NCBI RefSeq assembly: GCF_002831585.1
Contig: NZ_CP025114.1
Location: 1 to 64,000, forward strand
DNA from: Bradyrhizobium sp. SK17
GTDB lineage: Bacteria > Pseudomonadota > Alphaproteobacteria > Rhizobiales > Xanthobacteraceae
Direction: 5' to 3'
Length of the DNA: 64,000 nt
In this document: in pieces, positions 1 to 64,000 of the stretch
Layout: every line of letters begins with the position of its first letter
How positions within the stretch are numbered: the first letter of the stretch is position 1
Notes under the pieces: generated by a model
Told to the model about the DNA's origin: nothing
The model's input: only the letters and a program-made list of their open reading frames with translations
The model's database searches: none
Position numbers and translations under genes: made by a program

Positions 1-420
1 CATGGCTCGGCCGGCTGCTCGCCGCCGCGCTGCGGCGGGCGCGGGAAAGGCGCCGCTCGCACCTGCCTTGCCTCCATGACGGCCTCAAAGCGATCCCGCG
101 CGAGCGGCGGCGGCCACGCGACCGCGGCCCTCCGCCTCGCCGTTCAGTTGGAGGCGATCGCGGCGCGGCCGAGGCCGGTCTCAAGGATCACGACCGTTGG
201 CAGACTGCCCGCACCCTGCTGGCCCGCAAGCTCGCCGGCCGCCGCTCCACTCCCGGCTGCCGGCGCTGATCGACTATGTGTTGGCCCGGCCGATCGTCTC
301 GGCCGGCATGATCGCGCAGGAGCTGAGGATCACGCCACGCGCCGCCCAGGACCTGGTCGGGGAGCTCGGTCTGCGGGAGGCGACCGGCAGAGACAGGTAT
401 CGGGCGTGGGGGTGCTTTAG
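1..420 (+). pseudogene. DUF1612/HTH (RHE_PE00001-type) protein, 3' end only, frame-broken
   Basis: The window opens inside the 3' part of a gene whose product, pieced together from three frames, ends in a winged-helix-like segment (ALIDYVLARPIVSAGMIAQE, then an AAQDLVGELGLREATGR-type stretch and RYRAWG-VL). This is the C-terminus of the DUF1612/RHE_PE00001 family common on rhizobial plasmids. The reading moves from frame 3 (WLGRLLAAALRRARERR) to frame 1 (LRLAVQLEAIAA) and then to frame 2, and the natural stop TAG at 418-420 is only in frame if one G is restored in the G run near 408-413. All breaks look like single-base losses in G/C runs. Function is unknown; the HTH suggests DNA binding. 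The 5' part lies outside the window. Confidence 0.6.
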
Positions 421-529
421 ATGTCGCCTGACGATGGTGATTTGCGTTGTTTAAATCGGCAGTAACCCCATCGTGAAACGCTGCATTTGCGGTTATGATT
501 CGCCCAACAGGAGAAAGTAAAGCAGAGCC

Positions 530-1518
530 ATGGCCCGCGGGGAGTTGATGAAAAAATTGCTGGCCAGCTACGGTCGGGACGATGAGTTCCGGGCCGTAGC
601 GGAGCAAATCATCGGCGAAGAGGAAAAGAAGAACAACCGCGTGTTGGCGCGCAGCCTGCGCAAGACCCTTGAGGCCGGCCCAAGCCGGCCGAGCGGTCCG
701 AAGGCGCTTGCGCCCCTGCTTCCGTTCCCCGAAGCAGCCGCCGACTTCATCGAGCGGATTGAACCGCAGCACACGCACGATGATATCGTGCTCGGGGCGA
801 CGAACGTGCGGGTGCTGCTCGGCCTCGTCAAAGAGTTTCGCCGCGCCGACGAGATCCGGCGTCACGGCCTCAAGGTCCGATCCAAGCTTCTGTTCTGCGC
901 CCGCCGGGATGCGGCAAGACGCTGTGCGCGGAGATTTTTGCAGCCGAGCTCGGTCTGCCGCTGTTCCTCGTCAAGCTCGATAGGCTGATCTCGTCCTACC
1001 TGGGCGAGACGGCTGGCAATGTCCGCAAGATTTTCGAGTTCGCCCGGAAACAGCCCTGCGTGCTGTTCTTTGACGAGTTCGACGCGCTGGCGCGCTCGCG
1101 CGATGACTCGAGCGAGCACAATGAGCTGCGCCGTGTCGTCAACAGCCTGCTGTTGTTCATCGATCATATTCAGCCGAAGGGCTTTCTGATCGCCGCGACC
1201 AACCTTGATCAATCCCTCGATCCGGCGGTTTGGCGGCGCTTCGACGAGGTCGTCTGGTTCGACAAGCCGGATCGCGCGATGATCGCCCGCTTCCTGCGGC
1301 TCAAGTTCAAGAACATCGCGACCGCGTTCGATCCGCTGCAGCATGCGGCCGCGCTGGAGGGCTATTCCTACGCCGAGATCGAGCGCGTCTGCACCCAGGC
1401 GGTCAAGACGATGATCATCGATCGCCGTAAGCAGGTGCAGGCCCGCGACTTCAATCGCGCCTTGGAGGACGAGGCGCGCCGCCGGGCAGGACAGTCTCGC
1501 CTCGCGTCGCCGAGCTAG
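530..1518 (+). pseudogene. ietA: IetA-like AAA+ ATPase (one frameshift in Walker A)
   Basis: This is the ATPase partner of an ATPase-subtilase pair. The N-terminal half (530 to about 898) is a charged helical region with EEEKKNNRVLARSLRKTLE; the AAA core follows. Walker A reads PPGCGKT from 901 onward, Walker B is VLFFDEFDALA near 1065, and a sensor-like ATNLDQSLDP lies near 1197. The two halves are in different frames: one G lost in the run just before 901 would turn the expected GPPGCGKT into the seen break. The closest described system is ietA-ietS of Agrobacterium Ti plasmids, reported as a plasmid stability or incompatibility module and later as anti-phage. ATG 530 is used here; ATG 548 behind a GGGAG is an alternative. 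ietS follows after 7 bases. Confidence 0.72.
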
Positions 1519-1525
1519 GCGCGCC

Positions 1526-3856
1526 GTGGCCCGATACGATCACCTCGAACTCGTCCGGCTCCCGAGCAATTCGAGCGGCGCAAGCACGGCGGCGGCGGAC
1601 CGCCGCCACCGCGCGATCGCGGCCAACACACGACGAAGCTGCGCGAGGAGCTCGACACCGCGACCCAGGAACAAAGACGCCGGCGCAAGCCCGAATTTGT
1701 CGACCCATCCCTGATTCTGCGCGTGCAGATGACGGGCGCCCTGCTCGAGGAAGAGTGGGAGCGGCTCGGGCTCACGGTTCTATCGAGCGACGCGGACCGC
1801 ACGCTCGTGCTATTCGCATCGAGCGAAGACATGCGGGATTTCCGCGCGCGGCTTGACGCCTATCAGGGCGGCCCGCCCCCTGGCCAGAAGCACGCCCCCT
1901 ACGTCAACTTCGTCTCCGGGATCGAAAGCATTGGATCGGTCGAGCCGCGTGATCGGATCGGACCACGCTTGCGGAAGAAGGTTTCGCTGATGTCGAGGAT
2001 TTTGTCGCGCAGACATCCTATCTGGTGGACATCGAGCTTTGGGATCTGGGCGAACGTCGCCTCCGCGAGCGCAAGCTTGAGGATGTCATCCGCTACGTCG
2101 AGGCACGAGGTGGCGATGTCTTTGATCGCTATGTCGGCCCCTCGATCAGCATGTTTCGCGCGCGCCTGACAGGCGAACTGCTGCGCACGCTGCTGACGAT
2201 CGAGGAAATCGCGGCGATCGACCTTCCGCCAGCGCCGGACGTGACGACGGCGGAGGCGCTCGACATGGTCCTGGCGGACGCGCCGCCTCTGAACGCGCTT
2301 GGCGATGACGCGCCGCTCATCGGCATCATCGATAGCGGCGTCAACGATCACCCGTTCCTGGCCGATGTCATCGCCGGTGCGATTGCCGTTCCTGCTGACC
2401 TCGGCACTGCCGACGTCTGGGGGCATGGGACCCGTGTTGCCGGCGTCGCGGTGTTGGCGACCTGCGCGCGCAGCTCGACGCCGGCGCCCTGCAACGCGGG
2501 GCGTATCTGTGCGGCGAAGGTCGTGAATGACCGTGGCGAGTTCGACGATCGTCGTCTTGTCCCTTCCCAGATGCGCGAAGCGATCACGACGCTGAATCAG
2601 CGTTTCGGCTGTCGCGTCTTCGTGATTGCGCTTGCCGACCGCCGGCGGGTGTTCGACGGCGGCAAGGTCGGAACATGGGCTGCCACGCTCGACGAATTGG
2701 CGCGCGAGCTCGACGTCGTCATCGTCGTCTCGGCCGGAAACCGCAGTCCGCGCGGCGGCAATCGCCTTGAGCAGGCGGTGACCGAATATCCGCGCTATCT
2801 TCTGGAGGACGCGAACCGGTTCTTCGAGCCGGCCGGCGCCCTGAACGTCATCACCGTCGGCGCACTCGCGCATGGCGAGGGTCTCGATCCCGACCGCGCC
2901 GACGATGTCCGCGTCCGCCCGATCACGCGGCTGCATGAGCCGGCGCCGTTCTCGCGGATCGGGCCGGGTCCGGGCGGCGCCACGAAGCCGGACGTCATGG
3001 AGATTGGCGGTACGCTGATCTTCGATCCAGTGGTCGCGCGGCTGCGGGGAGGGAGGATGTCGGCAGCGCGGGCGTTCTGACCCTCTATCACAGCTTTCTC
3101 GATCGCCTGTTCACCGCGGGTCGGGCACGTCCTATGCCGCTCGCGGGTCGCCTTCAGCGCCGCGCAGATCCTGACACGCTTCCCGCAGGCCTCAGCCAAT
3201 CTCGTCCGCGCGCTCATTGTCGGATCCGCAGAAATCCCACAGCCGGCACAAGAGCGGCTTCAACTGCTGGGCAGCGACGCTATCCGCGCAGTCTGCGGGC
3301 ACGGTCTTGTCGATCTGGAACGCGCCGCGTTCTCCGATGACGCGCGCGTCACCCTCTATGCCGAGGATCAGCTCGCTCTCGATCATTTTGCCGTCTATCG
3401 GATTCCGATCCCGGAAGCGTTTCAGGCAGGAAACGGCGAGCGCTGCATTCGCGTGACGCTGGCGTTCGACCCACCGGTGCGTCATACGCGCACCGACTAT
3501 GCCGGGGTCGGCATGAGTTTTCGCCTGGTTCGCGGCTGTCAGCCGGACCTGATCTTCGATCATTATCGCAAGCGTGAGCAGGATGATGGTCCGTTCCCTG
3601 AACTTGCAGCGCGATACAATTGCAATCTCGTTCCCGGCCACAGCTACGTGAGAAAGGAACGGTCCAGCGCGCGACCGTGACGTTCAAACGCGGTGTCGAA
3701 GAATACGGCGACAGCTACTATCTCGTGGTGCGCTGCGAGAGCGGCTGGGCGACGCATGTCGATCGTCAGCAATTCGCGGTCGTCGTCGAACTACTTCACA
3801 AGGCCGAAGTGCAGCTCTACGAGCGCGTGCGGCAGCGGGTCAGGGTCCAGGCTTAG
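1526..3856 (+). pseudogene. ietS: IetS-like S8 subtilase (about six frameshifts)
   Basis: Reassembled over frames this encodes a subtilisin-family serine protease of roughly 780 residues. The catalytic Asp is in LIGIIDSGVNDHPF (about 2317), the His in GHGTRVAGVAV (about 2423), the oxyanion Asn region in VVSAGNRSP (about 2729), and the Ser in GTSYAA (about 3128), the last readable only after restoring a G. Apparent single-base losses fall near 1564, 1972, 3049, 3123, 3153 and 3640, nearly all in G or C runs, with no unrelated nonsense codons between them. Start is GTG 1526, just downstream of ietA, so the two are one operon. The family is paired with an AAA ATPase that restrains or directs the protease. 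As written no full protein can be made; a sequencing artefact is plausible. Confidence 0.72.
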
Positions 3857-3881
3857 CGTTCGTCCTGTTCTAGTGGCGGAT

Positions 3882-4079
3882 TTATAGTTTCACTTCGTCC
3901 GGCCGCTTGCCATGCACCCGCTCGATCAGGTCATTCCGTTTGACGTTTTCGATCAGGAGATTTCGCGTTTGAACACTTTGCTCGATACGTTTGGCATCGC
4001 GATCCCAGACGGCGCCAATATACTGATCAATAAGGCGCGAAGCGCACGGCACGGGAGGGGGCGCTAATTGCTGGTTCAT
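3882..4079 (-). CDS. possible small protein, 65 residues
   Basis: A short minus-strand frame between ietS and the AddB-like gene encodes a mostly helical, charged peptide (LIDQYIGAVWDRDAKRIEQ ... ERVHGKRPDEVKL) without membrane or signal segment. Its start (4079) overlaps the proposed TTG start of the AddB-like gene on the other strand. Composition looks more protein-like than the other shadow frames nearby, but no family is recognised and no clear ribosome site was seen. It could equally be a fragment of a longer lost gene. Confidence 0.25.
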   Translation of the reverse strand: MNQQLAPPPVPCASRLIDQYIGAVWDRDAKRIEQSVQTRNLLIENVKRNDLIERVHGKRPDEVKL

Positions 4080-6679
4080 ACTGAGGTTGTCGATGGACCC
4101 TTGGCATTGCGAATGCGACGCCTCAATGCCGCACGCGACCAAGCCATCGGCCGTCAGATCCTGACACTCCCTCTTCTCGCGGCTCGGCTCGCGGGTGGGT
4201 TCATCGCACCGGCGACGCAGGAAATCTTGTATCCGGCCATAAGGCAGGCGCTCGAGGCGGGCGGATACGAGGATATCGACAAGGTTTGCCAACTGCCGGG
4301 GATGCCGGCGGCTGTGCTGTCCGCGCTTCGAGACTGGTGGGACGTGGAGGCCCCAGGCTCGTTGCCCGACAACGCTCGCCTCAGAGACTTCACTTTACTC
4401 GAGCGCCGCGTGCGAGGCGCGCTGCCGGCCGGCATGCTGTCCCCACCCGATCTGGTAAGAGCAGCCCTGGAGAGACTTCACTTTGCCCCGAAGTTAGTCG
4501 GCGCGATCACCATTCAAGGCGTTCCCGGCGTCAAACCCGTATGGCGTCCGCTCTTGCAGGCCCTCTGCGAGGCGGTGCCGGTCCGATGGATTGGATCACA
4601 ACACAGCGGGCGCGCCTGGTTCGCCGGAGAGATTGAGACATACCCCACAGGGGCGGCGTTGCTCCTCTCCGCTGATCTCTGTGCCGATCCACGAAGTGAA
4701 GTGAGAGAGGCGTTGCGCTGGGCGCGCGCGCTTGTGACGGCCGGAAAAGCCTCTCCCAATGAGATCGCCATCTCGGCGGCTTCGCCAACTGCGTGGGACG
4801 ACGCGTTTCTGGTTCTTTCGCGCGAGGCGGGGCTTCCCGTGCACTTCACACACGGCATTCCGGCTCTAGCGACCCGCGAAGGACAGGCCTGTGCTGCACT
4901 CGCGGACATCCTGTTACGCGGGCTGTCGCAAGACCGCGTGAGGCTCCTGTTTGCCCGTCTGCCGCGCAGTCCGGCCAAAGATAACCTGCCCGGCGACTGG
5001 ACCAAAGGGTTGCGGCGGAGCGCCGCGCTGACGAGCCCGGGACTTTGGCGGCACGCTCTCGAGCAGGCGCGGGGAGAGCGGACAGACGGCGATCTCGCGG
5101 AACGCGCACTGTTGCCAATTCTGGATGACTTGGCTTGCGGCATCGCGGCTGCCGACGCGGTCGGGCGCCGTCTGTTGAGGGGACCTACAATGACTTTGTG
5201 GCGCGACGCGTTGCGTATGGCGCCCCCGCAGGCCATCGAGCTCTCGTTGCAGGCGCTGCGCATTGCGGACGGGCGTGAACCCGGAAACTCGATCGCGTGG
5301 GGACCTGCAGGTCACCTAGCGGCAGCCCCTCGCGCGCATGTACGCCTCATTGGGCTTGACGCAAACGCGTGGCCGAGACGGTCGAGCGAAAACCCGATCT
5401 TGCCGCAGCACCTGCTGGGACACATCAGACTTCCGTCTGCGGAAGCGGGCCAAAACGACCAGGCGATGCATGACATCATCATCGATCAATCTCAGAGTTA
5501 TACGCTTTCACGCGCTTACAGGAGTGCGACGGGCTCTCTGCAAGCAGCCAGTACCTTGTGGCGGAGGGATAAGGAGCGCGTCGTCGGGCGTAGCGCAATC
5601 CCCGCGCATGCCTTCAGCGAGAGCGATCGTCTCTATGCCCGCCCGACCGATGCCGGGAAGGACCCGCAAGTGCGCGCAAGTCGGGCCTGCTGGCGGGCCT
5701 GGTGGGAAAGCGAGCAGCTCACCGCGCACGACGGGCGGATCCGTCCCGACCATCCGCTTATCGTCGACGCCCTCGCGGAAATTCAATCCACGACGTCTCT
5801 CCATCGGCTTCTGTGCGATCCGCTGGGGTTCGTCTGGGAATACGCGCTTCACTGGCGCCAGCCAAACCTCGACCCTCAGCCGCTCGCGCTCGACCATCGC
5901 GCGTTTGGCGAACTCGTCCACTCCCTCATCGGAGGCGTGCTGCGCGACGGTTTGCCTCGAAACGCCGACGAGATCGGGATCGCTCTGGACCGAGAGGCGG
6001 CGCGTCTCGCCGACGCGTGGCCGATCATTAGGGCCGTTCCACCCGGCCTTCTTTGGGGCCATACAATAGCGATGGCCCACGAGCGTGCGCTGCGAGGCCT
6101 CACAGAAGCTCTGGGCGAACAGCGCGGCGTGACCTGGACAGAGCTTTCCTTCGGCGAGCCAAGCGACGCGCCTCACCCGTGGACCACACTCGCACCCGTC
6201 CCGATCGGGCAGACCGGCGTTTCCTTCCGGGAAGGATTGATCGACTCGACGAGGATGCGGGGCGTGGCGCTGCGATCATCACTGACTACAAGGTCGGGAC
6301 AGCGCCTGAGCGAAAAAAACCGATCGCGTTCGATCGCGGCGCTGAACTTCAGCGCGTCTTCTACGCCCTTGCGGTGCGGTCCCTGCTTCCAGAGCTCCGG
6401 AGCGTGAGCTCGCAGTTGACGTACCTCAAGCACGACCCCGCGCGCACCCTAAGCCTGACAAACGAGGAGCTTGAGAAGGCCATTGAGCAGGCGGTTGGGT
6501 TCACCGACGCGGGCGCTCGCCTGCAACGCAGTGGCGAGATCGCGCCTGGATCGGCGCCGGCATTCTTCGACTCGCTCTCCGTTGCCCTGCCGGCGGACCT
6601 GGACTCGTATCGCCGTGTGAAGCGTCGTTCGTTTGCTCAGGCAAACGGTGCGCTCGACAAGCTTTGGAGCAGCCAGTGA
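4068..6679 (+). pseudogene. AddB-like PD-(D/E)XK nuclease, one frameshift
   Basis: About 870 residues in two frames. The first part (4068 to about 6229) is a helicase-like but Walker-poor region as in AddB. The RecB/Cas4-type nuclease is C-terminal: a FGELVHSLIGG box with the conserved His, then GRIDRLDEDAG and AAIITDYKVG, supplying the Asp and the Asp-x-Lys of the active site. Loss of one G near 6229 (TTCCGG followed by GAAGG) moves the reading from frame 3 to frame 2, cutting the nuclease motifs off. The four-cysteine Fe-S signature of classical AddB is not evident; only one Cys (CDPLGFVWEY) was found. TTG 4068 is the longest start; ATG 4113 is an alternative. The stop overlaps the next gene by GTGA, so it is coupled to the AddA-like helicase. 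Confidence 0.65.
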
Positions 6680-9600
6680 GCGTGCCCGACTTCGACGCCC
6701 GCCGGCGGGCACTTACTGATTTCAAATCCAACATGCTGGTTGAGGCCGCGGCTGGCACCGGCAAGACGTCGTTGATGGCCGCCCGCGTCGCAATGATGAT
6801 CGCGACGGGAATTGATCCTGCAAAGATCGCCGCGATCACCTTCACCGAGCCGGCGGCGAGTGAGCTCGAGGCGCGTATACGCTGGACCATCGACGAGCTC
6901 CGCAATGGCCGGCTGCCTCCCGCGCTCTCGGGGGTTCTCTCGCTGCCCTTAGGCGAAGCGATGCGTGCGCAGCTCGCTTCGGCCACCCCACGCATCGGGG
7001 AGATAACGGCAACGACGATTCACGGCTTTTGCCAAGCCATCCTTCGTTCGCACGGGATCGACGCGGCGCTTGACCCTGGTTCACGCGTGGTCGACGAGAC
7101 CATTGCCGATGCCCTCTTTGATGAAGTGCTTGCGGCTTGGCTCAAGGAGATGCTGGCGCGTGGTGACGAGCAGGACGGTCCGGTTGCTGTTCTTGCGAAG
7201 GACGATCCACTGGGCGTGGTTGAGCGGATCCGTGAGCTTGCCGACCTTCGGCGAAAGCATCGCAGCGCGACCGTGCCAGCCCCGGATTTCTCAACACGGC
7301 CGGACCGCACTTTCGCGGACGCCGTTACGGCGTTTTCTCGCTGGCACGCCGCGGGACCCGGAGAAACGTGGACAGCTGATCTCATCGCAGATCTCGACCG
7401 CCTTGTTGCGTTCTTCGACGGCGATCACGCGAAGGCCGAATTCTCCGTGCTCTGGCGACTGACTCAGCCACCGCGCATAAGCATGATGCGACAGAAAAGC
7501 ATCGACCTGCTGCCCTACGACAGGACGCGCTTCTGGAGACAGGCGCTCGGAGAAGCGGACGGGCGCCGTCGCGGACAGGAAGCAACCGAACACTTCGAAA
7601 CGGTACAGACGGCTTACCGGACACTGATCGGCGCCATTGCGCAAAGCCTCGTACATGAACTAGCTGCGCACCTAAGCGGAGTGATCGACGCCTACGATCG
7701 GCGCAAGCGCGAGGCGGCCGTCCTCGACTTTGATGACTTGCTGCGACAGGCGCGAGCGCTGATCTGCGAAAATGCTGATATTCGCGCCTGGCTCGCTGGC
7801 CGGTACGCGTATCTGCTGGTCGATGAATTCCAGGACACCGACCCCGTGCAGGCCGAAATCGTATTTTGTATAGCCGCGCTGTCGCAGCCCGAGACTTGGA
7901 GCAGCGCCGTTTTGCGGCCCGGAGCGCTGTTCCTGGTCGGTGATCCCAAACAGGCGATCTATCGCTTTCGCGGCGCTGACGTTGAGTCCTACGCGCTCGC
8001 CAAGTCCGTCATTGCAAAGGCCAAGAATGGCTGCCTGCTAGCGGTCACCGCGAATTTCAGGTCCCGCCCGGAGATTATCGCGCACGTCAATCGCGTGTTC
8101 CAAGATGTTCTCGAGAAGACAGGACAGCCGGGATTCGTGCCGCTCGCTCCGACCCTTGAACTGCCGCCACTACCTTTCGCCGCGGCCGCGAAACTGACAA
8201 TCGACGTTCCGCGGGACGCGAACGCCGAGGAACAGCGCGAAGCGGAAGCGTCCGCCGTCGCAGAGCTGTGCGCGCGCTTGATTGGTGCCCTGCCAATCTG
8301 CGGGCCGGATGGGATAGAGCGATATTTGCGCGCAGGCGACATTGCGTTGCTCGCGCCTACACACACGGACCTCTGGCGCTATGAACGCGCCCTCGAAGGA
8401 CGGCGCATCGCGGTGGCGTCCCAGGCAGGTCACGCGCTGTTCCGGCGCCAGGAGCTTCAGGACATTCTCGTCCTGATCCGCGCGATCGCGGATCCGCTGG
8501 ACACGTTGGCTTTCGGCGCTCTCATGCGAGGCCCGGTTGTCGGGCTGCGTGACGAAGACCTTCTCGATATCACGGCGGCGCTTTCTCCCGACCAGGACGG
8601 TCGTCGGCGCTTCCAGCTACGGACGCCGTCGGACGAGGTAAGTCATCCCCTGGCAAGAGACATCCTGGTAAAGCTTCAGGCACTTCACCGCCTTGCCGCG
8701 GAACTCACGCCGATGCAGCTCGTCGCCTTCGCGATAGAGCGCTTGAACTTGCGAGTGATTATGGCGGCACGGCACGGCCAGCGGAACGCGCGCGCGCTCG
8801 CGAACCTTGACGCCATCGTCGAACTCGCCAGGCCCTACAATGTTGCTGGCCTGCGCGCCCTCGCGCTCGATCTCCAACGCGGATGGCAGAGCAAGCGCCG
8901 GCATCCAGAAGGAAGGGTCGATGCGTCCGAGGATTCGGTGGAGATCGTCACGATGCACAGCGCCAAGGGTCTGGAATGGCCCGTCGTCATCACGGTGAAT
9001 TCTTCAACCCGCTTCAAGCCTCAGGACCAGTTTGTCTATCGGCAATCCGACGATACGATCCACTGGGTCGTCGGGGGCATCGAGCCGCCCGCACTTGCGG
9101 CAGCCCGCGAAGAGGAGGAGTTTCGCGAGGCACGGCAGCGGGAAAGGCTTTGGTATGTCGCGACGACGCGCGCCTGCGATCTGCTGGTGATCCCCGAACT
9201 GCCGGGCGCACCCTCACGCTCATGGTCGAGAGTGATGAATCTCGGGCAAAAGGAACTTCCCGAGATCCAACCTGACATGTTGCCTGAGCCCGTCCCGAGC
9301 GCTGTGCAGCCCGTCGCCAATGATCAGTCTGAGACCATATTTGCGGCCGAAGGCGAGAGACTGGCCGGTGCTTCGCCGTCGATCATATGGGATCGTCCGA
9401 GCGAACGCGACGCGGATCGCAGCGCCGAGATTGTGGACGCGTTCGTTGTCGACGACGCGTCTCATGCGCTGCCGGAAATAGATGGTGCCGGGGCGCTGCG
9501 CGGTACGATCTTGCACAAGCTTATGGAAGAGCTCCTGACTGGCGAGCTTGGCTCGTTCCGAGACCATGCGGCAGCACGCGCGACCGAGCTACTCGCGCAG

Positions 9601-9963
9601 CTACAATCGAACGTGCACGACGAGAGGGATGAAGGGGGCCCCGACGCGCTCGAAATGGCGGAGACGGCCCTGCGCACTTTGGCTCTTCCTGAACTCGCAC
9701 CCTTTCTCGGACAACTAATTCCTGAAATCCCGCTCTGGGCGGCAAACCCGCCGCACTACCTCGTCGGACGCGCAGACGCGGCGGTCGTCGAGGGAGAGCG
9801 CATTGCGCTCGTCATCGACTGGAAGTCGGACGTGAACCCCACGGCGGCGGCACACAGTGCGCATGCGGCGCAGCTGCGCGACTATATCCGCGTCACAGGC
9901 GCCGAGCGGGGCGCTATCGTCTACATGTCCGCAGCGCAAGTGTCCTGGATTGAACCTACCTAG
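6676..9963 (+). CDS. AddA/RecB-like UvrD helicase-nuclease
   Basis: A superfamily 1 helicase with a C-terminal nuclease. Walker A is VEAAAGTGKTSLMAAR (about residue 23), motif Ia TFTEPAASEL, motif II LLVDEFQDTDPVQ (about residue 375), motif III VGDPKQAIYRFRGAD, motif V/VI in VEIVTMHSAKGLEWPVV and RLWYVATTRACDLL. The end holds a RecB-type PD-(D/E)XK box: GTILHKLMEELL, YLVGRADAAV and ALVIDWKSD. Start is chosen at GTG 6676 because it overlaps the preceding stop (GTGA); TTG 6664 is also possible. Length (1095 residues) is near that of AddA. The pair probably unwinds and degrades DNA ends; its place between ietAS and Gabija suggests a defence rather than a housekeeping recombination role, which is inference. 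Confidence 0.85.
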   Translation: MSVPDFDARRRALTDFKSNMLVEAAAGTGKTSLMAARVAMMIATGIDPAKIAAITFTEPAASELEARIRWTIDELRNGRLPPALSGVLSLPLGEAMRAQLASATPRIGEITATTIHGFCQAILRSHGIDAALDPGSRVVDETIADALFDEVLAAWLKEMLARGDEQDGPVAVLAKDDPLGVVERIRELADLRRKHRSATVPAPDFSTRPDRTFADAVTAFSRWHAAGPGETWTADLIADLDRLVAFFDGDHAKAEFSVLWRLTQPPRISMMRQKSIDLLPYDRTRFWRQALGEADGRRRGQEATEHFETVQTAYRTLIGAIAQSLVHELAAHLSGVIDAYDRRKREAAVLDFDDLLRQARALICENADIRAWLAGRYAYLLVDEFQDTDPVQAEIVFCIAALSQPETWSSAVLRPGALFLVGDPKQAIYRFRGADVESYALAKSVIAKAKNGCLLAVTANFRSRPEIIAHVNRVFQDVLEKTGQPGFVPLAPTLELPPLPFAAAAKLTIDVPRDANAEEQREAEASAVAELCARLIGALPICGPDGIERYLRAGDIALLAPTHTDLWRYERALEGRRIAVASQAGHALFRRQELQDILVLIRAIADPLDTLAFGALMRGPVVGLRDEDLLDITAALSPDQDGRRRFQLRTPSDEVSHPLARDILVKLQALHRLAAELTPMQLVAFAIERLNLRVIMAARHGQRNARALANLDAIVELARPYNVAGLRALALDLQRGWQSKRRHPEGRVDASEDSVEIVTMHSAKGLEWPVVITVNSSTRFKPQDQFVYRQSDDTIHWVVGGIEPPALAAAREEEEFREARQRERLWYVATTRACDLLVIPELPGAPSRSWSRVMNLGQKELPEIQPDMLPEPVPSAVQPVANDQSETIFAAEGERLAGASPSIIWDRPSERDADRSAEIVDAFVVDDASHALPEIDGAGALRGTILHKLMEELLTGELGSFRDHAAARATELLAQLQSNVHDERDEGGPDALEMAETALRTLALPELAPFLGQLIPEIPLWAANPPHYLVGRADAAVVEGERIALVIDWKSDVNPTAAAHSAHAAQLRDYIRVTGAERGAIVYMSAAQVSWIEPT

Positions 9964-11263
9964 CGCGCTCACCAGGGCGGATTGAGAATCGGCGAGGGCG
10001 AGCAAACCAAAACCCCGCGCGACCCACGGGTCATCGCGACGTAGAGATTGCGCGCGTTGAGAGCGCCGGCATTGAGAACAACCGAGATGTCGGCTTCGAG
10101 ACCTTTCAGGAGCAGGGTGCTTCCGACGGAACGCCTGGCGAGGGGCCGGCCGATGAGCCGAGATTGTTCTCGGATCGTCACCGTCGCCTCTCGGAACGAG
10201 GGTCCGCCGGGAGAGGCTGCAAGTTGCAGAGCCCGCTGGGCTGCTGCCAGCACGGCGGGACGGTAGCACCGAACCCCACCCGCGCGGTTGATGGCGGTGA
10301 GAAGATCCGAGACCTCTGCAAACGACCGCGACGCTTCAAACCTCACGGCCGTTTCCTCGATACCGGAAAGGGCCCGTCCGAGTTTACCAGCATGAGCTGC
10401 CGCAACCGACCGCACGAGGTCGTCTGCGGAAAAGGCGCTCATCAAGTTCTCTGCAAAATCGGCCACGACGGAGAGCGCTTCGGGTTTCGCGAGGTCGAGC
10501 GTACCGCCAAAATCCGTAAGATCGCGCAGGTCCACAGCCTCGACCGTCACGGCTCCCGCGACTTGGCGGGCGAAACGACGCTGTCCGCGAGGGTCCGTGC
10601 TGTCACCGATGATCAAAACCTTCGTCTCGCCCGGCGCGTCCACCGCGGCTGCCGCTTGCCGCAGCGCATCGTCCTGGCGACCATCGAGTTGAATCCACCG
10701 GACACTGCCAGGTGCTGTCCGAAGGTCGATCGGCCTGCCTGCCGCTAGGTCAGGTCGTATCGACAGCAACCACTTACCTAAATCGTGCGCCCCTGCGTTG
10801 TTCCATCTCCACGGAGTCACAAGTTCTCCGACAATCGGGAAAAACGACACCACGTCCGCCTGCCAATCTGCCAACGGGTCGGCGCCGAATCCAAAGATAG
10901 ACTGAAACGGATCTCCGACGATGGCGGTGGGTAGACTTTGAGCCAACCAGGTTACAAGGGCGTGCTGGCGGATCGAACAGTCCTGGTACTCATCGACAAA
11001 TAAGCATCGGAAATTGGCGGCGAGAACGTCATGAAGGTGCCCGGCGGCAACCAGGCGCGCTGCCGTGTCACGGATGGCTTCGTAGTTCGGCCGGGCGCCA
11101 GTTACGATTCGCGGATCGTGTCCCGCGCGTTGCGGAAACGTAGAAATCAGCCTGATCGCGAAGCCGTCGAGTGTCGTGGCGCGGTAAACACTCGGCTTCA
11201 CGCCCGCCCTTTCCAGGCGGCCTCGGAGCGCGGCGACCCCGGCGTTGGTGTGTGTCAGCACTA

Positions 11264-12310
11264 GAGCGTTTCATTGCTTAATTGAATCGGAGGGGATTCC
11301 GGTTTTGGGCGGTTTGTGATTCAAGATGCTGACTGGATTGGAGGCCAGCATCGCATGACCCGACCTCTTTCCCTTGATCTTCGCGAACGTGTGGTGGCGT
11401 CGGTTCTGGCGGGCGAGAGCTGCCGGTCTGTGGCGGAACGGTTTGGCGTTGCGGTCTCATCGGTTGTGAAGTGGTCACAGCGGCAGCGGGCGACCGGCTC
11501 GGTTGTGCCTGGCAAGATGGGCGGTCACCGCAAGCCTGTGCTTGATCCGCACCGCGCCTTCATCGTCGAGCGGATCACTCAGACGCCTCACCTGACGCTG
11601 CATGGTCTGAAGGCGGAACTGGCAGCCCGTGGGGTCAAGGTCTCACACAACGCGGTCTGGCTGTTCCTGCGCCGGGAAGGGCTGCGGTTCAAAAAAAACA
11701 CTGTTCGCTCTCGAACAGGCTCGCGCCGACGTCTCTCGTAGGCGTCAGCGTTGGCGATCCTGGCAGGCCGGGCTCGATCCGGGCCGCCTCGTCTTCATCG
11801 ATGAGACCTGGATCAAGACCAACATGGCCCCTTTGCGAGGCTGGGGCCCCAAAGGGGCACGCCTGCGCGGCTTCGCCCCGCACGGTCACTGGCGTACCCT
11901 CACATTCCTCGGCGCGCTCCGCCATGACCAACTCACGGCACCCTGCGTCTTCGACGGCCCGATCAACGGCGAATGCTTCTGCGCTTATGTGAAGCACCTT
12001 CTCCTGCCAACCCTGCGCGAAGGCGACATCGTCATTCTCGACAATCTCGGAAGCCACAAGTCGAAAGCTGTCAGGCAGATGATCCAGGCTGCTGGCGCCA
12101 GGCTCTGGTACCTGCCGCCATACTCGCCCGACCTCAACCCGATCGAGCAGGCCTTCTCCAAGATCAAACACTGGATGCGGCAAGCTCAGAAGCGCACCAT
12201 CGAGGACACCTGGCGCCACATCGGTCAGCTCGTCCAGGACATCCAGCCTCGCGAATGCGCCAACTACTTCGCTAACGCGGGTTATGCTTCAGTCAAAATG
12301 TGAAACGCTC
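11264..12310 (+). mobile_element. IS630-family element, copy 1
   Basis: A 1047-base element with ends GAGCGTTTCATTGC and, inverted, GAGCGTTTCACATT, so the outer ten bases match. It is flanked on both sides by TA (11262-11263 and 12311-12312), the target duplication expected for IS630/Tc1-mariner transposases. It carries one transposase in two overlapping frames. A second copy of the same length and apparently the same sequence lies at 16638-17684 in the same orientation, indicating recent transposition. This copy splits gajB. Confidence 0.93.
11355..12303 (+). CDS. IS630 transposase, two frames joined at an A8 run
   Basis: The first frame (11355-11741) carries the paired-like helix-turn-helix (LDLRERVVASVLAGESCRSV, VAVSSVVKWSQR). 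The second frame, open to 12303, carries the DDE domain: VFIDETWIKTNM (first Asp), IVILDNLGSHKS (second Asp) and LPPYSPDLNPIEQAFSK (Glu). The frames overlap at TTC followed by eight A residues (11691-11698); dropping one A fuses them to GLRFKKTLFALEQAR and gives a normal transposase of about 315 residues. Since both copies have the same run, slippage on the A tract is more likely than chance mutation. The internal start at 11629 is not needed. Confidence 0.88.
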
Positions 12311-12422
12311 TAAGATGGGTTTCGAGCCGTCGTGCCGCGTGAGAGCATCGGTGATGAGCTGGGTCTTGCCGCAGCCCGCAGGCGCTATCACCAGCCCGCG
12401 GTTTATCGAGCGCAGGTCGATT

Positions 12423-14141
12423 TCAACGGCTGCCATCTTCGACCCAGTCCCGAAGGCCGTCGATGACGCTGGTGAGGCTGGCATCAGCCTCGCCGTAGGC
12501 GGGGCCGACGATCGTCCGGCCCGCCGTTTCCATCGTGCTAATGGTCTTCAACCATCCAAAGCGGGCTGCCGCGTTTCCGAGGAGGGTGCGACTGTCGGGG
12601 GCCAGACCGTCTATCAACGCCTCGGTCTCCAGATCGCCGAGCGTGTTCGCGCCATTGGAGATTGTCCTGATATGCGCTTCGATCAAGGCGCGATCCTTCG
12701 TCTCGATAGCGAGCTCGAGCAGTTCGCTCACAGGACCGTCCGGCAGTGCGGCGAACAATTCCTGTTCGAGCGCTCGCCCGCCGCCCCATGCGAACACCTT
12801 GCCACCGCCCGCAATAAAAGCCGCTTCTGCCGCTGTTGGAGCGGGCTTGTCACTGTCTCTCAGGATGGCTATCCAGTAGCCGAGGGATTGCAAAGCGGTC
12901 GCGCGGCTGAAGGTCTCATCGCCGTTGCCATTGACCAAAGTCGCGCCACATGCCGACAGCGACGTCTCGCCGCTCGCGGTGAAGTGCTGGTCCAGACCAC
13001 GCATTAGACCGATTTCGCTGCCGCCCTCGCACACCACAATGGACGACGCGAGTAAGGCGTGGGCGTGGGCGCGGATGGTGCCCTGTACGTCCCCGGCGTC
13101 GCTCGCGCGTCTGACTGTATGCTGCCCGCCGTTCCTGCGGACGATGTGAAGCTGGTGTGCGTTCAACTCGGCGACGGCGATCGGCGAATGGCTCGTCGCG
13201 AAAACCTGCAGCGGCGGTACTTCTTCCTTTGCGCCCAAAGCACCAAGCAGGCGAATGATGCGATGCGGCTCGAGCCCGTATTCGAGTTCGTCGATGAGAA
13301 ACGTGGTGACCTTCTCGGCCGCCTTCCGCTGCAACGCCGCGATCAGCAGGCGCGACGAACCGAGGCCAAGGGCGCGGAGCGGCACCCCTTCCTCGTCATG
13401 GAGTGAGATGGTCCCGCCCGTGAAGGTGACCGAGCCGGCATCGATGAGCGCCTGGACGGCGGCGCCCACGGGCACCCCCATGTCTCCGGCAGCCGCCTTG
13501 ACCAGCTTGAGCGGCTCCGCGAGTTCCTTGAGATCTTTTTGGTCGAAGGCGTCGCGCATCTCACGCGCCGCCCGCGTCAGCTCCTTTGATGCGTCGGTCT
13601 TGCCATCGGTGAGTTTGGTCAGCACGGATCCGCGTCGCCAAGTCAGATGGGTGTCGCCGGTGACGCCAAGCCTAGCGGGCGCGACGCGCGTGCGATCAGC
13701 CCAGTTGAGGTTGCGGGTCCGACCTGCAGCCTGCGCGCGGGGCGAGACGAGCGTCCACTCCGGCTCGAGGTCGTCCTGGACGGTGAGCTGCAGAGTCAGC
13801 GTGGTTTCGAGGCCGGAGCCGGGCTCCGGTTCCACCACCCCGGTAGCTGAATTGAAGCCCACGAGGAAGTCGCCGTAGGAGTCGATGTTCTTCAGAGGAT
13901 CGTCCAAGGCGCCGAGAGTCAGTGCAATGCGGATGGGGTGACCGAAATCGAGAGCGTGGAAGTCGGCGTCGGTGAAGGAGAGCGACCGCCGTGCGCCGAG
14001 GCAAAGGTCGATGGCATCAAGGATGGTGGACTTGCCGCTGTCCCCGGGCCCAATCAGGCAATTTACCCCTGGACTAGGCAGCCAGCGAAGGCTCTTGACC
14101 GCCCGAAAGTTTTCGATCTCAAGCACACGGACCAACGCCAT
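12423..14141 (-). CDS. gajA: Gabija nuclease GajA (OLD family, ABC ATPase plus TOPRIM)
   Basis: The product of 572 residues has an SMC-like ATPase at the N-terminus: Walker A GPGDSGKST (residues 31-39), an ABC signature-like ALGLGSSRLLIAAL, Walker B FLIDELEYGLEP and H-loop ATSHSPIAV. A TOPRIM nuclease domain follows with VVCEGGSEIGLMRGL (Glu) and IAILRDSDKP (Asp pair). This is the order seen in GajA, a nucleotide-sensing DNA nuclease that acts when cellular NTP falls during infection. ATG 14141 is chosen because the family starts just before LEIENFRA-VKSL. gajB overlaps its end. The frame is intact, so the operon retains its nuclease while the helicase is broken. Confidence 0.9.
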   Translation of the reverse strand: MALVRVLEIENFRAVKSLRWLPSPGVNCLIGPGDSGKSTILDAIDLCLGARRSLSFTDADFHALDFGHPIRIALTLGALDDPLKNIDSYGDFLVGFNSATGVVEPEPGSGLETTLTLQLTVQDDLEPEWTLVSPRAQAAGRTRNLNWADRTRVAPARLGVTGDTHLTWRRGSVLTKLTDGKTDASKELTRAAREMRDAFDQKDLKELAEPLKLVKAAAGDMGVPVGAAVQALIDAGSVTFTGGTISLHDEEGVPLRALGLGSSRLLIAALQRKAAEKVTTFLIDELEYGLEPHRIIRLLGALGAKEEVPPLQVFATSHSPIAVAELNAHQLHIVRRNGGQHTVRRASDAGDVQGTIRAHAHALLASSIVVCEGGSEIGLMRGLDQHFTASGETSLSACGATLVNGNGDETFSRATALQSLGYWIAILRDSDKPAPTAAEAAFIAGGGKVFAWGGGRALEQELFAALPDGPVSELLELAIETKDRALIEAHIRTISNGANTLGDLETEALIDGLAPDSRTLLGNAAARFGWLKTISTMETAGRTIVGPAYGEADASLTSVIDGLRDWVEDGSR

Positions 14142-14245
14142 CCTGCTTCCCCCGCTCGTTCGCCACTGGGAGTGTCCACCGAGTGGGTGGAAATCAGCGA
14201 CTCCCAGTCGAAACCCTCGTATCAGCGCGGGCGACATGGCTGAAC

Positions 14246-14273
14246 TTGACTTACAATGCAAATGCATTACATG
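14246..14273 (+). promoter_or_regulatory. likely prlF promoter with operator dyad
   Basis: TTGACT (14246-14251) is followed after 16 bases by TACATG (14268-14273), 30 bases before the prlF start. The spacer contains AATGCA-AA-TGCATT, an inverted repeat at 14255-14268, suited to a dimeric AbrB-fold antitoxin. The promoter assignment is by eye and the -10 is weak. Confidence 0.45.
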
Positions 14274-14302
14274 GGATGCTGTAACGATGCAAGGAGCGGG
14301 TT

Positions 14303-14644
14303 ATGGCCAAGACCGCTGAAATCCTCGAAATCCCCGCGACCATCACTGAGCGCGGCCAGACGACCGTGCCCGCCGCCATTCGCAGAATGCTGGCTCTCGG
14401 CAAACGCGATCAGGTCGTGTTTCGCGGGCTCGCGGACGGCACCGTCGTGATCGCGAAGAAGCAATCGAGCGCCAACGACGGCGATCCGGTGATCGGCAGG
14501 TTCCTCGCCTTCCTGGCGCACGACATGGCGAACGAGCCGGCGCGAATTCGGCCAGTGCCGAAGTCGCTGGTCGCGCGCGGCAAGGATCTCGCCAAGGGCG
14601 TCAAAGTCGATCTCGACGCGGCGCTGCCGGAAGATGATGCGTGA
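14303..14644 (+). CDS. prlF: PrlF-type antitoxin, AbrB (SpoVT) fold
   Basis: A 113-residue protein with the swapped-hairpin DNA-binding domain at the N-terminus (ITERGQTTVPAAIRRMLAL, residues 13-31) and an acidic C-terminal tail (VDLDAALPEDDA) that would bind the toxin. The family neutralises the YhaV endoribonuclease and represses its own operon. An AGGAGCGGGTT segment precedes ATG 14303. The toxin start overlaps the stop by GTGA, the normal coupling for this pair. A palindromic operator candidate lies upstream. Confidence 0.88.
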   Translation: MAKTAEILEIPATITERGQTTVPAAIRRMLALGKRDQVVFRGLADGTVVIAKKQSSANDGDPVIGRFLAFLAHDMANEPARIRPVPKSLVARGKDLAKGVKVDLDAALPEDDA

Positions 14645-15144
14645 GCGACGATACCTTCGAGGTCAACGGTTGGGCGATCTATGCGCATCCGCTTTTTCTC
14701 GACCAGCTAGAGGCGATGATCGCGGCGGTCGAGAAGGCGCGCAAGAAAGACCCAACGGGATATAAGAAGAAACGCGCCGCAAAGCTCCTCGCGGCCGTCT
14801 TGAAAGTGGCGTTCGAAGATATCCCAGGTGACCCGACCCGCGACGTCTATCGCCAGGGCGGCACGCTCGGCGACGACTACAAGCACTGGTTCCGCGCCAA
14901 ATTCCTGCAGCAGTTCCGGCTGTTCTTTCGCTACCAACAATCAGGAGACGCTAAAATCATCGTGCTCGCTTGGGTCAACGATGACTCGACGCTGCGCGCC
15001 TACGAGAGCGGCAGCGACGCCTATGCCGTGTTTCGGAACATGCTGAATCGCGAGAATCCGCCAGATACGTGGAAGGAGCTTCTCGCCGCTGCATCAGACG
15101 CCGGCGCGAGACGTCGGATCGCGCGTGCGACGCGCGAGCGGTAA
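14641..15144 (+). CDS. yhaV: YhaV-type ribonuclease toxin
   Basis: A 167-residue toxin of the YhaV family (type II toxin-antitoxin, RelE-like fold). The sequence shows the family features VNGWAIYAHPLFLDQLEAM near the start, GDPTRDVYRQGGTLGDDYKHWFR in the middle (quoted motif parts DVYRQGG and KHWFRAKF) and LFFRYQQSGDAKIIVLAWVN, followed by NDDSTLRAYESGSDAYAVF. The GTG start overlaps the antitoxin stop. The enzyme would cut mRNA at the ribosome when the antitoxin is lost, which favours retention of the element. The frame is intact. Confidence 0.88.
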   Translation: MSDDTFEVNGWAIYAHPLFLDQLEAMIAAVEKARKKDPTGYKKKRAAKLLAAVLKVAFEDIPGDPTRDVYRQGGTLGDDYKHWFRAKFLQQFRLFFRYQQSGDAKIIVLAWVNDDSTLRAYESGSDAYAVFRNMLNRENPPDTWKELLAAASDAGARRRIARATRER

Positions 15145-15163
15145 TCCAAGAAAGCGATACGCG

Positions 15164-16066
15164 ATGATCGTACCAACAAAGCTCGCTCGGTTTGACGCGC
15201 GTGTTCGCGCCTTTCTCGCGCAGCATTTCAAAAGCCGGGCGCCCTCGCTCGCTGAACTCACGGGGCTGTGGGAAACCTACGCGCGCCTTGGCCTTCCCAA
15301 CGAGGATTTTGTCGCGGAGTTCACCAACGGCAAGCCGGCAAGCCTGGCTCAACGCACATGGGAGCTTCTGCTTGCGCAGCACCTCCACGACCAAGGTCAC
15401 GAACTGACCTGCGTTGGCGATGGCCCGGATTTGCGCCTTGAACATGGCGGCGTGAGGATATGGATCGAGGCCGTCTGCCCTGAGCCGAAAAACCTTCCCG
15501 CCGATTGGCTCGAAGAGCCGAAGCCAGGCGAGGCGAAGGTCGGTACGTTTCCTCACGAACAAATCTTGTTGCGCTGGACGACTGCCTTTGACGCGAAGGT
15601 CAGCAAGCTCCAAACGTATCTGAAAAAGGGAATCGTGCTGCCAACGGATGCCTACATCATTGCGATCAACGGCTGCCAGCTGGGATGGACGCCCGGTGCG
15701 CGTGGAATCACGCAGATGCCCTTTGGCGTCGAAAGTGTTTTTCCCGTGGGTCCGTTGCAGTACTTGATCAACCGCGAGACCAGAAGAATCGAAGGCGCCT
15801 CCCTTTCATTGCGATTTTCCATTGTAAATCACAACAACACTGCAATTCCGACGACGCCGTTCCTCGATCCGGCTTACGCCGGTGTGTCAGCTGTATTTGG
15901 TTGCGCCACCGATCGGCGCCATGGAAAGCCTCTGACCATGCACGTAGTCCATAACCCGCTGGCGACGGTGCCGGTATCGCACGGACTGTTTGGTGTCGAT
16001 GAAGATGAATGGTTCGCGGTGCCGGTGCCAGACGCTCCAGGTGAATTTGATCTAACCCACGCCTAG
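15164..16066 (+). CDS. uncharacterised 300-residue protein, possible nuclease fold
   Basis: No family is recognised with certainty. The protein begins MIVPTKLARFDARVRAFL and is predicted soluble. Residues about 80-105 read GDGPDLRLEHGG followed by VRIWIEAVCPEP, i.e. a PD dipeptide in a turn, then a hydrophobic strand with E-A-V, which resembles a PD-(D/E)XK core in which the usual Lys is absent or displaced. The C-terminal half is rich in beta-like segments (SLSLRFSIVNHN, AGVSAVFGCATD). It lies 20 bases after yhaV in the same direction and between defence genes, so a restriction-like or immunity role is possible but unproven. Confidence 0.55.
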   Translation: MIVPTKLARFDARVRAFLAQHFKSRAPSLAELTGLWETYARLGLPNEDFVAEFTNGKPASLAQRTWELLLAQHLHDQGHELTCVGDGPDLRLEHGGVRIWIEAVCPEPKNLPADWLEEPKPGEAKVGTFPHEQILLRWTTAFDAKVSKLQTYLKKGIVLPTDAYIIAINGCQLGWTPGARGITQMPFGVESVFPVGPLQYLINRETRRIEGASLSLRFSIVNHNNTAIPTTPFLDPAYAGVSAVFGCATDRRHGKPLTMHVVHNPLATVPVSHGLFGVDEDEWFAVPVPDAPGEFDLTHA

Positions 16067-16261
16067 CGGGGTCACCCCGCGACGGTCTGAACGCCCACCT
16101 TTTCCTATGGTTGAACAGGCGAGAGGCCATACGTCGATAGCGCGCGGCGAAACCGTGAAAAGATGATATGCAGCTTGCCGGAGGTAAGGCAGGAGAGACG
16201 ATCGCAACAGACCAGCCGGTCGGGCTGACGACAGTGTGATCTGGCAGGGAGTCGCAGCGAC

Positions 16262-16450
16262 ATGTCTACGATCCAGCTTTCAGCAACGCCACGCGGTAAT
16301 GGTTACCAGGCGACCGTGACATTCCCAGACGGGCTCTCGGTTAGCTCGGAAGAAACCTATCCGACGATCACCGAGGCCATCACCGCCGCGGCGATGAAGC
16401 TACTCGACATGCCCGAGCGTCTGGCAACATTGGACCAAACAGGCGCGTGA
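16262..16450 (+). CDS. small hypothetical protein, 62 residues
   Basis: An acidic, beta-rich peptide (STIQLSATPRGNGYQATVTF ... ITAAAMKLLDMPERLATLDQ) with no signal or membrane segment. It ends exactly at the point where the minus-strand DUF4326 remnant stops, so the two are convergent. Upstream 16067-16261 holds no other frame. No function can be given; the even hydrophobic pattern and the family-like look argue for a real gene. Confidence 0.45.
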   Translation: MSTIQLSATPRGNGYQATVTFPDGLSVSSEETYPTITEAITAAAMKLLDMPERLATLDQTGA

Positions 16451-16634
16451 TCAGCGCCTGTTGGCGAGTTCGACCAGCACGTCGCCGTGGCATGCGAGCG
16501 GCGCGCAGAAATGAGATCGCGCCCGCGCAGTTGCTCGAGCGCATTCATCAGCGCAGGTTGCGCAGCGATCCAAGCGCGATATTTTGCGATGACCTCGGCG
16601 CGCGTGCCGTCGCGGCCGATGACGAATGGATTGC
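16451..16634 (-). pseudogene. DUF4326 gene, 3' part (displaced by mercury element)
   Basis: Read on the minus strand this encodes PFVIGRDGTRAEVIAKYRAW ... LMNALEQLRGRDLI and, after restoring one T near 16519, CAPLACHGDVLVELANRR and stop. That is the C-terminal half of a DUF4326 protein, a small plasmid- and phage-borne family. The N-terminal half sits at 27517-27604 on the same strand; the two were one gene before insertion of the 16635-27516 element. The family's function is unknown. Confidence 0.8.
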
Positions 16635-16637
16635 TTA

Positions 16638-17684
16638 GAGCGTTTCATTGCTTAATTGAATCGGAGGGGATTCCGGTTTTGGGCGGTTTGTGATTCAAGA
16701 TGCTGACTGGATTGGAGGCCAGCATCGCATGACCCGACCTCTTTCCCTTGATCTTCGCGAACGTGTGGTGGCGTCGGTTCTGGCGGGCGAGAGCTGCCGG
16801 TCTGTGGCGGAACGGTTTGGCGTTGCGGTCTCATCGGTTGTGAAGTGGTCACAGCGGCAGCGGGCGACCGGCTCGGTTGTGCCTGGCAAGATGGGCGGTC
16901 ACCGCAAGCCTGTGCTTGATCCGCACCGCGCCTTCATCGTCGAGCGGATCACTCAGACGCCTCACCTGACGCTGCATGGTCTGAAGGCGGAACTGGCAGC
17001 CCGTGGGGTCAAGGTCTCACACAACGCGGTCTGGCTGTTCCTGCGCCGGGAAGGGCTGCGGTTCAAAAAAAACACTGTTCGCTCTCGAACAGGCTCGCGC
17101 CGACGTCTCTCGTAGGCGTCAGCGTTGGCGATCCTGGCAGGCCGGGCTCGATCCGGGCCGCCTCGTCTTCATCGATGAGACCTGGATCAAGACCAACATG
17201 GCCCCTTTGCGAGGCTGGGGCCCCAAAGGGGCACGCCTGCGCGGCTTCGCCCCGCACGGTCACTGGCGTACCCTCACATTCCTCGGCGCGCTCCGCCATG
17301 ACCAACTCACGGCACCCTGCGTCTTCGACGGCCCGATCAACGGCGAATGCTTCTGCGCTTATGTGAAGCACCTTCTCCTGCCAACCCTGCGCGAAGGCGA
17401 CATCGTCATTCTCGACAATCTCGGAAGCCACAAGTCGAAAGCTGTCAGGCAGATGATCCAGGCTGCTGGCGCCAGGCTCTGGTACCTGCCGCCATACTCG
17501 CCCGACCTCAACCCGATCGAGCAGGCCTTCTCCAAGATCAAACACTGGATGCGGCAAGCTCAGAAGCGCACCATCGAGGACACCTGGCGCCACATCGGTC
17601 AGCTCGTCCAGGACATCCAGCCTCGCGAATGCGCCAACTACTTCGCTAACGCGGGTTATGCTTCAGTCAAAATGTGAAACGCTC
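16638..17684 (+). mobile_element. IS630-family element, copy 2
   Basis: Same 1047 bases as copy 1 at 11264-12310, same orientation, flanked by TA at 16636-16637 and 17685-17686. The TA lies within the TTAGGT tip of the mercury element. The insertion therefore came after the transposon landed in DUF4326 or at least after the tip existed, and it may hinder excision. With copy 1 it brackets gajA, prlF-yhaV, the 300-residue ORF and the DUF4326 remnant. Confidence 0.93.
16729..17677 (+). CDS. IS630 transposase, copy 2, two frames joined at an A8 run
   Basis: The two frames (16729-17115 and the overlapping frame to 17677) encode the same products as in copy 1: an N-terminal HTH part and a DDE part with VFIDETWIK, ILDNLGSHKS and YSPDLNPIEQAF. 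The A8 tract at 17065-17072 is retained, so both copies need the same one-base slip to give the full enzyme. No difference from copy 1 was noticed. Confidence 0.88.
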
Positions 17685-17746
17685 TAGGTCAGATGTCAAG
17701 TGTCCTTCGTTGATGAAACTTTTGGAATCTTTTTCCTTTCCGACGG

Positions 17747-17766
17747 ATGACACCTTGCGGTGTCAT
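17747..17766. repeat. perfect hairpin near the left end of the mercury element
   Basis: ATGACACC-TTGC-GGTGTCAT, an eight-base stem with a four-base loop about 60 bases inside the left tip. The right end has its own hairpin cluster. It might be a subterminal binding site for the recombinases or a weak terminator for merR (transcribed toward it). The stretch 17770-17960 has no gene I can support. Confidence 0.5.
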
Positions 17767-17963
17767 TTGGACCGATTCACTCCGGCCGGGCTGAGCCGCA
17801 TGGCCAGTGGCTTGATCGCCACCATGCGAGCAAGCGAGCGACTGCGCTCTGATGCAATCAAGCGGGAAATTGGAGCGCGCCGTGGATATCGGCGGATCAA
17901 TTGGGAGGAATGGGCAACAGCTTATGGGTGTCGAGACTTCGATCGCCCGCGACGTTGTCGCGC

Positions 17964-18446
17964 TCACGCTGGACGCGCGACTTTCGTCACTTCGGCCCTG
18001 CGCCGAGCTCGGGCGGGACGCGCGCCGCCGGCGACAGACCTCATCTCGAAAAGGGCATCGATGATCGGGCACTCCGGAACCTGATCGCCCTTGCATTGCG
18101 CCGCCATGTCCGACATCGCCCGCTCCAACCGCTGCAGGTCGACGATCTTCCGACGGATATCCCTGAGATGTTCGACGGTCAGCGCGTTGACCTCCGCACA
18201 GGTGAAGGCGTGCCCGTCAACCAGGCGGAGCAGGTTACGCAATTCGTCGAGGCTGAAGCCAAGTTCTCGACCCCGACGAACGAAATGCAGCCGCCTGACA
18301 TGCTCGACCCCGTAGATGCGGTAGCCGGCGGCGCTGCGAGCCGGCGCCGGCATGATGCCGATCTTCTCGTAGTAGCGGATTGTCTCGATGTTCACTTCGC
18401 TGCGCTCTGACAATGCCCCGATCGAAAAGTCTTCGGTTTGCTTCAT
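17964..18446 (-). CDS. merR: MerR, mercury-responsive regulator
   Basis: A 160-residue MerR-family protein with an N-terminal winged HTH (FSIGALSERSEVNIETIRYY, then YEKIGIMPAPARSAAGYRIY) and a dimerisation helix. Three cysteines stand where mercury-type MerR proteins bind Hg(II): one in HAFTCAEVNAL, one in AAQCKGDQ and one in ECPIIDALF. ATG 18446 is chosen over GTG 18458 by family length. It is divergent from merT and faces a promoter with the long 19-base spacer that MerR untwists on metal binding. A role in repression without Hg and activation with Hg is established for the family. Confidence 0.93.
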   Translation of the reverse strand: MKQTEDFSIGALSERSEVNIETIRYYEKIGIMPAPARSAAGYRIYGVEHVRRLHFVRRGRELGFSLDELRNLLRLVDGHAFTCAEVNALTVEHLRDIRRKIVDLQRLERAMSDMAAQCKGDQVPECPIIDALFEMRSVAGGARPARARRRAEVTKVARPA

Positions 18447-18479
18447 TTTTGGCCTCACAAATCCGTGAGAAGTTCTCGC

Positions 18480-18510
18480 TTGACCCTGTAGTCCCTACAG
18501 GCCTTAGGGT
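18480..18510 (+). promoter_or_regulatory. mer promoter/operator with 19-base spacer
   Basis: TTGACC (18480-18485) and TAGGGT (18505-18510) are separated by exactly 19 bases, the spacing typical of MerR-controlled promoters. Within the spacer CCTGTAG-TCC-CTACAGG forms an inverted repeat for the MerR dimer. merT begins 31 bases downstream. Confidence 0.88.
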
Positions 18511-18540
18511 CACCATAGATCGATTTCGGGAGCGTGTTCA

Positions 18541-18990
18541 ATGACGGTGCGAGACGAGGCAACAGCGCTGCCAAACGAGGTCATGACGACGACGCGGAAT
18601 CAATTGGGCGCTGCGGCGCTGCAGGCGAATGACCGAACCAAGGGCGGCGCCTCGCGGCTCCTCGCGGCGGGCGGCATCCTGGCAGCGCTCGGCGCCGCAT
18701 CGTGCTGCGTCATACCATTCGCCCTTTTCACGCTGGGCGTCAGCGGCGCCTGGATCGGCAATCTGACTGCGCTGGAGCCGTATCAACCGCTCTTCGCCCT
18801 CGTCGCGCTGGGCTTCATCGGTTACGGCGCTTATCGGGTCTACGCCAAACCGAAAGCTGCATGCGTCCCGGGGTCTTATTGCGCCGATCCGAAGTCCGAC
18901 AGATTGGCCAAGATCGGTCTTTGGGCCGCGACCGGGCTCGTCATTGTCGCGCTCGGCTTCCCCTACCTCATCCGCGCCATCGCATTCTGA
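18541..18990 (+). CDS. merT: MerT, inner-membrane mercuric ion transporter
   Basis: A 149-residue membrane protein with three hydrophobic helices. The first has the paired cysteines of MerT (AALGAASCCVIPFALF), and the loop after the second has a second pair (AACVPGSYCADP), the route by which Hg(II) is passed inward from MerP to MerA. It is longer at the N-terminus than usual by some 30 residues; ATG 18583 would give a standard length, but GGGAG sits properly before ATG 18541. It is the first gene of the mer operon and lies just after the MerR promoter. Confidence 0.92.
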   Translation: MTVRDEATALPNEVMTTTRNQLGAAALQANDRTKGGASRLLAAGGILAALGAASCCVIPFALFTLGVSGAWIGNLTALEPYQPLFALVALGFIGYGAYRVYAKPKAACVPGSYCADPKSDRLAKIGLWAATGLVIVALGFPYLIRAIAF

Positions 18991-19005
18991 ACCCAGGAGA
19001 TCGCC

Positions 19006-19305
19006 ATGTTTCATCGCCTTGCATCCGCCGTCCTGACCATCGGCTTGTTCGCTGCGCCCTCGCTCGCCGTCGCGGCCGAATCGACGGTCACCCTCGCCGT
19101 CCATCACGCGGGGTGCGTCCTTTGTGGTCCCATCGTCAAAAGCACTCTGGAACACGTGACCGGCGTGAAATCGGTTCAGGTAAGCCAGGCCGACGGCATG
19201 GATGACGTCACGGCGACGGTGCTGTTCGACAATGCTCTCACGTCCCCGAACGCCATGATCAAGGCGACAACCGATCATGGCTATCCCGCCGATCTGAAGT
19301 CATGA
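19006..19305 (+). CDS. merP: MerP, periplasmic mercury-binding protein (divergent metal motif)
   Basis: A 99-residue protein with a signal peptide (MFHRLASAVLTIGLFAAPSL, cleavage near AVAA) and a heavy-metal-associated domain. The metal loop is HHAGCVLCGPIVK, keeping the C-x-x-C but replacing the common GMTCAAC. Its job is to bind Hg(II) in the periplasm and hand it to MerT. It starts 15 bases after merT and its stop overlaps merF by ATGA. Confidence 0.88.
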   Translation: MFHRLASAVLTIGLFAAPSLAVAAESTVTLAVHHAGCVLCGPIVKSTLEHVTGVKSVQVSQADGMDDVTATVLFDNALTSPNAMIKATTDHGYPADLKS

Positions 19306-19565
19306 ACGCGGACGGGCAAGGCGTCAGGCCATTTGCTCTTGGAATTATTGGGGCCGTTTTGGCGGTAACCTGCTGTGGGGCGCCCATCCTGATCGCAAGT
19401 CTCGCGACCGCCGGCATTTCGGCGTCGCTTGCCGCGACGGGCTATGTCGGAATCGCGATTGTGCTGACAGGTTTGGCAGTCGCCGCCTTTTGGCTCGTTC
19501 GCCGCCGCTCAAGCGCTGATTGTTGCGCGAGTACATTGGACAGGAAGAGTTCAAATCATGAGTGA
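19302..19565 (+). CDS. merF: MerF-like mercury transport protein
   Basis: An 87-residue protein with two transmembrane helices. A cysteine pair lies in the first (AVTCCGAPILIASL) and another in the C-terminal tail (SADCCAST), the pattern of MerF, a small alternative Hg(II) importer. It overlaps merP by four bases and merA by eight, so translation is coupled. Length is close to the family's roughly 80 residues. Confidence 0.8.
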   Translation: MNADGQGVRPFALGIIGAVLAVTCCGAPILIASLATAGISASLAATGYVGIAIVLTGLAVAAFWLVRRRSSADCCASTLDRKSSNHE

Positions 19566-20991
19566 CTGCTGCGCGCCCGCGAAAAAAGGACAAAGCTACG
19601 ACCTCGTGGTCGTCGGCGCCGGCTCGGCCGGCTTTTCCGCCGCGATCACCGCCGCCGAGCAGGGTGCACAGGTCGCGCTCATCGGATACGGCACGATCGG
19701 CGGCACCTGCGTCAATATCGGCTGCGTGCCTTCGAAAGCGTTGATCCGGGCTACGGAGGCGGTGCACCACGCCAATGTCGCGCAAACTCGGTTCGCAGGC
19801 ATCGAAAGTGGCGCCCGCGTGGTCGATTGGGCCGCACAGATCGCCCAGAAGGACGCTTTGGTCGCTGGACTGCGTCAGGCGAAATACGCCGACCTCCTGC
19901 CCGAATACAACAACGTAGCCTACCGAGAAGGTCAGGCCCGGCTCGTCGCTGGCGGCGTCGACGTGGATGGTCAGCGGCTCACTTCGGAGCGCATCATCGT
20001 TGCAACTGGTGCGCGCCCCGCGCTGCCGCTGATTCCCGGAATCGCCGACGTCTCGCCGCTCGACAGCACGGCGGCGCTCGCCATGTCGCAACTACCGCGT
20101 TCGTTGATCGTGCTTGGCGGCGGCTATGTGGGGGCTGAACTCGCCCAAACCTTCGCGCGCGCTGGCGTCGCGGTCACGCTGGTCTTTCGCAGTCGGCTCC
20201 TGCCGGAGGCCGAGCCCGAGATCGGATCGGCTCTCGCGGGCTACCTCGCCGATGAAGGGATCACAGTCATCAGCGGAGCGGCCTATGATTCCGTCCGCAG
20301 GACCGATGACGGCGGTGTGGCTCTCGCCATTATCCGCAGCGGCCGTCCGGACATATTGACAGCCGAGCGGATTCTCGTGGCGACCGGGCGCACGCCGAAT
20401 ACTGAAACTCTCGGCCTCGCCGAGGCCGGCGTCACGCAGGCGTCGTCCGGCTCGATCGTCATCGACGACCGTATGCGCACGTCGAAAGCGGGCGTCTATG
20501 CGGTCGGCGACGTGACAGGCAAAGACCAGTTCGTCTACATGGCGGCCTATGGCGCAAAGCTCGCGGCCAAGAACGCGCTGAACGGCAACAGCCTGCGTTA
20601 TGACAACTCGGCGATGCCGGCAGTCGTGTTCACCGATCCACAGGTGGCGAGCGTCGGTTTGACCGAGGCGCAAGCCCGCGCTGGCGGGCACGCCGTGCGA
20701 ACCTCGGTGCTCTCACTCGACAATGTGCCCCGCGCGCTTGCAGCCCGCGACACCCGAGGACTGATCAAGCTCGTGGCGGACGGCGCAACCCGAAAACTGC
20801 TCGGCGCGCACATTCTGGCGCCGGAGGGCGCCGACAGCATCCAGACGGCGGCGCTGGCGATCCGCTGCGGTCTCACGATTGATGACCTCTCAGAGGCGAT
20901 CTTCCCCTACCTCACGACCGTCGAGGGGCTGAAACTCGCGGCGCAGACGTTCGACAAGGATGTCAAGAAGCTGTCCTGCTGTGCGGGCTAA
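19558..20991 (+). CDS. merA: MerA, mercuric reductase (short form)
   Basis: A 477-residue flavoprotein disulphide reductase that reduces Hg(II) to Hg(0) with NADPH. FAD binding is seen at VVVGAGSAGFSAAI (near residue 18), the redox-active pair at GGTCVNIGCVPSK (near residue 50), the NADPH fold at VLGGGYVGAELAQ, and the C-terminal Cys pair at KKLSCCAG. The usual N-terminal heavy-metal domain is missing; in its place is a short MSDCCAPAKK with a Cys pair. Cytosolic. Fits with MerT/MerF import upstream and MerB downstream. Confidence 0.95.
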   Translation: MSDCCAPAKKGQSYDLVVVGAGSAGFSAAITAAEQGAQVALIGYGTIGGTCVNIGCVPSKALIRATEAVHHANVAQTRFAGIESGARVVDWAAQIAQKDALVAGLRQAKYADLLPEYNNVAYREGQARLVAGGVDVDGQRLTSERIIVATGARPALPLIPGIADVSPLDSTAALAMSQLPRSLIVLGGGYVGAELAQTFARAGVAVTLVFRSRLLPEAEPEIGSALAGYLADEGITVISGAAYDSVRRTDDGGVALAIIRSGRPDILTAERILVATGRTPNTETLGLAEAGVTQASSGSIVIDDRMRTSKAGVYAVGDVTGKDQFVYMAAYGAKLAAKNALNGNSLRYDNSAMPAVVFTDPQVASVGLTEAQARAGGHAVRTSVLSLDNVPRALAARDTRGLIKLVADGATRKLLGAHILAPEGADSIQTAALAIRCGLTIDDLSEAIFPYLTTVEGLKLAAQTFDKDVKKLSCCAG

Positions 20992-21020
20992 GGCAATGGC
21001 GTTCATGTGAAGGGCGAACC

Positions 21021-21797
21021 ATGAAAACCGATGCGCATGCGCAATTAGAGCCGGCGGTAGAGATTCGGCCTGGGGTCTTTCGCCCTGATTGGTCGGCAGT
21101 GACGAAGCCGAGGGCGAGGGAAGCTCTTGCCGGCCGTCTGGCTGCGCGCGCCGGACTGCTGGACAAGTGGTCTCACAGGCTCGATGCAAATGACGATCTC
21201 GTATGGCGCGCGATCTTGCAGTTCTATGGCGATCATGGCCAGCCTCCGCAGATTGCGGACATCGCCGGTGAAATCGGATTCGAGATCGATCACGTCGAAA
21301 CGGCGCTCCGCGCGCTGGACTCGAATGATCTGATCGGACTCGATCGCGATTCCGGGCAAATCCGCTTGGCCTATCCGTTCACGGAAGCAGTCACCGCCCA
21401 TCGGGTCGATCTCAATGGGCACACCCTCCACGCTCTCTGTGCGATCGACGCGCTCGGCGCCGCAGACATGTATGGCGCGGACATATCGATCTCATCACCA
21501 TGCCGTCACTGCGGGTCGCAGATCGAAGTGACGACGACTGCGGATGGTCGGGCGCCGAAAAGCGTTGCCCCAGCAGGTGCGGTTGTTTGGTACGACTTCG
21601 CCTATGACGGCTGCGCTGCCGGCTCTTGTTGCCCGTCGATCGCATTCTTTTGCTCGGACGCGCATTTGCAGCAATGGCTTGATGTTCAAACACCACGACG
21701 TGACGGCACTGGCTTGACCGTGGATGAGGCCTTGGAGGTCGGCCGCGCCATCTTTGGCCCGGTCCTCACTGACCCGCTCTCGGACACCTTGCGCTGA
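21021..21797 (+). CDS. merB: MerB, organomercurial lyase
   Basis: A 258-residue alkylmercury lyase. The family catalytic residues are visible: Cys in HTLHALCAIDALG with the Asp three residues on, and the second Cys in IAFFCSDAHLQQW. The enzyme splits carbon-mercury bonds and gives Hg(II) to MerA, making the operon broad-spectrum. The N-terminal helical part (about 60 residues more than the shortest MerB) may act in DNA- or protein-binding but shows no recognised motif. It lies 29 bases after merA in the same direction. Confidence 0.93.
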   Translation: MKTDAHAQLEPAVEIRPGVFRPDWSAVTKPRAREALAGRLAARAGLLDKWSHRLDANDDLVWRAILQFYGDHGQPPQIADIAGEIGFEIDHVETALRALDSNDLIGLDRDSGQIRLAYPFTEAVTAHRVDLNGHTLHALCAIDALGAADMYGADISISSPCRHCGSQIEVTTTADGRAPKSVAPAGAVVWYDFAYDGCAAGSCCPSIAFFCSDAHLQQWLDVQTPRRDGTGLTVDEALEVGRAIFGPVLTDPLSDTLR

Positions 21798-21844
21798 CTC
21801 GCAGTTGACGCCCTTCCTGCCGTGACACTGCGATCCTATCGAGA

Positions 21845-22321
21845 TCAAGCGTTGGTGGGCCGCAACACCGCAGGACGGCGAAGAACATCGATCTGCTTCG
21901 TAAGCTGGGCATTGCGGCGATCGGCCATTTCGGCCAGGCGTTCCGCCTCGACCGCGCGTCGCAATAATCCGGCATTCTCCGTCACAAGCTGCCTGATCTG
22001 GAGCTGCATGTCGCCAATTACGGCACGTTGCTCGGCGACCTTGTGCTCCACGCTACCGAGGCGATCGGGAATCGCTCCACGCTTTCGGGCTCGAGCGAGG
22101 TCGTCGAGGATATCGCGATGGTTGGTGTAGATGGCGTTGCGCGCGACGCCTGCCTCGCGGGCGAGCGCGGCGACCGTCAATCGGCGGCCTGGATACGTTG
22201 AAGCCAGCCGTTCGGGCGCCCCGCGAACAAGGCGATCGAGGGCCGCGCCCAGCTTGTCGGCGGTCGCCTGCATCCGCCGATCATAGGGGGTCGGCGGCGC
22301 CGGCGGGTTCGGGGGCGGCAT
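21845..22321 (-). CDS. DUF6262/TnpC-like accessory protein, trio 1
   Basis: A 158-residue protein with a HTH-like segment (LTVAALAREAGVARNAIYTN) and a C-terminal coiled coil rich in Leu, Glu and Arg (QLQIRQLVTENAGLLRRAVE). It overlaps the preceding recombinase gene by 41 bases, as does its counterpart in trio 2 (28415-28891), to which it is clearly related in sequence and length. The position and features match TnpC of Tn554, which biases orientation or raises frequency of transposition. That role is by analogy. Confidence 0.75.
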   Translation of the reverse strand: MPPPNPPAPPTPYDRRMQATADKLGAALDRLVRGAPERLASTYPGRRLTVAALAREAGVARNAIYTNHRDILDDLARARKRGAIPDRLGSVEHKVAEQRAVIGDMQLQIRQLVTENAGLLRRAVEAERLAEMADRRNAQLTKQIDVLRRPAVLRPTNA

Positions 22322-24179
22322 GGGAGTCTCCCGTAAGTTCGGCGAGGATGCGGTCGCATTCGGCGATCCGCGTGCGAGCGAGCGCGAGGCTGACTGGGTC
22401 GAGCCGAGAGTTGGAAAGCAGGCTGAGATTGCGGCTTCGCCGGGCTTCCCAGACCGGACGATGGCGTTCCGTTACGGCGAAGTTGGCGCAGCGGACGCAG
22501 GTGCTCTCGGTCCGCCAGGTTGGGTTGGGGCCATGTTCGTCACCGCGGCAGGCGGCGCTCTCGGCACGATAAGCGCAGTATCCCCAATCGCAGACACCGA
22601 GGCGCATGCCGCTCTCGTCGATCAGAAAATCGATATAGGCGGCGAGATCGCCGTCCATCGTTCGGCCGCGGAATTGTGATCGGTCCGCGAGCATTCTCCC
22701 TGCCCGACCACCGAGCCGACTGGCGGTCAGCAGCTCCTCCAGCGCGGCCCTGGTCTCGTCGAGGGCCTGGGCGTCGACGAGCTCGCCGAGCTCGAAATCC
22801 GTGCCGACATAGGCGCGATCAGTCATGATCCGGGTCACATGCCCGAAATGATGCTGCAAGGCGTGAAGGCCCGTGCGATCGCGCTTGCCGACGAATCGGG
22901 CGAAGGTCTTGCGGCCTTGATGGGTGGTCAGGTGCCAGGGACGACCATCGGTGTGCGCCGGCAAAGCGACGAACGGCGCGAAGGATCCGTTGAGCCGCGC
23001 AATAAGGCTGTGGAGGGTCAGGACGTCGGCAGAGCGTGTATCGACGATACCGTTGCCGCGCATGATCAACCAAAGCTCGGGGCGCCCGGTACGCCGCCGC
23101 AGCGGCTCAGAAAGCCGCTCGAGAACATCAATGGCGCGTAGGACGGGCGGTGGTGCGGCCCATAGATGCGGTTCGCCAGCACCGTGTGTGGCGGTCTTGA
23201 AGATGCGACCGCGCAGATAGCTGAAATCCTCGCAGCCGTCGGAGGCCGAACGATGCTCTACACATCCTGCCTCAAGCGCAAGAATCTCCGAAACTCTTGC
23301 TCCAACCAGGTACGCGATGGTGACGAAGCAGGCATCGTAGATTCGCTCCATTAGAAAGCGGAGCCGTTTGGCGGCCTCGATCTTCGGATGCCACGGGCTC
23401 TCTTCGCCGACGATCGTGGAAAAGCGGAAGCTATCGATCAGGGCGACAACCGCGGCGCGGAGCTTGCGATCGCCAAATCCTTGGGCGCGACGCTGCTCAT
23501 AAAGGGGCGCCGCCTGGTTGCGCAACGCGATCACATCATCCGCGGGCTGGCCGATCAGTCGAATGGCTGCTGACAGGAGGGGGACGGCAATGGCGTCCGG
23601 TGTATAAGGGAACGACCCACGGGAATCGCGCGTGTGGCCAGAAACGACGCTGGCGCGCTCGGCGGCGAACGGATGCTCTGGCGGGGGATTTATGAGCTTC
23701 CGCCGTTGCAGATAGAGCGACAGAATAATGATGGCGTAGGCATGCCGGCTGGATGCCGAGAGGGTCCCGCCTCGGCTCCGAGAGGGGCGGCTGGCGAGCG
23801 TGCGGAGGAAGCACTCCACGGCGTCGCGATCAAGTTCATCATAGCCGTGCATCCTCTCGGCGACCATCCAGCGGATGAGGATACGAAGCTTGCAGAAGCT
23901 GGCGACCAATGTGCGAGGACGGGCATGCACGCGGCCCAACGGCGGATCGACCCGCATTGACCAAAGAAATTGCCGAGTATCCTCCAGCCAGGCTGCCCAT
24001 TGCCTGTCGGTGAACCGGCTGCCGTCCGGAAGATCGAAGCTCCAGTCGATGCGAAGAAGGTGGCGCCGCAGGCCTGGGCGCATCCCGTCCAGATGCCATT
24101 GAGGATCCGTCCATTGCGACAGGGACGATATCTTGATCGGCGCCGACCTATCGCGGGTGGCAGCGACGCGTGCGGACAT
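22281..24179 (-). CDS. tyrosine recombinase 3 of trio 1 (TnpB-like)
   Basis: A 632-residue recombinase. The C-terminal catalytic part shows R in YLVGARVSEILALEAG, H-x-x-R in HLTTHQGRKTFARFVG, a HHFGHVT box and the Tyr in MTDRAYVGTDFEL. After this comes a cysteine/histidine-rich tail (CDWGYCAYRAESAACRG ... STCVRCANFAVTERH), likely a zinc-binding extension. It follows recombinase 2 with a 3-base gap. Large recombinases with such tails occur in Tn554-type and recombinase-in-trio elements. Its counterpart is at 28860-30746. Confidence 0.85.
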   Translation of the reverse strand: MSARVAATRDRSAPIKISSLSQWTDPQWHLDGMRPGLRRHLLRIDWSFDLPDGSRFTDRQWAAWLEDTRQFLWSMRVDPPLGRVHARPRTLVASFCKLRILIRWMVAERMHGYDELDRDAVECFLRTLASRPSRSRGGTLSASSRHAYAIIILSLYLQRRKLINPPPEHPFAAERASVVSGHTRDSRGSFPYTPDAIAVPLLSAAIRLIGQPADDVIALRNQAAPLYEQRRAQGFGDRKLRAAVVALIDSFRFSTIVGEESPWHPKIEAAKRLRFLMERIYDACFVTIAYLVGARVSEILALEAGCVEHRSASDGCEDFSYLRGRIFKTATHGAGEPHLWAAPPPVLRAIDVLERLSEPLRRRTGRPELWLIMRGNGIVDTRSADVLTLHSLIARLNGSFAPFVALPAHTDGRPWHLTTHQGRKTFARFVGKRDRTGLHALQHHFGHVTRIMTDRAYVGTDFELGELVDAQALDETRAALEELLTASRLGGRAGRMLADRSQFRGRTMDGDLAAYIDFLIDESGMRLGVCDWGYCAYRAESAACRGDEHGPNPTWRTESTCVRCANFAVTERHRPVWEARRSRNLSLLSNSRLDPVSLALARTRIAECDRILAELTGDSHAAPEPAGAADPL

Positions 24180-24182
24180 GAC

Positions 24183-26027
24183 TCACTCCAACTCGGGCAA
24201 CGGCGGCATGGTCGCCGCCAGGGCGCGCGCCTCGGCGTGCATCGCGTCCGGAAAATCGCGAAGAATATCGCCCGTGAGGATGCGATAACTCGGCGCATAG
24301 AGCATCTCCCAACGTCGCGGATCGAGCCTGCGCTTGGCTTGGTCGAGGCAGTCGATCGCGAGCAGAATGCGGGCAAGATGGTCGGCGTCGATCGGGATCA
24401 CGAGGCCTGGACACGTGAGGCACCCCCCGAAACGTGGGCAAACGCGGGCCGAGCCGTCTGGCGCCGTGATGAATGGAGCGAGGCAGTCGTGGCCGAAGAG
24501 GACCGTCGCGCGCTGTTGGTCGGACGTTTGCTCCGCCATGTTCCCTCCGGACCCGGAAATCCATGCGATCATGAGGTCTTGAAGGCGGGCGATCGTCTGG
24601 CGTTGAAGGCGCGTCGCCTCGGCGCTTCGAATGTATGTCTCGGTGGTGACGGGGCTCGCATGATTAAGGATTGCTTGGGCCGCCAGCACATCGCCGGCGG
24701 AGGCGCGATAGTGCTCGGTGGCAACGCTTCCGCGGAACAGGACGGGCGTGAAACGCTCGATCAGGCTGCGAGGGTTGTCGGGTTGTGTGGCGTTCCACGT
24801 GTCAATCCGACCGTTCGCGCGCGCAATGAAGCGATCGACGGCCTTCCTCAGAGTCGAATGATCTATCACTTCGGTGCGACCACGCCGTGTCCGGCGAGCG
24901 CCATCTTTGAAGGGGCTGCGTGTTAGAAACAATCGATCGCGCTGTCCGGGCGGCGCCTCGGCGACGAGTGGCTCGGTCAAGGCCAACACCATCTCGATGA
25001 GGTTGGGGGCGGCGTAGCGACGGCGGCGATCGAACGAGCGGCGTTGGGCCTTCTTCAGATGGCGTCCTGTCTTGGGCTTGCACCAGTCGACGATCACACG
25101 GTGCTCATCGAGCGGATGCGGCACGAGGCAATCGCGCTTGATCATGCGCAGCGGATCAGGATTGGCGGCAGTCTGGATTGCGATCGCGAGGAAGAATGGA
25201 ACCAAGCTGTCGATCGTGATGTGAAAGTGCTGGGACACGACGCGATAGCCGCCCCAATGCGCGCGCAACGTGTCGACCTTGATGCCGTGTCGTTCGAGAG
25301 CGGTGTGATCCGGCATGACTCCGCCTTCGACGCGGCTGATCCGCCAAATCCAGCGAGCGAGGCCCTGACCATGCCTGGCCTGCGGCGGTAGGTCGGGCAG
25401 CCTGATGATCTCCTGACCGTATTGGAAGCGATCCCAGACCTCGTCGATCTCCTCATAGCAGGCACGAAGGATCGTCTTGAGCTGGTCCGAAGAAAGACGA
25501 CGTCTCGGTTCCTGGTCCGAACGCCTGGTGGGAAACGGGTTGTAAGGAATATCAAGGTCGGCCGGGAGAGCCCCTGGCCTGTTGCGCTGGCACCAATGGA
25601 GGAGCGGCCGCAATACATCGAATGCGGTGGCGCTGGTTCCCCGTGAGGCGGCCGGTTTACGTCCCGAGCCGTCCGCAGCGCGTAACCACAGCACGTAGCG
25701 GCCTACGGCGCTGGAATCGAGATCGGTGGCAGACCCAATCAGCCCGTCTTGCGCCGCGAAACGTGCGAACCGTCGAAGCGCCATCCACGCTACGTAGCGG
25801 GTCGTGATAGCCAGATCAGAGTAGTGTTCCCGGAAGGCGTCGACCAGCAAGGCGCCGAGATCGCCGGGTAGTTCGGCGAGTTGCTGCGGATCGAAGATCT
25901 GAACGCGTTCGCCCCAGGCGTCGCGAAACTCGACCAGCGCCGCAACCGAGTGCTTTGCCGGGGCCTGCGGCGCAGGACAAACCGTGATGCGCCGATCGAT
26001 CGGTGGCGATATCCTACGGGCAATCAT
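24183..26027 (-). CDS. tyrosine recombinase 2 of trio 1
   Basis: A 614-residue protein of the phage-integrase fold with a degenerate catalytic box: HYRASAGDVLAAQAILNHAS and TTETYIRSAEATR hold an H-x-x-R-like, a NH in place of GH and the Tyr. Upstream RRRYAAPNLIEMVLALTE and ILRACYEEIDEVWDRF are shared with the trio 2 copy. The C-terminus has a Cys cluster (CPRFGGCLTCPGLVIP). It overlaps recombinase 1 by 14 bases. Whether it cuts DNA itself or only helps assembly is open. Confidence 0.83.
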   Translation of the reverse strand: MIARRISPPIDRRITVCPAPQAPAKHSVAALVEFRDAWGERVQIFDPQQLAELPGDLGALLVDAFREHYSDLAITTRYVAWMALRRFARFAAQDGLIGSATDLDSSAVGRYVLWLRAADGSGRKPAASRGTSATAFDVLRPLLHWCQRNRPGALPADLDIPYNPFPTRRSDQEPRRRLSSDQLKTILRACYEEIDEVWDRFQYGQEIIRLPDLPPQARHGQGLARWIWRISRVEGGVMPDHTALERHGIKVDTLRAHWGGYRVVSQHFHITIDSLVPFFLAIAIQTAANPDPLRMIKRDCLVPHPLDEHRVIVDWCKPKTGRHLKKAQRRSFDRRRRYAAPNLIEMVLALTEPLVAEAPPGQRDRLFLTRSPFKDGARRTRRGRTEVIDHSTLRKAVDRFIARANGRIDTWNATQPDNPRSLIERFTPVLFRGSVATEHYRASAGDVLAAQAILNHASPVTTETYIRSAEATRLQRQTIARLQDLMIAWISGSGGNMAEQTSDQQRATVLFGHDCLAPFITAPDGSARVCPRFGGCLTCPGLVIPIDADHLARILLAIDCLDQAKRRLDPRRWEMLYAPSYRILTGDILRDFPDAMHAEARALAATMPPLPELE

Positions 26028-27174
26028 CGCCGATCACTTCGCCGTAAAGGTAGGCCAGGCTGTCGACGAGCGCCTCGGAGTGAACCTCGACGCAGCGAAG
26101 ATATACGGCCGTGGACTGAATCGATGCGTGGCCGAGCAGGACCTGCACGATCTTCAGCGGGTTGAGGTCGGGCGACCTCGCGGCCTGCCGTTGAAGGCGC
26201 ACCAGCATGGTCATTGCGAAGGTGTGGCGGAGCCAGTGTCCGGAGCCCTCCAGCCCCGCCCTCCGAAACGCCGTGCTGAACGTGGCCGACAGGCGGGATC
26301 GTGTAACCGGGGCGCCGCCGCCGTTGAGGAAGAGCATCGTCGGTGGCCGGTACTCCGGTCGCGCATGGCGCACGCGCTTGACGAGCGCGGCGCGTTCCTC
26401 ACCGATATACCAATGGGTGCGATCGATCAGCCGCAGCGGCGGATAGGCGGTCCGGGGACGGTCGCCTTTGGTGACGGTCAGCGGCAATCCGACCAGCGGA
26501 TTCCGCTCAACGTCAAGATGCGCCACGACCGGAACCTGAGCGAGCTGTAGGCCGCACAGCTCTTTGCGGCGCATGCCGGTCGCCAACGCCCATTGCGCTA
26601 TCAGACCATATGGAGGATCGAGGGCGGCGAAGAGACGGCGCAGTTGATCGACGCGCAGCGGCCGTGGCAGCGCTTCAGCCTCCGCGATCGTCAGCACGTT
26701 GGCGGATACGATCGCCGGCCGTCGATCCAAATGCGCCAGCATGCCGCGGGGACGAGACGACCGTACCGACACATCGACATAGCCGAAGGGTAGTTCGGCG
26801 ACCAACCGATGGCGGTGCGCCCAGACGTAGAAACGGCAGATCGTTCGGACACGATCGTTGATGGTCGATCGGGCATAGGGTCTGCCAGTATGCGGGCTCG
26901 GAGCCGAAAACATTCTGTTCCGGTAGGCGGCAATCGTCCCCTCGTTCGCCATACGCCAGTCGAGGAGGCTCTGCTCTAGCGTGTCGAACCAATCGTACAG
27001 ATGTTCGGCGTATGTCCGTAGCGTATCGGCGGCATGCGATCGGCCAGGGACAACCGCGAGATCCAAGAGGTAGCGGAAGGCCGACTCGACGATCGCCATG
27101 TCCCGGTCGAGGAGGATCGGAAAACCGGCCGGAATGCCCTCGACGCCTTCGACCGCACGAACGATGGAGACCAT
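26014..27174 (-). CDS. tyrosine recombinase 1 of trio 1 (TnpA-like)
   Basis: A 386-residue recombinase with a full catalytic set: Arg 202/203 in LATGMRRKELCGL, a Lys in LTVTKGDRPR, His 313 and Arg 316 in GHWLRHTFAMT, His 349 in VLLGHASIQ and Tyr 358 in STAVYLRCVE. A SAM-like core-binding domain precedes it (LRTYAEHLYDWFDTLE). ATG 27174 is chosen since trio 2 starts at the same residue (MVSIVRAV), although the frame is open to 27249. It is the first gene of the recombinase operon and probably acts at the element's tips. Confidence 0.88.
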   Translation of the reverse strand: MVSIVRAVEGVEGIPAGFPILLDRDMAIVESAFRYLLDLAVVPGRSHAADTLRTYAEHLYDWFDTLEQSLLDWRMANEGTIAAYRNRMFSAPSPHTGRPYARSTINDRVRTICRFYVWAHRHRLVAELPFGYVDVSVRSSRPRGMLAHLDRRPAIVSANVLTIAEAEALPRPLRVDQLRRLFAALDPPYGLIAQWALATGMRRKELCGLQLAQVPVVAHLDVERNPLVGLPLTVTKGDRPRTAYPPLRLIDRTHWYIGEERAALVKRVRHARPEYRPPTMLFLNGGGAPVTRSRLSATFSTAFRRAGLEGSGHWLRHTFAMTMLVRLQRQAARSPDLNPLKIVQVLLGHASIQSTAVYLRCVEVHSEALVDSLAYLYGEVIGDDCP

Positions 27175-27249
27175 CCTGTCCCCGAATGCAGGATAACCGA
27201 AGGCGCGGAAGGCGTTGGGCCCGCGCAGATGGATACGCGACCATAGCAA

Positions 27250-27516
27250 AGGACAGATGACAGAAAGCGGAGCGCCTTCGGCGCGAGTCTATTTATTGGG
27301 TGCGAGGGTGTTCCCCCTCGCGCTCCCCCCGCTCGCCGCGTGGCAGGAGTGCAGGACTTTGCCTGCACTCCATTGACGAGCTTGTTGGGCCGCCGCCGCG
27401 TCAAGCGTTGTCCTCGCTGCGCTGCGGGAACGCTTGACCCGGACGTCTGACGCGCTAACCTGGCCACGGCGCTGGAATCGAACGCGATAAAGGACACCTC
27501 ATACCGCGTAACCTAA
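27250..27516. repeat. right-end subterminal region of mercury element, four hairpins
   Basis: A non-coding stretch between the recombinase operon and the tip, strongly alike to 33790-34065. Hairpins: GCGCC-TTC-GGCGC (27272-27284), GCGAGGG/CCCTCGC (27302-27321), GAGTGCAGG/CCTGCACTC (27347-27371) and TCAAGCGTT/AACGCTTGA (27402-27438). Then TAAAGGACACCTC and the terminal ACCTAA at 27511-27516. It likely holds recombinase sites and the trio promoter, or a structured RNA. Confidence 0.75.
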
Positions 27517-27604
27517 GATTGCCCCATTTGCTGGGGCGGCCGATGTAGACCTGCGTCGCGCTCGTACGCTTGCCGACCTTCCGCGCATTCAAAACCTTGC
27601 ACAT
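27517..27604 (-). pseudogene. DUF4326 gene, 5' part
   Basis: Reads [20 protein letters not shown] then IGRPSKWGN, the conserved start of DUF4326 proteins, and is then cut by the tip of the mercury element. ATG 27604 is preferred to ATG 27610 because AAGGAG lies at a normal distance. The missing part is at 16451-16634. It follows the DUF736 gene and a hairpin terminator. Confidence 0.82.
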
Positions 27605-27631
27605 GATCATTCTCCTTTCCGCTCACGGAGG

Positions 27632-27657
27632 AAGGCCCCGCAGCTCGGCGGGGCCTT
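27632..27657 (-). terminator. hairpin terminator after DUF736 gene
   Basis: AAGGCCCCGC-AGCTCG-GCGGGGCCTT, a ten-base perfect stem lying between the DUF736 stop (27671) and the DUF4326 start. No strong T run follows, so it may only attenuate. Confidence 0.6.
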
Positions 27658-27670
27658 CTTGCGCGACATC

Positions 27671-27936
27671 TCAGTCGCGGCTCGGGCGAGACCAAATGAG
27701 CGAATAGCCTTCTTCGCCTTCAACCTCGACCAGCGTGGCGTAAATCGGAGCCGGGAAGCTCGGGTCGTCGAGCTTGACCGAGTGGTACTCGCGGCCCGTG
27801 TCCTGGGACTTCTTCTTCCACACAGCACCGAACTCGATGTTGGTGCCCGCCGAGCCTTGACGCTGAGGTTGAGGGTCTTGATGACTCCGGCGAACGAACC
27901 GTCTTCGTTGCGGGTGAACGTACCGATCTGAGCCAT
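27671..27936 (-). pseudogene. DUF736 protein, first copy (one frameshift)
   Basis: Starts [20 protein letters not shown], the DUF736 signature, then after an apparent one-base loss near 27864 continues [20 protein letters not shown] and ends with [12 protein letters not shown]. About 88 residues when repaired, close to the family length. DUF736 proteins are small, beta-rich, of unknown function and nearly universal on alphaproteobacterial plasmids and integrative elements. A leader conserved with the second DUF736 gene lies upstream. Confidence 0.78.
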
Positions 27937-28414
27937 AGGTCTTCTCCTTTGCTGTATCAGGTCGCGACCATCGCGGCCTTGATGGCGATCGGAAAACACC
28001 GGGCGACCGGCCCGCACCCGAAGGGCTGAAACGCAGTGGAAGGCGGCGCAGGGACGAGCTTCTTGCCTCGCGAGGAAGCCGCGCGGAGGCGTTAGCCGAG
28101 CACGGCGGGGAAGAAGGTCGTCATCGCGCTGTTGCGGGAACGAGGGCGGGCTGCGCAGCAGCCGAACGCGGTGTGAGATACGCCAGCAAGAAAGGCCGCA
28201 ATGGACGCACTTCTGGACAGCCCTGCGAAGGAGAGACTCTGGCTTACGGCATAGAAACACCAACGACCACGGTCTGACGGACTATCGAGACACTTCCTGC
28301 GCATTGGCCACCCTCGTCATCCGAGAAGCTGCGAGGACGACATGATCCAGCTTCGTCCGGCAACGAGCTATCGGTGCATCGTGCGGCAAGAAGGCTGGGC
28401 GGGAAACGACATCA
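27937..28414. other. DUF736 leader and unexplained spacer
   Basis: The first 140 bases (27950-28075) resemble 34112-34233 upstream of the second DUF736 gene: a CGCGACCATCGCG palindrome-like segment, CCGCACCCGAAGGGC and an AGGGnCGAG-TTCTTG block. Beyond 28080 I see no gene and no TTAGGT tip that would mark the left end of the second recombinase element. Confidence 0.5.
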
Positions 28415-28891
28415 TCATCGACCCTCTCCGTGCTCACCGACCGACGATCGTAGCAACTGGGGGCGACGACGGTGATCAAGCTCCTTCGTTAACTGCGCGA
28501 TGCGGTGCTCGGCCCTGTCGGCACGGCGTTCCGCTTCGGTCGCGCGCCGCAGGAGTCCGGCATTCTCGGTCGCGAGCTGGCGAAGCTGACCCTGCATAAT
28601 ATCGACGGCGATGCGTTGTTCGGCGGCCTTCTCGGCGACGGCGGCGATCCGATCAGGAGCCCGCCGCTGCTGACGGACGCGGATCAGCTCGTCGAGGATA
28701 TCGCGGTGATTGGCGTAGATGGCATTACGTCCAACGCGCGCCTCCCTCGCGAGAGCTGCGACGGTCAATTGCCGTTCGATCATCGGAGACCCCACGGAGC
28801 TGCGGGCCAGGCGGTCGAGGGCAGCGCGCAGCTTCTCGGCTGTCGCTTGCACGCGCCGATCAAGTGGGTTTGCGGCCGTCATCTTCGGCAT
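28415..28891 (-). CDS. DUF6262/TnpC-like accessory protein, trio 2
   Basis: A 158-residue counterpart of 21845-22321, the same length, with LTVAALAREARVGRNAIYAN and a C-terminal coiled coil (GQLRQLATENAGLLRRATEA). ATG 28891 follows AGGAGGAG. It overlaps recombinase 3 by 32 bases. Sequence divergence from the first copy shows the two trios are old relatives and not a recent duplication. Confidence 0.75.
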   Translation of the reverse strand: MPKMTAANPLDRRVQATAEKLRAALDRLARSSVGSPMIERQLTVAALAREARVGRNAIYANHRDILDELIRVRQQRRAPDRIAAVAEKAAEQRIAVDIMQGQLRQLATENAGLLRRATEAERRADRAEHRIAQLTKELDHRRRPQLLRSSVGEHGEGR

Positions 28892-30746
28892 GGGCTCCTC
28901 CTGTAGCGGAAAGATCGGAAAGGACACGCTCGCACTCGGCAATGCGCGTTCTGGCGAGAGCGATGCTCGATGCATCGAGTCGATCGTCGGCGACCAAAGC
29001 GATGTTGCGATCAAGGCGCGCTTGCCAGACCGGGCGGTGCCGCTCAGTGACTGCGAAGTTAGCGCAGCTCATGCAGGTGCTCTCGGTGCGCCACAGCGGG
29101 TTCGGACCGCGTTCGTCCCCCATGCAAGCGGCGGACTCGACGCGATAGACACAATACCCCCAGTCGCAGACGCCGAGCCGCATGCCGCTCTCCTCGATGA
29201 GGAAATCGACATAGCCGGCGAGTTCGCCGTCGCGGGTCCGGCCGCGGAAGCGCGACCGCGACGACAGCATGCGCCCCGCCTTGCCGCCAAGACGCGACGC
29301 GGTGAGCAACTCCTCGAGCGCAGATCGCGTCTCGTCGAGTGTTTGCGCATCGACGAGTTCGCCGAGATCAAAATCTGTTCCGACATAGGCGCTGTCGGTC
29401 ATAATGCGGGTCACATGCCCGAAATGATGCTGCAAGGCATGAAGGCCGGTGCGGTCGCGCTTGCCGACGAAGCGGGCAAAGGTCTTACGGCCTTGGTGCG
29501 TGGTCAGACGCCAAGGCGTTCCATCGTCGTTGAGCGGCATGTCGATGAAAGCCGCAAATCTCTCGTTCAGACGGATAACGAGAGAACTGCCCGTTGGGAC
29601 CTCCGGCACGCGGCGATCGATGATGCCGTTCCCGGCGATGGAGAGCCACAGGTCCAACCGGCCGCTCTGAGCGCGCAAGGGTTCTGAGAGACGGCGCAAG
29701 ACGTCGACGGCACGCAGAACGGGCGGCGGCGCTGGCCAGAGGTGCGGCACGCCGGCATCGTTGCCGGCGGTCTTGAATATCCGGCCGCGGAGATAAGCAA
29801 AGGCTTCCGTCTTATCTGCGGACGGATGCTCCTCGACGCAGTGAGCATTGAGCGTCAGAATCTCCGAGGCTCTTGCGCCGACCAGATAGGCAATGGTGAC
29901 GAAGCAAGCTTCCTGGATGCGATTGATCAGCCCGCGCAGGTGCCTCGTTCGCGTCAACGGCGGATGCCAGGGCACGTTCTCGCCCTCGATCGTGGAAAAC
30001 CGAAATGAAGACACGAGTGCCCGGACGGCCTGCCGGTGAACGAAGAAGGAGCGACTTTGATCATCCATGCGAAACGGCACGGCCTGGTCGCGTAGTGCGA
30101 TCACGTCATCGGCCGGCTGTCCGATGAGTCGGATCGCGGCCGAGACGAGCGGCACGGCGATGGCATCGGGCGTGAATGGCAGGCGCTGCACGGTATGGCG
30201 GCTGAATCCGGAATGAGCGCCTACGCGGTCTTCGTCGAACGGGTGCTCTGGTGGTGGGCATGCGAGCTTGCGCCGTTGCTGGTAGAGGGCGAGCAAAAGG
30301 TTGGCGTAGTCGTGACGGGTCCCAGGTCTGATCAGCGCGCCATTGTGTCTTCGTCGCCCGGCAATGTCGTGCATGAACCGGGCGGCGGCATCGCGATCGA
30401 GGTCGCCGAAGCTGCGCATTGCTTGGCCAGCCATCCATCGGATCAGGATGCGGAGCTTGACGGCCGCGGCAACAAGGGTTCTCGCGCGGGCGTGCCGCCT
30501 GCCTGGCGGCGGATCGAGGCGAAGCGACCACAAAAAGATGCGCGCATCTTCCAGCCAGCGGCCCCAACATGGGTCTGTGAAGCGGCTGCCGTCTGGCAGT
30601 TCGAAATCCCAATCGATCTGGAGCTGCGATCTCCGCAGGTCGGATCGCAGGCCATCGAGATGCCATTGCGGGTCCGACCATAGCGACTCTGCCGAAACCT
30701 TCTGCGGCGGATCAACGTCATGCGTGGGATCAGCTTGGAGCAGCAT
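28860..30746 (-). CDS. tyrosine recombinase 3 of trio 2
   Basis: A 628-residue relative of 22281-24179 with LVGARASEILTLNAH, RLTTHQGRKTFARFVG, HHFGHVTRIMTDSAY and the Cys-rich tail (CDWGYCVYRVESAACMG, STCMSCANFAVTERH). Gene order, spacing (two bases after recombinase 2) and overlap with the DUF6262 gene match trio 1. The frame is intact, so the module may still be active. Confidence 0.85.
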   Translation of the reverse strand: MLLQADPTHDVDPPQKVSAESLWSDPQWHLDGLRSDLRRSQLQIDWDFELPDGSRFTDPCWGRWLEDARIFLWSLRLDPPPGRRHARARTLVAAAVKLRILIRWMAGQAMRSFGDLDRDAAARFMHDIAGRRRHNGALIRPGTRHDYANLLLALYQQRRKLACPPPEHPFDEDRVGAHSGFSRHTVQRLPFTPDAIAVPLVSAAIRLIGQPADDVIALRDQAVPFRMDDQSRSFFVHRQAVRALVSSFRFSTIEGENVPWHPPLTRTRHLRGLINRIQEACFVTIAYLVGARASEILTLNAHCVEEHPSADKTEAFAYLRGRIFKTAGNDAGVPHLWPAPPPVLRAVDVLRRLSEPLRAQSGRLDLWLSIAGNGIIDRRVPEVPTGSSLVIRLNERFAAFIDMPLNDDGTPWRLTTHQGRKTFARFVGKRDRTGLHALQHHFGHVTRIMTDSAYVGTDFDLGELVDAQTLDETRSALEELLTASRLGGKAGRMLSSRSRFRGRTRDGELAGYVDFLIEESGMRLGVCDWGYCVYRVESAACMGDERGPNPLWRTESTCMSCANFAVTERHRPVWQARLDRNIALVADDRLDASSIALARTRIAECERVLSDLSATGGAHAEDDGRKPT

Positions 30747-30748
30747 GA

Positions 30749-32575
30749 TTACTCCAGCTCCGGCAGGGCGGGCATGTCGTTGGCAAGCGCACGCGCGGCC
30801 TCATGCATCGCAGCCGGGAAATCCGGAAGGATGTCCTGGGTGAGAATCCGCCACGACGGCGCGTAGAGGAGATTCCACCGTTGGGGGTCGAGCCGGTTGC
30901 GGGCTTGTTCGAACCGATCGATGGCGGCGAGGATACGCGCCAGATGTTCAGGGTCGATCGGGATCACGAGACCGGGACACGCAAGGCATCCGCCAAAATG
31001 CGGGCACAGGCGCTCGGCGCCATCTCGACCAGGAATGACCGGCGCGAGACAATCATGGGCGAAGGAAGCGGTGCCACGACGTTGGCCAAGCCGCAACGGC
31101 GCGCCTATAGGCTTGTCCCCGCGCACCCATGCGATCATCAGGTCTTGCAAGCGAGCGATCGTCTGGCGCTGTAAGCGTGTCGTCTCCTCGCTCTTGAGAT
31201 ACGTCTCGGTCGTCGCGGCGTTGGCGTGATTGAGGATCGATTGGGCCACGAGAATATCGCCGCCGGAGGCGCGATAGTGTTCGGTTGCGACAGTGCCGCG
31301 AAACAAAGCGGGCGCAAAGCCGGCGATCCGGGAACGCGTGCTGTCGGGATGTGCCGCGTTCCACTCATCGATGCGATGGTTGGCGCGCTTCGTGAATCGG
31401 AGGATAGCGCGCCTGAGGACGGAATGCTCGACCACCTCCGTGCGGCTACGAAGCGAATGGCGGGTGGACTCGGTATAGATGCTGCGCGTCAGAAATAGCC
31501 GATCCTGCTGCATGGGCGAAGCATCTGCAACAAGCGGTTCAGTCAGGGCCAGCATCATCGCGATCAGGTTCGGCGCGGCGTATCGTCGACGCCGATCGAA
31601 CGAGCGGCGCTGCGCCTTCTGGAGACGCGCATTGGTCTTGGCCTTGTTCCAGTCGATGATCACGCGATGCTCGTCGAGCGGATGCGGGATGAGACAGTCG
31701 CGACGGATATGACGCAGCGGATCGGGATTGGCGGCGGTCTGGATGGCGATCGCCAGAAAGAACGGAACGAGCGTATCGGTAGTGATGTGAAAATACTGCG
31801 TGATGGTGCGATAGCCGCCCCAAGACTTGACGAGCGTGGCGGACTTGATCCCGTGTTCTTCGAGAACAGCCCTGTCGGGCATGCGACCGTCCTCGATGCG
31901 GCTGATCCGCCAAATCCATCGATCGAGCCCCTGACCGCGCAGTATCTTGGGCGGAAGCTCGGTGCGCCGGATGACATCCTGCCCATGTTGAAACCGGGCC
32001 CAGACCTCGTCGATCTCCTCGTAGCAGGCGCTGAGGATCGCCTTGATCTGATCGGACGGCAGCCGCCGGCGCGGTTGCTGATGCATTCGCCTGCCGGGAA
32101 AGGGATTCCAGGGAATCTCAAGATCGCGTGCGAGCGTTCCAGGTCGATTGCGCTGGCACCATGCGAGGAGCGGCCGAAATGTATTGAAGGCCGTGGCATG
32201 CGCACCGCGCGGCGCGCGGGAGGTCGACTGCGCCTTGAGCCAGAGCACGTAGCGGCCGAGCGCGGCGGTATCGACATCAGCCGCCGTCTTAATCGTCTCA
32301 TCGTCGACAACGTAGCGGGCAAAGCGGAGGATCGCTGCCCAGGTCGTTCGGCGGGTCGTGGGCCTTTGGCCGACGCCATGCTCTCGGAAAGCCTGGACCA
32401 TGAGCCCGCGCAGGTCGGCAGGCAGGCCGGAAAGCTGCTCGGGGTCGAACCGTTGGATTGGCCGACCTCCGGCATCGGTGAATATGACCTTATCGGTGAT
32501 GAGGTCAGTTGCCGCATTGTCCGGCGCCGCAACCGTGATGCGCCGATTGATCGACTTCCTTTTACGCGCGGCCAT
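30749..32575 (-). CDS. tyrosine recombinase 2 of trio 2
   Basis: A 608-residue relative of 24183-26027. Shared blocks include RRRYAAPNLIAMMLALTEPL, TEHYRASGGDILVAQSILNH and a C-terminal CPHFGGCLACPGLVIP. Start ATG 32575 is set by the 14-base overlap with recombinase 1, the same overlap as in trio 1; the frame is open further upstream. The catalytic box is degenerate in the same places as in trio 1, so this is a family trait and not decay. Confidence 0.83.
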   Translation of the reverse strand: MAARKRKSINRRITVAAPDNAATDLITDKVIFTDAGGRPIQRFDPEQLSGLPADLRGLMVQAFREHGVGQRPTTRRTTWAAILRFARYVVDDETIKTAADVDTAALGRYVLWLKAQSTSRAPRGAHATAFNTFRPLLAWCQRNRPGTLARDLEIPWNPFPGRRMHQQPRRRLPSDQIKAILSACYEEIDEVWARFQHGQDVIRRTELPPKILRGQGLDRWIWRISRIEDGRMPDRAVLEEHGIKSATLVKSWGGYRTITQYFHITTDTLVPFFLAIAIQTAANPDPLRHIRRDCLIPHPLDEHRVIIDWNKAKTNARLQKAQRRSFDRRRRYAAPNLIAMMLALTEPLVADASPMQQDRLFLTRSIYTESTRHSLRSRTEVVEHSVLRRAILRFTKRANHRIDEWNAAHPDSTRSRIAGFAPALFRGTVATEHYRASGGDILVAQSILNHANAATTETYLKSEETTRLQRQTIARLQDLMIAWVRGDKPIGAPLRLGQRRGTASFAHDCLAPVIPGRDGAERLCPHFGGCLACPGLVIPIDPEHLARILAAIDRFEQARNRLDPQRWNLLYAPSWRILTQDILPDFPAAMHEAARALANDMPALPELE

Positions 32576-33722
32576 GAGGCACCAACTCGCCGTAAAGATA
32601 GGCCAGGCTCTCGGCGAGCGTGTCGGCATGAAGTTCGACGCAGCGCAGATAGATTGCCGTTGACTGAATCGAGGCGTGTCCGAGCAGGACCTGCACAATC
32701 TTCAGCGGATTGAGATCTGGTGTTGTCGCCGCCTGCTTCTGCAGGCGCACGAGCATGGTCATCGCAAATGTATGGCGCAACCAATGGCCCGATCCTGTCA
32801 GCCCTGCCGCCTGAAAGGCCGTGCTGAACGCAGCGGAGAACCTCGCTCTCGACACGGGATCGCCGTTGCTGTTGAGGAACAGCGCTGATGACGGCCGATA
32901 ACCGGGGCGGGTTCTGCGTCGGAGCTTCACCAGCGCCGCACGCTGTTCTCCTGCATACCAGTGGGTTCGGTCGATCAGCCGCAGCGGCGGATAGACGGTG
33001 CGCGGCCGGTCGCCCTTGGTCACGGTCAGCGGCATTCCGACGAGTGGGTCCACGTCGATGTCCACGTGAGCAACATCCGGCACCTGATGGAGCTGCAAGC
33101 CGCATAGTTCCTTGCGGCGCATGCCCGTGGCCAAAGCCCATTCGGCGATCAGGTCATAGGGCGACGAAAGATGCTGAAAAAGCGATTGGAGTTGATCGAC
33201 GCGCAGCGGTCGCGGCAGACGTTCAACCTCCGAAACCGTCAGAGTGTTCGCCATCACGGTCGCAGGCCGATGATGCAAATGCGCCAGCATGCCCTGACGA
33301 CGCACTGAGCGGAGCGACACCTCAACGTAGTCGAAGGGCAATGCTTCGATCAGACCGCGTCGATGCGCCCATGTATAAAAGCGGCAGACCGTCCGGATAC
33401 GATCGTTCACGGTGGACCGGGCATAAGGTCGCCCGGTATGAGGGCTCGGCGTTGCCAGCATCCGATTCCGGTAGCCGGCGATCGTTCCCTCATCGGCGAG
33501 GCGCCAGTCCAGCTCGCTCTGCTCCAGGCTGTCGAACCAGTCATGCAGGTGCTCGCTATACGTCCTCAGCGTCTCCATCGCATGCGAGCGGCCGGGAATG
33601 GTGGCGAGTTCGATCAGGTAGCCGAAGGCAGGTTCGACAATCGACATCTGCGCGTCGAGCAAGATGGGGAAGCCTGCCGGAATCCCTTCAACACCGGGCA
33701 CTGCCCGTACAATCGAAACCAT
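32562..33722 (-). CDS. tyrosine recombinase 1 of trio 2
   Basis: A 386-residue protein, about three quarters identical by eye to 26014-27174, starting MVSIVRAVPGVEG. The catalytic set is complete: GMRRKELCGLQL, LTVTKGDRPRT, GHWLRHTFAMTM, VLLGHASIQSTAIYLR. GGAGAGCAGG precedes the ATG. First gene of the second recombinase operon. Confidence 0.88.
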   Translation of the reverse strand: MVSIVRAVPGVEGIPAGFPILLDAQMSIVEPAFGYLIELATIPGRSHAMETLRTYSEHLHDWFDSLEQSELDWRLADEGTIAGYRNRMLATPSPHTGRPYARSTVNDRIRTVCRFYTWAHRRGLIEALPFDYVEVSLRSVRRQGMLAHLHHRPATVMANTLTVSEVERLPRPLRVDQLQSLFQHLSSPYDLIAEWALATGMRRKELCGLQLHQVPDVAHVDIDVDPLVGMPLTVTKGDRPRTVYPPLRLIDRTHWYAGEQRAALVKLRRRTRPGYRPSSALFLNSNGDPVSRARFSAAFSTAFQAAGLTGSGHWLRHTFAMTMLVRLQKQAATTPDLNPLKIVQVLLGHASIQSTAIYLRCVELHADTLAESLAYLYGELVPHGRA

Positions 33723-33789
33723 CCTGCTCTCCGGTGACGAAGCACCCGGAGGTGCAAGAGGACATCGACATCGCCCAAGTGCTTACCGT

Positions 33790-34065
33790 GTCGATGAAAC
33801 TGACAGATGACAGCACGCGAATAAAAGATACACGGAGCGCCTTCGGCGCGAGTCTTCCTTGAGATGCGAGGGGTTCCCCTCGCGCTCTCCCGTTCGCCAC
33901 GTGGCAGAGGTGCAGGACTTCGCCTGCACCCCTTCAAATAGCTTGTCGTGTCGCCGCCGCGTCAAGCGTTGTCCTCGCTACGCTGCGGGAACGCTTGACT
34001 CGGACGTCTGCGTGCCAGGCTCTCAGGCAATGCCGCTAAAGGACACTTCTCAGCACATGACCTAA
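33790..34065. repeat. right-end region of second recombinase element, four hairpins
   Basis: Same order of hairpins as 27250-27516: GCGCC-TTC-GGCGC (33837-33849), GCGAGGGG/CCCCTCGC (33866-33883), GGTGCAGG/CCTGCACC (33909-33930), TCAAGCGTT/AACGCTTGA (33962-33998), then TAAAGGACACTTCTC and the tip ACCTAA ending at 34065. The third stem differs from its partner by a paired change (A-T to G-C), which supports folding as a selected property. Confidence 0.75.
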
Positions 34066-34104
34066 GCCGTTGCCGTTCACGGTGAAGTTGCCGATGGTAG
34101 CCAT
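34066..34104 (-). pseudogene. DUF736 gene, second copy, first 13 codons only
   Basis: Reads MATIGNFTVNGNG and is then cut by the tip of the second recombinase element. The rest of the gene was not found to the left of that element, so the other junction has been lost or rearranged. Its leader (34105-34233) resembles that of the first DUF736 copy and is itself interrupted by the IS1111-type element. Confidence 0.7.
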
Positions 34105-34313
34105 GTTCGTGTCCTCTTTCGTTTCTCGGGCCGCGACCATCGCGACCTCGATGGCTGTCGTTGACCGGAGGCGATCGGGCCGCACCCGAAGGGCCGCCAC
34201 GCAGTAGAGGGCGGCCAGGGCGAGGCTTTCTTGAATATGTGGACGCCCTTCCCTCGGCCCAATTCAGGCCGAGCATAGATATTGAAGACAGGCTCACTCG
34301 AAAGGGACCGCAT

Positions 34314-35348
34314 ATGTCGCTGACAATCGGACTGGATATCGCGAAACACATCTTTCAAGTTCACGCAGTCAACGATTCTGGTGAGCCTGTCGTCCGTCGC
34401 AAATTGCGGCGGTCCGAAGTGCTGGCTTTCTTTGCGAAGCTCGAACCGGGCGTGATCGGAATTGAAGCCTGCGGTACGGCGCATTATTGGGGGCGAGCAC
34501 TCAGCGAGCTTGGCCATGAGGTCAAACTCATGGCACCCCACTACGTGAAGCCATACGTCAAGCGCAGCAAGACCGACGCGGCGGACGCCGAAGCAATTTG
34601 CGAGGCGGTAGAACGACCAACTATGCGGTTTGTGCCGATCAAGACGACAGAACAGCAAGCCATCCAAATGGTTCATCGCGCGCGATCGATGCTCGTGCGC
34701 CAGCGTACCATGTTGGTCAACGCCATCCGCTCGCATCTCGCCGAATTCGGCCTCGTGACAGGACTTGGTCTGGCCAAGACAGCAGCCCTGGTGGCAGAAG
34801 TGCTCAAGGCCGGCGAGGATGAATGTCCGATCCCAGAGGTCGCGCGAACGGTCGTCCGCTGTCTGACGCAACAGGTCGGCCTGCTCGACAAGCAGATCCG
34901 CCGGCTCGATGTCGAACTCCTCGCTTGGCATCGCAGCAACGCCGCAAGCAAGCTGTTGGCGAGCATTCCTGGCGTCGGCATCGTGACGGCGACCGCGATC
35001 GCTGCGACCGTGCCCGATCCGGCTTACTTCGAATCGGGGCGAGCCTTCGCCGCCTGGCTCGGACTTACGCCCAGAGCAAATTCCTCTGGCGGCAAGGATC
35101 GGCTCGGCCGGATCACCAAGATGGGCAGCCAATATATACGCACACTGCTGGTCGTCGGCGCCACCGCAGTCGTCAGGTCCGCCCGCATCAAGGATGGAAG
35201 TTGGCTCTCGGAGTGGGCGCGATCGCTGCTCGAGAAGAAGCCCGCACGTCTTGTGACCGTGGCTTTGGCCAACAAGATGGCGCGGGTGGCTTGGGCGGTC
35301 TTGACACGTGGTCAGCAGTTTAGGCCGAGTCTTGTCGCGGCTGGCTAA
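34314..35348 (+). CDS. IS110-family DEDD transposase
   Basis: A 344-residue recombinase. The RuvC-like N-terminal domain shows Asp in TIGLDIAKHIFQ, Glu in VIGIEACGTAHYW and the Asp pair in KRSKTDAADAEAI. The C-terminal transposase-20 domain shows LLASIPGVGIVTATAI and the Ser motif RANSSGGKDRLGRITKMG. In this family the enzyme is guided by a bridge RNA made from a non-coding end; in IS1111-group members this lies downstream of the gene. ATG 34314 follows GAAAGGGACCGCAT. Confidence 0.92.
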   Translation: MSLTIGLDIAKHIFQVHAVNDSGEPVVRRKLRRSEVLAFFAKLEPGVIGIEACGTAHYWGRALSELGHEVKLMAPHYVKPYVKRSKTDAADAEAICEAVERPTMRFVPIKTTEQQAIQMVHRARSMLVRQRTMLVNAIRSHLAEFGLVTGLGLAKTAALVAEVLKAGEDECPIPEVARTVVRCLTQQVGLLDKQIRRLDVELLAWHRSNAASKLLASIPGVGIVTATAIAATVPDPAYFESGRAFAAWLGLTPRANSSGGKDRLGRITKMGSQYIRTLLVVGATAVVRSARIKDGSWLSEWARSLLEKKPARLVTVALANKMARVAWAVLTRGQQFRPSLVAAG

Positions 35349-35592
35349 CCGGTAAGGGAAGCAATTAACGGCTTCGGGAGAGGTGCAAGGGAAGTGATGC
35401 AGTCGATCTGACCCACGTATCAGGACAGACCGTTCGCGAGATTGCGCATCATGGCGCGCTTTCTTGAAAGGGACCTGATACGCGGACTCATTCAGGGCCC
35501 GCGGCCGTATGCGCCGTCTTTGAGAGGCCGGACATATGGTAGCACCTGATCGAAACTGCACTTATGCTTCCTTTTTCTTCTTCCCCCGGAGG
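35349..35592 (+). ncRNA. candidate bridge RNA region of IS1111-group element
   Basis: About 240 non-coding bases between the transposase stop and the right inverted repeat. It is the only non-coding stretch in the element long enough for a bridge RNA; the left end has under 80 bases. Short complementary segments (for example GAAAGGGACC near 34300 and near 35466) are present, but the loops cannot be assigned by eye. Confidence 0.4.
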
Positions 35593-35608
35593 GGGCGTCC
35601 ACATATGT

Positions 35609-36151
35609 CTCGCGAGGAATGGGCGCGCAGCGAACAGGGGAAGAAAGCCGAGAACGGCCGTTGCGGTCTTGGGATCGAGGCGGAGCGCAGCGACGACGGC
35701 CTTCGGTTAGACATGCCAAATCGAGGACGCACTGGGCGCGCCAGGCCGAACGATGGGGATACGACCGAGCGACAGGCACGCCACACCGCGCGACGACGGC
35801 CGGGGCACCTTGATGCAAGGGACTCGTGTCGCACCGCGTAGGCTTTCCACGCGCCCGGCGGCCTCGACGCAACCAGGGCAGACGCATCGTGATGACATCA
35901 GGCTTCTGCCGGTACGGGAAGACGCCCGCCCAGGAACAGGGGCCGGCATGTCGGACAGAGCCAGGCAACCCACCCCGCCACGTCCCGCCGCTGCGGCCCG
36001 GTCAGGCGATGGGCAAGCACCGCCATCTCCGGTCGCCGGCCATTACGCATGACGATGCACGCAAGAAAGCCCCGCCGCGAGGCGAGGCCTTCTTCTTATC
36101 GAGAAAGGTGAACGATGAAGCGCAGGCGTCCGGGGCGTGGATGGTTGCGTC
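35609..36151. other. gene-free spacer with leader remnant and terminator
   Basis: The left part is the rest of the DUF736 leader cut by the IS. The middle is GC-rich with no frame that looks like a gene. Near 36066-36091 GCCCCGCC-GCGA-GGCGAGGC within AAGAAAG...CCTTCTT forms an imperfect hairpin that suits termination of the ArdC transcript. Confidence 0.5.
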
Positions 36152-37078
36152 TCATGCCGCTTGGTCGATCTCGGCCGGCTTGGGCTGAAGATCGTGCAGG
36201 TAGGTCACCGCGCGTTGCGCGTGCGCGGCGGCCGATAAGATGAAACGCTTGTCATTGGACAAGACTTCCAACCACGACGCAAGGTAGCTCGCGTGATCCG
36301 CACGCGGCTCGAGCTCGGGCACGATGCCGAGGTCGGCGCTGAGGAAACACGCGCCAAGCTCGGCAACCAGCTCTTCGCGCGCACGCTCGCTGCGATCCTT
36401 CGCGTAGCGGCTGAGATCGCGATTGGCACGATGCGCCGGCGCCGTCCAATGCACGCATTCATGCGCCAGCGTGGCGGCATAGCTCTCCGCGTCTTGGAAG
36501 CTTTCGAACAGCGGCATCTGGATGAGATCGAGCGACGGTGCGAAGTACGCCTTGTCGCCGCCATGCCGGATCGTTGCGCCGGTGTTGGCGAAGAAAGCGT
36601 CGACATGCGCGATGCGCTGCGCCGGCGCGATGGTCGGCTCGGGACGTCCGTAATAGTGATCCGGCAGGTCGTCGATCTGGTCGACGCAAAATACCGTGTA
36701 GGCGCGCAGGAACGGAACGGCCCGTTCGACTTCGTCGCCATGCTCGTCCGTCTCGGTCTTGGTGATCTTGTTGGCGTAGACCACCATCGTTCCGCTCTCA
36801 CCTTTGCGGATGTGACCGCCGAGTTCGCGCGACTGCTTGAACGTCATCCAGATCGGCGAGGTGAAACCGCGCGCGACTGCTTCCGACCAAAGCAGCACGA
36901 CGTTGATGCCCTGATAGGGCATGCCGTTGTGGCGCAACGGCCGCGTGATGCGTCCGGCCGTGTTGGCCGCATTCCACGGCTTGACCCATGGGCGCACGCC
37001 GCGCTCAAGATCCGCGACGATGCGATCGGTGATCCGCGCATAGATGTCGGCGCGGGGTTTGGTTTCCTTACCTGTCAT
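36152..37078 (-). CDS. ardC: ArdC-type antirestriction protein
   Basis: A 308-residue protein with the N-terminal ssDNA-binding domain (DIYARITDRIVADLERGVRP, GINVVLLWSEAVARGFTSP) and a C-terminal zincin-like domain with LAHECVHWTAPAHR, an HExxH-type metal site. ArdC proteins protect incoming plasmid DNA from restriction during conjugation. ATG 37078 is the family start; the frame runs open further upstream without family similarity. It is part of the backbone block transcribed leftward and has its own gene-free leader of about 330 bases. Confidence 0.9.
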   Translation of the reverse strand: MTGKETKPRADIYARITDRIVADLERGVRPWVKPWNAANTAGRITRPLRHNGMPYQGINVVLLWSEAVARGFTSPIWMTFKQSRELGGHIRKGESGTMVVYANKITKTETDEHGDEVERAVPFLRAYTVFCVDQIDDLPDHYYGRPEPTIAPAQRIAHVDAFFANTGATIRHGGDKAYFAPSLDLIQMPLFESFQDAESYAATLAHECVHWTAPAHRANRDLSRYAKDRSERAREELVAELGACFLSADLGIVPELEPRADHASYLASWLEVLSNDKRFILSAAAHAQRAVTYLHDLQPKPAEIDQAA

Positions 37079-37412
37079 GATCCTAACCTCCGTTGGAGGC
37101 CGCCCGTCGCGGCCCGTCACGGCGGTCCGCTGCGAAGGCCGGGGGCCGCGCATCCGGTGGCGCTGGTGGTCGGCGTGACGACCGAGACCCCGGACCGGAA
37201 CGGCAGTGGAGGACGGCAAAGCCGTTGCGCTGCCGCGCCGGCCGGAGCATCGACCGAAAGCCGGAACGGGCCGCGATGGCGCTCCATTCCGATTCATTTC
37301 TGTTTGCTCTTTCTTGCCGTTGCGCCGTGCGACATGAAAAAGGCCGGTCCCGAAGGGACCGGCCGATATCGAATCGTGAGCGAGAGGCGGGGCCGAAGCC
37401 CCGCCGGCTGCG
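37079..37412. other. ardC leader with upstream gene's terminator
   Basis: No gene was seen. It contains the terminator of the next gene at 37336-37364 and a run of GC-rich segments like those before other backbone genes. Confidence 0.5.
37336..37364 (-). terminator. intrinsic terminator of the 195-residue gene
   Basis: On the minus strand GGCCGGTCCC-TTC-GGGACCGGCC is a perfect ten-base stem followed by TTTTT. It lies 48 bases beyond the stop at 37413, so it ends that gene's transcript before ardC. Confidence 0.85.
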
Positions 37413-38000
37413 TCATCCGAACGCTGCCATCTGAACCTCGGCCGCCTTGCGGCTGACGGTCTCGCCGGGTTGTTCGGGCTGGCGCTCGAACGGCTTCCAG
37501 CTCTCGCCGACGACGTGCTCGTAGGCTGCGGCGGCGCCTTCGGCCGCCATGCGCAGTGCGTGTGCCTGAACGGCGACCTCGGCGGCGAATTCGCGCTTGC
37601 GCTGGGCCGCGGATTCGAACCCGACAGGTCCGTCGAGGTCCTCGTCGCGCGTGTCGTTGGCGAGCTTTGCCGTCGCCTCGCGCGCTTCGGTGACGGCGCG
37701 GCTGTAAAACTGGCCGGCGCCGTGCGCTGAGCCGACATAGGAGCCGACGATCCGTTGCAGGTGGATCTGCATGGCACGTTCGTTGAGGCCTTCGCCGAGA
37801 GCGTCTGCGGTCTCGGTGATGAGGCGTTGGTGGAGATCGCGGATGCCGTCGCTGTCGAGGACAGGGAGGCCGAAGCTCTCGGCAATGCGGGTGGCCTGGG
37901 CTGCGTCCGGGCAAACGAGCCGGACCATTTCGACAGTGGTGCCGCGGCGCAGCGGGACGACGCGGGCGCTGGTGCGGGGTGCGCGAGCGGTTTTGGTCAT
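37413..38000 (-). CDS. conserved plasmid protein of unknown function, 195 residues
   Basis: A helical, soluble protein. After a basic N-terminal tail (MTKTARAPRTSARVVPLRRG) it has VEMVRLVCPDAAQATRIAES and long amphipathic helices (EFAAEVAVQAHALRMAAEGA). No known domain is recognised. ATG 38000 follows AAAGGACTT. It stands alone between a leader of about 400 bases and its own terminator, so it is probably transcribed from its own promoter. Confidence 0.7.
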   Translation of the reverse strand: MTKTARAPRTSARVVPLRRGTTVEMVRLVCPDAAQATRIAESFGLPVLDSDGIRDLHQRLITETADALGEGLNERAMQIHLQRIVGSYVGSAHGAGQFYSRAVTEAREATAKLANDTRDEDLDGPVGFESAAQRKREFAAEVAVQAHALRMAAEGAAAAYEHVVGESWKPFERQPEQPGETVSRKAAEVQMAAFG

Positions 38001-38398
38001 GGTGAAGTCCTTTCCTGGGTTTCGCCGTTGGGTTCGATCCGGCCCCTGCCGGCTCTCCCTTCGGGTGCGGTCGCCCAGCGCCGCCGGGATGAGGGCCGCT
38101 TCAAGGTCCGGGGAACGCCAGGCGAGCGAGGTCCGGTTGCGGACAAGCGGGGTTCCAGCCTGCTGGAGCCCTGCGCTTGACGCGGCCGGGCCTTGCCGAG
38201 ATCGGCGGCAACCGGTCGCTTGCGACTTGGCCTTGAAGCGGACCGCCGGGGGCGCAGACCGCTGCAAACCCGAGGGGAGGGCCGACAGGGTGCGGGCCGG
38301 GTTGGCGATGCCGGAAAGATTTCCCCAGCCAGACCGCCGTCGCCGCGCCATGCTCGCGACGTTCGCTCAAGCGCGCCGGGAATTCAGGCGCGGTCCCG
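38001..38398. other. gene-free, GC-rich leader
   Basis: No protein-like frame. Contains inverted segments such as CTTGACGCGGCCGGGCC and ACTTGGCCTTGAAG like those before other genes of the block; the promoter of the 195-residue gene should lie here. Confidence 0.4.
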
Positions 38399-38812
38399 CT
38401 ATGCCGCCGCGCCATGCCGCTTCCCCGGGCGACACGCGGCCGGGCTGCGACATTCGTCCGTGCGATGGGCGCGCACCGGGTCGTTACCAGCGGCTCCAGG
38501 CGCCGGCGCGCATCGAGCCCGTAGCGCCTCGATCGCGGCATCCTGCCGGGCGAGCTTGCGCGCGAGGGCGTCGATCTCCGGCTGGCGCTCTGCCGTGATC
38601 GCCGCAAGATTCGAACGGTAGCGTTCGAGAAATGCGCTCGGGTCGGGCGGCTTGCCGCGATAGTATCCGGACCGTTTGCGACCGAGCTTCGGAATCAGCG
38701 CCGTCATGCGACGGATGATCTGCCGGTCGATCATGTCGAGCTGGCGCTGCGTCTGGCGGCGCGCTTCCTCCATGCCTGAAAGCTGAGCAAGGCGCTGGGG
38801 AGAGGCCGTCAT
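38399..38812 (-). CDS. hypothetical coiled-coil protein, 137 residues
   Basis: The first 100 residues are helical and charged (MEEARRQTQRQLDMIDRQII, ITAERQPEIDALARKLARQD) and probably form a coiled coil; the tail is Pro/Arg/Ala-rich and disordered. The start overlaps the stop of the upstream gene by ATGA, so it is translated together with the 297-residue protein. No family is recognised. Confidence 0.6.
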   Translation of the reverse strand: MTASPQRLAQLSGMEEARRQTQRQLDMIDRQIIRRMTALIPKLGRKRSGYYRGKPPDPSAFLERYRSNLAAITAERQPEIDALARKLARQDAAIEALRARCAPAPGAAGNDPVRAHRTDECRSPAACRPGKRHGAAA

Positions 38813-39702
38813 GGCGACATCCTCCCCTGCCAGGCGATGAAGCTCGACGGCCCGGAATAGACCGCGTGGCGGGTCTCATCGACGACGAAACCGAAACGAC
38901 CGATCCGGTACTCGTCGAACGGGACGAGAAACCGTCGCTCCTCGGTGCCGGCGCCACGTCGGCCGCCCGGCGTGGCGACGACTTCGACGAAGCCGGGGTG
39001 CTGGTCCGACGTGATCGCCGACACGACGATCCAGTCATCGGCGCGCTCTTGCTCGAAGGCGCGCCGATCCTTTTCGCGGGACTCGCCGGGCTGAAGGATC
39101 GTCCCAAAGATCGCCTCCCAGGCGTCCGGCCAGCTATCCTTGATCGTGCGTTCGGCGCAACGCCGCTCGTAGCTGGTGAAGAGATGCGGGAAGGTCAGCG
39201 CGACGATCGCCCAGCCTGCATCTTCTTCGTACCAGCCGCCGCGGGACTGCAGCATGGCGTGGACCTTTCGATTGCGCTCGGCCGAGAGGTGGAAGCCGCC
39301 ATGACCTGCGGTCGAATGGCAGACAACGCCCTCGGCATAGACGGTCGCGCCCTGGGAGCGGCCCCACGGCGTACTCGCCGTGGAACTGATCTCGCGGCGG
39401 CCCAGCGCGCGCTTCTCGCGCTGATGCTCCGCGTTTTCCGCGATTTTGGCGCGGAAGGCCGCCTCGTCGGCGAGCTCGCCGGTATGGCCGTAGAAGTCGG
39501 ATCGCTTCCACTCGGCCATCGGGCGCCCGATGCGCCAGCCGGTGGCGAGATAGTGCCGGCCGTCGCGCGCCGGCAGCATGGCGAAGGCGGTGTCGGCGAC
39601 ACGGGCGACGAGAATGCCGTCAGCCGCGCGGCCGAACTCGATCTGCGGAAATGCGATCGCGGATTCCGCGATCATCGTGGTGGAGGAGGCGGGCGTGCTC
39701 AT
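38809..39702 (-). CDS. plasmid protein of DUF7007 type, 297 residues
   Basis: A soluble protein with a conserved central stretch (GVVCHSTAGHGGFHLSAERN, then GGWYEEDAGWAIVALTFPHL and TSYERRCAERTIKDSWPDAW) that I associate with DUF7007, seen on alphaproteobacterial plasmids; the name should be checked. The H-S-T-A-G-H-G-G segment looks like a possible active or metal site. ATG 39702 is chosen because it overlaps the previous gene by four bases. Function is unknown. Confidence 0.65.
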   Translation of the reverse strand: MSTPASSTTMIAESAIAFPQIEFGRAADGILVARVADTAFAMLPARDGRHYLATGWRIGRPMAEWKRSDFYGHTGELADEAAFRAKIAENAEHQREKRALGRREISSTASTPWGRSQGATVYAEGVVCHSTAGHGGFHLSAERNRKVHAMLQSRGGWYEEDAGWAIVALTFPHLFTSYERRCAERTIKDSWPDAWEAIFGTILQPGESREKDRRAFEQERADDWIVVSAITSDQHPGFVEVVATPGGRRGAGTEERRFLVPFDEYRIGRFGFVVDETRHAVYSGPSSFIAWQGRMSP

Positions 39703-40166
39703 GCGGCCGTCCTCCCTTGGACGGCAGCTCCGTCCGCCGAGATCTCGCGCAGGATCGCGGTCGGATAGCCGTGCCGCGTCAGCCATTCTTCCGCGTCGGC
39801 GCGATGGCTGGCGAGATAGACCAGCTCGGCGTCCTCGCCTGGGCGGTCGAGCACCTGGACCGAACCGACCTTCGGTCGTTCGGTCACGACGAAGGTCAGG
39901 TCGCTGTCGACCGAGAAGGTGCGGTGGACACGAAGCACCACGACACCGCCGCCGCCATAGTCGCCGGCATGCAGCGTAATGCTCGGGCTGATGACAGTGT
40001 TGCCGATACGGCGTTCAGACTGCTTGCGGATCAGGCGGCCGCTGCTGTTACGGTGTTCCCAAGCCGCGAGCTTCTTGCGATGCCGCTCTGGCGGCCGCGG
40101 CGTGTCGTCGGAAAATCGGATGATCGCGCCGAGCGGAGCGAGGTCGTAGATCGACTGTGCGGACAT
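39699..40166 (-). CDS. hypothetical plasmid protein, 155 residues
   Basis: Starts MSAQSIYDLAPLGAIIRFSD behind AGGAGG and ends overlapping the next gene by ATGA. The centre is basic (PPERHRKKLAAWEHRNSSGR), the remainder beta-rich (ITLHAGDYGGGGVVVLRVHR) and the C-terminal part LASHRADAEEWLTRHGYPT. No family is recognised. Translational coupling with the two following genes suggests one functional unit. Confidence 0.65.
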   Translation of the reverse strand: MSAQSIYDLAPLGAIIRFSDDTPRPPERHRKKLAAWEHRNSSGRLIRKQSERRIGNTVISPSITLHAGDYGGGGVVVLRVHRTFSVDSDLTFVVTERPKVGSVQVLDRPGEDAELVYLASHRADAEEWLTRHGYPTAILREISADGAAVQGRTAA

Positions 40167-40255
40167 GACGTCCTCCTGTTCGTGGGAGTGGAAACGAAAC
40201 CGCCGCCGGTAGAGCCGGCGGCGGGGTGTCATTCAGATTGTCGTCGCCGGGCGGA

Positions 40256-41950
40256 CTATTCCGCCGCCTCCGGGAAGGCCTCGGCGTCCGAGGCGTCGTC
40301 GCCATCGTCGTCGGTGACTTCCGGATCCTCGACCTGGTCGTCGGCCTCGTCGGCGGCCTCGTCGTCTGCTGCGACGGCATTCTTCGCCAGCCACGACGAC
40401 ACGGCGGCCTTGTCGGGAGCGAACAGCGCGGCCGCAGGAACGAAGCGGCCCTCCTTGAAGTGCTCGACCAGGGCGGCGCGGGTGTCCTTCACCTTCTGGC
40501 GCGGGAGAACCGGCGTGTCCTTGCACGCGCCTTCGAGCGCGGCGCGCGACAGGCACGAGAGGAAGTCGTCGGCGCCCATGTTCGGCAAGAAGTTGTCCGC
40601 GCCGACCACGTCACCGGCGACGCGGGCGACGATGCCGCTGTCGGTGCGGTTCTCCCGGCACGACAGGACGTCCGTGAGGGTTGAGCGCGCCGCGACGCGG
40701 AGCGTGTCGATGTCAAGGACGAGCTTGCCGTCCTCATCGAATAGCGCCGCGGCATGGCGGGCGAAGCGCCGGTTGCCGTAATACGTCCCGCCACTGCCGG
40801 AATCGACCGAGACGTTCTGGCCGGCGAAGGCGAGGATCAACAGCGCCATCAGAGTGTCGTCCTCGATCGGCGCGCGGGCCAACGCCTCGTGCAGGGCGTC
40901 GGTGCGGAAGTCGCCGATCATCTCGACGCCCTTGCGCGTCACGTCGGGACGCGGCTTCGAGACGGCAGACGCATCCGCAGAGTCATCGCCGGTCACCGCG
41001 TCCTTGTCCTTCGGCTTCTTCGCCGCGGGCATGCGGTAATGCACGCTCTGCACCCGGCCGTCGCGGTCGAGATACATCGCCGTGCAATCGCTCTTCGATG
41101 GCTTGCCGTAGACGCGCTCCGCCTTCGGCGGCAGCTTGACCTCGCCCCAGTTCGTCGTCTCGGCGACGATGCCCTTCTTCGGCAGGTTGTTCGTCATCCA
41201 CTCCTGCTGCGCGCCGAGGAACGCTTCCACATCCGTGGTGTAGCGGCTGTCCTCGTCGGCCGGCGCGAACAGGTCCTCGACCCACTGGATGCCATAGGCC
41301 TGGGCGAGATCGTCACCGAAGCTGGCGTGGCGTGCGTGCATGCGGGCCTTGGTCAGAGCCTGCGCCACGCTAAACCATGACACCTGAGGGTCGGCCTTGG
41401 AGGGCTTGTGCTTCTTCCACACCTCCTTCTGCTCATCGAGCGAGGCGGACGCGATGGTGCGCAGCTGCCGCTCGTCGGGCACGTCGCCCTTGGCCATGTG
41501 ATCGAGCATGACAGGCAGCACGTTGGCGAGCAGGCGGAGCTTCCTGATCTGCCGGACCGGGAGGGCCAGTGCAACGCCGATCGCTTCCTCGGTCCAGCCG
41601 AGCGCGACGAGGCGTTCGATCGCACGCCATTGGTCGACGGGATTGAGCGCTTCGCGGGCGATGTTCTCGATCATCGAGCGCATGGCGCCGTTGTCGTTGG
41701 CGGCCTCGTCGACAAGCACGTCGATCTCCTCGAGGCCGGCGGCGATCGCCTGCTTCACGCGGCGGTGACCGGCATTGATGACATAGCCGTTGCCGCCGCC
41801 GGTCTCGGGCGTGATGACGGGTGGCTGGACGATGCCCACAGCCTTGATCGTCGCCAGCAGCAGGGCGTCGGCCTGCGGCGTCGACTTCGTCTGGCGCATG
41901 CGGTCGGGATTTTCCTTCAGCGCACGCGGATCGACCTTGATGAGATGCAT
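40256..41950 (-). CDS. ParB/KorB-like DNA-binding protein, 564 residues
   Basis: The N-terminus has a ParB/sulfiredoxin-like nuclease domain (VDPRALKENPDRM, YVINAGHRRVKQAIAAGLEE with the GHRR box near residue 65, and MIENIAREALNPVDQWRAIE), followed by a HTH (WTEEAIGVALALPVRQIRKL). The middle and end are specific to a large plasmid family and finish in a very acidic tail. No ParA partner lies beside it, so a role in gene control or DNA processing is as likely as partition. ATG 41950 follows AGGAGAAAT. Confidence 0.82.
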   Translation of the reverse strand: MHLIKVDPRALKENPDRMRQTKSTPQADALLLATIKAVGIVQPPVITPETGGGNGYVINAGHRRVKQAIAAGLEEIDVLVDEAANDNGAMRSMIENIAREALNPVDQWRAIERLVALGWTEEAIGVALALPVRQIRKLRLLANVLPVMLDHMAKGDVPDERQLRTIASASLDEQKEVWKKHKPSKADPQVSWFSVAQALTKARMHARHASFGDDLAQAYGIQWVEDLFAPADEDSRYTTDVEAFLGAQQEWMTNNLPKKGIVAETTNWGEVKLPPKAERVYGKPSKSDCTAMYLDRDGRVQSVHYRMPAAKKPKDKDAVTGDDSADASAVSKPRPDVTRKGVEMIGDFRTDALHEALARAPIEDDTLMALLILAFAGQNVSVDSGSGGTYYGNRRFARHAAALFDEDGKLVLDIDTLRVAARSTLTDVLSCRENRTDSGIVARVAGDVVGADNFLPNMGADDFLSCLSRAALEGACKDTPVLPRQKVKDTRAALVEHFKEGRFVPAAALFAPDKAAVSSWLAKNAVAADDEAADEADDQVEDPEVTDDDGDDASDAEAFPEAAE

Positions 41951-42194
41951 GGGATTTCTCCTGTTCGGGGTTTGCGGACCACGCCTCGCGCGTCCTTCTT
42001 CGTCTTCTTTCCGAAGACACCCCCCGGCCCGCGGAGCGGTCGGGCCGGCACAACTGCGGCCGAGCATCCCTGTCCGGCCGGACCAGCAGGGCTCACAGCC
42101 CTGCGAAGGACGACGGGCCGGGATCGCGCAGGCGGCGGTTGAGCGTCAGCGCTGCGGGCCTGGCCGATCTGCGAGCGGACTCCCTTCCTTCTCA

Positions 42195-45100
42195 TTACGC
42201 CGCAATGGCGCTCGCGCCGCTTCCCTCCACATCGCTCGCAAGGGCTTTCTCCACCTCCGCCAACTGGCGGCGCTTCTCTGCGAGCTCGCCGGCGAAAGCG
42301 AAATCGCCGTCCTCCCGCGACCGGTAGGAGGCAAGCCTGCGATGCGCGTCGGCGAGACGTTGGCGATAGCGCTCCCGCTCGCCTTCGAAATCGTCGAGCG
42401 CATGTTCGAGACGGGAGATCGCGCCGAGCGGCGTCACCGTCACGGGCAGCTCGATCTCGTATTCCGCGCCGGTGCGGATCAGCATGGTGCTGTAGCGATA
42501 GCCGTCGCGGCCGAAGCGTTCGCCGGAATATTCGAGGTCGAAACCGCCGATCGCGGCAATGGTGCTCTCGCCCTCCTGCTGAAGCTGCACGAGGGTCAGG
42601 ATTTCCTTCATCAGCGCGCGGCCGGCGTCCTTGCGCTCGACATGGCGCGTACCGGCGACGCTCGCAGCAAATGCCTCGCCCGTCGTGGGAAGGCGGCGTT
42701 CGATATCCTCGCCGACCTCCGCGATCCGCCGCGTCGAGAATTCGATGTCGCGCTCGGCGTCGCGGATCTGCCGGCGGACGGCGTGCTGATCGTCGATATG
42801 CGCCGCGCGCAGACGCTCGAGTCGGGCGATGTCGGCCTCAAGCCCGGCCTTCTGCATCAGCCGCTGGTCGCCGCTGGCGATCGCCTTGGCCATGGCGAAC
42901 TGGTTGGCCTGGCCCTCGCCGAGGTCTTCGAGCCGGCGGATCGACGTGTCGCCCGAGAGCGCCGCGGCGATGAAGCGGGCCTTGCGCTCGTTGTTCTGCC
43001 ACATGCTCGCGTCGAGCGAGCCCTCGGTGGCATAGGCGAAGATGTCGATGACGTCGTGCTGGTTGCCCTGACGCTCGATCCGTCCCTCGCGCTGCGCGAT
43101 CTGCGACGGCAGCCACGGCACGTCGAGGTGGTGGAGCGCCTTCAACCGAAGCTGTGCGTTGACGCCCGTCCCCATCGTGTCGGAGGAGCCGATCAGGAAG
43201 CGGACCTTACCGGCGCGCACGTCGCCGAACAGGCGCTGCTTGGCCTCGGACTTCTTGAAATCCTGCATGAAGGCAATCTCGGACGTCGGCACGCCCAGGC
43301 GGACGAGCTCGTCTCTGATCCAGCGATACGCCGAGAAGCCGCGCGTCTTCTCGACGTTGATCGTGCCGAGATCGGAGAAAATCATCTGCGCGGCGCCGGG
43401 CAGCTCGTAGGGCTTGCCATCGACGCGCACGTAACTGTTCTCCGCCGTCTCCTTCCAGATGCGCAAGGCGTTGGCGACGAGCAGGTTCAGCTTGTTGTCC
43501 GGCTCGTTGTCGTTGTCCGGATCGACCAGACGCAGGTCGATCGCCGCGTGCCGTCCGTCAGTGATGACGGAGAGCAGGATGTCGTCGCCCGGCTCCGGCG
43601 GCCGATCGCGCATTTCGATCGCCTTGATGCGCGCGTCGAGCAGGAGCTGGTAACGCTTGAACGCCGATGTCGGCTTCGCCGTGAGAATCTGCCGCTTGCC
43701 GGTCGAGATCGCCGGGATTTTGACATACGCGCGCAGGTCCTCGGGCATCACCACATCGGCGAAGGAGCGGAACATGGCGATCAATTCGGGGACGTTGACG
43801 AAGGTCGCGAACCGCGTGACCGGCTTGTACTTGCCGTTGGGTTGGAGCTCGAGCTCGGTCGAGACGTCGCCGAAGGTCGAGGCCCAGGCATCGAACTCGT
43901 GCAGGCCGCGATCCCGAAGCGCCGCGAATCCAAGGTAGCGCTGGACCGAGAACATCTCGCCGAGCGTGTTGGTGATCGGCGTCCCGGAGGCGAGGACGAG
44001 CGCGCGGCCCGGGTTCTTCGTCTCGATGAAGCGGGCCTTCACATAAAGATCCCAGGCGCGCTGCGAACCGTTGGGATCGACGCCCTTCAGAGTCGACATG
44101 TTGGTGGCGAAGGACAGCTTGCGGAACTCCTGCGCCTCGTCGACGATGATCTGGTCGACGCCGATTTCCGAGATGGTCAGCAGATCGTCCTTGCGGGTGG
44201 CGAGCGCTTCGAGCCGTTCCTTCAATCCCTCCTTCAGCCGCTCGAGCCGCTTGCGCGAGACGCGATCGTCGCTTTCGACCTTGGTGAGGAGTTGCTCGTA
44301 GAGCTCCAGCTCGTCCTGGATCATCTGCCGCTCGAATGCGGACGGCACGCCAATGAAGCGAAAAGCTGAATGCGTGATGATGATCGCATCCCACGTCGCG
44401 GTCGCGGCGCGCGACAGGAAGCGATGCCGCTTGGCTAAAGTGAAGTTGGTCTCGTCGGCGACGAGGATGCGGGCGCCTGGATAGAGCGCCAGAAACTCCC
44501 GCGCCGCCTGCGCCAGGCAATGGCCGGGAACGACCAGCATCGCCTTGGCGATCAGGCCGAGCCGGCGCTGCTCCATGATGGCGGCCGCCATCGTCATGGT
44601 CTTGCCGGCGCCGACGGCATGGGCGAGATAGGTGGCGCCCGACGCGATGATGCGCCAGATGCCGCGCTTCTGGTGTCCGTAGAGAACGAATGCGCCCGAG
44701 GCGCCGGGCAGTTTCAGGTGCGAGCCGTCGAAGGCGCGCGGCACGATGTTGTTGAAGCGGTCGTTATAGACCCGCGCTAGGCGGTCGGTCCGGTCCGGAT
44801 CGGACCAGATCCAGTTCTGGAAGGCGGTCTTGATCTTGTGCAGCTTCTCCTTCGCTGCCTCGGTGTCGACGACGTTGAGGACACGACGCTCAGCTTGGCC
44901 GTCCTTGATGGTGTCGAAGATCTGCGGCACTGAGGAATTGAGCGCATCGGAGAGCAGCTGGCCGGCGTGCCGCCGCTCGGTGCCCCATTCCGACGTGCCG
45001 GCGGCCATCCAGGCGAGCTGCCGGGCCTCGACCGTCCATGACGCCAGCTCCGGCATGTGATGGATCTTGATCTCCGCGCCCATCGTCTCGTGGACGAAAG

Positions 45101-47297
45101 CGACGATGTCGGCAGCGGGAATCCACGGTGCGCCGAGCCGCGCGGTGATGTCTGAGGGCCGGAGGTCGGCGGGTTGCACCTCCCGCAGGGCCGCCACATT
45201 TCGCTCATATTCGGGGTGGAGCGCAGCCGCGGCCTCCGCCGCCGCAACCTTCGATCGGACGGCGCCTGAGAGATAGGCGTCGGCGGTCTGCCAGGAGCCG
45301 TCCGCGGGATCGCGGAAGATGGCGCTGCCGAGTTCGGCGATGACATCGTCCGCGTCGCGATGCAGGAGCTCGGCGATGTGGTCGGGATCGACATGGCCGC
45401 GCTCGTTGAGCGCGACAGCCAACGCATCGGCGGCGCTGGTGATGACGGGCGGGGCAGGGGGCGCGATCACCCGCTCGGTGAAGATCGGACCCGGCTTCGC
45501 CGTGTCGGATTCGAGGTCATAGTCCTCGATCGACGCGACCAGCCAGCAGTCTGGATCGTCGAGGAACGGCTGGAGGTTCGGCCGGCGATGCGTCTCTCGC
45601 ACTTCGCCGGTCTCTGGGTCTTCGGTCGTCGAGACGACGGTGCTGTTGATGGGTCCAAAGGCGCGGACGAAATTCGACCAGGCAATGCGCAGCCGGACCT
45701 GCGCGTCCTTCCACGGTCGGTCGAGCTCCTGGCACTTCAGAACGTCGCGGACCGCGTCGCGGATCGGGATCAGCTTCTGGATGATCCGGACATGCCTTTC
45801 CGGAATGCCGTCGGCGCTTCGGCCCTTGCGCACCACAACAGTGAGCGGCTCGCCGTCGAGAATCTGCATCAGGCCATGGCGGTTATCGAGGAGATAGCTG
45901 CCCTCGCGTGCTGTGAGGCTCGCGGCGTTCTCCAACTTCGCCGGCGCGGGCTCGTCCTCGGCCTCAGCGTCGATTGGCTCGGGCTCGCCGTCATAGATGG
46001 CGTCCGGAAGGAGGGTGGCGGCGGCGGCCAGCGCGGTCGCGAGGTCCTCGCCGGCGTTGGGATGGCAGGTATAGGTCTCGCCGAACGGACCGGAGGTGAG
46101 CGCGTGCGTCCCGAGCACAAGCCGGGGATGCTGCGCGAACCAGCGATTGACGCGAATGGCGCCCTCGTCCTCGGTCGCCGGGCGAACCTCCTCGAGATCG
46201 AGCCAGGACAGATCGCCTTCCGGCTCGCCGTGCTTGCGCCGGCGGAAGAACAGGATGTCGACCACGACATCGGTGCCGGCATCGGCGCGAAAGCTGCCTT
46301 CGGGAAGACGGATCGCGCCGACGAGATCGGCGTGCTGCCCGATCAGCTCGCGCGCCGCCCCATCCGCCTTGTCCATCGTGCCGTGCGAGGTGACGAAGGC
46401 GGCCAGCGCCCCCGGCTTCAGCAGCTTGATCGCCTTGACGATGAAGTAGTCGTGGAGGCGCAGGCCGAGCGAACGCAGCGTGCGGTCCGAGCGCACGGTG
46501 CGATCGGAGAAGGGCGGATTGCCGATCGCCAGGTCAAAGCGTGGCGGCAGCTCGGTGCGTGCGAAATCGCCGCCGACGATGCGCGCCCGCGGCTGCAACA
46601 GCCGCGCGATGCGGGCGGTGACGGGATCGAGCTCGACGCCGGTGACGTGGGAGACCTCGCGCAGAGCGTCGGGCATCAGCGCCGGAAACAGGCCCGTGCC
46701 GGCGCCGGGCTCGAGCACGCGGCCGCCGCGCCAGCCAAGACGCAGCACTGCAGCCCAGATCGCCTGGACAACGAACTCCGGCGTGAAATGGGCATACTGC
46801 GTGCAGCGCGCGAGCGAGGCGTAATCCGCGTCGTCGACCGCATCCTGCAGATCGGCGCCGATTTCGTCCCAGCCCTGCGCGAATTCGGTTTCGCCCGGCC
46901 GGCGGAAGACGCCGTTGGCGAGCTCCGAGGCGCCGAAACCGGTGAAGCGGATCAGTTGCCGCTGCTCCTCGACCGTAGCGGGTCGTTGCTCCGCCTCGAT
47001 CCGCGCGGCGAGCCGGACCGCCGCGATGCTGTCGCGGGCCCGCTGCTTCCAGCCCTTTGCGAGGCCGCGCTCGCCGGAAAGATAGAAATTGTCGCCGTGC
47101 TTGCGGGAGCCTGCCCCGGCAGGCCGCGCCGATGTGACCAATGGCGTGGCAGGAGTCGACGGCGAAGGCGGCGGATCGTCATCATGGTCGTCATCGCCGC
47201 CCGGATCGGCGGCGAAGGCGGTAACGCCGAGGCCGAGACTCGACGAAAGGGCGGTGTTGCCGAAGAGATCGAGGGTGAAGGGATCGTCATGCGCCAT
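42195..47297 (-). CDS. DarB-like methylase-helicase, 1700 residues
   Basis: A giant two-enzyme protein. The N-terminal half is an N6-adenine methylase: GGRVLEPGAGTGLFPALMP (about residue 193, SAM site) and DLAIGNPPFSDR (the NPPF motif, about 255). The C-terminal half is a superfamily 2 helicase: LAHAVGAGKTMTMAAAIMEQ (Walker A), IIVDEAQEFRKLSF (DEAQ box), LVLASGTPITNTLGE, and FLIGSSDTMGTGVNAQLRLK with QREGRIERQGNQ (motifs V/VI). It resembles DarB of phage P1 and related plasmid proteins that protect incoming DNA from restriction. The frame is intact. Neighbour ArdC supports an antirestriction role; that is inference. Confidence 0.88.
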   Translation of the reverse strand: MAHDDPFTLDLFGNTALSSSLGLGVTAFAADPGGDDDHDDDPPPSPSTPATPLVTSARPAGAGSRKHGDNFYLSGERGLAKGWKQRARDSIAAVRLAARIEAEQRPATVEEQRQLIRFTGFGASELANGVFRRPGETEFAQGWDEIGADLQDAVDDADYASLARCTQYAHFTPEFVVQAIWAAVLRLGWRGGRVLEPGAGTGLFPALMPDALREVSHVTGVELDPVTARIARLLQPRARIVGGDFARTELPPRFDLAIGNPPFSDRTVRSDRTLRSLGLRLHDYFIVKAIKLLKPGALAAFVTSHGTMDKADGAARELIGQHADLVGAIRLPEGSFRADAGTDVVVDILFFRRRKHGEPEGDLSWLDLEEVRPATEDEGAIRVNRWFAQHPRLVLGTHALTSGPFGETYTCHPNAGEDLATALAAAATLLPDAIYDGEPEPIDAEAEDEPAPAKLENAASLTAREGSYLLDNRHGLMQILDGEPLTVVVRKGRSADGIPERHVRIIQKLIPIRDAVRDVLKCQELDRPWKDAQVRLRIAWSNFVRAFGPINSTVVSTTEDPETGEVRETHRRPNLQPFLDDPDCWLVASIEDYDLESDTAKPGPIFTERVIAPPAPPVITSAADALAVALNERGHVDPDHIAELLHRDADDVIAELGSAIFRDPADGSWQTADAYLSGAVRSKVAAAEAAAALHPEYERNVAALREVQPADLRPSDITARLGAPWIPAADIVAFVHETMGAEIKIHHMPELASWTVEARQLAWMAAGTSEWGTERRHAGQLLSDALNSSVPQIFDTIKDGQAERRVLNVVDTEAAKEKLHKIKTAFQNWIWSDPDRTDRLARVYNDRFNNIVPRAFDGSHLKLPGASGAFVLYGHQKRGIWRIIASGATYLAHAVGAGKTMTMAAAIMEQRRLGLIAKAMLVVPGHCLAQAAREFLALYPGARILVADETNFTLAKRHRFLSRAATATWDAIIITHSAFRFIGVPSAFERQMIQDELELYEQLLTKVESDDRVSRKRLERLKEGLKERLEALATRKDDLLTISEIGVDQIIVDEAQEFRKLSFATNMSTLKGVDPNGSQRAWDLYVKARFIETKNPGRALVLASGTPITNTLGEMFSVQRYLGFAALRDRGLHEFDAWASTFGDVSTELELQPNGKYKPVTRFATFVNVPELIAMFRSFADVVMPEDLRAYVKIPAISTGKRQILTAKPTSAFKRYQLLLDARIKAIEMRDRPPEPGDDILLSVITDGRHAAIDLRLVDPDNDNEPDNKLNLLVANALRIWKETAENSYVRVDGKPYELPGAAQMIFSDLGTINVEKTRGFSAYRWIRDELVRLGVPTSEIAFMQDFKKSEAKQRLFGDVRAGKVRFLIGSSDTMGTGVNAQLRLKALHHLDVPWLPSQIAQREGRIERQGNQHDVIDIFAYATEGSLDASMWQNNERKARFIAAALSGDTSIRRLEDLGEGQANQFAMAKAIASGDQRLMQKAGLEADIARLERLRAAHIDDQHAVRRQIRDAERDIEFSTRRIAEVGEDIERRLPTTGEAFAASVAGTRHVERKDAGRALMKEILTLVQLQQEGESTIAAIGGFDLEYSGERFGRDGYRYSTMLIRTGAEYEIELPVTVTPLGAISRLEHALDDFEGERERYRQRLADAHRRLASYRSREDGDFAFAGELAEKRRQLAEVEKALASDVEGSGASAIAA

Positions 47298-47464
47298 TGG
47301 GAAATGTCCTTCTGCTGGGCGCGCGCAGCTGTCCGCCGGCGCGGGCTGCGACGGTCGGGACGGCGTTGCGGAGTGACGGGAGGTCCGGCGCGACGGCCGG
47401 GTTCGGAAATGCGAAGCCCGGCGCGTGGCCGGGCTGTTCGCTGGTCGCAGAGGGAGAGGACGGG

Positions 47465-48070
47465 CTAGGCCGCGATCGTCTCCGGCAAATGGCGGAGCTG
47501 GACTGGCAGCTTGGCCGCGATCTCCGCGTCGGTGAGCTCGTCGAGCAATTTCAGGACGGTGCCGAACCGCCCGGCATAGACGAGCACGGTGCGGCGGCCA
47601 CGCATGGACGCGAGCCAGCGCTCGCCGGCATAGCCGCGATAGTCGTCATGCGTGCTCGACCAGATGTGCTCGAGCCGCTCATCGCGCGTCATGCCGCGAA
47701 CCGGCCGCGACTCGCGCTCGATGATTGCCGCCTTCATCCGCTCCGGCGAATCCCGGTCCGACAGGTCGCAATAGCCGTGAAACCAGCGCCGCCTGCCGTC
47801 GATAGCGAGCGCGAAGAAGATGCTGGTGACGCTGCCGGTCATGAACTCACGCAGCGCGAATAGATCGCCGCGCAGGAACAGTGGCGGCAGGATCTCGAAC
47901 ATGTAGTCATGCTCGGCCTCCGCGATCTCGAACCACTCGCCGGCGAAGAGATGCGCGGCGTCGCCGGCAGTCCAGGCCGGATCGCCGCGATGGCGGTTGA
48001 ACATGCGATACATCTCATGGCGCGCGGCGACGCCCTGGAAGATCTTGCGGATTGTCGGGAGGGTGTGCAT
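47465..48070 (-). CDS. DUF1419 protein
   Basis: A 201-residue soluble protein with the family blocks PTIRKIFQGVAARHEMYRMF, GEWFEIAEAEHDYMFEILPP, REFMTGSVTSIFFALAIDGR and HIWSSTHDDYRGYAGERW. DUF1419 genes occur with DUF736 and ardC on rhizobial plasmids; function is unknown. A gene-free leader with a repeat shared with 49529-49597 lies upstream. Confidence 0.85.
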   Translation of the reverse strand: MHTLPTIRKIFQGVAARHEMYRMFNRHRGDPAWTAGDAAHLFAGEWFEIAEAEHDYMFEILPPLFLRGDLFALREFMTGSVTSIFFALAIDGRRRWFHGYCDLSDRDSPERMKAAIIERESRPVRGMTRDERLEHIWSSTHDDYRGYAGERWLASMRGRRTVLVYAGRFGTVLKLLDELTDAEIAAKLPVQLRHLPETIAA

Positions 48071-48169
48071 GGCGGCTCCTTTCGGCCTGGCGAACTGAGG
48101 CGCGAGCGATCCGCCTGATCCCTCATCACTTCAGCCCTTCATCACCCCTCCGGCGGGCCGCCTCTCCGG

Positions 48170-48240
48170 TCCGGCGGGTCAAGGGCCGCGGCACGCGGGC
48201 GAAGCGCACCCTTGACGCGACGGCCGGGCATGCGGCATCG
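48170..48240. repeat. 70-base intergenic repeat, copy A
   Basis: TCCGGCGGGTCAAGGGCCGC begins a segment that is nearly the same as 49529-49597. It holds TCAAGGG ... CCCTTGA arms about 28 bases apart and ends with CGGCCGGGCATGCGGCA. Both copies lie just downstream of a minus-strand stop or upstream of a start in the backbone block. Confidence 0.75.
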
Positions 48241-48245
48241 CGCCT

Positions 48246-49010
48246 TCAATTCTTTTGCTCTCTTCCATTCCTCTCCCGCTCTTCAGCGAGGCGCCGCTCG
48301 GCATTCGCGATCGCAGCAAGCGCCGCCTTGAACACGGCCGAGCCGCGCTCCTCCGCGAGATCCGTCGATGCCACGACGGCAAGGCAGGCGGCGTGGATAT
48401 CGTCGTCGCTGACGGCATCGGACGCGAGTTCGGTCGCGGCACCGTCATGGGCGATGACCTCGCCGACCGTCGTTCGTACTTCGGCTTCGTCGAAGCGGAG
48501 CAGGACGTGAACGCTGGGCGCGGCCGCTGCCGCTTCGCGGAATCCCGCGAGCATCTCATCGGTCGAACCCGACAGAATCGCGTTCGCCGTGATCAGCGTC
48601 GCCATGCCACCGAAGCCGTCCGAACGCATGCGCGAGCAGGTGAAGGCGGAGAAGACGGCGATCTCATCGAGCGTCGGGGAGCGGCGCACGATGTCCTGAA
48701 AGATCGTCGCCCAGGAGATGACGGTCAGATCGAGTTCGACATGAGTCTCGCCGGCTTCTACCTCGGCCAGCCGATCGGCAACGATGGCGATGAGGACACT
48801 CTCGACGTCGGCCGAGGCGCGATGCGCGTTGCGCAGCTCCGCGACATCGAGCTCGAGGCACTCCGCCGGACTTTCCTCGGCGAAGAAATAAAGCCCGTCG
48901 CCGTCGGGTTCGGGACTGAAGATATGGGACAGGACAAGCCGCTCGAGCGGCGTCATGTCGGCGTCGGGAATCGTCGTCTGCACGACGGTCGGAACGTAAT
49001 AGCTGGTCAT
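48246..49010 (-). CDS. hypothetical plasmid protein, 254 residues
   Basis: Begins MTSYYVPTVVQTTIPDADMT; the first part contains LERLVLSHIFSPEPDGDGLY and the C-terminus is a charged helix (IANAERRLAEERERNGREQK). No catalytic motif or membrane segment. Related proteins are carried on plasmids of the order; no function is known to me. ATG 49010 lies after AGGAGCCGGAC. Confidence 0.65.
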   Translation of the reverse strand: MTSYYVPTVVQTTIPDADMTPLERLVLSHIFSPEPDGDGLYFFAEESPAECLELDVAELRNAHRASADVESVLIAIVADRLAEVEAGETHVELDLTVISWATIFQDIVRRSPTLDEIAVFSAFTCSRMRSDGFGGMATLITANAILSGSTDEMLAGFREAAAAAPSVHVLLRFDEAEVRTTVGEVIAHDGAATELASDAVSDDDIHAACLAVVASTDLAEERGSAVFKAALAAIANAERRLAEERERNGREQKN

Positions 49011-49079
49011 GTCCGGCTCCTGAAAATGCAGAAGCCCGGCAGAGCCGGGCGGGATGTTGGAAGGATATGCGCCGGCGGA

Positions 49080-49472
49080 TCAGTCGGGATCGCGCGCGCC
49101 GGCGAGGATGGCCTCGGCCTTGGCGATGGCCGGCATGGCGCGTTCGCGCCAGTAGGCGCGATCGAGCGCCTGGTCGTCGCCGCACAGCACCTTCACCAGG
49201 CCGAGCAGCACCTCGAAATGATCGGCCTTGCGCTGCAGCGTTTCGCGATAGTGCGACGGCACCGGCACGGATGGACCGCTATAGGCGGTGTCACGGCCTT
49301 CCCAGGCGCCGGTCACATAGGTTTCGCCGGCAGTTTCATAATCGCGCTTCTCGTTGTCCCAGTCGTCGTCCTCGATGGCGAGGCGGCAGGCCTCAGCGAG
49401 GCTCGCCGCCTCGTAGCTGCGCTGGCGATAAACCGGCAGGCGATAGGTGGTCTCGATCGTGAAGATGGGCAT
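49080..49472 (-). CDS. hypothetical plasmid protein, 130 residues
   Basis: Starts MPIFTIETTYRLPVYRQRSY, continues LAEACRLAIEDDDWDNEKRD and ends with YWRERAMPAIAKAEAILAGA. The first 60 residues resemble small beta-alpha proteins found beside TOPRIM primases on plasmids. AAGGGAAGGACGACC precedes ATG 49472. It is 69 bases upstream of the 254-residue gene and probably cotranscribed. Confidence 0.65.
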   Translation of the reverse strand: MPIFTIETTYRLPVYRQRSYEAASLAEACRLAIEDDDWDNEKRDYETAGETYVTGAWEGRDTAYSGPSVPVPSHYRETLQRKADHFEVLLGLVKVLCGDDQALDRAYWRERAMPAIAKAEAILAGARDPD

Positions 49473-49528
49473 GAGGGTCGTCCTTCCCTTCGGGTGTTGC
49501 AGACACCCTCGGGCCGGCCGCATCGAAG

Positions 49529-49597
49529 GTCCGGCGGGTCAAGGGCCGCGGCACGCGGGCGCAGCTTCCCTTGACGCGCCGGCCGGGCATGCGGCAG
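49529..49597. repeat. 70-base intergenic repeat, copy B
   Basis: Second copy of the segment at 48170-48240, between the 130-residue gene and the primase-like gene. The arms TCAAGGG and CCCTTGA are kept, while the bases between differ at several places. Confidence 0.75.
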
Positions 49598-49603
49598 CGG
49601 GGT

Positions 49604-50560
49604 TCATCCGGCTGCTTCTACGGATTCCTCCGCCAATCGGCCGACGAGGATCTTCAAGTCCTCGTTCCAGTCGCCGGCGTGCGGTCGCGACCGCGCATAG
49701 GACGCGCCGGTCTCCGCGGCGATCGCGCGCAGGCGGTCGGCATACACATCGCCCTGCCGATTGTTGTCGGTCGCGGCGACAAGCCGGCTGTCTGCGCGCA
49801 TGGCAAGATCGCGGATCGCAGCCTCGCTCGCCGGGGACCAGCCGCCGCCGGTGCTGACAAACAGCGTGTCCGGTCGCAGAACCTGGATCGCGACGAGGCT
49901 CATGGCGTCGATCGCCGCCTCCGTCACGCAGACCCGGGACGCGGCCGCGGGACCGAAGCGGAACAGCCCTTTCGCTCCGCCGGTGGCGAAGCCGCGCCAT
50001 TGCGATCCGCGCTCTTCCCAGCCGACCAAAGCCCCGTCGGCACGGCGGTGCGCCGCCCACATGCTTCCCTGCGGGCCCTCGCGGAGGAGGCCTTGGTCGA
50101 CCGCCACCGCGACGACCGTGTCGGGAATGCCGCGGTCCACCGTCAGGTAGCGCCACGCCGGCGAGTCCGGGCGCGGAACGCCGCGACGTATCCAGCGATC
50201 GCCGATCGGGTGCAGCGTCGTGGGGCGGGCCCCGCGCTGCCACGCCAGCGGGCTCGGAACGAAGCCGACGAGCGAAGCGACATGGGCGCAGGCCTGGGCG
50301 AAGCCTTGCGCCCCGAGATGCTCGGCCAGATCGAACACATCGCCTTTCGCGGTCGACAAGGGATCGAACCAGCCGCGATCGTTGTGAATGACGATGATGA
50401 TCTTTGCGTCGCGGCGGTACTTGACCGCCCGGCGCGTGCTTTCCTTCAGATCGACCTTCCAGCCATCCTGTTGGAGCAGGGCGGCGCATCCGACCCTGGC
50501 TCGTAGTTCTTCGATTTCACTTTTCTCCATGACCGTCACCAGGCGCGCGTCCTGCGCCAC
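49604..50560 (-). CDS. TOPRIM (DUF3991-type) plasmid primase-like protein
   Basis: A protein of up to 318 residues. The N-terminal part (KSTRRAVKYRRDAKIIIVIH, GWFDPLSTAKGDVFDLAEHL) is the CHC2/DUF3991-like domain and the C-terminal part a TOPRIM domain with VCVTEAAIDAMSL (Glu) and LVAATDNNRQGDVYADRL (Asp-x-Asp region reads ATDNNRQGD). A role in priming plasmid or transfer replication is likely by family. GTG 50560 is the longest start; ATG 50530 (MEKSEIEELRARVG) matches the family start as well. It is the first gene of the leftward backbone block in this window. Confidence 0.8.
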   Translation of the reverse strand: MAQDARLVTVMEKSEIEELRARVGCAALLQQDGWKVDLKESTRRAVKYRRDAKIIIVIHNDRGWFDPLSTAKGDVFDLAEHLGAQGFAQACAHVASLVGFVPSPLAWQRGARPTTLHPIGDRWIRRGVPRPDSPAWRYLTVDRGIPDTVVAVAVDQGLLREGPQGSMWAAHRRADGALVGWEERGSQWRGFATGGAKGLFRFGPAAASRVCVTEAAIDAMSLVAIQVLRPDTLFVSTGGGWSPASEAAIRDLAMRADSRLVAATDNNRQGDVYADRLRAIAAETGASYARSRPHAGDWNEDLKILVGRLAEESVEAAG

Positions 50561-50957
50561 CCGGTCCTTTCTTCAGTTGACGTCCCTTCGCCCTATCGCG
50601 ACGGCACGCCACCCGCCCGCCGCGAAGCGTGCCGGATGCAAGGGCGCGCTGACAAGCCGTCCAACATGTCGGACTCCGGCCGCGGCGAAGCTTCCCTTGC
50701 GACCGGCACGGCGCCAGCGGCAGCGGTCACCCGGCTCAATGAGCCGGGGACCACGGATCATAATCGTGATTATGCGCAGGTGGGCATAACTCCGATTATG
50801 ATCAGTGGGAGATTATGGACAGTTCCGATCCGTAGTACCGACGTAGGCGTATTCTGGCGCGGGTCGACCTACGCATAACCACAGCAATCGGGGAAGGATC
50901 CTGAACTGGGCCACGGGGACGTAACGACCAGGGAACACCATGTTCGGACTATTGTCT
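50561..50957. other. gene-free junction between backbone and metal block
   Basis: No gene. The left half is GC-rich with GCAAGGG and CCCTTGC arms like those of the backbone leaders. The right half falls in GC content and contains the GATTATG repeats at 50759-50817. The border between backbone and metal genes probably lies here. Confidence 0.6.
50759..50817. repeat. GATTATG direct and inverted repeats, possible recombination site
   Basis: CATAATC-GT-GATTATG is a near-perfect palindrome at 50759-50774. Further GATTATG copies stand at 50794-50800 and 50811-50817, and an inverted GCATAAC at 50784-50790. The spacing of about 9-20 bases resembles resolution or integrase sites, but no such enzyme gene is adjacent. 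Confidence 0.55.
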
Positions 50958-52214
50958 TCAGATCAGGTGCAAGACGGTTCCCGCTGCGGCCAACAATACG
51001 ACCACGATCCAAGGCGGCGCCTTCCAGACCGTGAGTAGCAGGAAGCCTGCGAGCGCGAGTGCGAAATCTCGCGGCGTCAGGACTGCGCTCGTCCAGACCG
51101 GGCTGTAGAGCGCCGCACCAAGAATGCCGACGACGGCCGCGTTCGCGCCGCGCATGGCGGCCTGGGCCGTCGGGCGCGTTCGGAACGCGTCCCAAAAGGG
51201 TAGCATGCCATAGACCAGCAGCATGCCCGGCAGCAGCAGTGCGACGAGCGCAATCGAGGCACCAGCAAAGCCATTCGGCGCTGGTCCCATCACGGCTCCG
51301 AGATACGCAGCGAAAGTAAAAAGCGGTCCGGGCACCGCCTGAGCTAGGCCATAACCGGCCAAAAAGGTCTCGTTGCTCACCCAGCCGGGCGCAACCGTCT
51401 CCGCCTGCAAAAGCGGTAACACCACGTGGCCGCCACCAAAGACGAATGCGCCCGATCGATAAAAGGCGTCGAACAGCGCCAGCCCATGAGAACCGGTCGC
51501 GGGGACGGCGAGCGGCGGTATCAAGAGAAGCGCAGCGAAGAGAGCGAGGGCAACGACACCGCTGCGCCGGGTGACCGGGAAGCTCAGACGCCCGGAGACA
51601 GGGGCGGGTTCTCCCTGGCAGAGCCAAAGGCCCGAGCATGCGCCGATTGCGATCGCCGCGATCTGCCCGAATGATCCGGCGAAAACCACGACGATCGCAA
51701 TCGCGCCGAGCGCGATGCCGGCACGGGCGCGATCTGGAGTAAGGGCTCGCGCCATGCCCCATATGGCTTGCGCGACGACCGCGACGGCGACGAGCTTGAG
51801 GCCATGAAGGAAACCGTCGGCCAGCGGTCCCGTAAATGCGGCTGCGCCCAACGCGAAGGCAAACAGGATCAGGGCTGAGGGCATGGTGAACGCGAACCAT
51901 GCGGCTAATCCGCCGAGGAGGCCGTTGCCGCGCAGAATGCCGAGCGAGAACCCGACCTGGCTGGAGGCTGGCCCCGGTAGAAACTGGCAGAGCGCGACCA
52001 GATCGACATAGGCCGTCTCGTCGAGCCATTTGCGTCGCACCACCAGTTCATCGCGGAAATAACCGAGATGGGCGATCGGACCGCCAAAAGAGGTCAGGCC
52101 GAGCTTGAGAAATGCCCAGAATACCTCGCTGGGCGAACCTTGCGTCGAGCCAGGCTCCAACGCACGACTGCTTTCGCCGCCGCCAGTCTGCGCGTGAGAC
52201 ACTGTATTATTCAC
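50958..52214 (-). CDS. chrA: ChrA chromate efflux transporter
   Basis: A 418-residue membrane protein of the CHR superfamily, long (two-domain) type. Each half begins with the family motif: FLKLGLTSFGGPIAHLGYF with LCQFLPGPASSQVG, and SGAFVFGGGHVVLPLLQAE with YGLAQAVPGPLFTFAAYLGA. About ten hydrophobic helices are visible. It exports chromate from the cytoplasm. GTG 52214 is chosen since AGGAGA lies at the right distance and the start overlaps the padR stop by eight bases, so the regulator and the pump are one operon. Confidence 0.92.
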   Translation of the reverse strand: MNNTVSHAQTGGGESSRALEPGSTQGSPSEVFWAFLKLGLTSFGGPIAHLGYFRDELVVRRKWLDETAYVDLVALCQFLPGPASSQVGFSLGILRGNGLLGGLAAWFAFTMPSALILFAFALGAAAFTGPLADGFLHGLKLVAVAVVAQAIWGMARALTPDRARAGIALGAIAIVVVFAGSFGQIAAIAIGACSGLWLCQGEPAPVSGRLSFPVTRRSGVVALALFAALLLIPPLAVPATGSHGLALFDAFYRSGAFVFGGGHVVLPLLQAETVAPGWVSNETFLAGYGLAQAVPGPLFTFAAYLGAVMGPAPNGFAGASIALVALLLPGMLLVYGMLPFWDAFRTRPTAQAAMRGANAAVVGILGAALYSPVWTSAVLTPRDFALALAGFLLLTVWKAPPWIVVVLLAAAGTVLHLI

Positions 52215-52554
52215 CGGACTTTCTCCTGGAGGCGGTTTTCTTGGATCCGTGTGGGTCGTGCATGATTTCGCCGAACAGTTCCCTGGCCTTGGCTCTCGCA
52301 ATTGCCAGCGCCTCGATGCCGAGAGGGGTGGCACGATAGAATTTGCGCGCTGTCCGTCCATCGCGCTCCTCTCGCGAGACGAGATAGCCTTTCTTCTCCA
52401 AGCCGTGCAGCAACGGATAGAGCGTGCCGGGGCTTAGCTTGTAGCCATGCCGGGCCAGCTCCTCGATCATCCACTGGCCATACAACTCGCCCTCCGCGGC
52501 GTGATGCAGAATGTGGAGACGGACAAACCCGCTCAGAAGCTCGCGGTGTTCCAT
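52207..52554 (-). CDS. PadR-family repressor of chrA
   Basis: A 115-residue PadR protein: winged HTH with LHILHHAAEGELYGQWMIEE, LSPGTLYPLLHGLEKKGYL and the wing REERDGRTARKFYRATPLG. The C-terminal helix is short, as in the smaller PadR class. Position directly before chrA suggests chromate- or stress-linked control. A small inverted repeat in the divergent space to the oxidase gene could be its operator. Confidence 0.88.
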   Translation of the reverse strand: MEHRELLSGFVRLHILHHAAEGELYGQWMIEELARHGYKLSPGTLYPLLHGLEKKGYLVSREERDGRTARKFYRATPLGIEALAIARAKARELFGEIMHDPHGSKKTASRRKSGE

Positions 52555-52601
52555 GCTGGTCGTGGCGCCTCATCCTTGCCCCAGTTTGCTTGCAATTTCT
52601 C

Positions 52602-52616
52602 TATCGAAATCCGATA
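52602..52616. promoter_or_regulatory. inverted repeat, candidate PadR operator
   Basis: TATCG-AAATC-CGATA lies in the 113-base space between the divergent padR and multicopper oxidase genes. It might control both. No experimentally known site was matched. Confidence 0.4.
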
Positions 52617-52667
52617 ACGAAGTTCATAACTCATAAGGGTTGGCTCTGTGAAGTTCAAGGAGTGGCC

Positions 52668-54144
52668 ATGTCCGTTGACCGTCGTTCGCTTTTGAAGCTC
52701 GCTGGCGCCACGGCCCTCTCTGGAGCCATGATGGGATCGGCAAAGGCGCAGTCTTCCATCGATCCGGCATCATCGTCTAAGGGGGGCGCGGATCACACCA
52801 TCCGGATCGGCGCCGGGCTCGTCGAGCTGGCGCCGGACCGCATCATCTCCACCACCACTTATAATGGCCAGTTTCCTGGTCCGCTGCTCCGCTTCAAGGA
52901 AGGCCAGCGGACTATCGTCGATATCCACAACGACACCGACACGCCCGAGCAGTTGCACTGGCATGGACAAACCGTGCCGGTCGATGTCGATGGCGCCTCA
53001 GAAGAGGGAACGCCCTTTATCCCGGCGCACGGCATGCGCCGTATCGCCTTCACGCCGGGGCCGGCGGGGCTGCGTTTCTATCACACACACCTCACGCCCG
53101 GCGCCGATCTGTCGAGTGGGCAGTACGGAGGACAGGTCGGCACGGTCTATGTCGAGCCGAAGCACGAGCCTGGACGCTACGACCGCGAAGTGTTTCTGAT
53201 GCTCAAGGAATTTCAGCCGGCGCTCAGTCGCGGCGGCGATATGGACATGGATTTTCTTGCGCCGGCAGCGCGGATCAAAGCGCTCGAAGAGGCCGGCGAA
53301 TCCGCGATGCGCGCCTCTTTGGCCATGGGCATGCCGCATGGCTTCGAGGTCGGCTACAGCCTCTTCTCGATCAACGGCCGCTTGCTCGGCCACGGCGAGC
53401 CCATCCGCGTCAAACCAGGCGAGCGGGTGCTGTTCCACGTCGTCAACGGCAGCGCCACCGAGATCCGCAGTTTGGCGCTTCCGGAACATCGCTTCGAGGT
53501 CGTCGCCCTCGATGGCAATCCGGTCCCCACACCGACGCAAGTTCCTGTGCTGTGGCTTGGCACTGCTGAGCGGGTCTCGGCCATCGTCGAGATGAATCAT
53601 CCAGGCGTGTGGGTGATGGGTGATCTCGCCGATGACGACCGCACGCGAGGCATGGGTGTCGTCATTGAATATGCAGGGCGAACCGGCAAGCCTGCATGGT
53701 CGAAGCCTGCCCCGTTCCATTGGGATTACACCCATTTCGGCCAGTCGGACGCGATCACTACCGCGCCCGACGAGACGATCGTCATGACCTTCACCAAGAA
53801 CAACGCTGCGCTTAACGGCTTCAACCAGTGGACCATCAACGACGTCGCCTTCACGATGGAGAAGATGGAACCGATGTTTCATCTGCGCGAAGGGAGGCGC
53901 TATCGGCTGCGAATGCGCAACGCCAGCGACGATTCATCCTGTGCATCTTCATCGGCACAGCTTCGAGCTGACCCGCATCGCGGGCAGAGGCACGGCAGGC
54001 ATTATGAAGGATGTCGTGATGCTGGGCGGCTATCAGGAAATCGAAGTCGATTTCGTCGCCGACAATCCGGGCCGGACCTTGTTCCACTGCCACCAGCAAT
54101 TGCACATGGACTTCGGCTTCATGGCGCTGTTCGACTACGTCTGA
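52668..54144 (+). pseudogene. Tat-exported multicopper oxidase, frameshift before last copper motif
   Basis: Starts with a Tat signal (MSVDRRSLLKLAGATALSGA). Copper ligands: LHWHGQTVPVD (about residue 100), RFYHTHLTPG, then after a net one-base shift near 53930 HPVHLHRHSFEL and TLFHCHQQLHMDFGFM. In the written frame the protein reads past the motif into unrelated sequence to 54176; two bases missing or one extra in GACGATTCATCC would explain it (expected SDD-x-HPVHLH). Family members oxidise phenols, metals or Cu(I) in the periplasm. It is divergent from padR-chrA and convergent with arsH. Confidence 0.8.
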
Positions 54145-54872
54145 GCCAACCGGCCCATCGCCGATGGGGACAATGAGGCGAGCTTCCCGGCCACTTCCTT
54201 GCGCTCGCTGTAGCGGCTGGTGAGATAGGCGGAAGGACCACGCGTCAGCAGGATGAACTTCAACAACTCCTCGACCACGTCGACGACGCGGTCGTAATAG
54301 GCAGACGGCTTCATCCGGCCGGCTTCGTCGAACTGCTCATAGGCTTTGGCGACGGAGGATTGGTTGGGGATCGTGATCATGCGCATCCAGCGGCCGAGGA
54401 CGCGCATCTGATTGACTGCATTGAACGACTGCGATCCGCCGCTTACCTGCATGACCGCGAGCGTCTTGCCTTGAGTGGGCCTCATCGCGCCGAGAGATAG
54501 GGGTATCCAGTCGATCTGTGCCTTCATGATGCCGGTCATGGCCCCATGACGCTCCGGGCTGCACCAAACCTGCCCCTCCGACCAGGTCGACAGTTCGCGC
54601 AGCTCCGCGACCTTCGGATGATCGGCGGGAGCATCATCGGGGAGCGGCAGGCCGCTGGGATTGAAGATGCGGGTCTCGGCGCCGAAGGCCTCCAGCAGGC
54701 GCGCGGCCTCCTGGGCCTGGAACCGGCTGAAAGAACGCTCGCGCAGGGAGCCGTACAACAGGAGGATGCGCGGTGGATGCGTCGGTGGTTGCGGGAGAAG
54801 GTTGGCCGCCGCTGGAGTTTCGAACGCGTCGGGATCGATGTTCGGCAGGTCCGACAGATCGGGCGCCTGCAT
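54135..54872 (-). CDS. arsH: ArsH, NADPH-dependent FMN reductase of organoarsenicals
   Basis: A 245-residue flavodoxin-like protein. [20 protein letters not shown] is the FMN phosphate loop, [20 protein letters not shown] and [20 protein letters not shown] are the ArsH signature segments. ArsH oxidises trivalent methyl- and aromatic arsenicals. It is the last gene of the ars operon and starts at the base where acr3 stops. Confidence 0.93.
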
Positions 54873-55927
54873 CAGCGCGCCTCTTTGGCGACGTGCGGCG
54901 CTGTCTGGCCGCGCTCATACCAACCCTTCGAGCGATTGACGATCCAGACCACGGTCAGCATGACCGGAACTTCGATCAGCACGCCGACCACGGTCGCAAG
55001 GGCTGCGCCGGACTGGAAACCGAACAGGCTGATGGCGGCGGCAACCGCCAGCTCGAAGAAGTTGGAGGCGCCGATCAGGGCGGAGGGGCCGGCGACGCAG
55101 TGCTGCTCGCCGGAAAGCCGGTTCAGCAGGTAGGCGAGGCTGGCATTGAAATAGACCTGGATCAGGATCGGCACGGCGAGCAGGGCGATCACCAGCGGCT
55201 GTGCGATGATCTGTTCGCCCTGGAAGCCAAACAGCAGCACAAGCGTTGCCAGCAACGCCACAAGGGAGACGGGGCCGAGCCTAGCCAGCAGCCGATCGAG
55301 CGCGGTTTGCCCGCCGGTCGCCAGCAGTTGGCGGCGGATAAGCTGCGCAATGATCACCGGAATGACGATATAGAGGACCACCGACAGCACGAGGGTGCCC
55401 CACGGCACGGTGATCGCGGAGAGCCCGAGCAGCAAACCGACAATCGGCGCAAAGGCCACGACCATGATCGCGTCGTTAAGCGCCACCTGGCTCAGCGTGA
55501 AGTGCGGTTCGCCCTTGGTCAGGTTGGACCAGACGAACACCATTGCGGTACAGGGCGCGGCGGCAAGGATGATGAGTCCGGCAATGTAGCTATCGATCTG
55601 GCCGGCCGGCAGGTACGGTCGGAATAGGTAGCCAATGAACAGCCAGCCGAGCAGCGCCATCGAGAATGGCTTGATTGCCCAATTGATGAATAGGGTGACG
55701 CCGATCCCGCGCCAATGGCGGCCGACTTCGCCGAGCGCGGCGAAATCGATCTTGAGCAGCATTGGGATGACCATCAGCCAGATCAGCACCGCGACCGGCA
55801 GATTGACCTTGGCGATCTCAGCAGCCCCGATCACCTGAAACGCGCCGGGCATGACGTGGCCGAGCGCGACGCCGGCGACAATGCACAAAGCGACCCAGAG
55901 GGTGAGATAGCGTTCAAATGTGGACAT
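54872..55927 (-). CDS. acr3: Acr3 arsenite efflux pump
   Basis: A 351-residue ten-helix carrier of the BART superfamily. The family Cys-containing motif [20 protein letters not shown] and [20 protein letters not shown] are present. It expels As(III) produced by the two arsenate reductases. Located between arsH and the glutaredoxin-type arsC in one leftward operon; nine bases separate it from arsC. Confidence 0.94.
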
Positions 55928-55936
55928 CGTTCTTCC

Positions 55937-56362
55937 TCAAGCCGTCGCGACGCGGCGACCGTGCTCATCGATCACCCGCTCACCGTCTTCCTTGATGAAC
56001 TCACCCAATTGCCGCGGCAGCAGATCGAGGACCTCTTCGGACGGCCGGCAGAGTCTCACACCCTTGGGGCTGACGACGATCGGGCGATTGATGAGGATCG
56101 GATGCGCGAGCATGGCGTCGAGAAGCTGATCGTCAGTCAGGCCTGGATCGCCAAGACCGAGTACGGCATAGGGCGTACCCTTTTCCCGCAGGAGGCCCCG
56201 CGTGGAAATCGCCATCCGCGCGATGAGCTGGACCAGCATCACGCGGGTCGGCGGCGTCTTCAAATATTCGATGACGTGAGGCTCGACGCCAGCATTGCGG
56301 ATCAGCGCAAACGTATTGCGCGAGGTGCCGCAATCGGGGTTGTGATAGATGATGACGTCCAT
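55937..56362 (-). CDS. arsC: ArsC arsenate reductase, glutaredoxin-linked type
   Basis: A 141-residue thioredoxin-fold protein with the catalytic Cys in YHNPDCGTSRNTFAL (near residue 11) and the arsenate-binding Arg set in ILINRPIVVSPKGVRLCRP. It reduces arsenate with glutathione and glutaredoxin. ATG 56362 is chosen by family start; the frame is open to 56374, overlapping the second arsC. Confidence 0.93.
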   Translation of the reverse strand: MDVIIYHNPDCGTSRNTFALIRNAGVEPHVIEYLKTPPTRVMLVQLIARMAISTRGLLREKGTPYAVLGLGDPGLTDDQLLDAMLAHPILINRPIVVSPKGVRLCRPSEEVLDLLPRQLGEFIKEDGERVIDEHGRRVATA

Positions 56363-56370
56363 GATCCACC

Positions 56371-56898
56371 TCATGCCGCGCTGTCGCGGGGTGAGGTCGC
56401 CCCTTCGGACCGGCCGATTTCACGCAGCTTCGTACCGAGAGAGATCTGGTCGAGACTGGCGATCGGCAGCGCAGTAAAGACCGAAATCCGGTTCCTGAGA
56501 TAGCGGAGGGCGGCGACAAAGGCGGCTTGCTTCCGGATGTCCGTGCCTTCAACCGCGGCTGGGTCTTCGATCCCCCAATGCGCCGTCATCGGCTGGCCGG
56601 GCCACACCGGGCATGCTTCACCGGCGGCGTTGTCGCAAACGGTGAACACGAAATCCATCACCGGCGCATCGGCCGTCGCGAACTCATCCCAGGCCTTCGA
56701 TCGAAAGCCTTCGGCCGGATAGTCGAAGCTCTCCAGCACCTTCAGCGCGAACGGATTGACGGTCCCCTTGGGTTGGCTGCCGGCGGAGAAAGCACGGAAG
56801 CGGCCGCCGCCATCCTTGTTGAGAATGCTCTCGGCGAGGATCGAGCGTGCCGAATTGCCGGTGCAAAGGAAGAGGACATTGTAAATGCGGTCAGTCAT
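56371..56898 (-). CDS. arsC: ArsC-type arsenate reductase, low-molecular-weight phosphatase fold
   Basis: A 175-residue protein with the P-loop LFLCTGNSARSILAE (catalytic Cys near residue 12) and the Asp-containing loop region after DFVFTVCDNAAGEACPVWPG, which holds the redox cysteines. This class is unrelated in fold to the neighbouring ArsC and uses thioredoxin or glutaredoxin. It overlaps arsR by eight bases. The C-terminal extension after GIEDPAA is typical of alphaproteobacterial members. Confidence 0.9.
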   Translation of the reverse strand: MTDRIYNVLFLCTGNSARSILAESILNKDGGGRFRAFSAGSQPKGTVNPFALKVLESFDYPAEGFRSKAWDEFATADAPVMDFVFTVCDNAAGEACPVWPGQPMTAHWGIEDPAAVEGTDIRKQAAFVAALRYLRNRISVFTALPIASLDQISLGTKLREIGRSEGATSPRDSAA

Positions 56899-57262
56899 GG
56901 GCGGCCTCCTTGACGGCTTCAGTTTGGGGGGCGCAGCAGGGCGTCAGCTCGGCGATCAGCGGCGCGCAGATCTCGGGCCGCCCGCCGCAGCAATCCTTGA
57001 CCAGGTATCCGGCCAACACCCGCACGGCATCGAGCTTTGCCCGGTAGATGATCGACCGGCTTTGCCGCTCGGCTTCGATCAGTCCGGCGCGCGTCAGGAC
57101 CGCAAGATGGGTCGACATGGTGTTGTGGGGCACGGCCATGTGTCGCGCGATGTCGCCGGCCGGCAACCCTTCCGGCTCATGCTCGATCAACAGCCGAAAG
57201 ACGTCGAGCCGGGTCGACTGGGCGAGCGCGGTGAAGGCAAGAATGGCCTGGTCGGATTCCAT
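56891..57262 (-). CDS. arsR: ArsR arsenite-responsive repressor
   Basis: A 123-residue ArsR/SmtB winged-HTH protein: LDVFRLLIEHEPEGLPAGDI, then the recognition region VPHNTMSTHLAVLTRAGLIE. The metal site is C-terminal, with KDCCGGRPEIC and TPCC, like the Cys cluster of the Acidithiobacillus-type ArsR and unlike the ELCVCDL site in the helix of the plasmid R773 type. First gene of the ars operon; a perfect dyad lies at its start. Confidence 0.92.
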   Translation of the reverse strand: MESDQAILAFTALAQSTRLDVFRLLIEHEPEGLPAGDIARHMAVPHNTMSTHLAVLTRAGLIEAERQSRSIIYRAKLDAVRVLAGYLVKDCCGGRPEICAPLIAELTPCCAPQTEAVKEAAHD

Positions 57263-57282
57263 ATGTCGAGACTAATCGACAT
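57263..57282. promoter_or_regulatory. ArsR operator dyad
   Basis: ATGTCGA-GACTAA-TCGACAT, a perfect seven-base inverted repeat immediately upstream of the arsR start. Its position over the ars promoter or ribosome site fits autorepression. Confidence 0.7.
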
Positions 57283-57351
57283 AATGGCACAAGTCCAGCC
57301 TCTAGGACGACCAGTTCGCACCGGCGGAAATTCTGTCCGGACGGCAGACTC

Positions 57352-58557
57352 TCATCCCCTCAAAGATGATGGCTTTTCACGATTGGTCAGCCTCAGAACG
57401 ACATATCCACTGATCCCGGCGATGACCGATCCCATGAGAATGCCAAACTTCATTCGATCTTGGAGAAAAGGATCGCTGAAGGCCAGGAGGCCGATGAACA
57501 GACTCATTGTGAAGCCTATCCCGCAAAGGAGAGAGACGCCGAGCATCTGGCCCCAGCTGGCGCTGGGCGGAAGATTGGCAAGACCCGTCCGAACCGATAG
57601 CCAGACTGCTCCGAACACCCCGATCAACTTACCGAACACGAGCCCGACCGCGATACCCAAGGTTAATGGCTCTCCGAGCGCCGCCGGAGTTGTGCCAGCA
57701 AACGGGACGCCAGCGTTCGCGAAACCGAAGATCGGCACGACGAGGAACGTGACTGGCACATTCAATGCGTGTTCGAGCCGGTGGAGCAATGAGACAGCAG
57801 GCGAGGCTTCGGGCTTGGCAGGCGTCCGGCGAATCGGGATCGTGAGAGCGAGAATCACGCCGGCCAGCGTCGCGTGAATGCCAGAGCGGAGGACCAGGAC
57901 CCAGAGCACTATACCAAGCAGCAAATAGGGAATCAGGGAGTTTACGTTGCGCTTGTTGAGCACGATCAACAGCGCGACGACCGCAGCCGCGCCTCCGAGA
58001 TCAGGCAGGGACAGGCCACTCGTGTAGAAAACCGCTATGATGATGACCGCGCCAAGGTCGTCGATGATTGCCAGTGCGGCGAGAAAGACCTTCAGCGAAG
58101 CGGGCACTCGGGGTCCGAGAAGCGAGAGCACTCCGAGCGCGAAGGCGATGTCGGTCGCCGAGGGGATCGCCCAGCCGCGCAACGCCTCGGGATGCCCACT
58201 GTTGAAGGTGACGTAGATGAGCGCGGGCACCAACATCCCGCCCGCCGCCGCCACGCCAGGGAGAAGCCGACGTCCCCAGCTGGAGAGATGACCGTCGAGT
58301 ATCTCACGTTTTATCTCTAGCCCGACCAGCAGGAAGAAAAACGCCATCAGCGCATCATTGACCCAATGCTGAAGGCTTAGCGGGCCGACATAAGTATGAA
58401 GAGCTGTAAAATAGGTCGATGCAAGAGGCGAGTTTGCAGTGACAATAGCGAGCAAAGCCGCAGCCATGAGAAGCAAGCCGCTTGACGATTCGCTGTTGAG
58501 AAACCTGCGAAGTGAAGAGTTGATGCGACCAGTTGACGAAGATTTATCTGAAGACAT
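57352..58557 (-). CDS. nhaA: NhaA sodium/proton antiporter
   Basis: A 401-residue antiporter with about twelve helices. The active-site Asp pair lies in [14 protein letters not shown] and the family motifs [40 protein letters not shown] and [18 protein letters not shown] are all present. It exchanges Na+ or Li+ for H+ in the inner membrane and gives salt and alkali tolerance. ATG 58557 is the family start. It is separate from the ars operon, on the same strand. Confidence 0.94.
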
Positions 58558-59148
58558 GCGCCCGCGTTCCCCTGGACAGGGCTCCATTGCCTCCGTTGTT
58601 GGGTAAAACCCGAGGCGCACGCAGCACACGCCTAGACCATCCAATATGGACGAAAAGCGGGGGCTTTTCTACCCGGCCCCGTGCTGCACCGTCGCATGTT
58701 CGGATCGGGTGCCGAACCCCGCCACCTTCAGGACGGCCGCCATCCCGAGCCCCTCCGGGCGACGCTCTCGCTCCCCAACTTCGCCACCAGATCCGCACCG
58801 CACGCCAGCATAAGCCGGTCTTGGGCGGCCGGCGCGGAGCGAATTTGGGACACGTGAAGCCGATAGGCAGAACGACTGGAACGATAAGTGTTCGTGCGCT
58901 ATGAAGGCCCTGGGGCAGTACGCGCTGCCCTGGGGCGTCGAAACCCCTACGAGCGGTTTGGTGCCGGCTGTTACGGCGCCGCACTCCTTGACCTTATGGT
59001 CGGGGAGCCTGTGGCGTATGCAACAGGTTCTCCGAACTAAAGGCCACAGGGCCGTCTCGTACGGTTTCGAACTCCCCGATCACCAAGAGTCAGCGAGGGA
59101 TCGTTTGCGGGGGCGTACCGCAGACACATCTCATCAGGGAAGACTACG
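58558..59148. other. gene-free region
   Basis: No frame with protein-like composition was found on either strand. There is a short direct repeat of GCCCTGGGGC near 58907 and 58929. The region must hold the nhaA promoter and that of the small gene at 59149. GC-rich, otherwise featureless to my eye. Confidence 0.4.
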
Positions 59149-59457
59149 GTGCCCGGGTTTGAAGCGGCACAAGAGGGATCACTGGAGGCGCGAACCATTG
59201 CCGCGCATCGGGCGTATGTGATCGCTCTGGTGGCGTGGGAGCGGACCGTTCACCGGGCGACGTGCCCGGTCTGTCGGTCGCAGCAACTTCCCAACGAGCA
59301 ACAGCAGCGTTTGTGCGACGCCGCGGAGGCGGAAAAAGAGCGCTGCCGCGCGGCCTTTCGCGAACTGTGCGACCAGCTCGGCTTCGTGCCGACCGGCCAC
59401 GGGATTGGCTTGCCGGCCGAAGGGCAATCCTGTTCCCCGGGCGGCTCAGCGAGCTGA
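59149..59457 (+). CDS. small Cys-containing hypothetical protein, 102 residues
   Basis: Starts GTG with MPGFEAAQEGSLEARTIAAH and holds ATCPVCRSQQLPNEQQQRLC, a C-x-x-C plus two more cysteines (ERCRAAFRELC) suggesting a small zinc-binding helical domain. The tail is low-complexity. No family is known to me. It precedes the toxin-antitoxin pair by 100 bases in the same direction. Confidence 0.5.
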   Translation: MPGFEAAQEGSLEARTIAAHRAYVIALVAWERTVHRATCPVCRSQQLPNEQQQRLCDAAEAEKERCRAAFRELCDQLGFVPTGHGIGLPAEGQSCSPGGSAS

Positions 59458-59496
59458 CGGCCGTCGGGACTTCGGAGGAACCGCGAGACCGCGTCC

Positions 59497-59533
59497 TGAC
59501 GAAGTTGACGAACCTGACGAAAGCCACCATATT
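59497..59533 (+). promoter_or_regulatory. antitoxin promoter with three TGACGAA repeats
   Basis: TGACGAA occurs at 59497-59503, 59506-59512 and 59515-59521, a strict nine-base period. The middle copy overlaps TTGACG (59505-59510), and CATATT (59528-59533) follows after 17 bases, so the repeats lie on a plausible promoter 24 bases before the antitoxin gene, fitting autoregulation. Confidence 0.6.
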
Positions 59534-59556
59534 GGGAGAAGCATTGGAGGTGGCTC

Positions 59557-60228
59557 ATGACGGTCACGCACAAAAAGCGCGGAAATGCGCGCAAACGCGC
59601 CGCGCAGCGCGAGTCGCTGACGCTCGGCTTCGTAACCTCGCTCGGGTCGATCGGAAACGACGTCGCCAGCCGCAAGGCGGCGCGAGGTCTCTTGTCCGGT
59701 TTTGCGAACGCCATAAAACGCGCGGAACGGACCGGCAAGTCGGTGCGGATGACAGTCGTGGTCGATCCCAGGACTGCCGCTCCGCAAATCGCCGTCGAAG
59801 AGGTCTCGGCCCCGAAGGGCGATAAGCTTGATTCGGCCTTGGCGGCGGCGCGCCAGCGCGGCTCTGCGCGGGTCGCTGAAATCTTGAACGGCACTGACAT
59901 GCTGTCGGCCGATGCGTTTGCCGAGGAGATCGGGGCTACCCGTGAAACGGTGCACAAGAAGCGTCGGCGCCACGAGGTGCTTGGCCTCGAAGGCCCGAAG
60001 CGCGGTGTCCGCTTTCCGAAGTGGCAAGTGAGCGACTCCGGCGGCCTGATCCCGAGCCTGCCGCAGCTCTTTGAGGTCTTGGGTGATCACCCATGGACGA
60101 TCTACCGTTTTTTGCTCGAAGAGCATGGCGAACTTGATGGTCGCACCGGCCTTGAGGCGCTCCGCGCCGGCCGCATCGCCGACGTCATGGCGACCGCGGA
60201 GACCATCGGCCGAGGCGCTTTCTCCTGA
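59557..60228 (+). CDS. Xre/MbcA/ParS-type antitoxin, 223 residues
   Basis: The C-terminal 50 residues match the toxin-binding domain of Xre/MbcA/ParS antitoxins (LFEVLGDHPWTIYRFLLEEH, then LEALRAGRIADVMATAETIG). The middle has a HTH-like part (DAFAEEIGATRETVHKKRRR). The N-terminal 90 residues are longer than in the core family and basic. GGAGGTGGCTC precedes ATG 59557. It neutralises the RES-domain toxin encoded directly after it. Confidence 0.85.
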   Translation: MTVTHKKRGNARKRAAQRESLTLGFVTSLGSIGNDVASRKAARGLLSGFANAIKRAERTGKSVRMTVVVDPRTAAPQIAVEEVSAPKGDKLDSALAAARQRGSARVAEILNGTDMLSADAFAEEIGATRETVHKKRRRHEVLGLEGPKRGVRFPKWQVSDSGGLIPSLPQLFEVLGDHPWTIYRFLLEEHGELDGRTGLEALRAGRIADVMATAETIGRGAFS

Positions 60229-60850
60229 CCGCGCCGTCGCCAGGACCGTTACCGCCGGCCGGGTTTGCATCGCGCGCGCTGTCGCTTGTCGACGTCGCGC
60301 GTGGCGCGGCATGGCGGCGGCTTTACCAGAGCCGCTTCCCGGACCCGCTTGGCTATGGTTTCGGCCCGAGCCGGTTCAGCGATCCCGAGACGACATTGGT
60401 CCCCCGGAGCGTTTCGGCGTCGTTTATTTTGGTAGCAGCATCAAGGTGTGTTTCGTCGAGGTAATTCTACGGGACCGAGGTGTCGCCCGAACCCATACCT
60501 TCCCGATCGAATGGGCGGAGCTCGAGGCGTGGAGTTGCGCCGAGGTTAGGGTCGAGGCGGCGTTGCGGGTCGTCGATTTGCGCGGCGATGGTCTGGTTCG
60601 GATGGGAATTCCGACCGACGTCGCTCGCGCCAGCACGCAGCATCTTGCGCGCATCTGGTCGCGGGCTCTGTGGGCACATGACACGAAGCCTGACGGCCTG
60701 ATGTATGACTCGCGGCTCAACGGCGAGACGAACGTCGTTGTCTTCGATAGAGCTTTACCAAAGCTGGCGCCGGTCGCCACGCCACGGCTCGTCGATTGCC
60801 GCGGCGATCTTGCGACCATCCTCACCGATTTGGATCTGGCCATCGTGTGA
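60225..60850 (+). pseudogene. RES-domain toxin, one frameshift
   Basis: In the first frame ARGAAWRRLYQSRFPDPLGY and GPSRFSDPETTLVP give the first RES residues (Arg, Tyr); one C missing in the run near 60404-60408 shifts the reading to RFGVVYFGSSIKVCFVEVIL and the rest, ending ATILTDLDLAIV. RES toxins act on NAD+ (phosphorolysis or ADP-ribosyl transfer). No ATG is visible; CTG 60225 overlaps the antitoxin stop. Either the toxin is dead, or a base is missing from the read. Confidence 0.78.
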
Positions 60851-60983
60851 ACTGCGATAAGGCTCTGTGACTTACCGACTGGGGCCTGCACCGTGGAAGG
60901 CTTCTAAGGTTGTGCAACCGGCGGGCGCGCCGTCGCGCAATGGTGCTTTGTGACCATACCGCCCAGCACCGCTTCATGACCAA

Positions 60984-61006
60984 CTCGGCTTGACCCACAA
61001 GCCGAG
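60984..61006 (+). promoter_or_regulatory. stem-loop in the luxI leader, touching the ribosome site
   Basis: CTCGGCTTG-ACCCA-CAAGCCGAG is a perfect nine-base stem. Its 3' arm contains the first half of GAGGAG (61004-61009), the ribosome site of luxI. Folding would hide part of that site. Confidence 0.6.
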
Positions 61007-61015
61007 GAGTCTTCA

Positions 61016-61639
61016 ATGCTCATGGTCATTCCCGGCTCGGACATCAGTCGGCATGCCTCGCTGATGGATCGAGTCTTCCGTTTCCGTCATTCCATCTTTG
61101 TCGACGAGAAGGGCTGGACTGAACTGCGCCAGCCGGACGGCCTGGAGCGCGATCGCTTCGACGATGTCCATGCGATCCACCAGATCTGCCTTCGTGGCGA
61201 CGACATCGTCGGGTATCAGCGTCTTCTGCCGACGACCAGGCCGCATCTTCTCAGCGATGTCTTGACCGATCTGTGTCATCGCCGGCCGCCGCGCGGCCCG
61301 CGTGTCTTCGAATGGACGCGCTTTTGTGTCGCCCCTGGCAGCCGCGAGATGCGCCCGCGTCCCGAAGGGCCGTTTCTCGAGCTCGCGCAAGGGGTCGTCG
61401 AATGGGGGATGGCACACCGGGTCGATACCGTCACGGTCGCGATCGATTGGCGTCTCATGGTCATCGCCATGCAGTTGCGCTTTTTCGTACGACCTCTGGG
61501 CTTTCCCAAGCGCATCGGCCGCGACGAAGTGGTCGCGCTGCGAATGTCCTTCAACCGCGAGACGCTTGCCACGCTCCGCCAGGCGCGCGGGTGTGATGAG
61601 CCTGTGCTGCCGAACCTGCCGCTACCGACAGCGGCTTAG
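61016..61639 (+). CDS. acyl-homoserine lactone synthase (LuxI family)
   Basis: A 207-residue autoinducer synthase. Conserved residues are visible: RVFRFRHSIFVDEKGW (Arg, Phe, Trp), ERDRFDD (Asp), VGYQRLLPT (Arg in the GYQRL region), VFEWTRFCVAP (Glu, Arg) and the substrate-pocket segment LRFFVRPLGFPKRIGRDEVV. It makes an acyl-HSL from SAM and an acyl carrier. No LuxR-type receptor gene lies in the window. ATG 61016 sits behind GAGGAG, part of a stem-loop. On plasmids such synthases often govern conjugation. Confidence 0.92.
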   Translation: MLMVIPGSDISRHASLMDRVFRFRHSIFVDEKGWTELRQPDGLERDRFDDVHAIHQICLRGDDIVGYQRLLPTTRPHLLSDVLTDLCHRRPPRGPRVFEWTRFCVAPGSREMRPRPEGPFLELAQGVVEWGMAHRVDTVTVAIDWRLMVIAMQLRFFVRPLGFPKRIGRDEVVALRMSFNRETLATLRQARGCDEPVLPNLPLPTAA

Positions 61640-61673
61640 CGGCGCGTATCAACACAGGAAAGGAGAAAGTCAG

Positions 61674-61919
61674 GTGATTCGGACCACCGATACAAAGATC
61701 GTCGCTCAGGAACTGCTCACGCGATACGACCATGCACGTGCTGTGACACTCATTGGACGAACGCTGCAGAAGGCGTTGTTTGCAGGCCGCTCCGATGAGG
61801 TCGTCTTCTGGGCGCTTGTCCATGCACACTATCGCGGCGGCGATCTTTGCGGGTCGACCGAAGAGCAGCTGAGCGCCTTCTCGGCCTTCATCATCCGCGA
61901 TCCCAGCGAAATGAACTGA
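61674..61919 (+). CDS. small hypothetical protein downstream of luxI, 81 residues
   Basis: GTG start behind AAAGGAGAAAGTCAG. The sequence is helical: IVAQELLTRYDHARAVTLIG, LQKALFAGRSDEVVFWALVH, STEEQLSAFSAFIIRD. It starts 34 bases after luxI in the same direction and is likely cotranscribed. No family is recognised; linkage to luxI suggests a link with quorum sensing, which is inference. Confidence 0.65.
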   Translation: MIRTTDTKIVAQELLTRYDHARAVTLIGRTLQKALFAGRSDEVVFWALVHAHYRGGDLCGSTEEQLSAFSAFIIRDPSEMN

Positions 61920-62041
61920 GACGCAAAGACATCCTGAGAGCATCCTTGCCGCTAGCGGGATGCCCAAAATCTGGCAACTCGGAACAGCGATGGCGAGGAC
62001 GTGACCATGTCGGGGCGCCCCCATCATCAACGGTCGAGACG

Positions 62042-62746
62042 CTAGACATCGGTCGGGGATACGACGATCGATGCGCTGCTGGCTGGTGGCGGGTTGGCGG
62101 CGACGCCGGTCGAAGTGGGGAAGTCGCCCGGGCCAGAGGGGCCGCAGACGGCTTGGCCATCCTGGCAATTTGGATCTGCCATCGCGCGCGCATTGTTCGC
62201 CATGCGGCAGATGGTGGTTCCGTTGATATCTGCGAAGCCGGAGCATTTGCCGGAATTCAGCATCTTCTGACAATTGCCGGTGCCAAGCTGAATGCAGGCG
62301 GCAATAAAGCTGGCGTCAACCTTCTGGCCGTCGAAGGTCGACATCGAGGCCAGCTGTCTGACGGCGGGTGAATTGTAGCCGTCATTCGTCAGCTTGGCCC
62401 AGGCGTCGACCTGGTCCTGCAGCGACATACAGCCGTAGCCCGCCCGATCGGTGCCGGCATATTTTTGGACGTTGGCATTGTTGAGCTGGAAGATGCCAGT
62501 ACAGCAGCTGCCATTGTAGTTGCCTTTGTTGCCGCCCGACTCGAAGCGTCCCAATCCGCCAAGCGAGCAGGATGTTCCCTTGAGATCATCCCGCAATGGA
62601 GAGTCCCTCACGGCATTGGTGATATCCTGGGCGGAGTAATTGGTGCGTTCGCAATACTGTCCCGCAACTGCCTGCCCGGCTCCCAGCCACTGGATGCTCG
62701 CGCAAAGAACCAGGAGAAGCATTGGCCCGCTAAAGCGCGTACACAT
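62042..62746 (-). CDS. secreted lysozyme-like (VirB1-type) protein
   Basis: A 234-residue protein with a signal peptide (SGPMLLLVLCASIQWLGAGQ, cleavage near AVAG). The mature part has LGRFESGGNKGNYNG, with a Glu in an E-S-G-G context, then CCTGIFQLNNANVQKYAG, reminiscent of the catalytic Glu and G-x-x-Q of transglycosylases. Many cysteines suggest disulphides in the periplasm. The tail is Pro/Ser-rich. Such enzymes open peptidoglycan for type IV secretion systems; conjugation genes may lie beyond the window. Confidence 0.65.
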   Translation of the reverse strand: MCTRFSGPMLLLVLCASIQWLGAGQAVAGQYCERTNYSAQDITNAVRDSPLRDDLKGTSCSLGGLGRFESGGNKGNYNGSCCTGIFQLNNANVQKYAGTDRAGYGCMSLQDQVDAWAKLTNDGYNSPAVRQLASMSTFDGQKVDASFIAACIQLGTGNCQKMLNSGKCSGFADINGTTICRMANNARAMADPNCQDGQAVCGPSGPGDFPTSTGVAANPPPASSASIVVSPTDV

Positions 62747-62770
62747 GGAGTCCCTCCCGATCCTCGAACG

Positions 62771-63334
62771 TCATTTGAGCGAATAGACACGTGCGCAACT
62801 CGGCACGTCGCGACCACCGATCGTGGTACGGAAGCTAATCGTGCCGGTGGCTGGGTCGTAGCGCGTGTAGGAATTGTCGTTGCGGTTCTTCGCCGGCAGG
62901 TCTGGATCGGCGTGATCCGTGTAACAGCCGGTGTCCGACTTGATGGACGTGACCTTGCCGTTCTCGATCGTGACGACGCGCAGAGGGCAGATCGACGGCT
63001 CGATCTCGGCCCCTTTGTCATTGGCGCCGCTATCACAAGCGCGCGACAGCGCCGTGCTGACAATGATGGTGCGGCTGCCGTCGCGATAGGTCGAAGCGAG
63101 CGCGGTCACGAGTGCGTTTTTGCCGCCGAGGGGCCGCTTGAGCTCGGTGGTCACATAGGCATTGGCCTCGCGGATGACGTCGGGCCAGACCAGCGTCTGC
63201 AACGGGTCGTTCGATGGGGTCTCGAAACTATAATAGCTCATCGCCTGCCAACCGCCGGCGGCTTGATTCTGCGCGACAGCACTGCCCGGAATGGCGAGCA
63301 GCGCGATGATCGGAACGGCGAACTTGAATCGCAT
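62771..63334 (-). CDS. secreted protein of unknown function, paralogue A
   Basis: A 187-residue protein with signal peptide MRFKFAVPIIALLAIPGSAV. Its mature part opens with AGGWQAMSYYSFETPSNDPL and has paired cysteines near CDSGANDKG, SICPLRVVTIENG, DTGCYTDH and PSCARVYSLK. The neighbour at 63478 has the same layout (MSYANLQKPS, KLCPLRIAIYEG, GHACFLE, DGCSQNISLYPP), so they arose by duplication. ATG 63334 is preferred over the longer open frame for its signal peptide. Confidence 0.65.
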   Translation of the reverse strand: MRFKFAVPIIALLAIPGSAVAQNQAAGGWQAMSYYSFETPSNDPLQTLVWPDVIREANAYVTTELKRPLGGKNALVTALASTYRDGSRTIIVSTALSRACDSGANDKGAEIEPSICPLRVVTIENGKVTSIKSDTGCYTDHADPDLPAKNRNDNSYTRYDPATGTISFRTTIGGRDVPSCARVYSLK

Positions 63335-63477
63335 CGAAGCCTCCTGATGCTGAGATTGCCGACCAGCATGGCACGGCCGCGAGCGCGGTCCAGGCCGCGC
63401 GCCAGCGCGCCCCGCAGGGGTCGCCTTGACGGCGTCGTCAGCGGGCGTGGCACCGTGATGGAGAGGCGGGCAGCGTT

Positions 63478-64000
63478 TCATGGGGGATACAGGGAAATGT
63501 TTTGTGAGCAGCCATCGACGGCCTGGTGATCGATGATGAGACCGGTTTTCACGGTCTTGGTGGCCACATCGTAAGACGCGTAGGACGCAGCCTGCGGTTC
63601 GCCGCTTTTGCCGGCGACGGGCGAGGTGAGTTCCAGAAAACAGGCGTGGCCGCCGTCGAGGGTCCGGACCTGGAGTCCTTCGTAGATGGCGATCCGCAGC
63701 GGGCAGAGTTTGACGGTCGCGCCGGCGGCCGCGCGCAGTTCCTTGAGCGTGCAGCCGGTGACCGTGTTGAGGATTGAGAGTACGACGGATTTCGTGGCGC
63801 TCCAGATCACAAAATGCGCTTCGGTGGCGGGCGCGTTGCCATCGACAAATCTCTGGTCGCCACGCGCCTTGTACGCACGATTGTTGACGTCAATGGCGTC
63901 TTTCCAAATGTCCAGATAGGTCGCGGTCTGCGGTGACGGCTTCTGAAGATTCGCGTAGGACATCGGCCGCCAAGCCCCGGGGTCGGGCGTTAGCGATTGC
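63478..64000 (-). CDS. secreted protein paralogue B, 5' end outside window
   Basis: The frame is open to the window edge; upstream of MSYANLQKPS it continues as TPDPGAWRP, matching AAGGWQA before MSY in paralogue A, so the real start and signal peptide lie outside. It retains the Cys positions of paralogue A. It ends 143 bases upstream of paralogue A's start, on the same strand. Function is unknown. Confidence 0.6.
   Translation of the reverse strand, partial: QSLTPDPGAWRPMSYANLQKPSPQTATYLDIWKDAIDVNNRAYKARGDQRFVDGNAPATEAHFVIWSATKSVVLSILNTVTGCTLKELRAAAGATVKLCPLRIAIYEGLQVRTLDGGHACFLELTSPVAGKSGEPQAASYASYDVATKTVKTGLIIDHQAVDGCSQNISLYPP

What the first reader, a model, noticed from the sequence alone, without database searches (positions are those of the whole stretch)
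16635..27516. Mercury transposon with a recombinase trio, both tips and its empty site readable
The tips share TTAGGT and GTGTCCTT in inverted order, GATTGC stands on both sides, and deletion restores an uninterrupted DUF4326 frame through [16 protein letters not shown]. The cargo is a full broad-spectrum mer operon, and mobility comes from three tyrosine recombinases plus a DUF6262/TnpC-like protein. Tn554-type and recombinase-in-trio elements are known, but I do not know of a mer-carrying one that targets DUF4326; this is the best candidate for an undescribed element here.
Basis: partly seen in the sequence, partly recalled or inferred. Interest (0 to 1): 0.9.

Follow-up and report, generated by a model that had tools for sequence, protein, structure and literature searches.

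The report
Mercury-resistance site-specific transposon with hairpin array
A plasmid of a soil bacterium carries a mercury-resistance jumping element with four recombination genes, and a conserved hairpin block beside those genes looks like the sites that single-stranded plasmids and phages use to start copying, which hints that these elements move as single-stranded circles.

Summary
A 10,882-bp element (16635-27516; 1,047 bp of it a later IS630-like insertion inside one tip) sits in a DUF4326 gene. It has inverted tips TTAGGT-n-GTGTCC, GCAATC on both sides, and merR/T/P/F/A/B. One relative shows the site uninterrupted; another contig has the same insertion. It is not a Tn554 or RIT element. 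Its four core genes (recombinase, recombinase-fold protein without the box-I Arg, large recombinase, TnpC/DUF6262-like) match the SE/GInt class, with SE gene order. So: a new alphaproteobacterial member of a known kind; mercury cargo is already reported for GInts. In Bradyrhizobium BTAi1 six identical copies show a 6-bp pattern like that of SE and Tn554. The unexpected find is a ~175-nt hairpin block between tip and gene 1: 89% mean column identity over 20 elements, with covariation. Its core motifs recur in small plasmids and in ssDNA phages, nearly always on the strand expected to become single-stranded. I read it as a likely single-strand initiation site for a circular ssDNA intermediate; this is inferred, not shown.

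The parts
16635..27516 (-). Element 1, tip to tip (operon read on minus strand); 10,882 bp including the IS630-like insertion
   Evidence: tips repeated in relatives
16629..16634 (+). GATTGC, 6-bp core on the distal side
27517..27522 (+). GATTGC, 6-bp core on the tnpA side
17685..17705 (+). Distal tip (rest of TTAGGT, then GTGTCC); first letters at 16635-16637
27492..27516 (-). tnpA-side tip TTAGGT-13-GTGTCC
16638..17684 (+). IS630-like insertion, TA on both sides (16636-16637, 17685-17686), DDE_3 transposase; splits the distal tip
17964..18458 (-). merR-type regulator
   Evidence: best family MerR, below its curated cut-off
18541..18990 (+). merT-like
   Evidence: below cut-off
19006..19305 (+). 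merP-like
   Evidence: below cut-off
19302..19565 (+). merF-like
   Evidence: below cut-off
19558..20991 (+). merA, mercury(II) reductase
   Evidence: TIGR02053 541 bits, above cut-off
21021..21797 (+). merB-like organomercurial lyase
   Evidence: below cut-off
21845..22321 (-). gene 4, TnpC/DUF6262-like small protein (Srap/GinD position)
   Evidence: (E 3e-4, below cut-off)
22281..24179 (-). gene 3, large tyrosine recombinase with R..HQxR..H..Y (IntB position)
24183..26027 (-). gene 2, tyrosine-recombinase-fold protein with Asn at the box-I Arg position (Tfp position)
26014..27249 (-). gene 1, ordinary tyrosine recombinase (IntA); start probably at 27174
27269..27447 (-). Conserved hairpin block of element 1, candidate single-strand initiation site
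27517..27604 (-). DUF4326 target gene, N-terminal part
16451..16634 (-). DUF4326 target gene, C-terminal part, with a frameshift near its end
27851..34065 (-). Element 2, one-ended: distal tip deleted at about 27851
34041..34065 (-). tnpA-side tip of element 2, in the start of a DUF736 gene (34066-34104)
33834..34008 (-). Hairpin block of element 2
28415..33722 (-). Four-gene operon of element 2
27674..27936 (-). Carried DUF736 copy of element 2 fused by deletion to the backbone DUF736 remainder

Best explanation
Element 1 is a site-specific transposon of the SE/GInt class: gene 1 (IntA), gene 2 (recombinase-fold protein), gene 3 (large recombinase) and gene 4 (TnpC-like) plus mer cargo. It uses a 6-bp core. 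The strand with the core next to gene 1 is cut and joined to the distal tip, giving a circle that carries the donor's tnpA-side hexamer. On insertion the target's own hexamer stays at the tnpA side and the donor's hexamer lands at the distal side. By tyrosine-recombinase chemistry (established knowledge) the strand so closed is the gene-1 sense strand. The hairpin block on that strand would be where host primase or RNA polymerase starts the complementary strand of a single-stranded circle. Shown here: anatomy, tips, empty sites, recent mobility of relatives, conservation and orientation of the block. Supported but not settled: the hexamer rule. Inferred: the copy-out route, the ssDNA stage and the function of the block (I give that last step about 0.45).
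For: Tips, site and uninterrupted orthologs. Gene content and motifs; gene 2 model resembles XerH, Tn1549 integrase and Cre. Recent mobility: three chromosomal copies of element 2 and the B. betae plasmid copy are identical over 6,563 nt, and six BTAi1 copies over 6,534 nt. Hexamers: in BTAi1 distal GCGCTG x3, GCGCTT x2, GACATG x1 against six different tnpA-side hexamers, one of which (plasmid copy) is GCGCTG. Of 24 places with different hexamers, 17 have a spanning uninterrupted ortholog; the nearest fits the tnpA side better in 10, including all 4 with an ortholog above 84% identity. Block.
Against: Of those 17 places 4 are ties (L025, L083, L090, L100) and 3 fit the distal side better (L009, L085, L086), at nearest-ortholog identities of 67-82%. 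Element 1 itself has the same hexamer on both sides, as have 11 of 36 two-tipped rows, so these do not test the rule. Upstream stretches of outgroups L105-L108 (510, 780, 874 and 166 nt) lack the block motifs, so the block is not general to the class. Phage G4's annotated complementary-strand origin shows no similarity. No circle, ssDNA or transposition was observed. The IS in one tip may have stopped element 1.
Confidence: 0.76

Rival explanations
1. The element moves as a conventional double-stranded excision-integration element (cut-out, paste-in) and the hairpin block is a regulatory leader of the recombinase operon.
For: The block lies directly upstream of gene 1; hairpins could attenuate transcription. 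PMC5385486 reports restored empty sites for some GInts. The hexamer rule has exceptions.
Against: The same motifs occur in small plasmids without recombinase genes beside them and in ssDNA phages. Six identical copies in one genome suit a copying route. Rfam has no known leader family here.
Confidence: 0.3
2. The block serves conjugation of the host plasmid (leading-region initiation or ssDNA promoter) and was merely captured by the element.
For: The motif lies beside an ardC-like zincin gene on Salipiger pTPRO6 (L161).
Against: All 79 motif hits at <=1 mismatch in L005-L092 lie at the same place and strand inside the element (counting L010, whose gene 1 start was misplaced); chromosomal copies keep it.
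Confidence: 0.15
3. A Tn554-type or RIT element.
For: TnpC/DUF6262-like gene 4 (below cut-off); brought-in att as in Tn552-II and Tn554.
Against: Four core genes, not three; one recombinase-like protein lacks a catalytic Arg; two proteins far exceed the size of the archetype RIT recombinases given in PMC10214605.
Confidence: 0.05

Closest known systems
Strand-biased circularizing integrative elements (SE; PMC10214605)
   Same: Order recombinase - recombinase-fold protein - large recombinase - small helper; imperfect inverted tips; 6-bp fingerprint/footprint (here supported, with exceptions); fixed targets
   Different: That survey found SEs in Gammaproteobacteria and no Tfp/Srap homologs in Alpha- or Betaproteobacteria. 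SE proteins were not compared here. A hairpin block is not described in the parts I read
GInt / Tn6571 family (PMC5385486; the name Tn6571 from passages of PMC10121019)
   Same: Three recombinase-like genes plus a small fourth gene, then cargo, 6-nt cuts, site specificity, mercury among listed cargo
   Different: In GInts the third gene lacks the first Arg, here the second does. DUF736, ParB-like or DUF4326 targets do not appear in the parts I read
Tn554 and Tn552-II (PMC12486829)
   Same: TnpC-like helper; target att kept on the left, donor att brought to the right; Tn552-II carries a target-gene-like copy, as element 2 carries DUF736
   Different: Three tnp genes; 7-bp att in Tn552-II; no gene-2 counterpart
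RIT elements (passages of PMC3414803; table note in PMC10214605)
   Same: Three adjacent tyrosine-recombinase-like genes
   Different: Archetype RIT proteins are 315-410 aa, all with the catalytic Tyr; only three coding regions
ssi / single-strand origins of small plasmids (e.g. pIGRK, passages of PMC6854812)
   Same: Palindromic hairpin site in the replication region
   Different: Sequence of the pIGRK ssi could not be compared

Membership tests
SE | intA-tfp-intB-srap order, second gene without RHRY, third with it | tested here: met
   Asn at the box-I Arg position of gene 2, gene 3 has R, HQxR, H, Y (4 family members aligned)
SE | Imperfect inverted terminal repeats | tested here: met
   TTAGGT-12/13-G/CTGTCC and TTAGGT-10-G/CTGTCC in most two-tipped members
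SE | 6-bp fingerprint at intA side is native, footprint at distal side is from donor | tested here: inconclusive
   10 of 17 places for, 4 ties, 3 against; BTAi1 pattern fits; relatives only, element 1 uninformative
[quoted passage not shown]
   needs DNA from the strain
SE | Tfp/Srap sequence cluster | not tested
   SE reference proteins were not fetched; the survey reports none in Alphaproteobacteria
GInt | Four-gene operon of three recombinase-like genes plus a small gene, then cargo | tested here: met
GInt | Third gene (GinC) is the one lacking the first Arg | tested here: not met
   second gene lacks it; for the definition
GInt | All four genes needed for excision and integration | not testable with these tools
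   needs mutants
Tn554 | Three genes tnpA, tnpB, tnpC | tested here: not met
   four core genes
RIT | Three catalytic recombinases of 315-410 aa (archetype), no fourth gene | tested here: not met
   411, 614, 632 aa plus a DUF6262-like gene; gene 2 lacks the box-I Arg
single-strand initiation site (ssi/sso) | Structured site outside annotated genes | tested here: met
   no annotated gene under the match in 17 of 19 full-length plasmid records; mechanical ORFs do overlap it
single-strand initiation site (ssi/sso) | Lies on the strand that becomes single-stranded | tested here: inconclusive
   rep-sense strand in 5 of 5 small plasmids fetched (L157, L158, L159, L163, L164); major coding strand in 31 of 32 motif rows of viral contigs <=15 kb; for the transposon the strand is predicted, not seen
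single-strand initiation site (ssi/sso) | Starts complementary-strand synthesis | not testable with these tools
   needs a phage or in vitro priming assay

The most novel reading that the evidence does not exclude
These transposons carry their own single-strand initiation site, of a type shared with small rolling-circle plasmids and ssDNA phages, on exactly the strand that their 6-bp footprint predicts to be circularised. The family would then transpose through a single-stranded DNA circle that is made double-stranded by host priming at this site: a transposon with a phage-like or plasmid-like complementary-strand origin.
Probability: 0.45. Interest if true: 0.85.

Novelty: new variant of a known kind. 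Interest (0 to 1): 0.62.

Why it matters
Whether SE, GInt and Tn554 elements move through single-stranded circles is open: PMC10214605 lists the movement of GInts, RITs and Tn554 as not tested and proposes an ssDNA or copied intermediate for SEs. A family with several identical copies per genome, exact tips, a readable footprint and a candidate complementary-strand origin makes that question testable in a harmless soil bacterium. It also places this class, with a mercury-resistance passenger, on plasmids and chromosomes of Alphaproteobacteria, where one survey had found none.

Tried and rejected
Rfam gave no match to the block (only a sub-threshold match elsewhere, at 20797). Phage G4's annotated complementary-strand origin was compared as a yardstick and does not resemble it, so I do not call it G4-type. 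The IncFII-type context (L166) resembles the recalled R1/R100 G-site position only loosely: the motif is about 2.3 kb from repA. A mer-operon source was not found: of 186 plasmid records matched none covers 80% of it; best is merA at 81% in Afipia carboxidovorans. No tRNA in the window. ParB-targeting elements showed no carried ParB copy in the tblastn. Contig C2 seems terminally redundant (IS copies at offset 262,745), but a letter-by-letter register check matched only 13,383 of 17,479 and I left it there. Rows dropped: for the block alignment the script found 22 distinct sequences from 49 regions (some skipped for lack of the bounding patterns, the rest identical duplicates) and I left out 2 (L051, L053), giving 20. 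L012 and L027 are one place. The 36 two-tipped rows include L012 and L027 and a doubtful L091; loci cut near a contig end were left out. The 49 regions are not de-duplicated. Of 81 long viral ORFs listed I scanned 78. My first hexamer count (9 of 13) missed elements; one search replaces it, and I lowered the main confidence from 0.78 to 0.76.
Full report
WHAT WAS CHECKED. The window is the start of contig C2 of an 8.29-Mb genome. The distal tip is split by a TA-flanked 1,047-bp IS630-like element (16638-17684); one search found four places with it, two of which may be a repeated contig end. Joined flanks give a DUF4326 frame that matches the intact 89-aa protein of B. betae pBbPL7HG1; in the window the C-terminal end is frameshifted. 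A MAG contig (L013) carries the same junction with an identical gene 1, while its upstream DUF736 is whole; B. betae has element 2 but a whole DUF4326. So the two insertions are independent.

A SECOND ELEMENT. The window holds a homologous four-gene set at 28415-33722 (69% nucleotide identity over 5.6 kb) with its tnpA-side tip at 34065 inside the start of a DUF736 gene. Its other tip is gone: the sequence is identical to the B. betae element into a carried DUF736 copy and then jumps to the backbone DUF736. Three complete copies lie on the chromosome of the same genome, each in a DUF736 gene. They and the B. betae copy are identical over 6,563 nt, and the truncated window copy over 6,214 nt. 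Twelve of twelve DUF736 insertions with both tips found carry a DUF736 copy near the distal tip; the single-tip loci L014, L015 and L091 showed none in the DNA held. This resembles the target-gene-like gene of Tn552-II, for which a rescue role was suggested (PMC12486829, abstract and part 1 of 2 of section 3).

THE FAMILY. tblastn of gene 1 matched 265 plasmid records, 22 of them at 60-80% identity; in genome contigs the best 80 of 280 loci were kept. 51 of 88 loci have the tnpA-side tip at <=1 mismatch. Judging by the flanking codons, targets are mostly DUF736 and ParB-like genes; DUF4326 only for element 1 and L013. mer genes lie within tips only in element 1, apart from weak merT/merR-like matches in L043. 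The aligned box-I Arg position of gene 2 is Asn in all 8 proteins compared (4 family, 4 outgroup); gene 3 has the full set in the 4 family members, while some outgroup residues differ. A predicted model of gene 2 (mean pLDDT 78, pTM 0.59) matches tyrosine recombinases best (10 PDB hits at E<=0.001, whole-length TM-scores under 0.3). In 40 relatives of the own genome searched besides itself, only one other (G017) has strong gene-1 matches.

CLASS. SEs have the order intA-tfp-intB-srap with a non-catalytic second gene; GInts have three recombinase-like genes and a small gene, with the third lacking the first Arg (PMC10214605: section 3 part 1 of 2, section 13, and passages; PMC5385486: abstract and parts 1-3 of 6). 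The present family has SE order. That survey reports no Tfp/Srap or ginC-ginD blocks in Alphaproteobacteria, while the GInt paper mentions alphaproteobacterial gin operons. I did not compare sequences with SE or GInt reference proteins, so I leave it as SE/GInt class. A search for DUF4326 listed 7 papers, mostly on phages and viruses, none with a title on transposons (listing only); Tn554 plus tyrosine recombinase plus mercury gave 2 papers.

MOVEMENT. In BTAi1 six copies with zero differences over 6,534 nt sit in six ParB-like genes. tnpA-side/distal hexamers are CCGCTA/GCGCTG, GCGCTG/GACATG (plasmid), AACATG/GCGCTT, GGCCTG/GCGCTG, GGTCTG/GCGCTT, GGACTT/GCGCTG. Distal hexamers recur and one equals the plasmid copy's tnpA-side hexamer, as expected if the donor's tnpA-side hexamer is carried along. 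Uninterrupted orthologs came from held loci and from four searches of 195 same-genus genomes each. Of 36 two-tipped rows 11 have equal hexamers; of the 24 places with different ones 17 have a spanning ortholog, and the nearest fits the tnpA side better in 10, ties in 4 (L025, L083, L090, L100) and fits the distal side better in 3 (L009, L085, L086). All four places with an ortholog above 84% identity (L012, L021, L023, L030) are among the 10.

THE HAIRPIN BLOCK. Between the tip and gene 1 lies a stretch with several hairpins. In 20 distinct elements its mean column identity is 89%, while gene-1 proteins in 7 elements are 60-77% identical to that of element 1. 98.8% of pair cells pair (slid controls 39-54%); six pairs have double changes, reached by 3 of 500 shuffles; no shuffle reaches the covariation score, but 68 reach the count of further pair types (shuffles ignore relatedness). 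At <=2 mismatches the H1 loop is in 38 of 49 and H3 in 40 of 49 tip-gene regions, never reversed. Nine regions have neither; seven of them have other perfect arms of 13-22 bp, two (L050, L090) only 6-7 bp. Folding z-scores against 60 shuffles run from -1.8 to -6.2 in 12 regions; element 1 itself is -2.0. Over loci L005-L092 all 79 motif hits at <=1 mismatch lie there on the gene-1 sense strand (L010's two hits were first scored elsewhere because its gene 1 start was misplaced).

WHERE ELSE. In the plasmid collection 19 of 20 matching records have the whole block; that it lies next to gene 1 I saw in the loci I fetched, not in every record. The exception is a 2,970-bp rep+mobV plasmid. A 70-nt piece at a loose threshold (E<=1) matches 118 records, among them many 2.95-kb plasmids and pZMO1A. 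Those replicons share the H1 loop, in several with arms GTCAAG..CTTGAC, and/or H2-H3. That L157, L159 and L164 replicate by rolling circle rests on their 'protein rep' annotation and recall; L158's type is not established. The motif is on the rep-sense strand in all five small plasmids fetched (L157, L158, L159, L163, L164). In two larger RepA plasmids it lies downstream of repA on the opposite strand (L165, L166). In the annotated phage collection the matches are weak (E 0.5-10): three inoviruses and one microvirus among dsDNA phages. Exact scans of viral contigs gave 28 stretches for H1 and 14 for H3, three shared. In contigs of at most 15 kb, 31 of 32 occurrences are on the major coding strand (21 of the 32 outside mechanical ORFs of 100 aa or more); in longer contigs 7 of 13. 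The 27 short contigs fall into 10 loose clusters, sign test 0.011 with one against. Of 78 long ORFs scanned, 13 match secretins, 8 G2P-type Rep, 6 Zot, 4 Rep_trans, 2 microvirus capsid; some match integrases, a transposase or ParB. In inoviruses and microviruses the coding strand is the packaged strand (established knowledge).

INFERENCE. In tyrosine recombination the cut lies at the 5' side of the spacer on each strand (established knowledge), so a joint that carries the tnpA-side hexamer closes the gene-1 sense strand. The block sits on that strand. Hence the proposal that the element makes an ssDNA circle and primes its complement at the block. My last literature search for tyrosine-recombinase elements with single-strand origins found 72 papers, of which I saw 15 in the listing; none of those titles makes this link.

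Noticed in passing
window 11262-12310 and 16638-17684; C2 274007, 279380: IS630-like copies at a constant offset of 262,745, suggesting that contig C2 (285,478 bp) is a circular plasmid with a repeated end; the in-register letter check was imperfect.
   Followed up: partly
window 34161-35348: IS110-like transposase next to element 2; in L160 and L161 IS110 genes also lie near the hairpin motif, so IS110 may favour such hairpins.
   Followed up: no
L007 6884-10640: B. betae pBbPL7HG1 has a different mer operon (merR, T, P, F, merBA) just outside its copy of element 2; its merA part is 70% identical to merA of element 1.
   Followed up: partly
L161 1881-3042: Hairpin motif upstream of an ardC-like zincin gene on a Salipiger plasmid, in the orientation expected for priming or transcription from a transferred strand.
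   Followed up: partly
L005, L007, L100-L102: The DUF736 copy carried by DUF736-targeting elements has a different 6-bp core (GGTTCG instead of AACGGC), which might protect it from self-insertion.
   Followed up: partly
window 40256-42067: Intact ParB-like gene whose ortholog is the target of the related element on BTAi1 plasmid pBBta01.
   Followed up: yes
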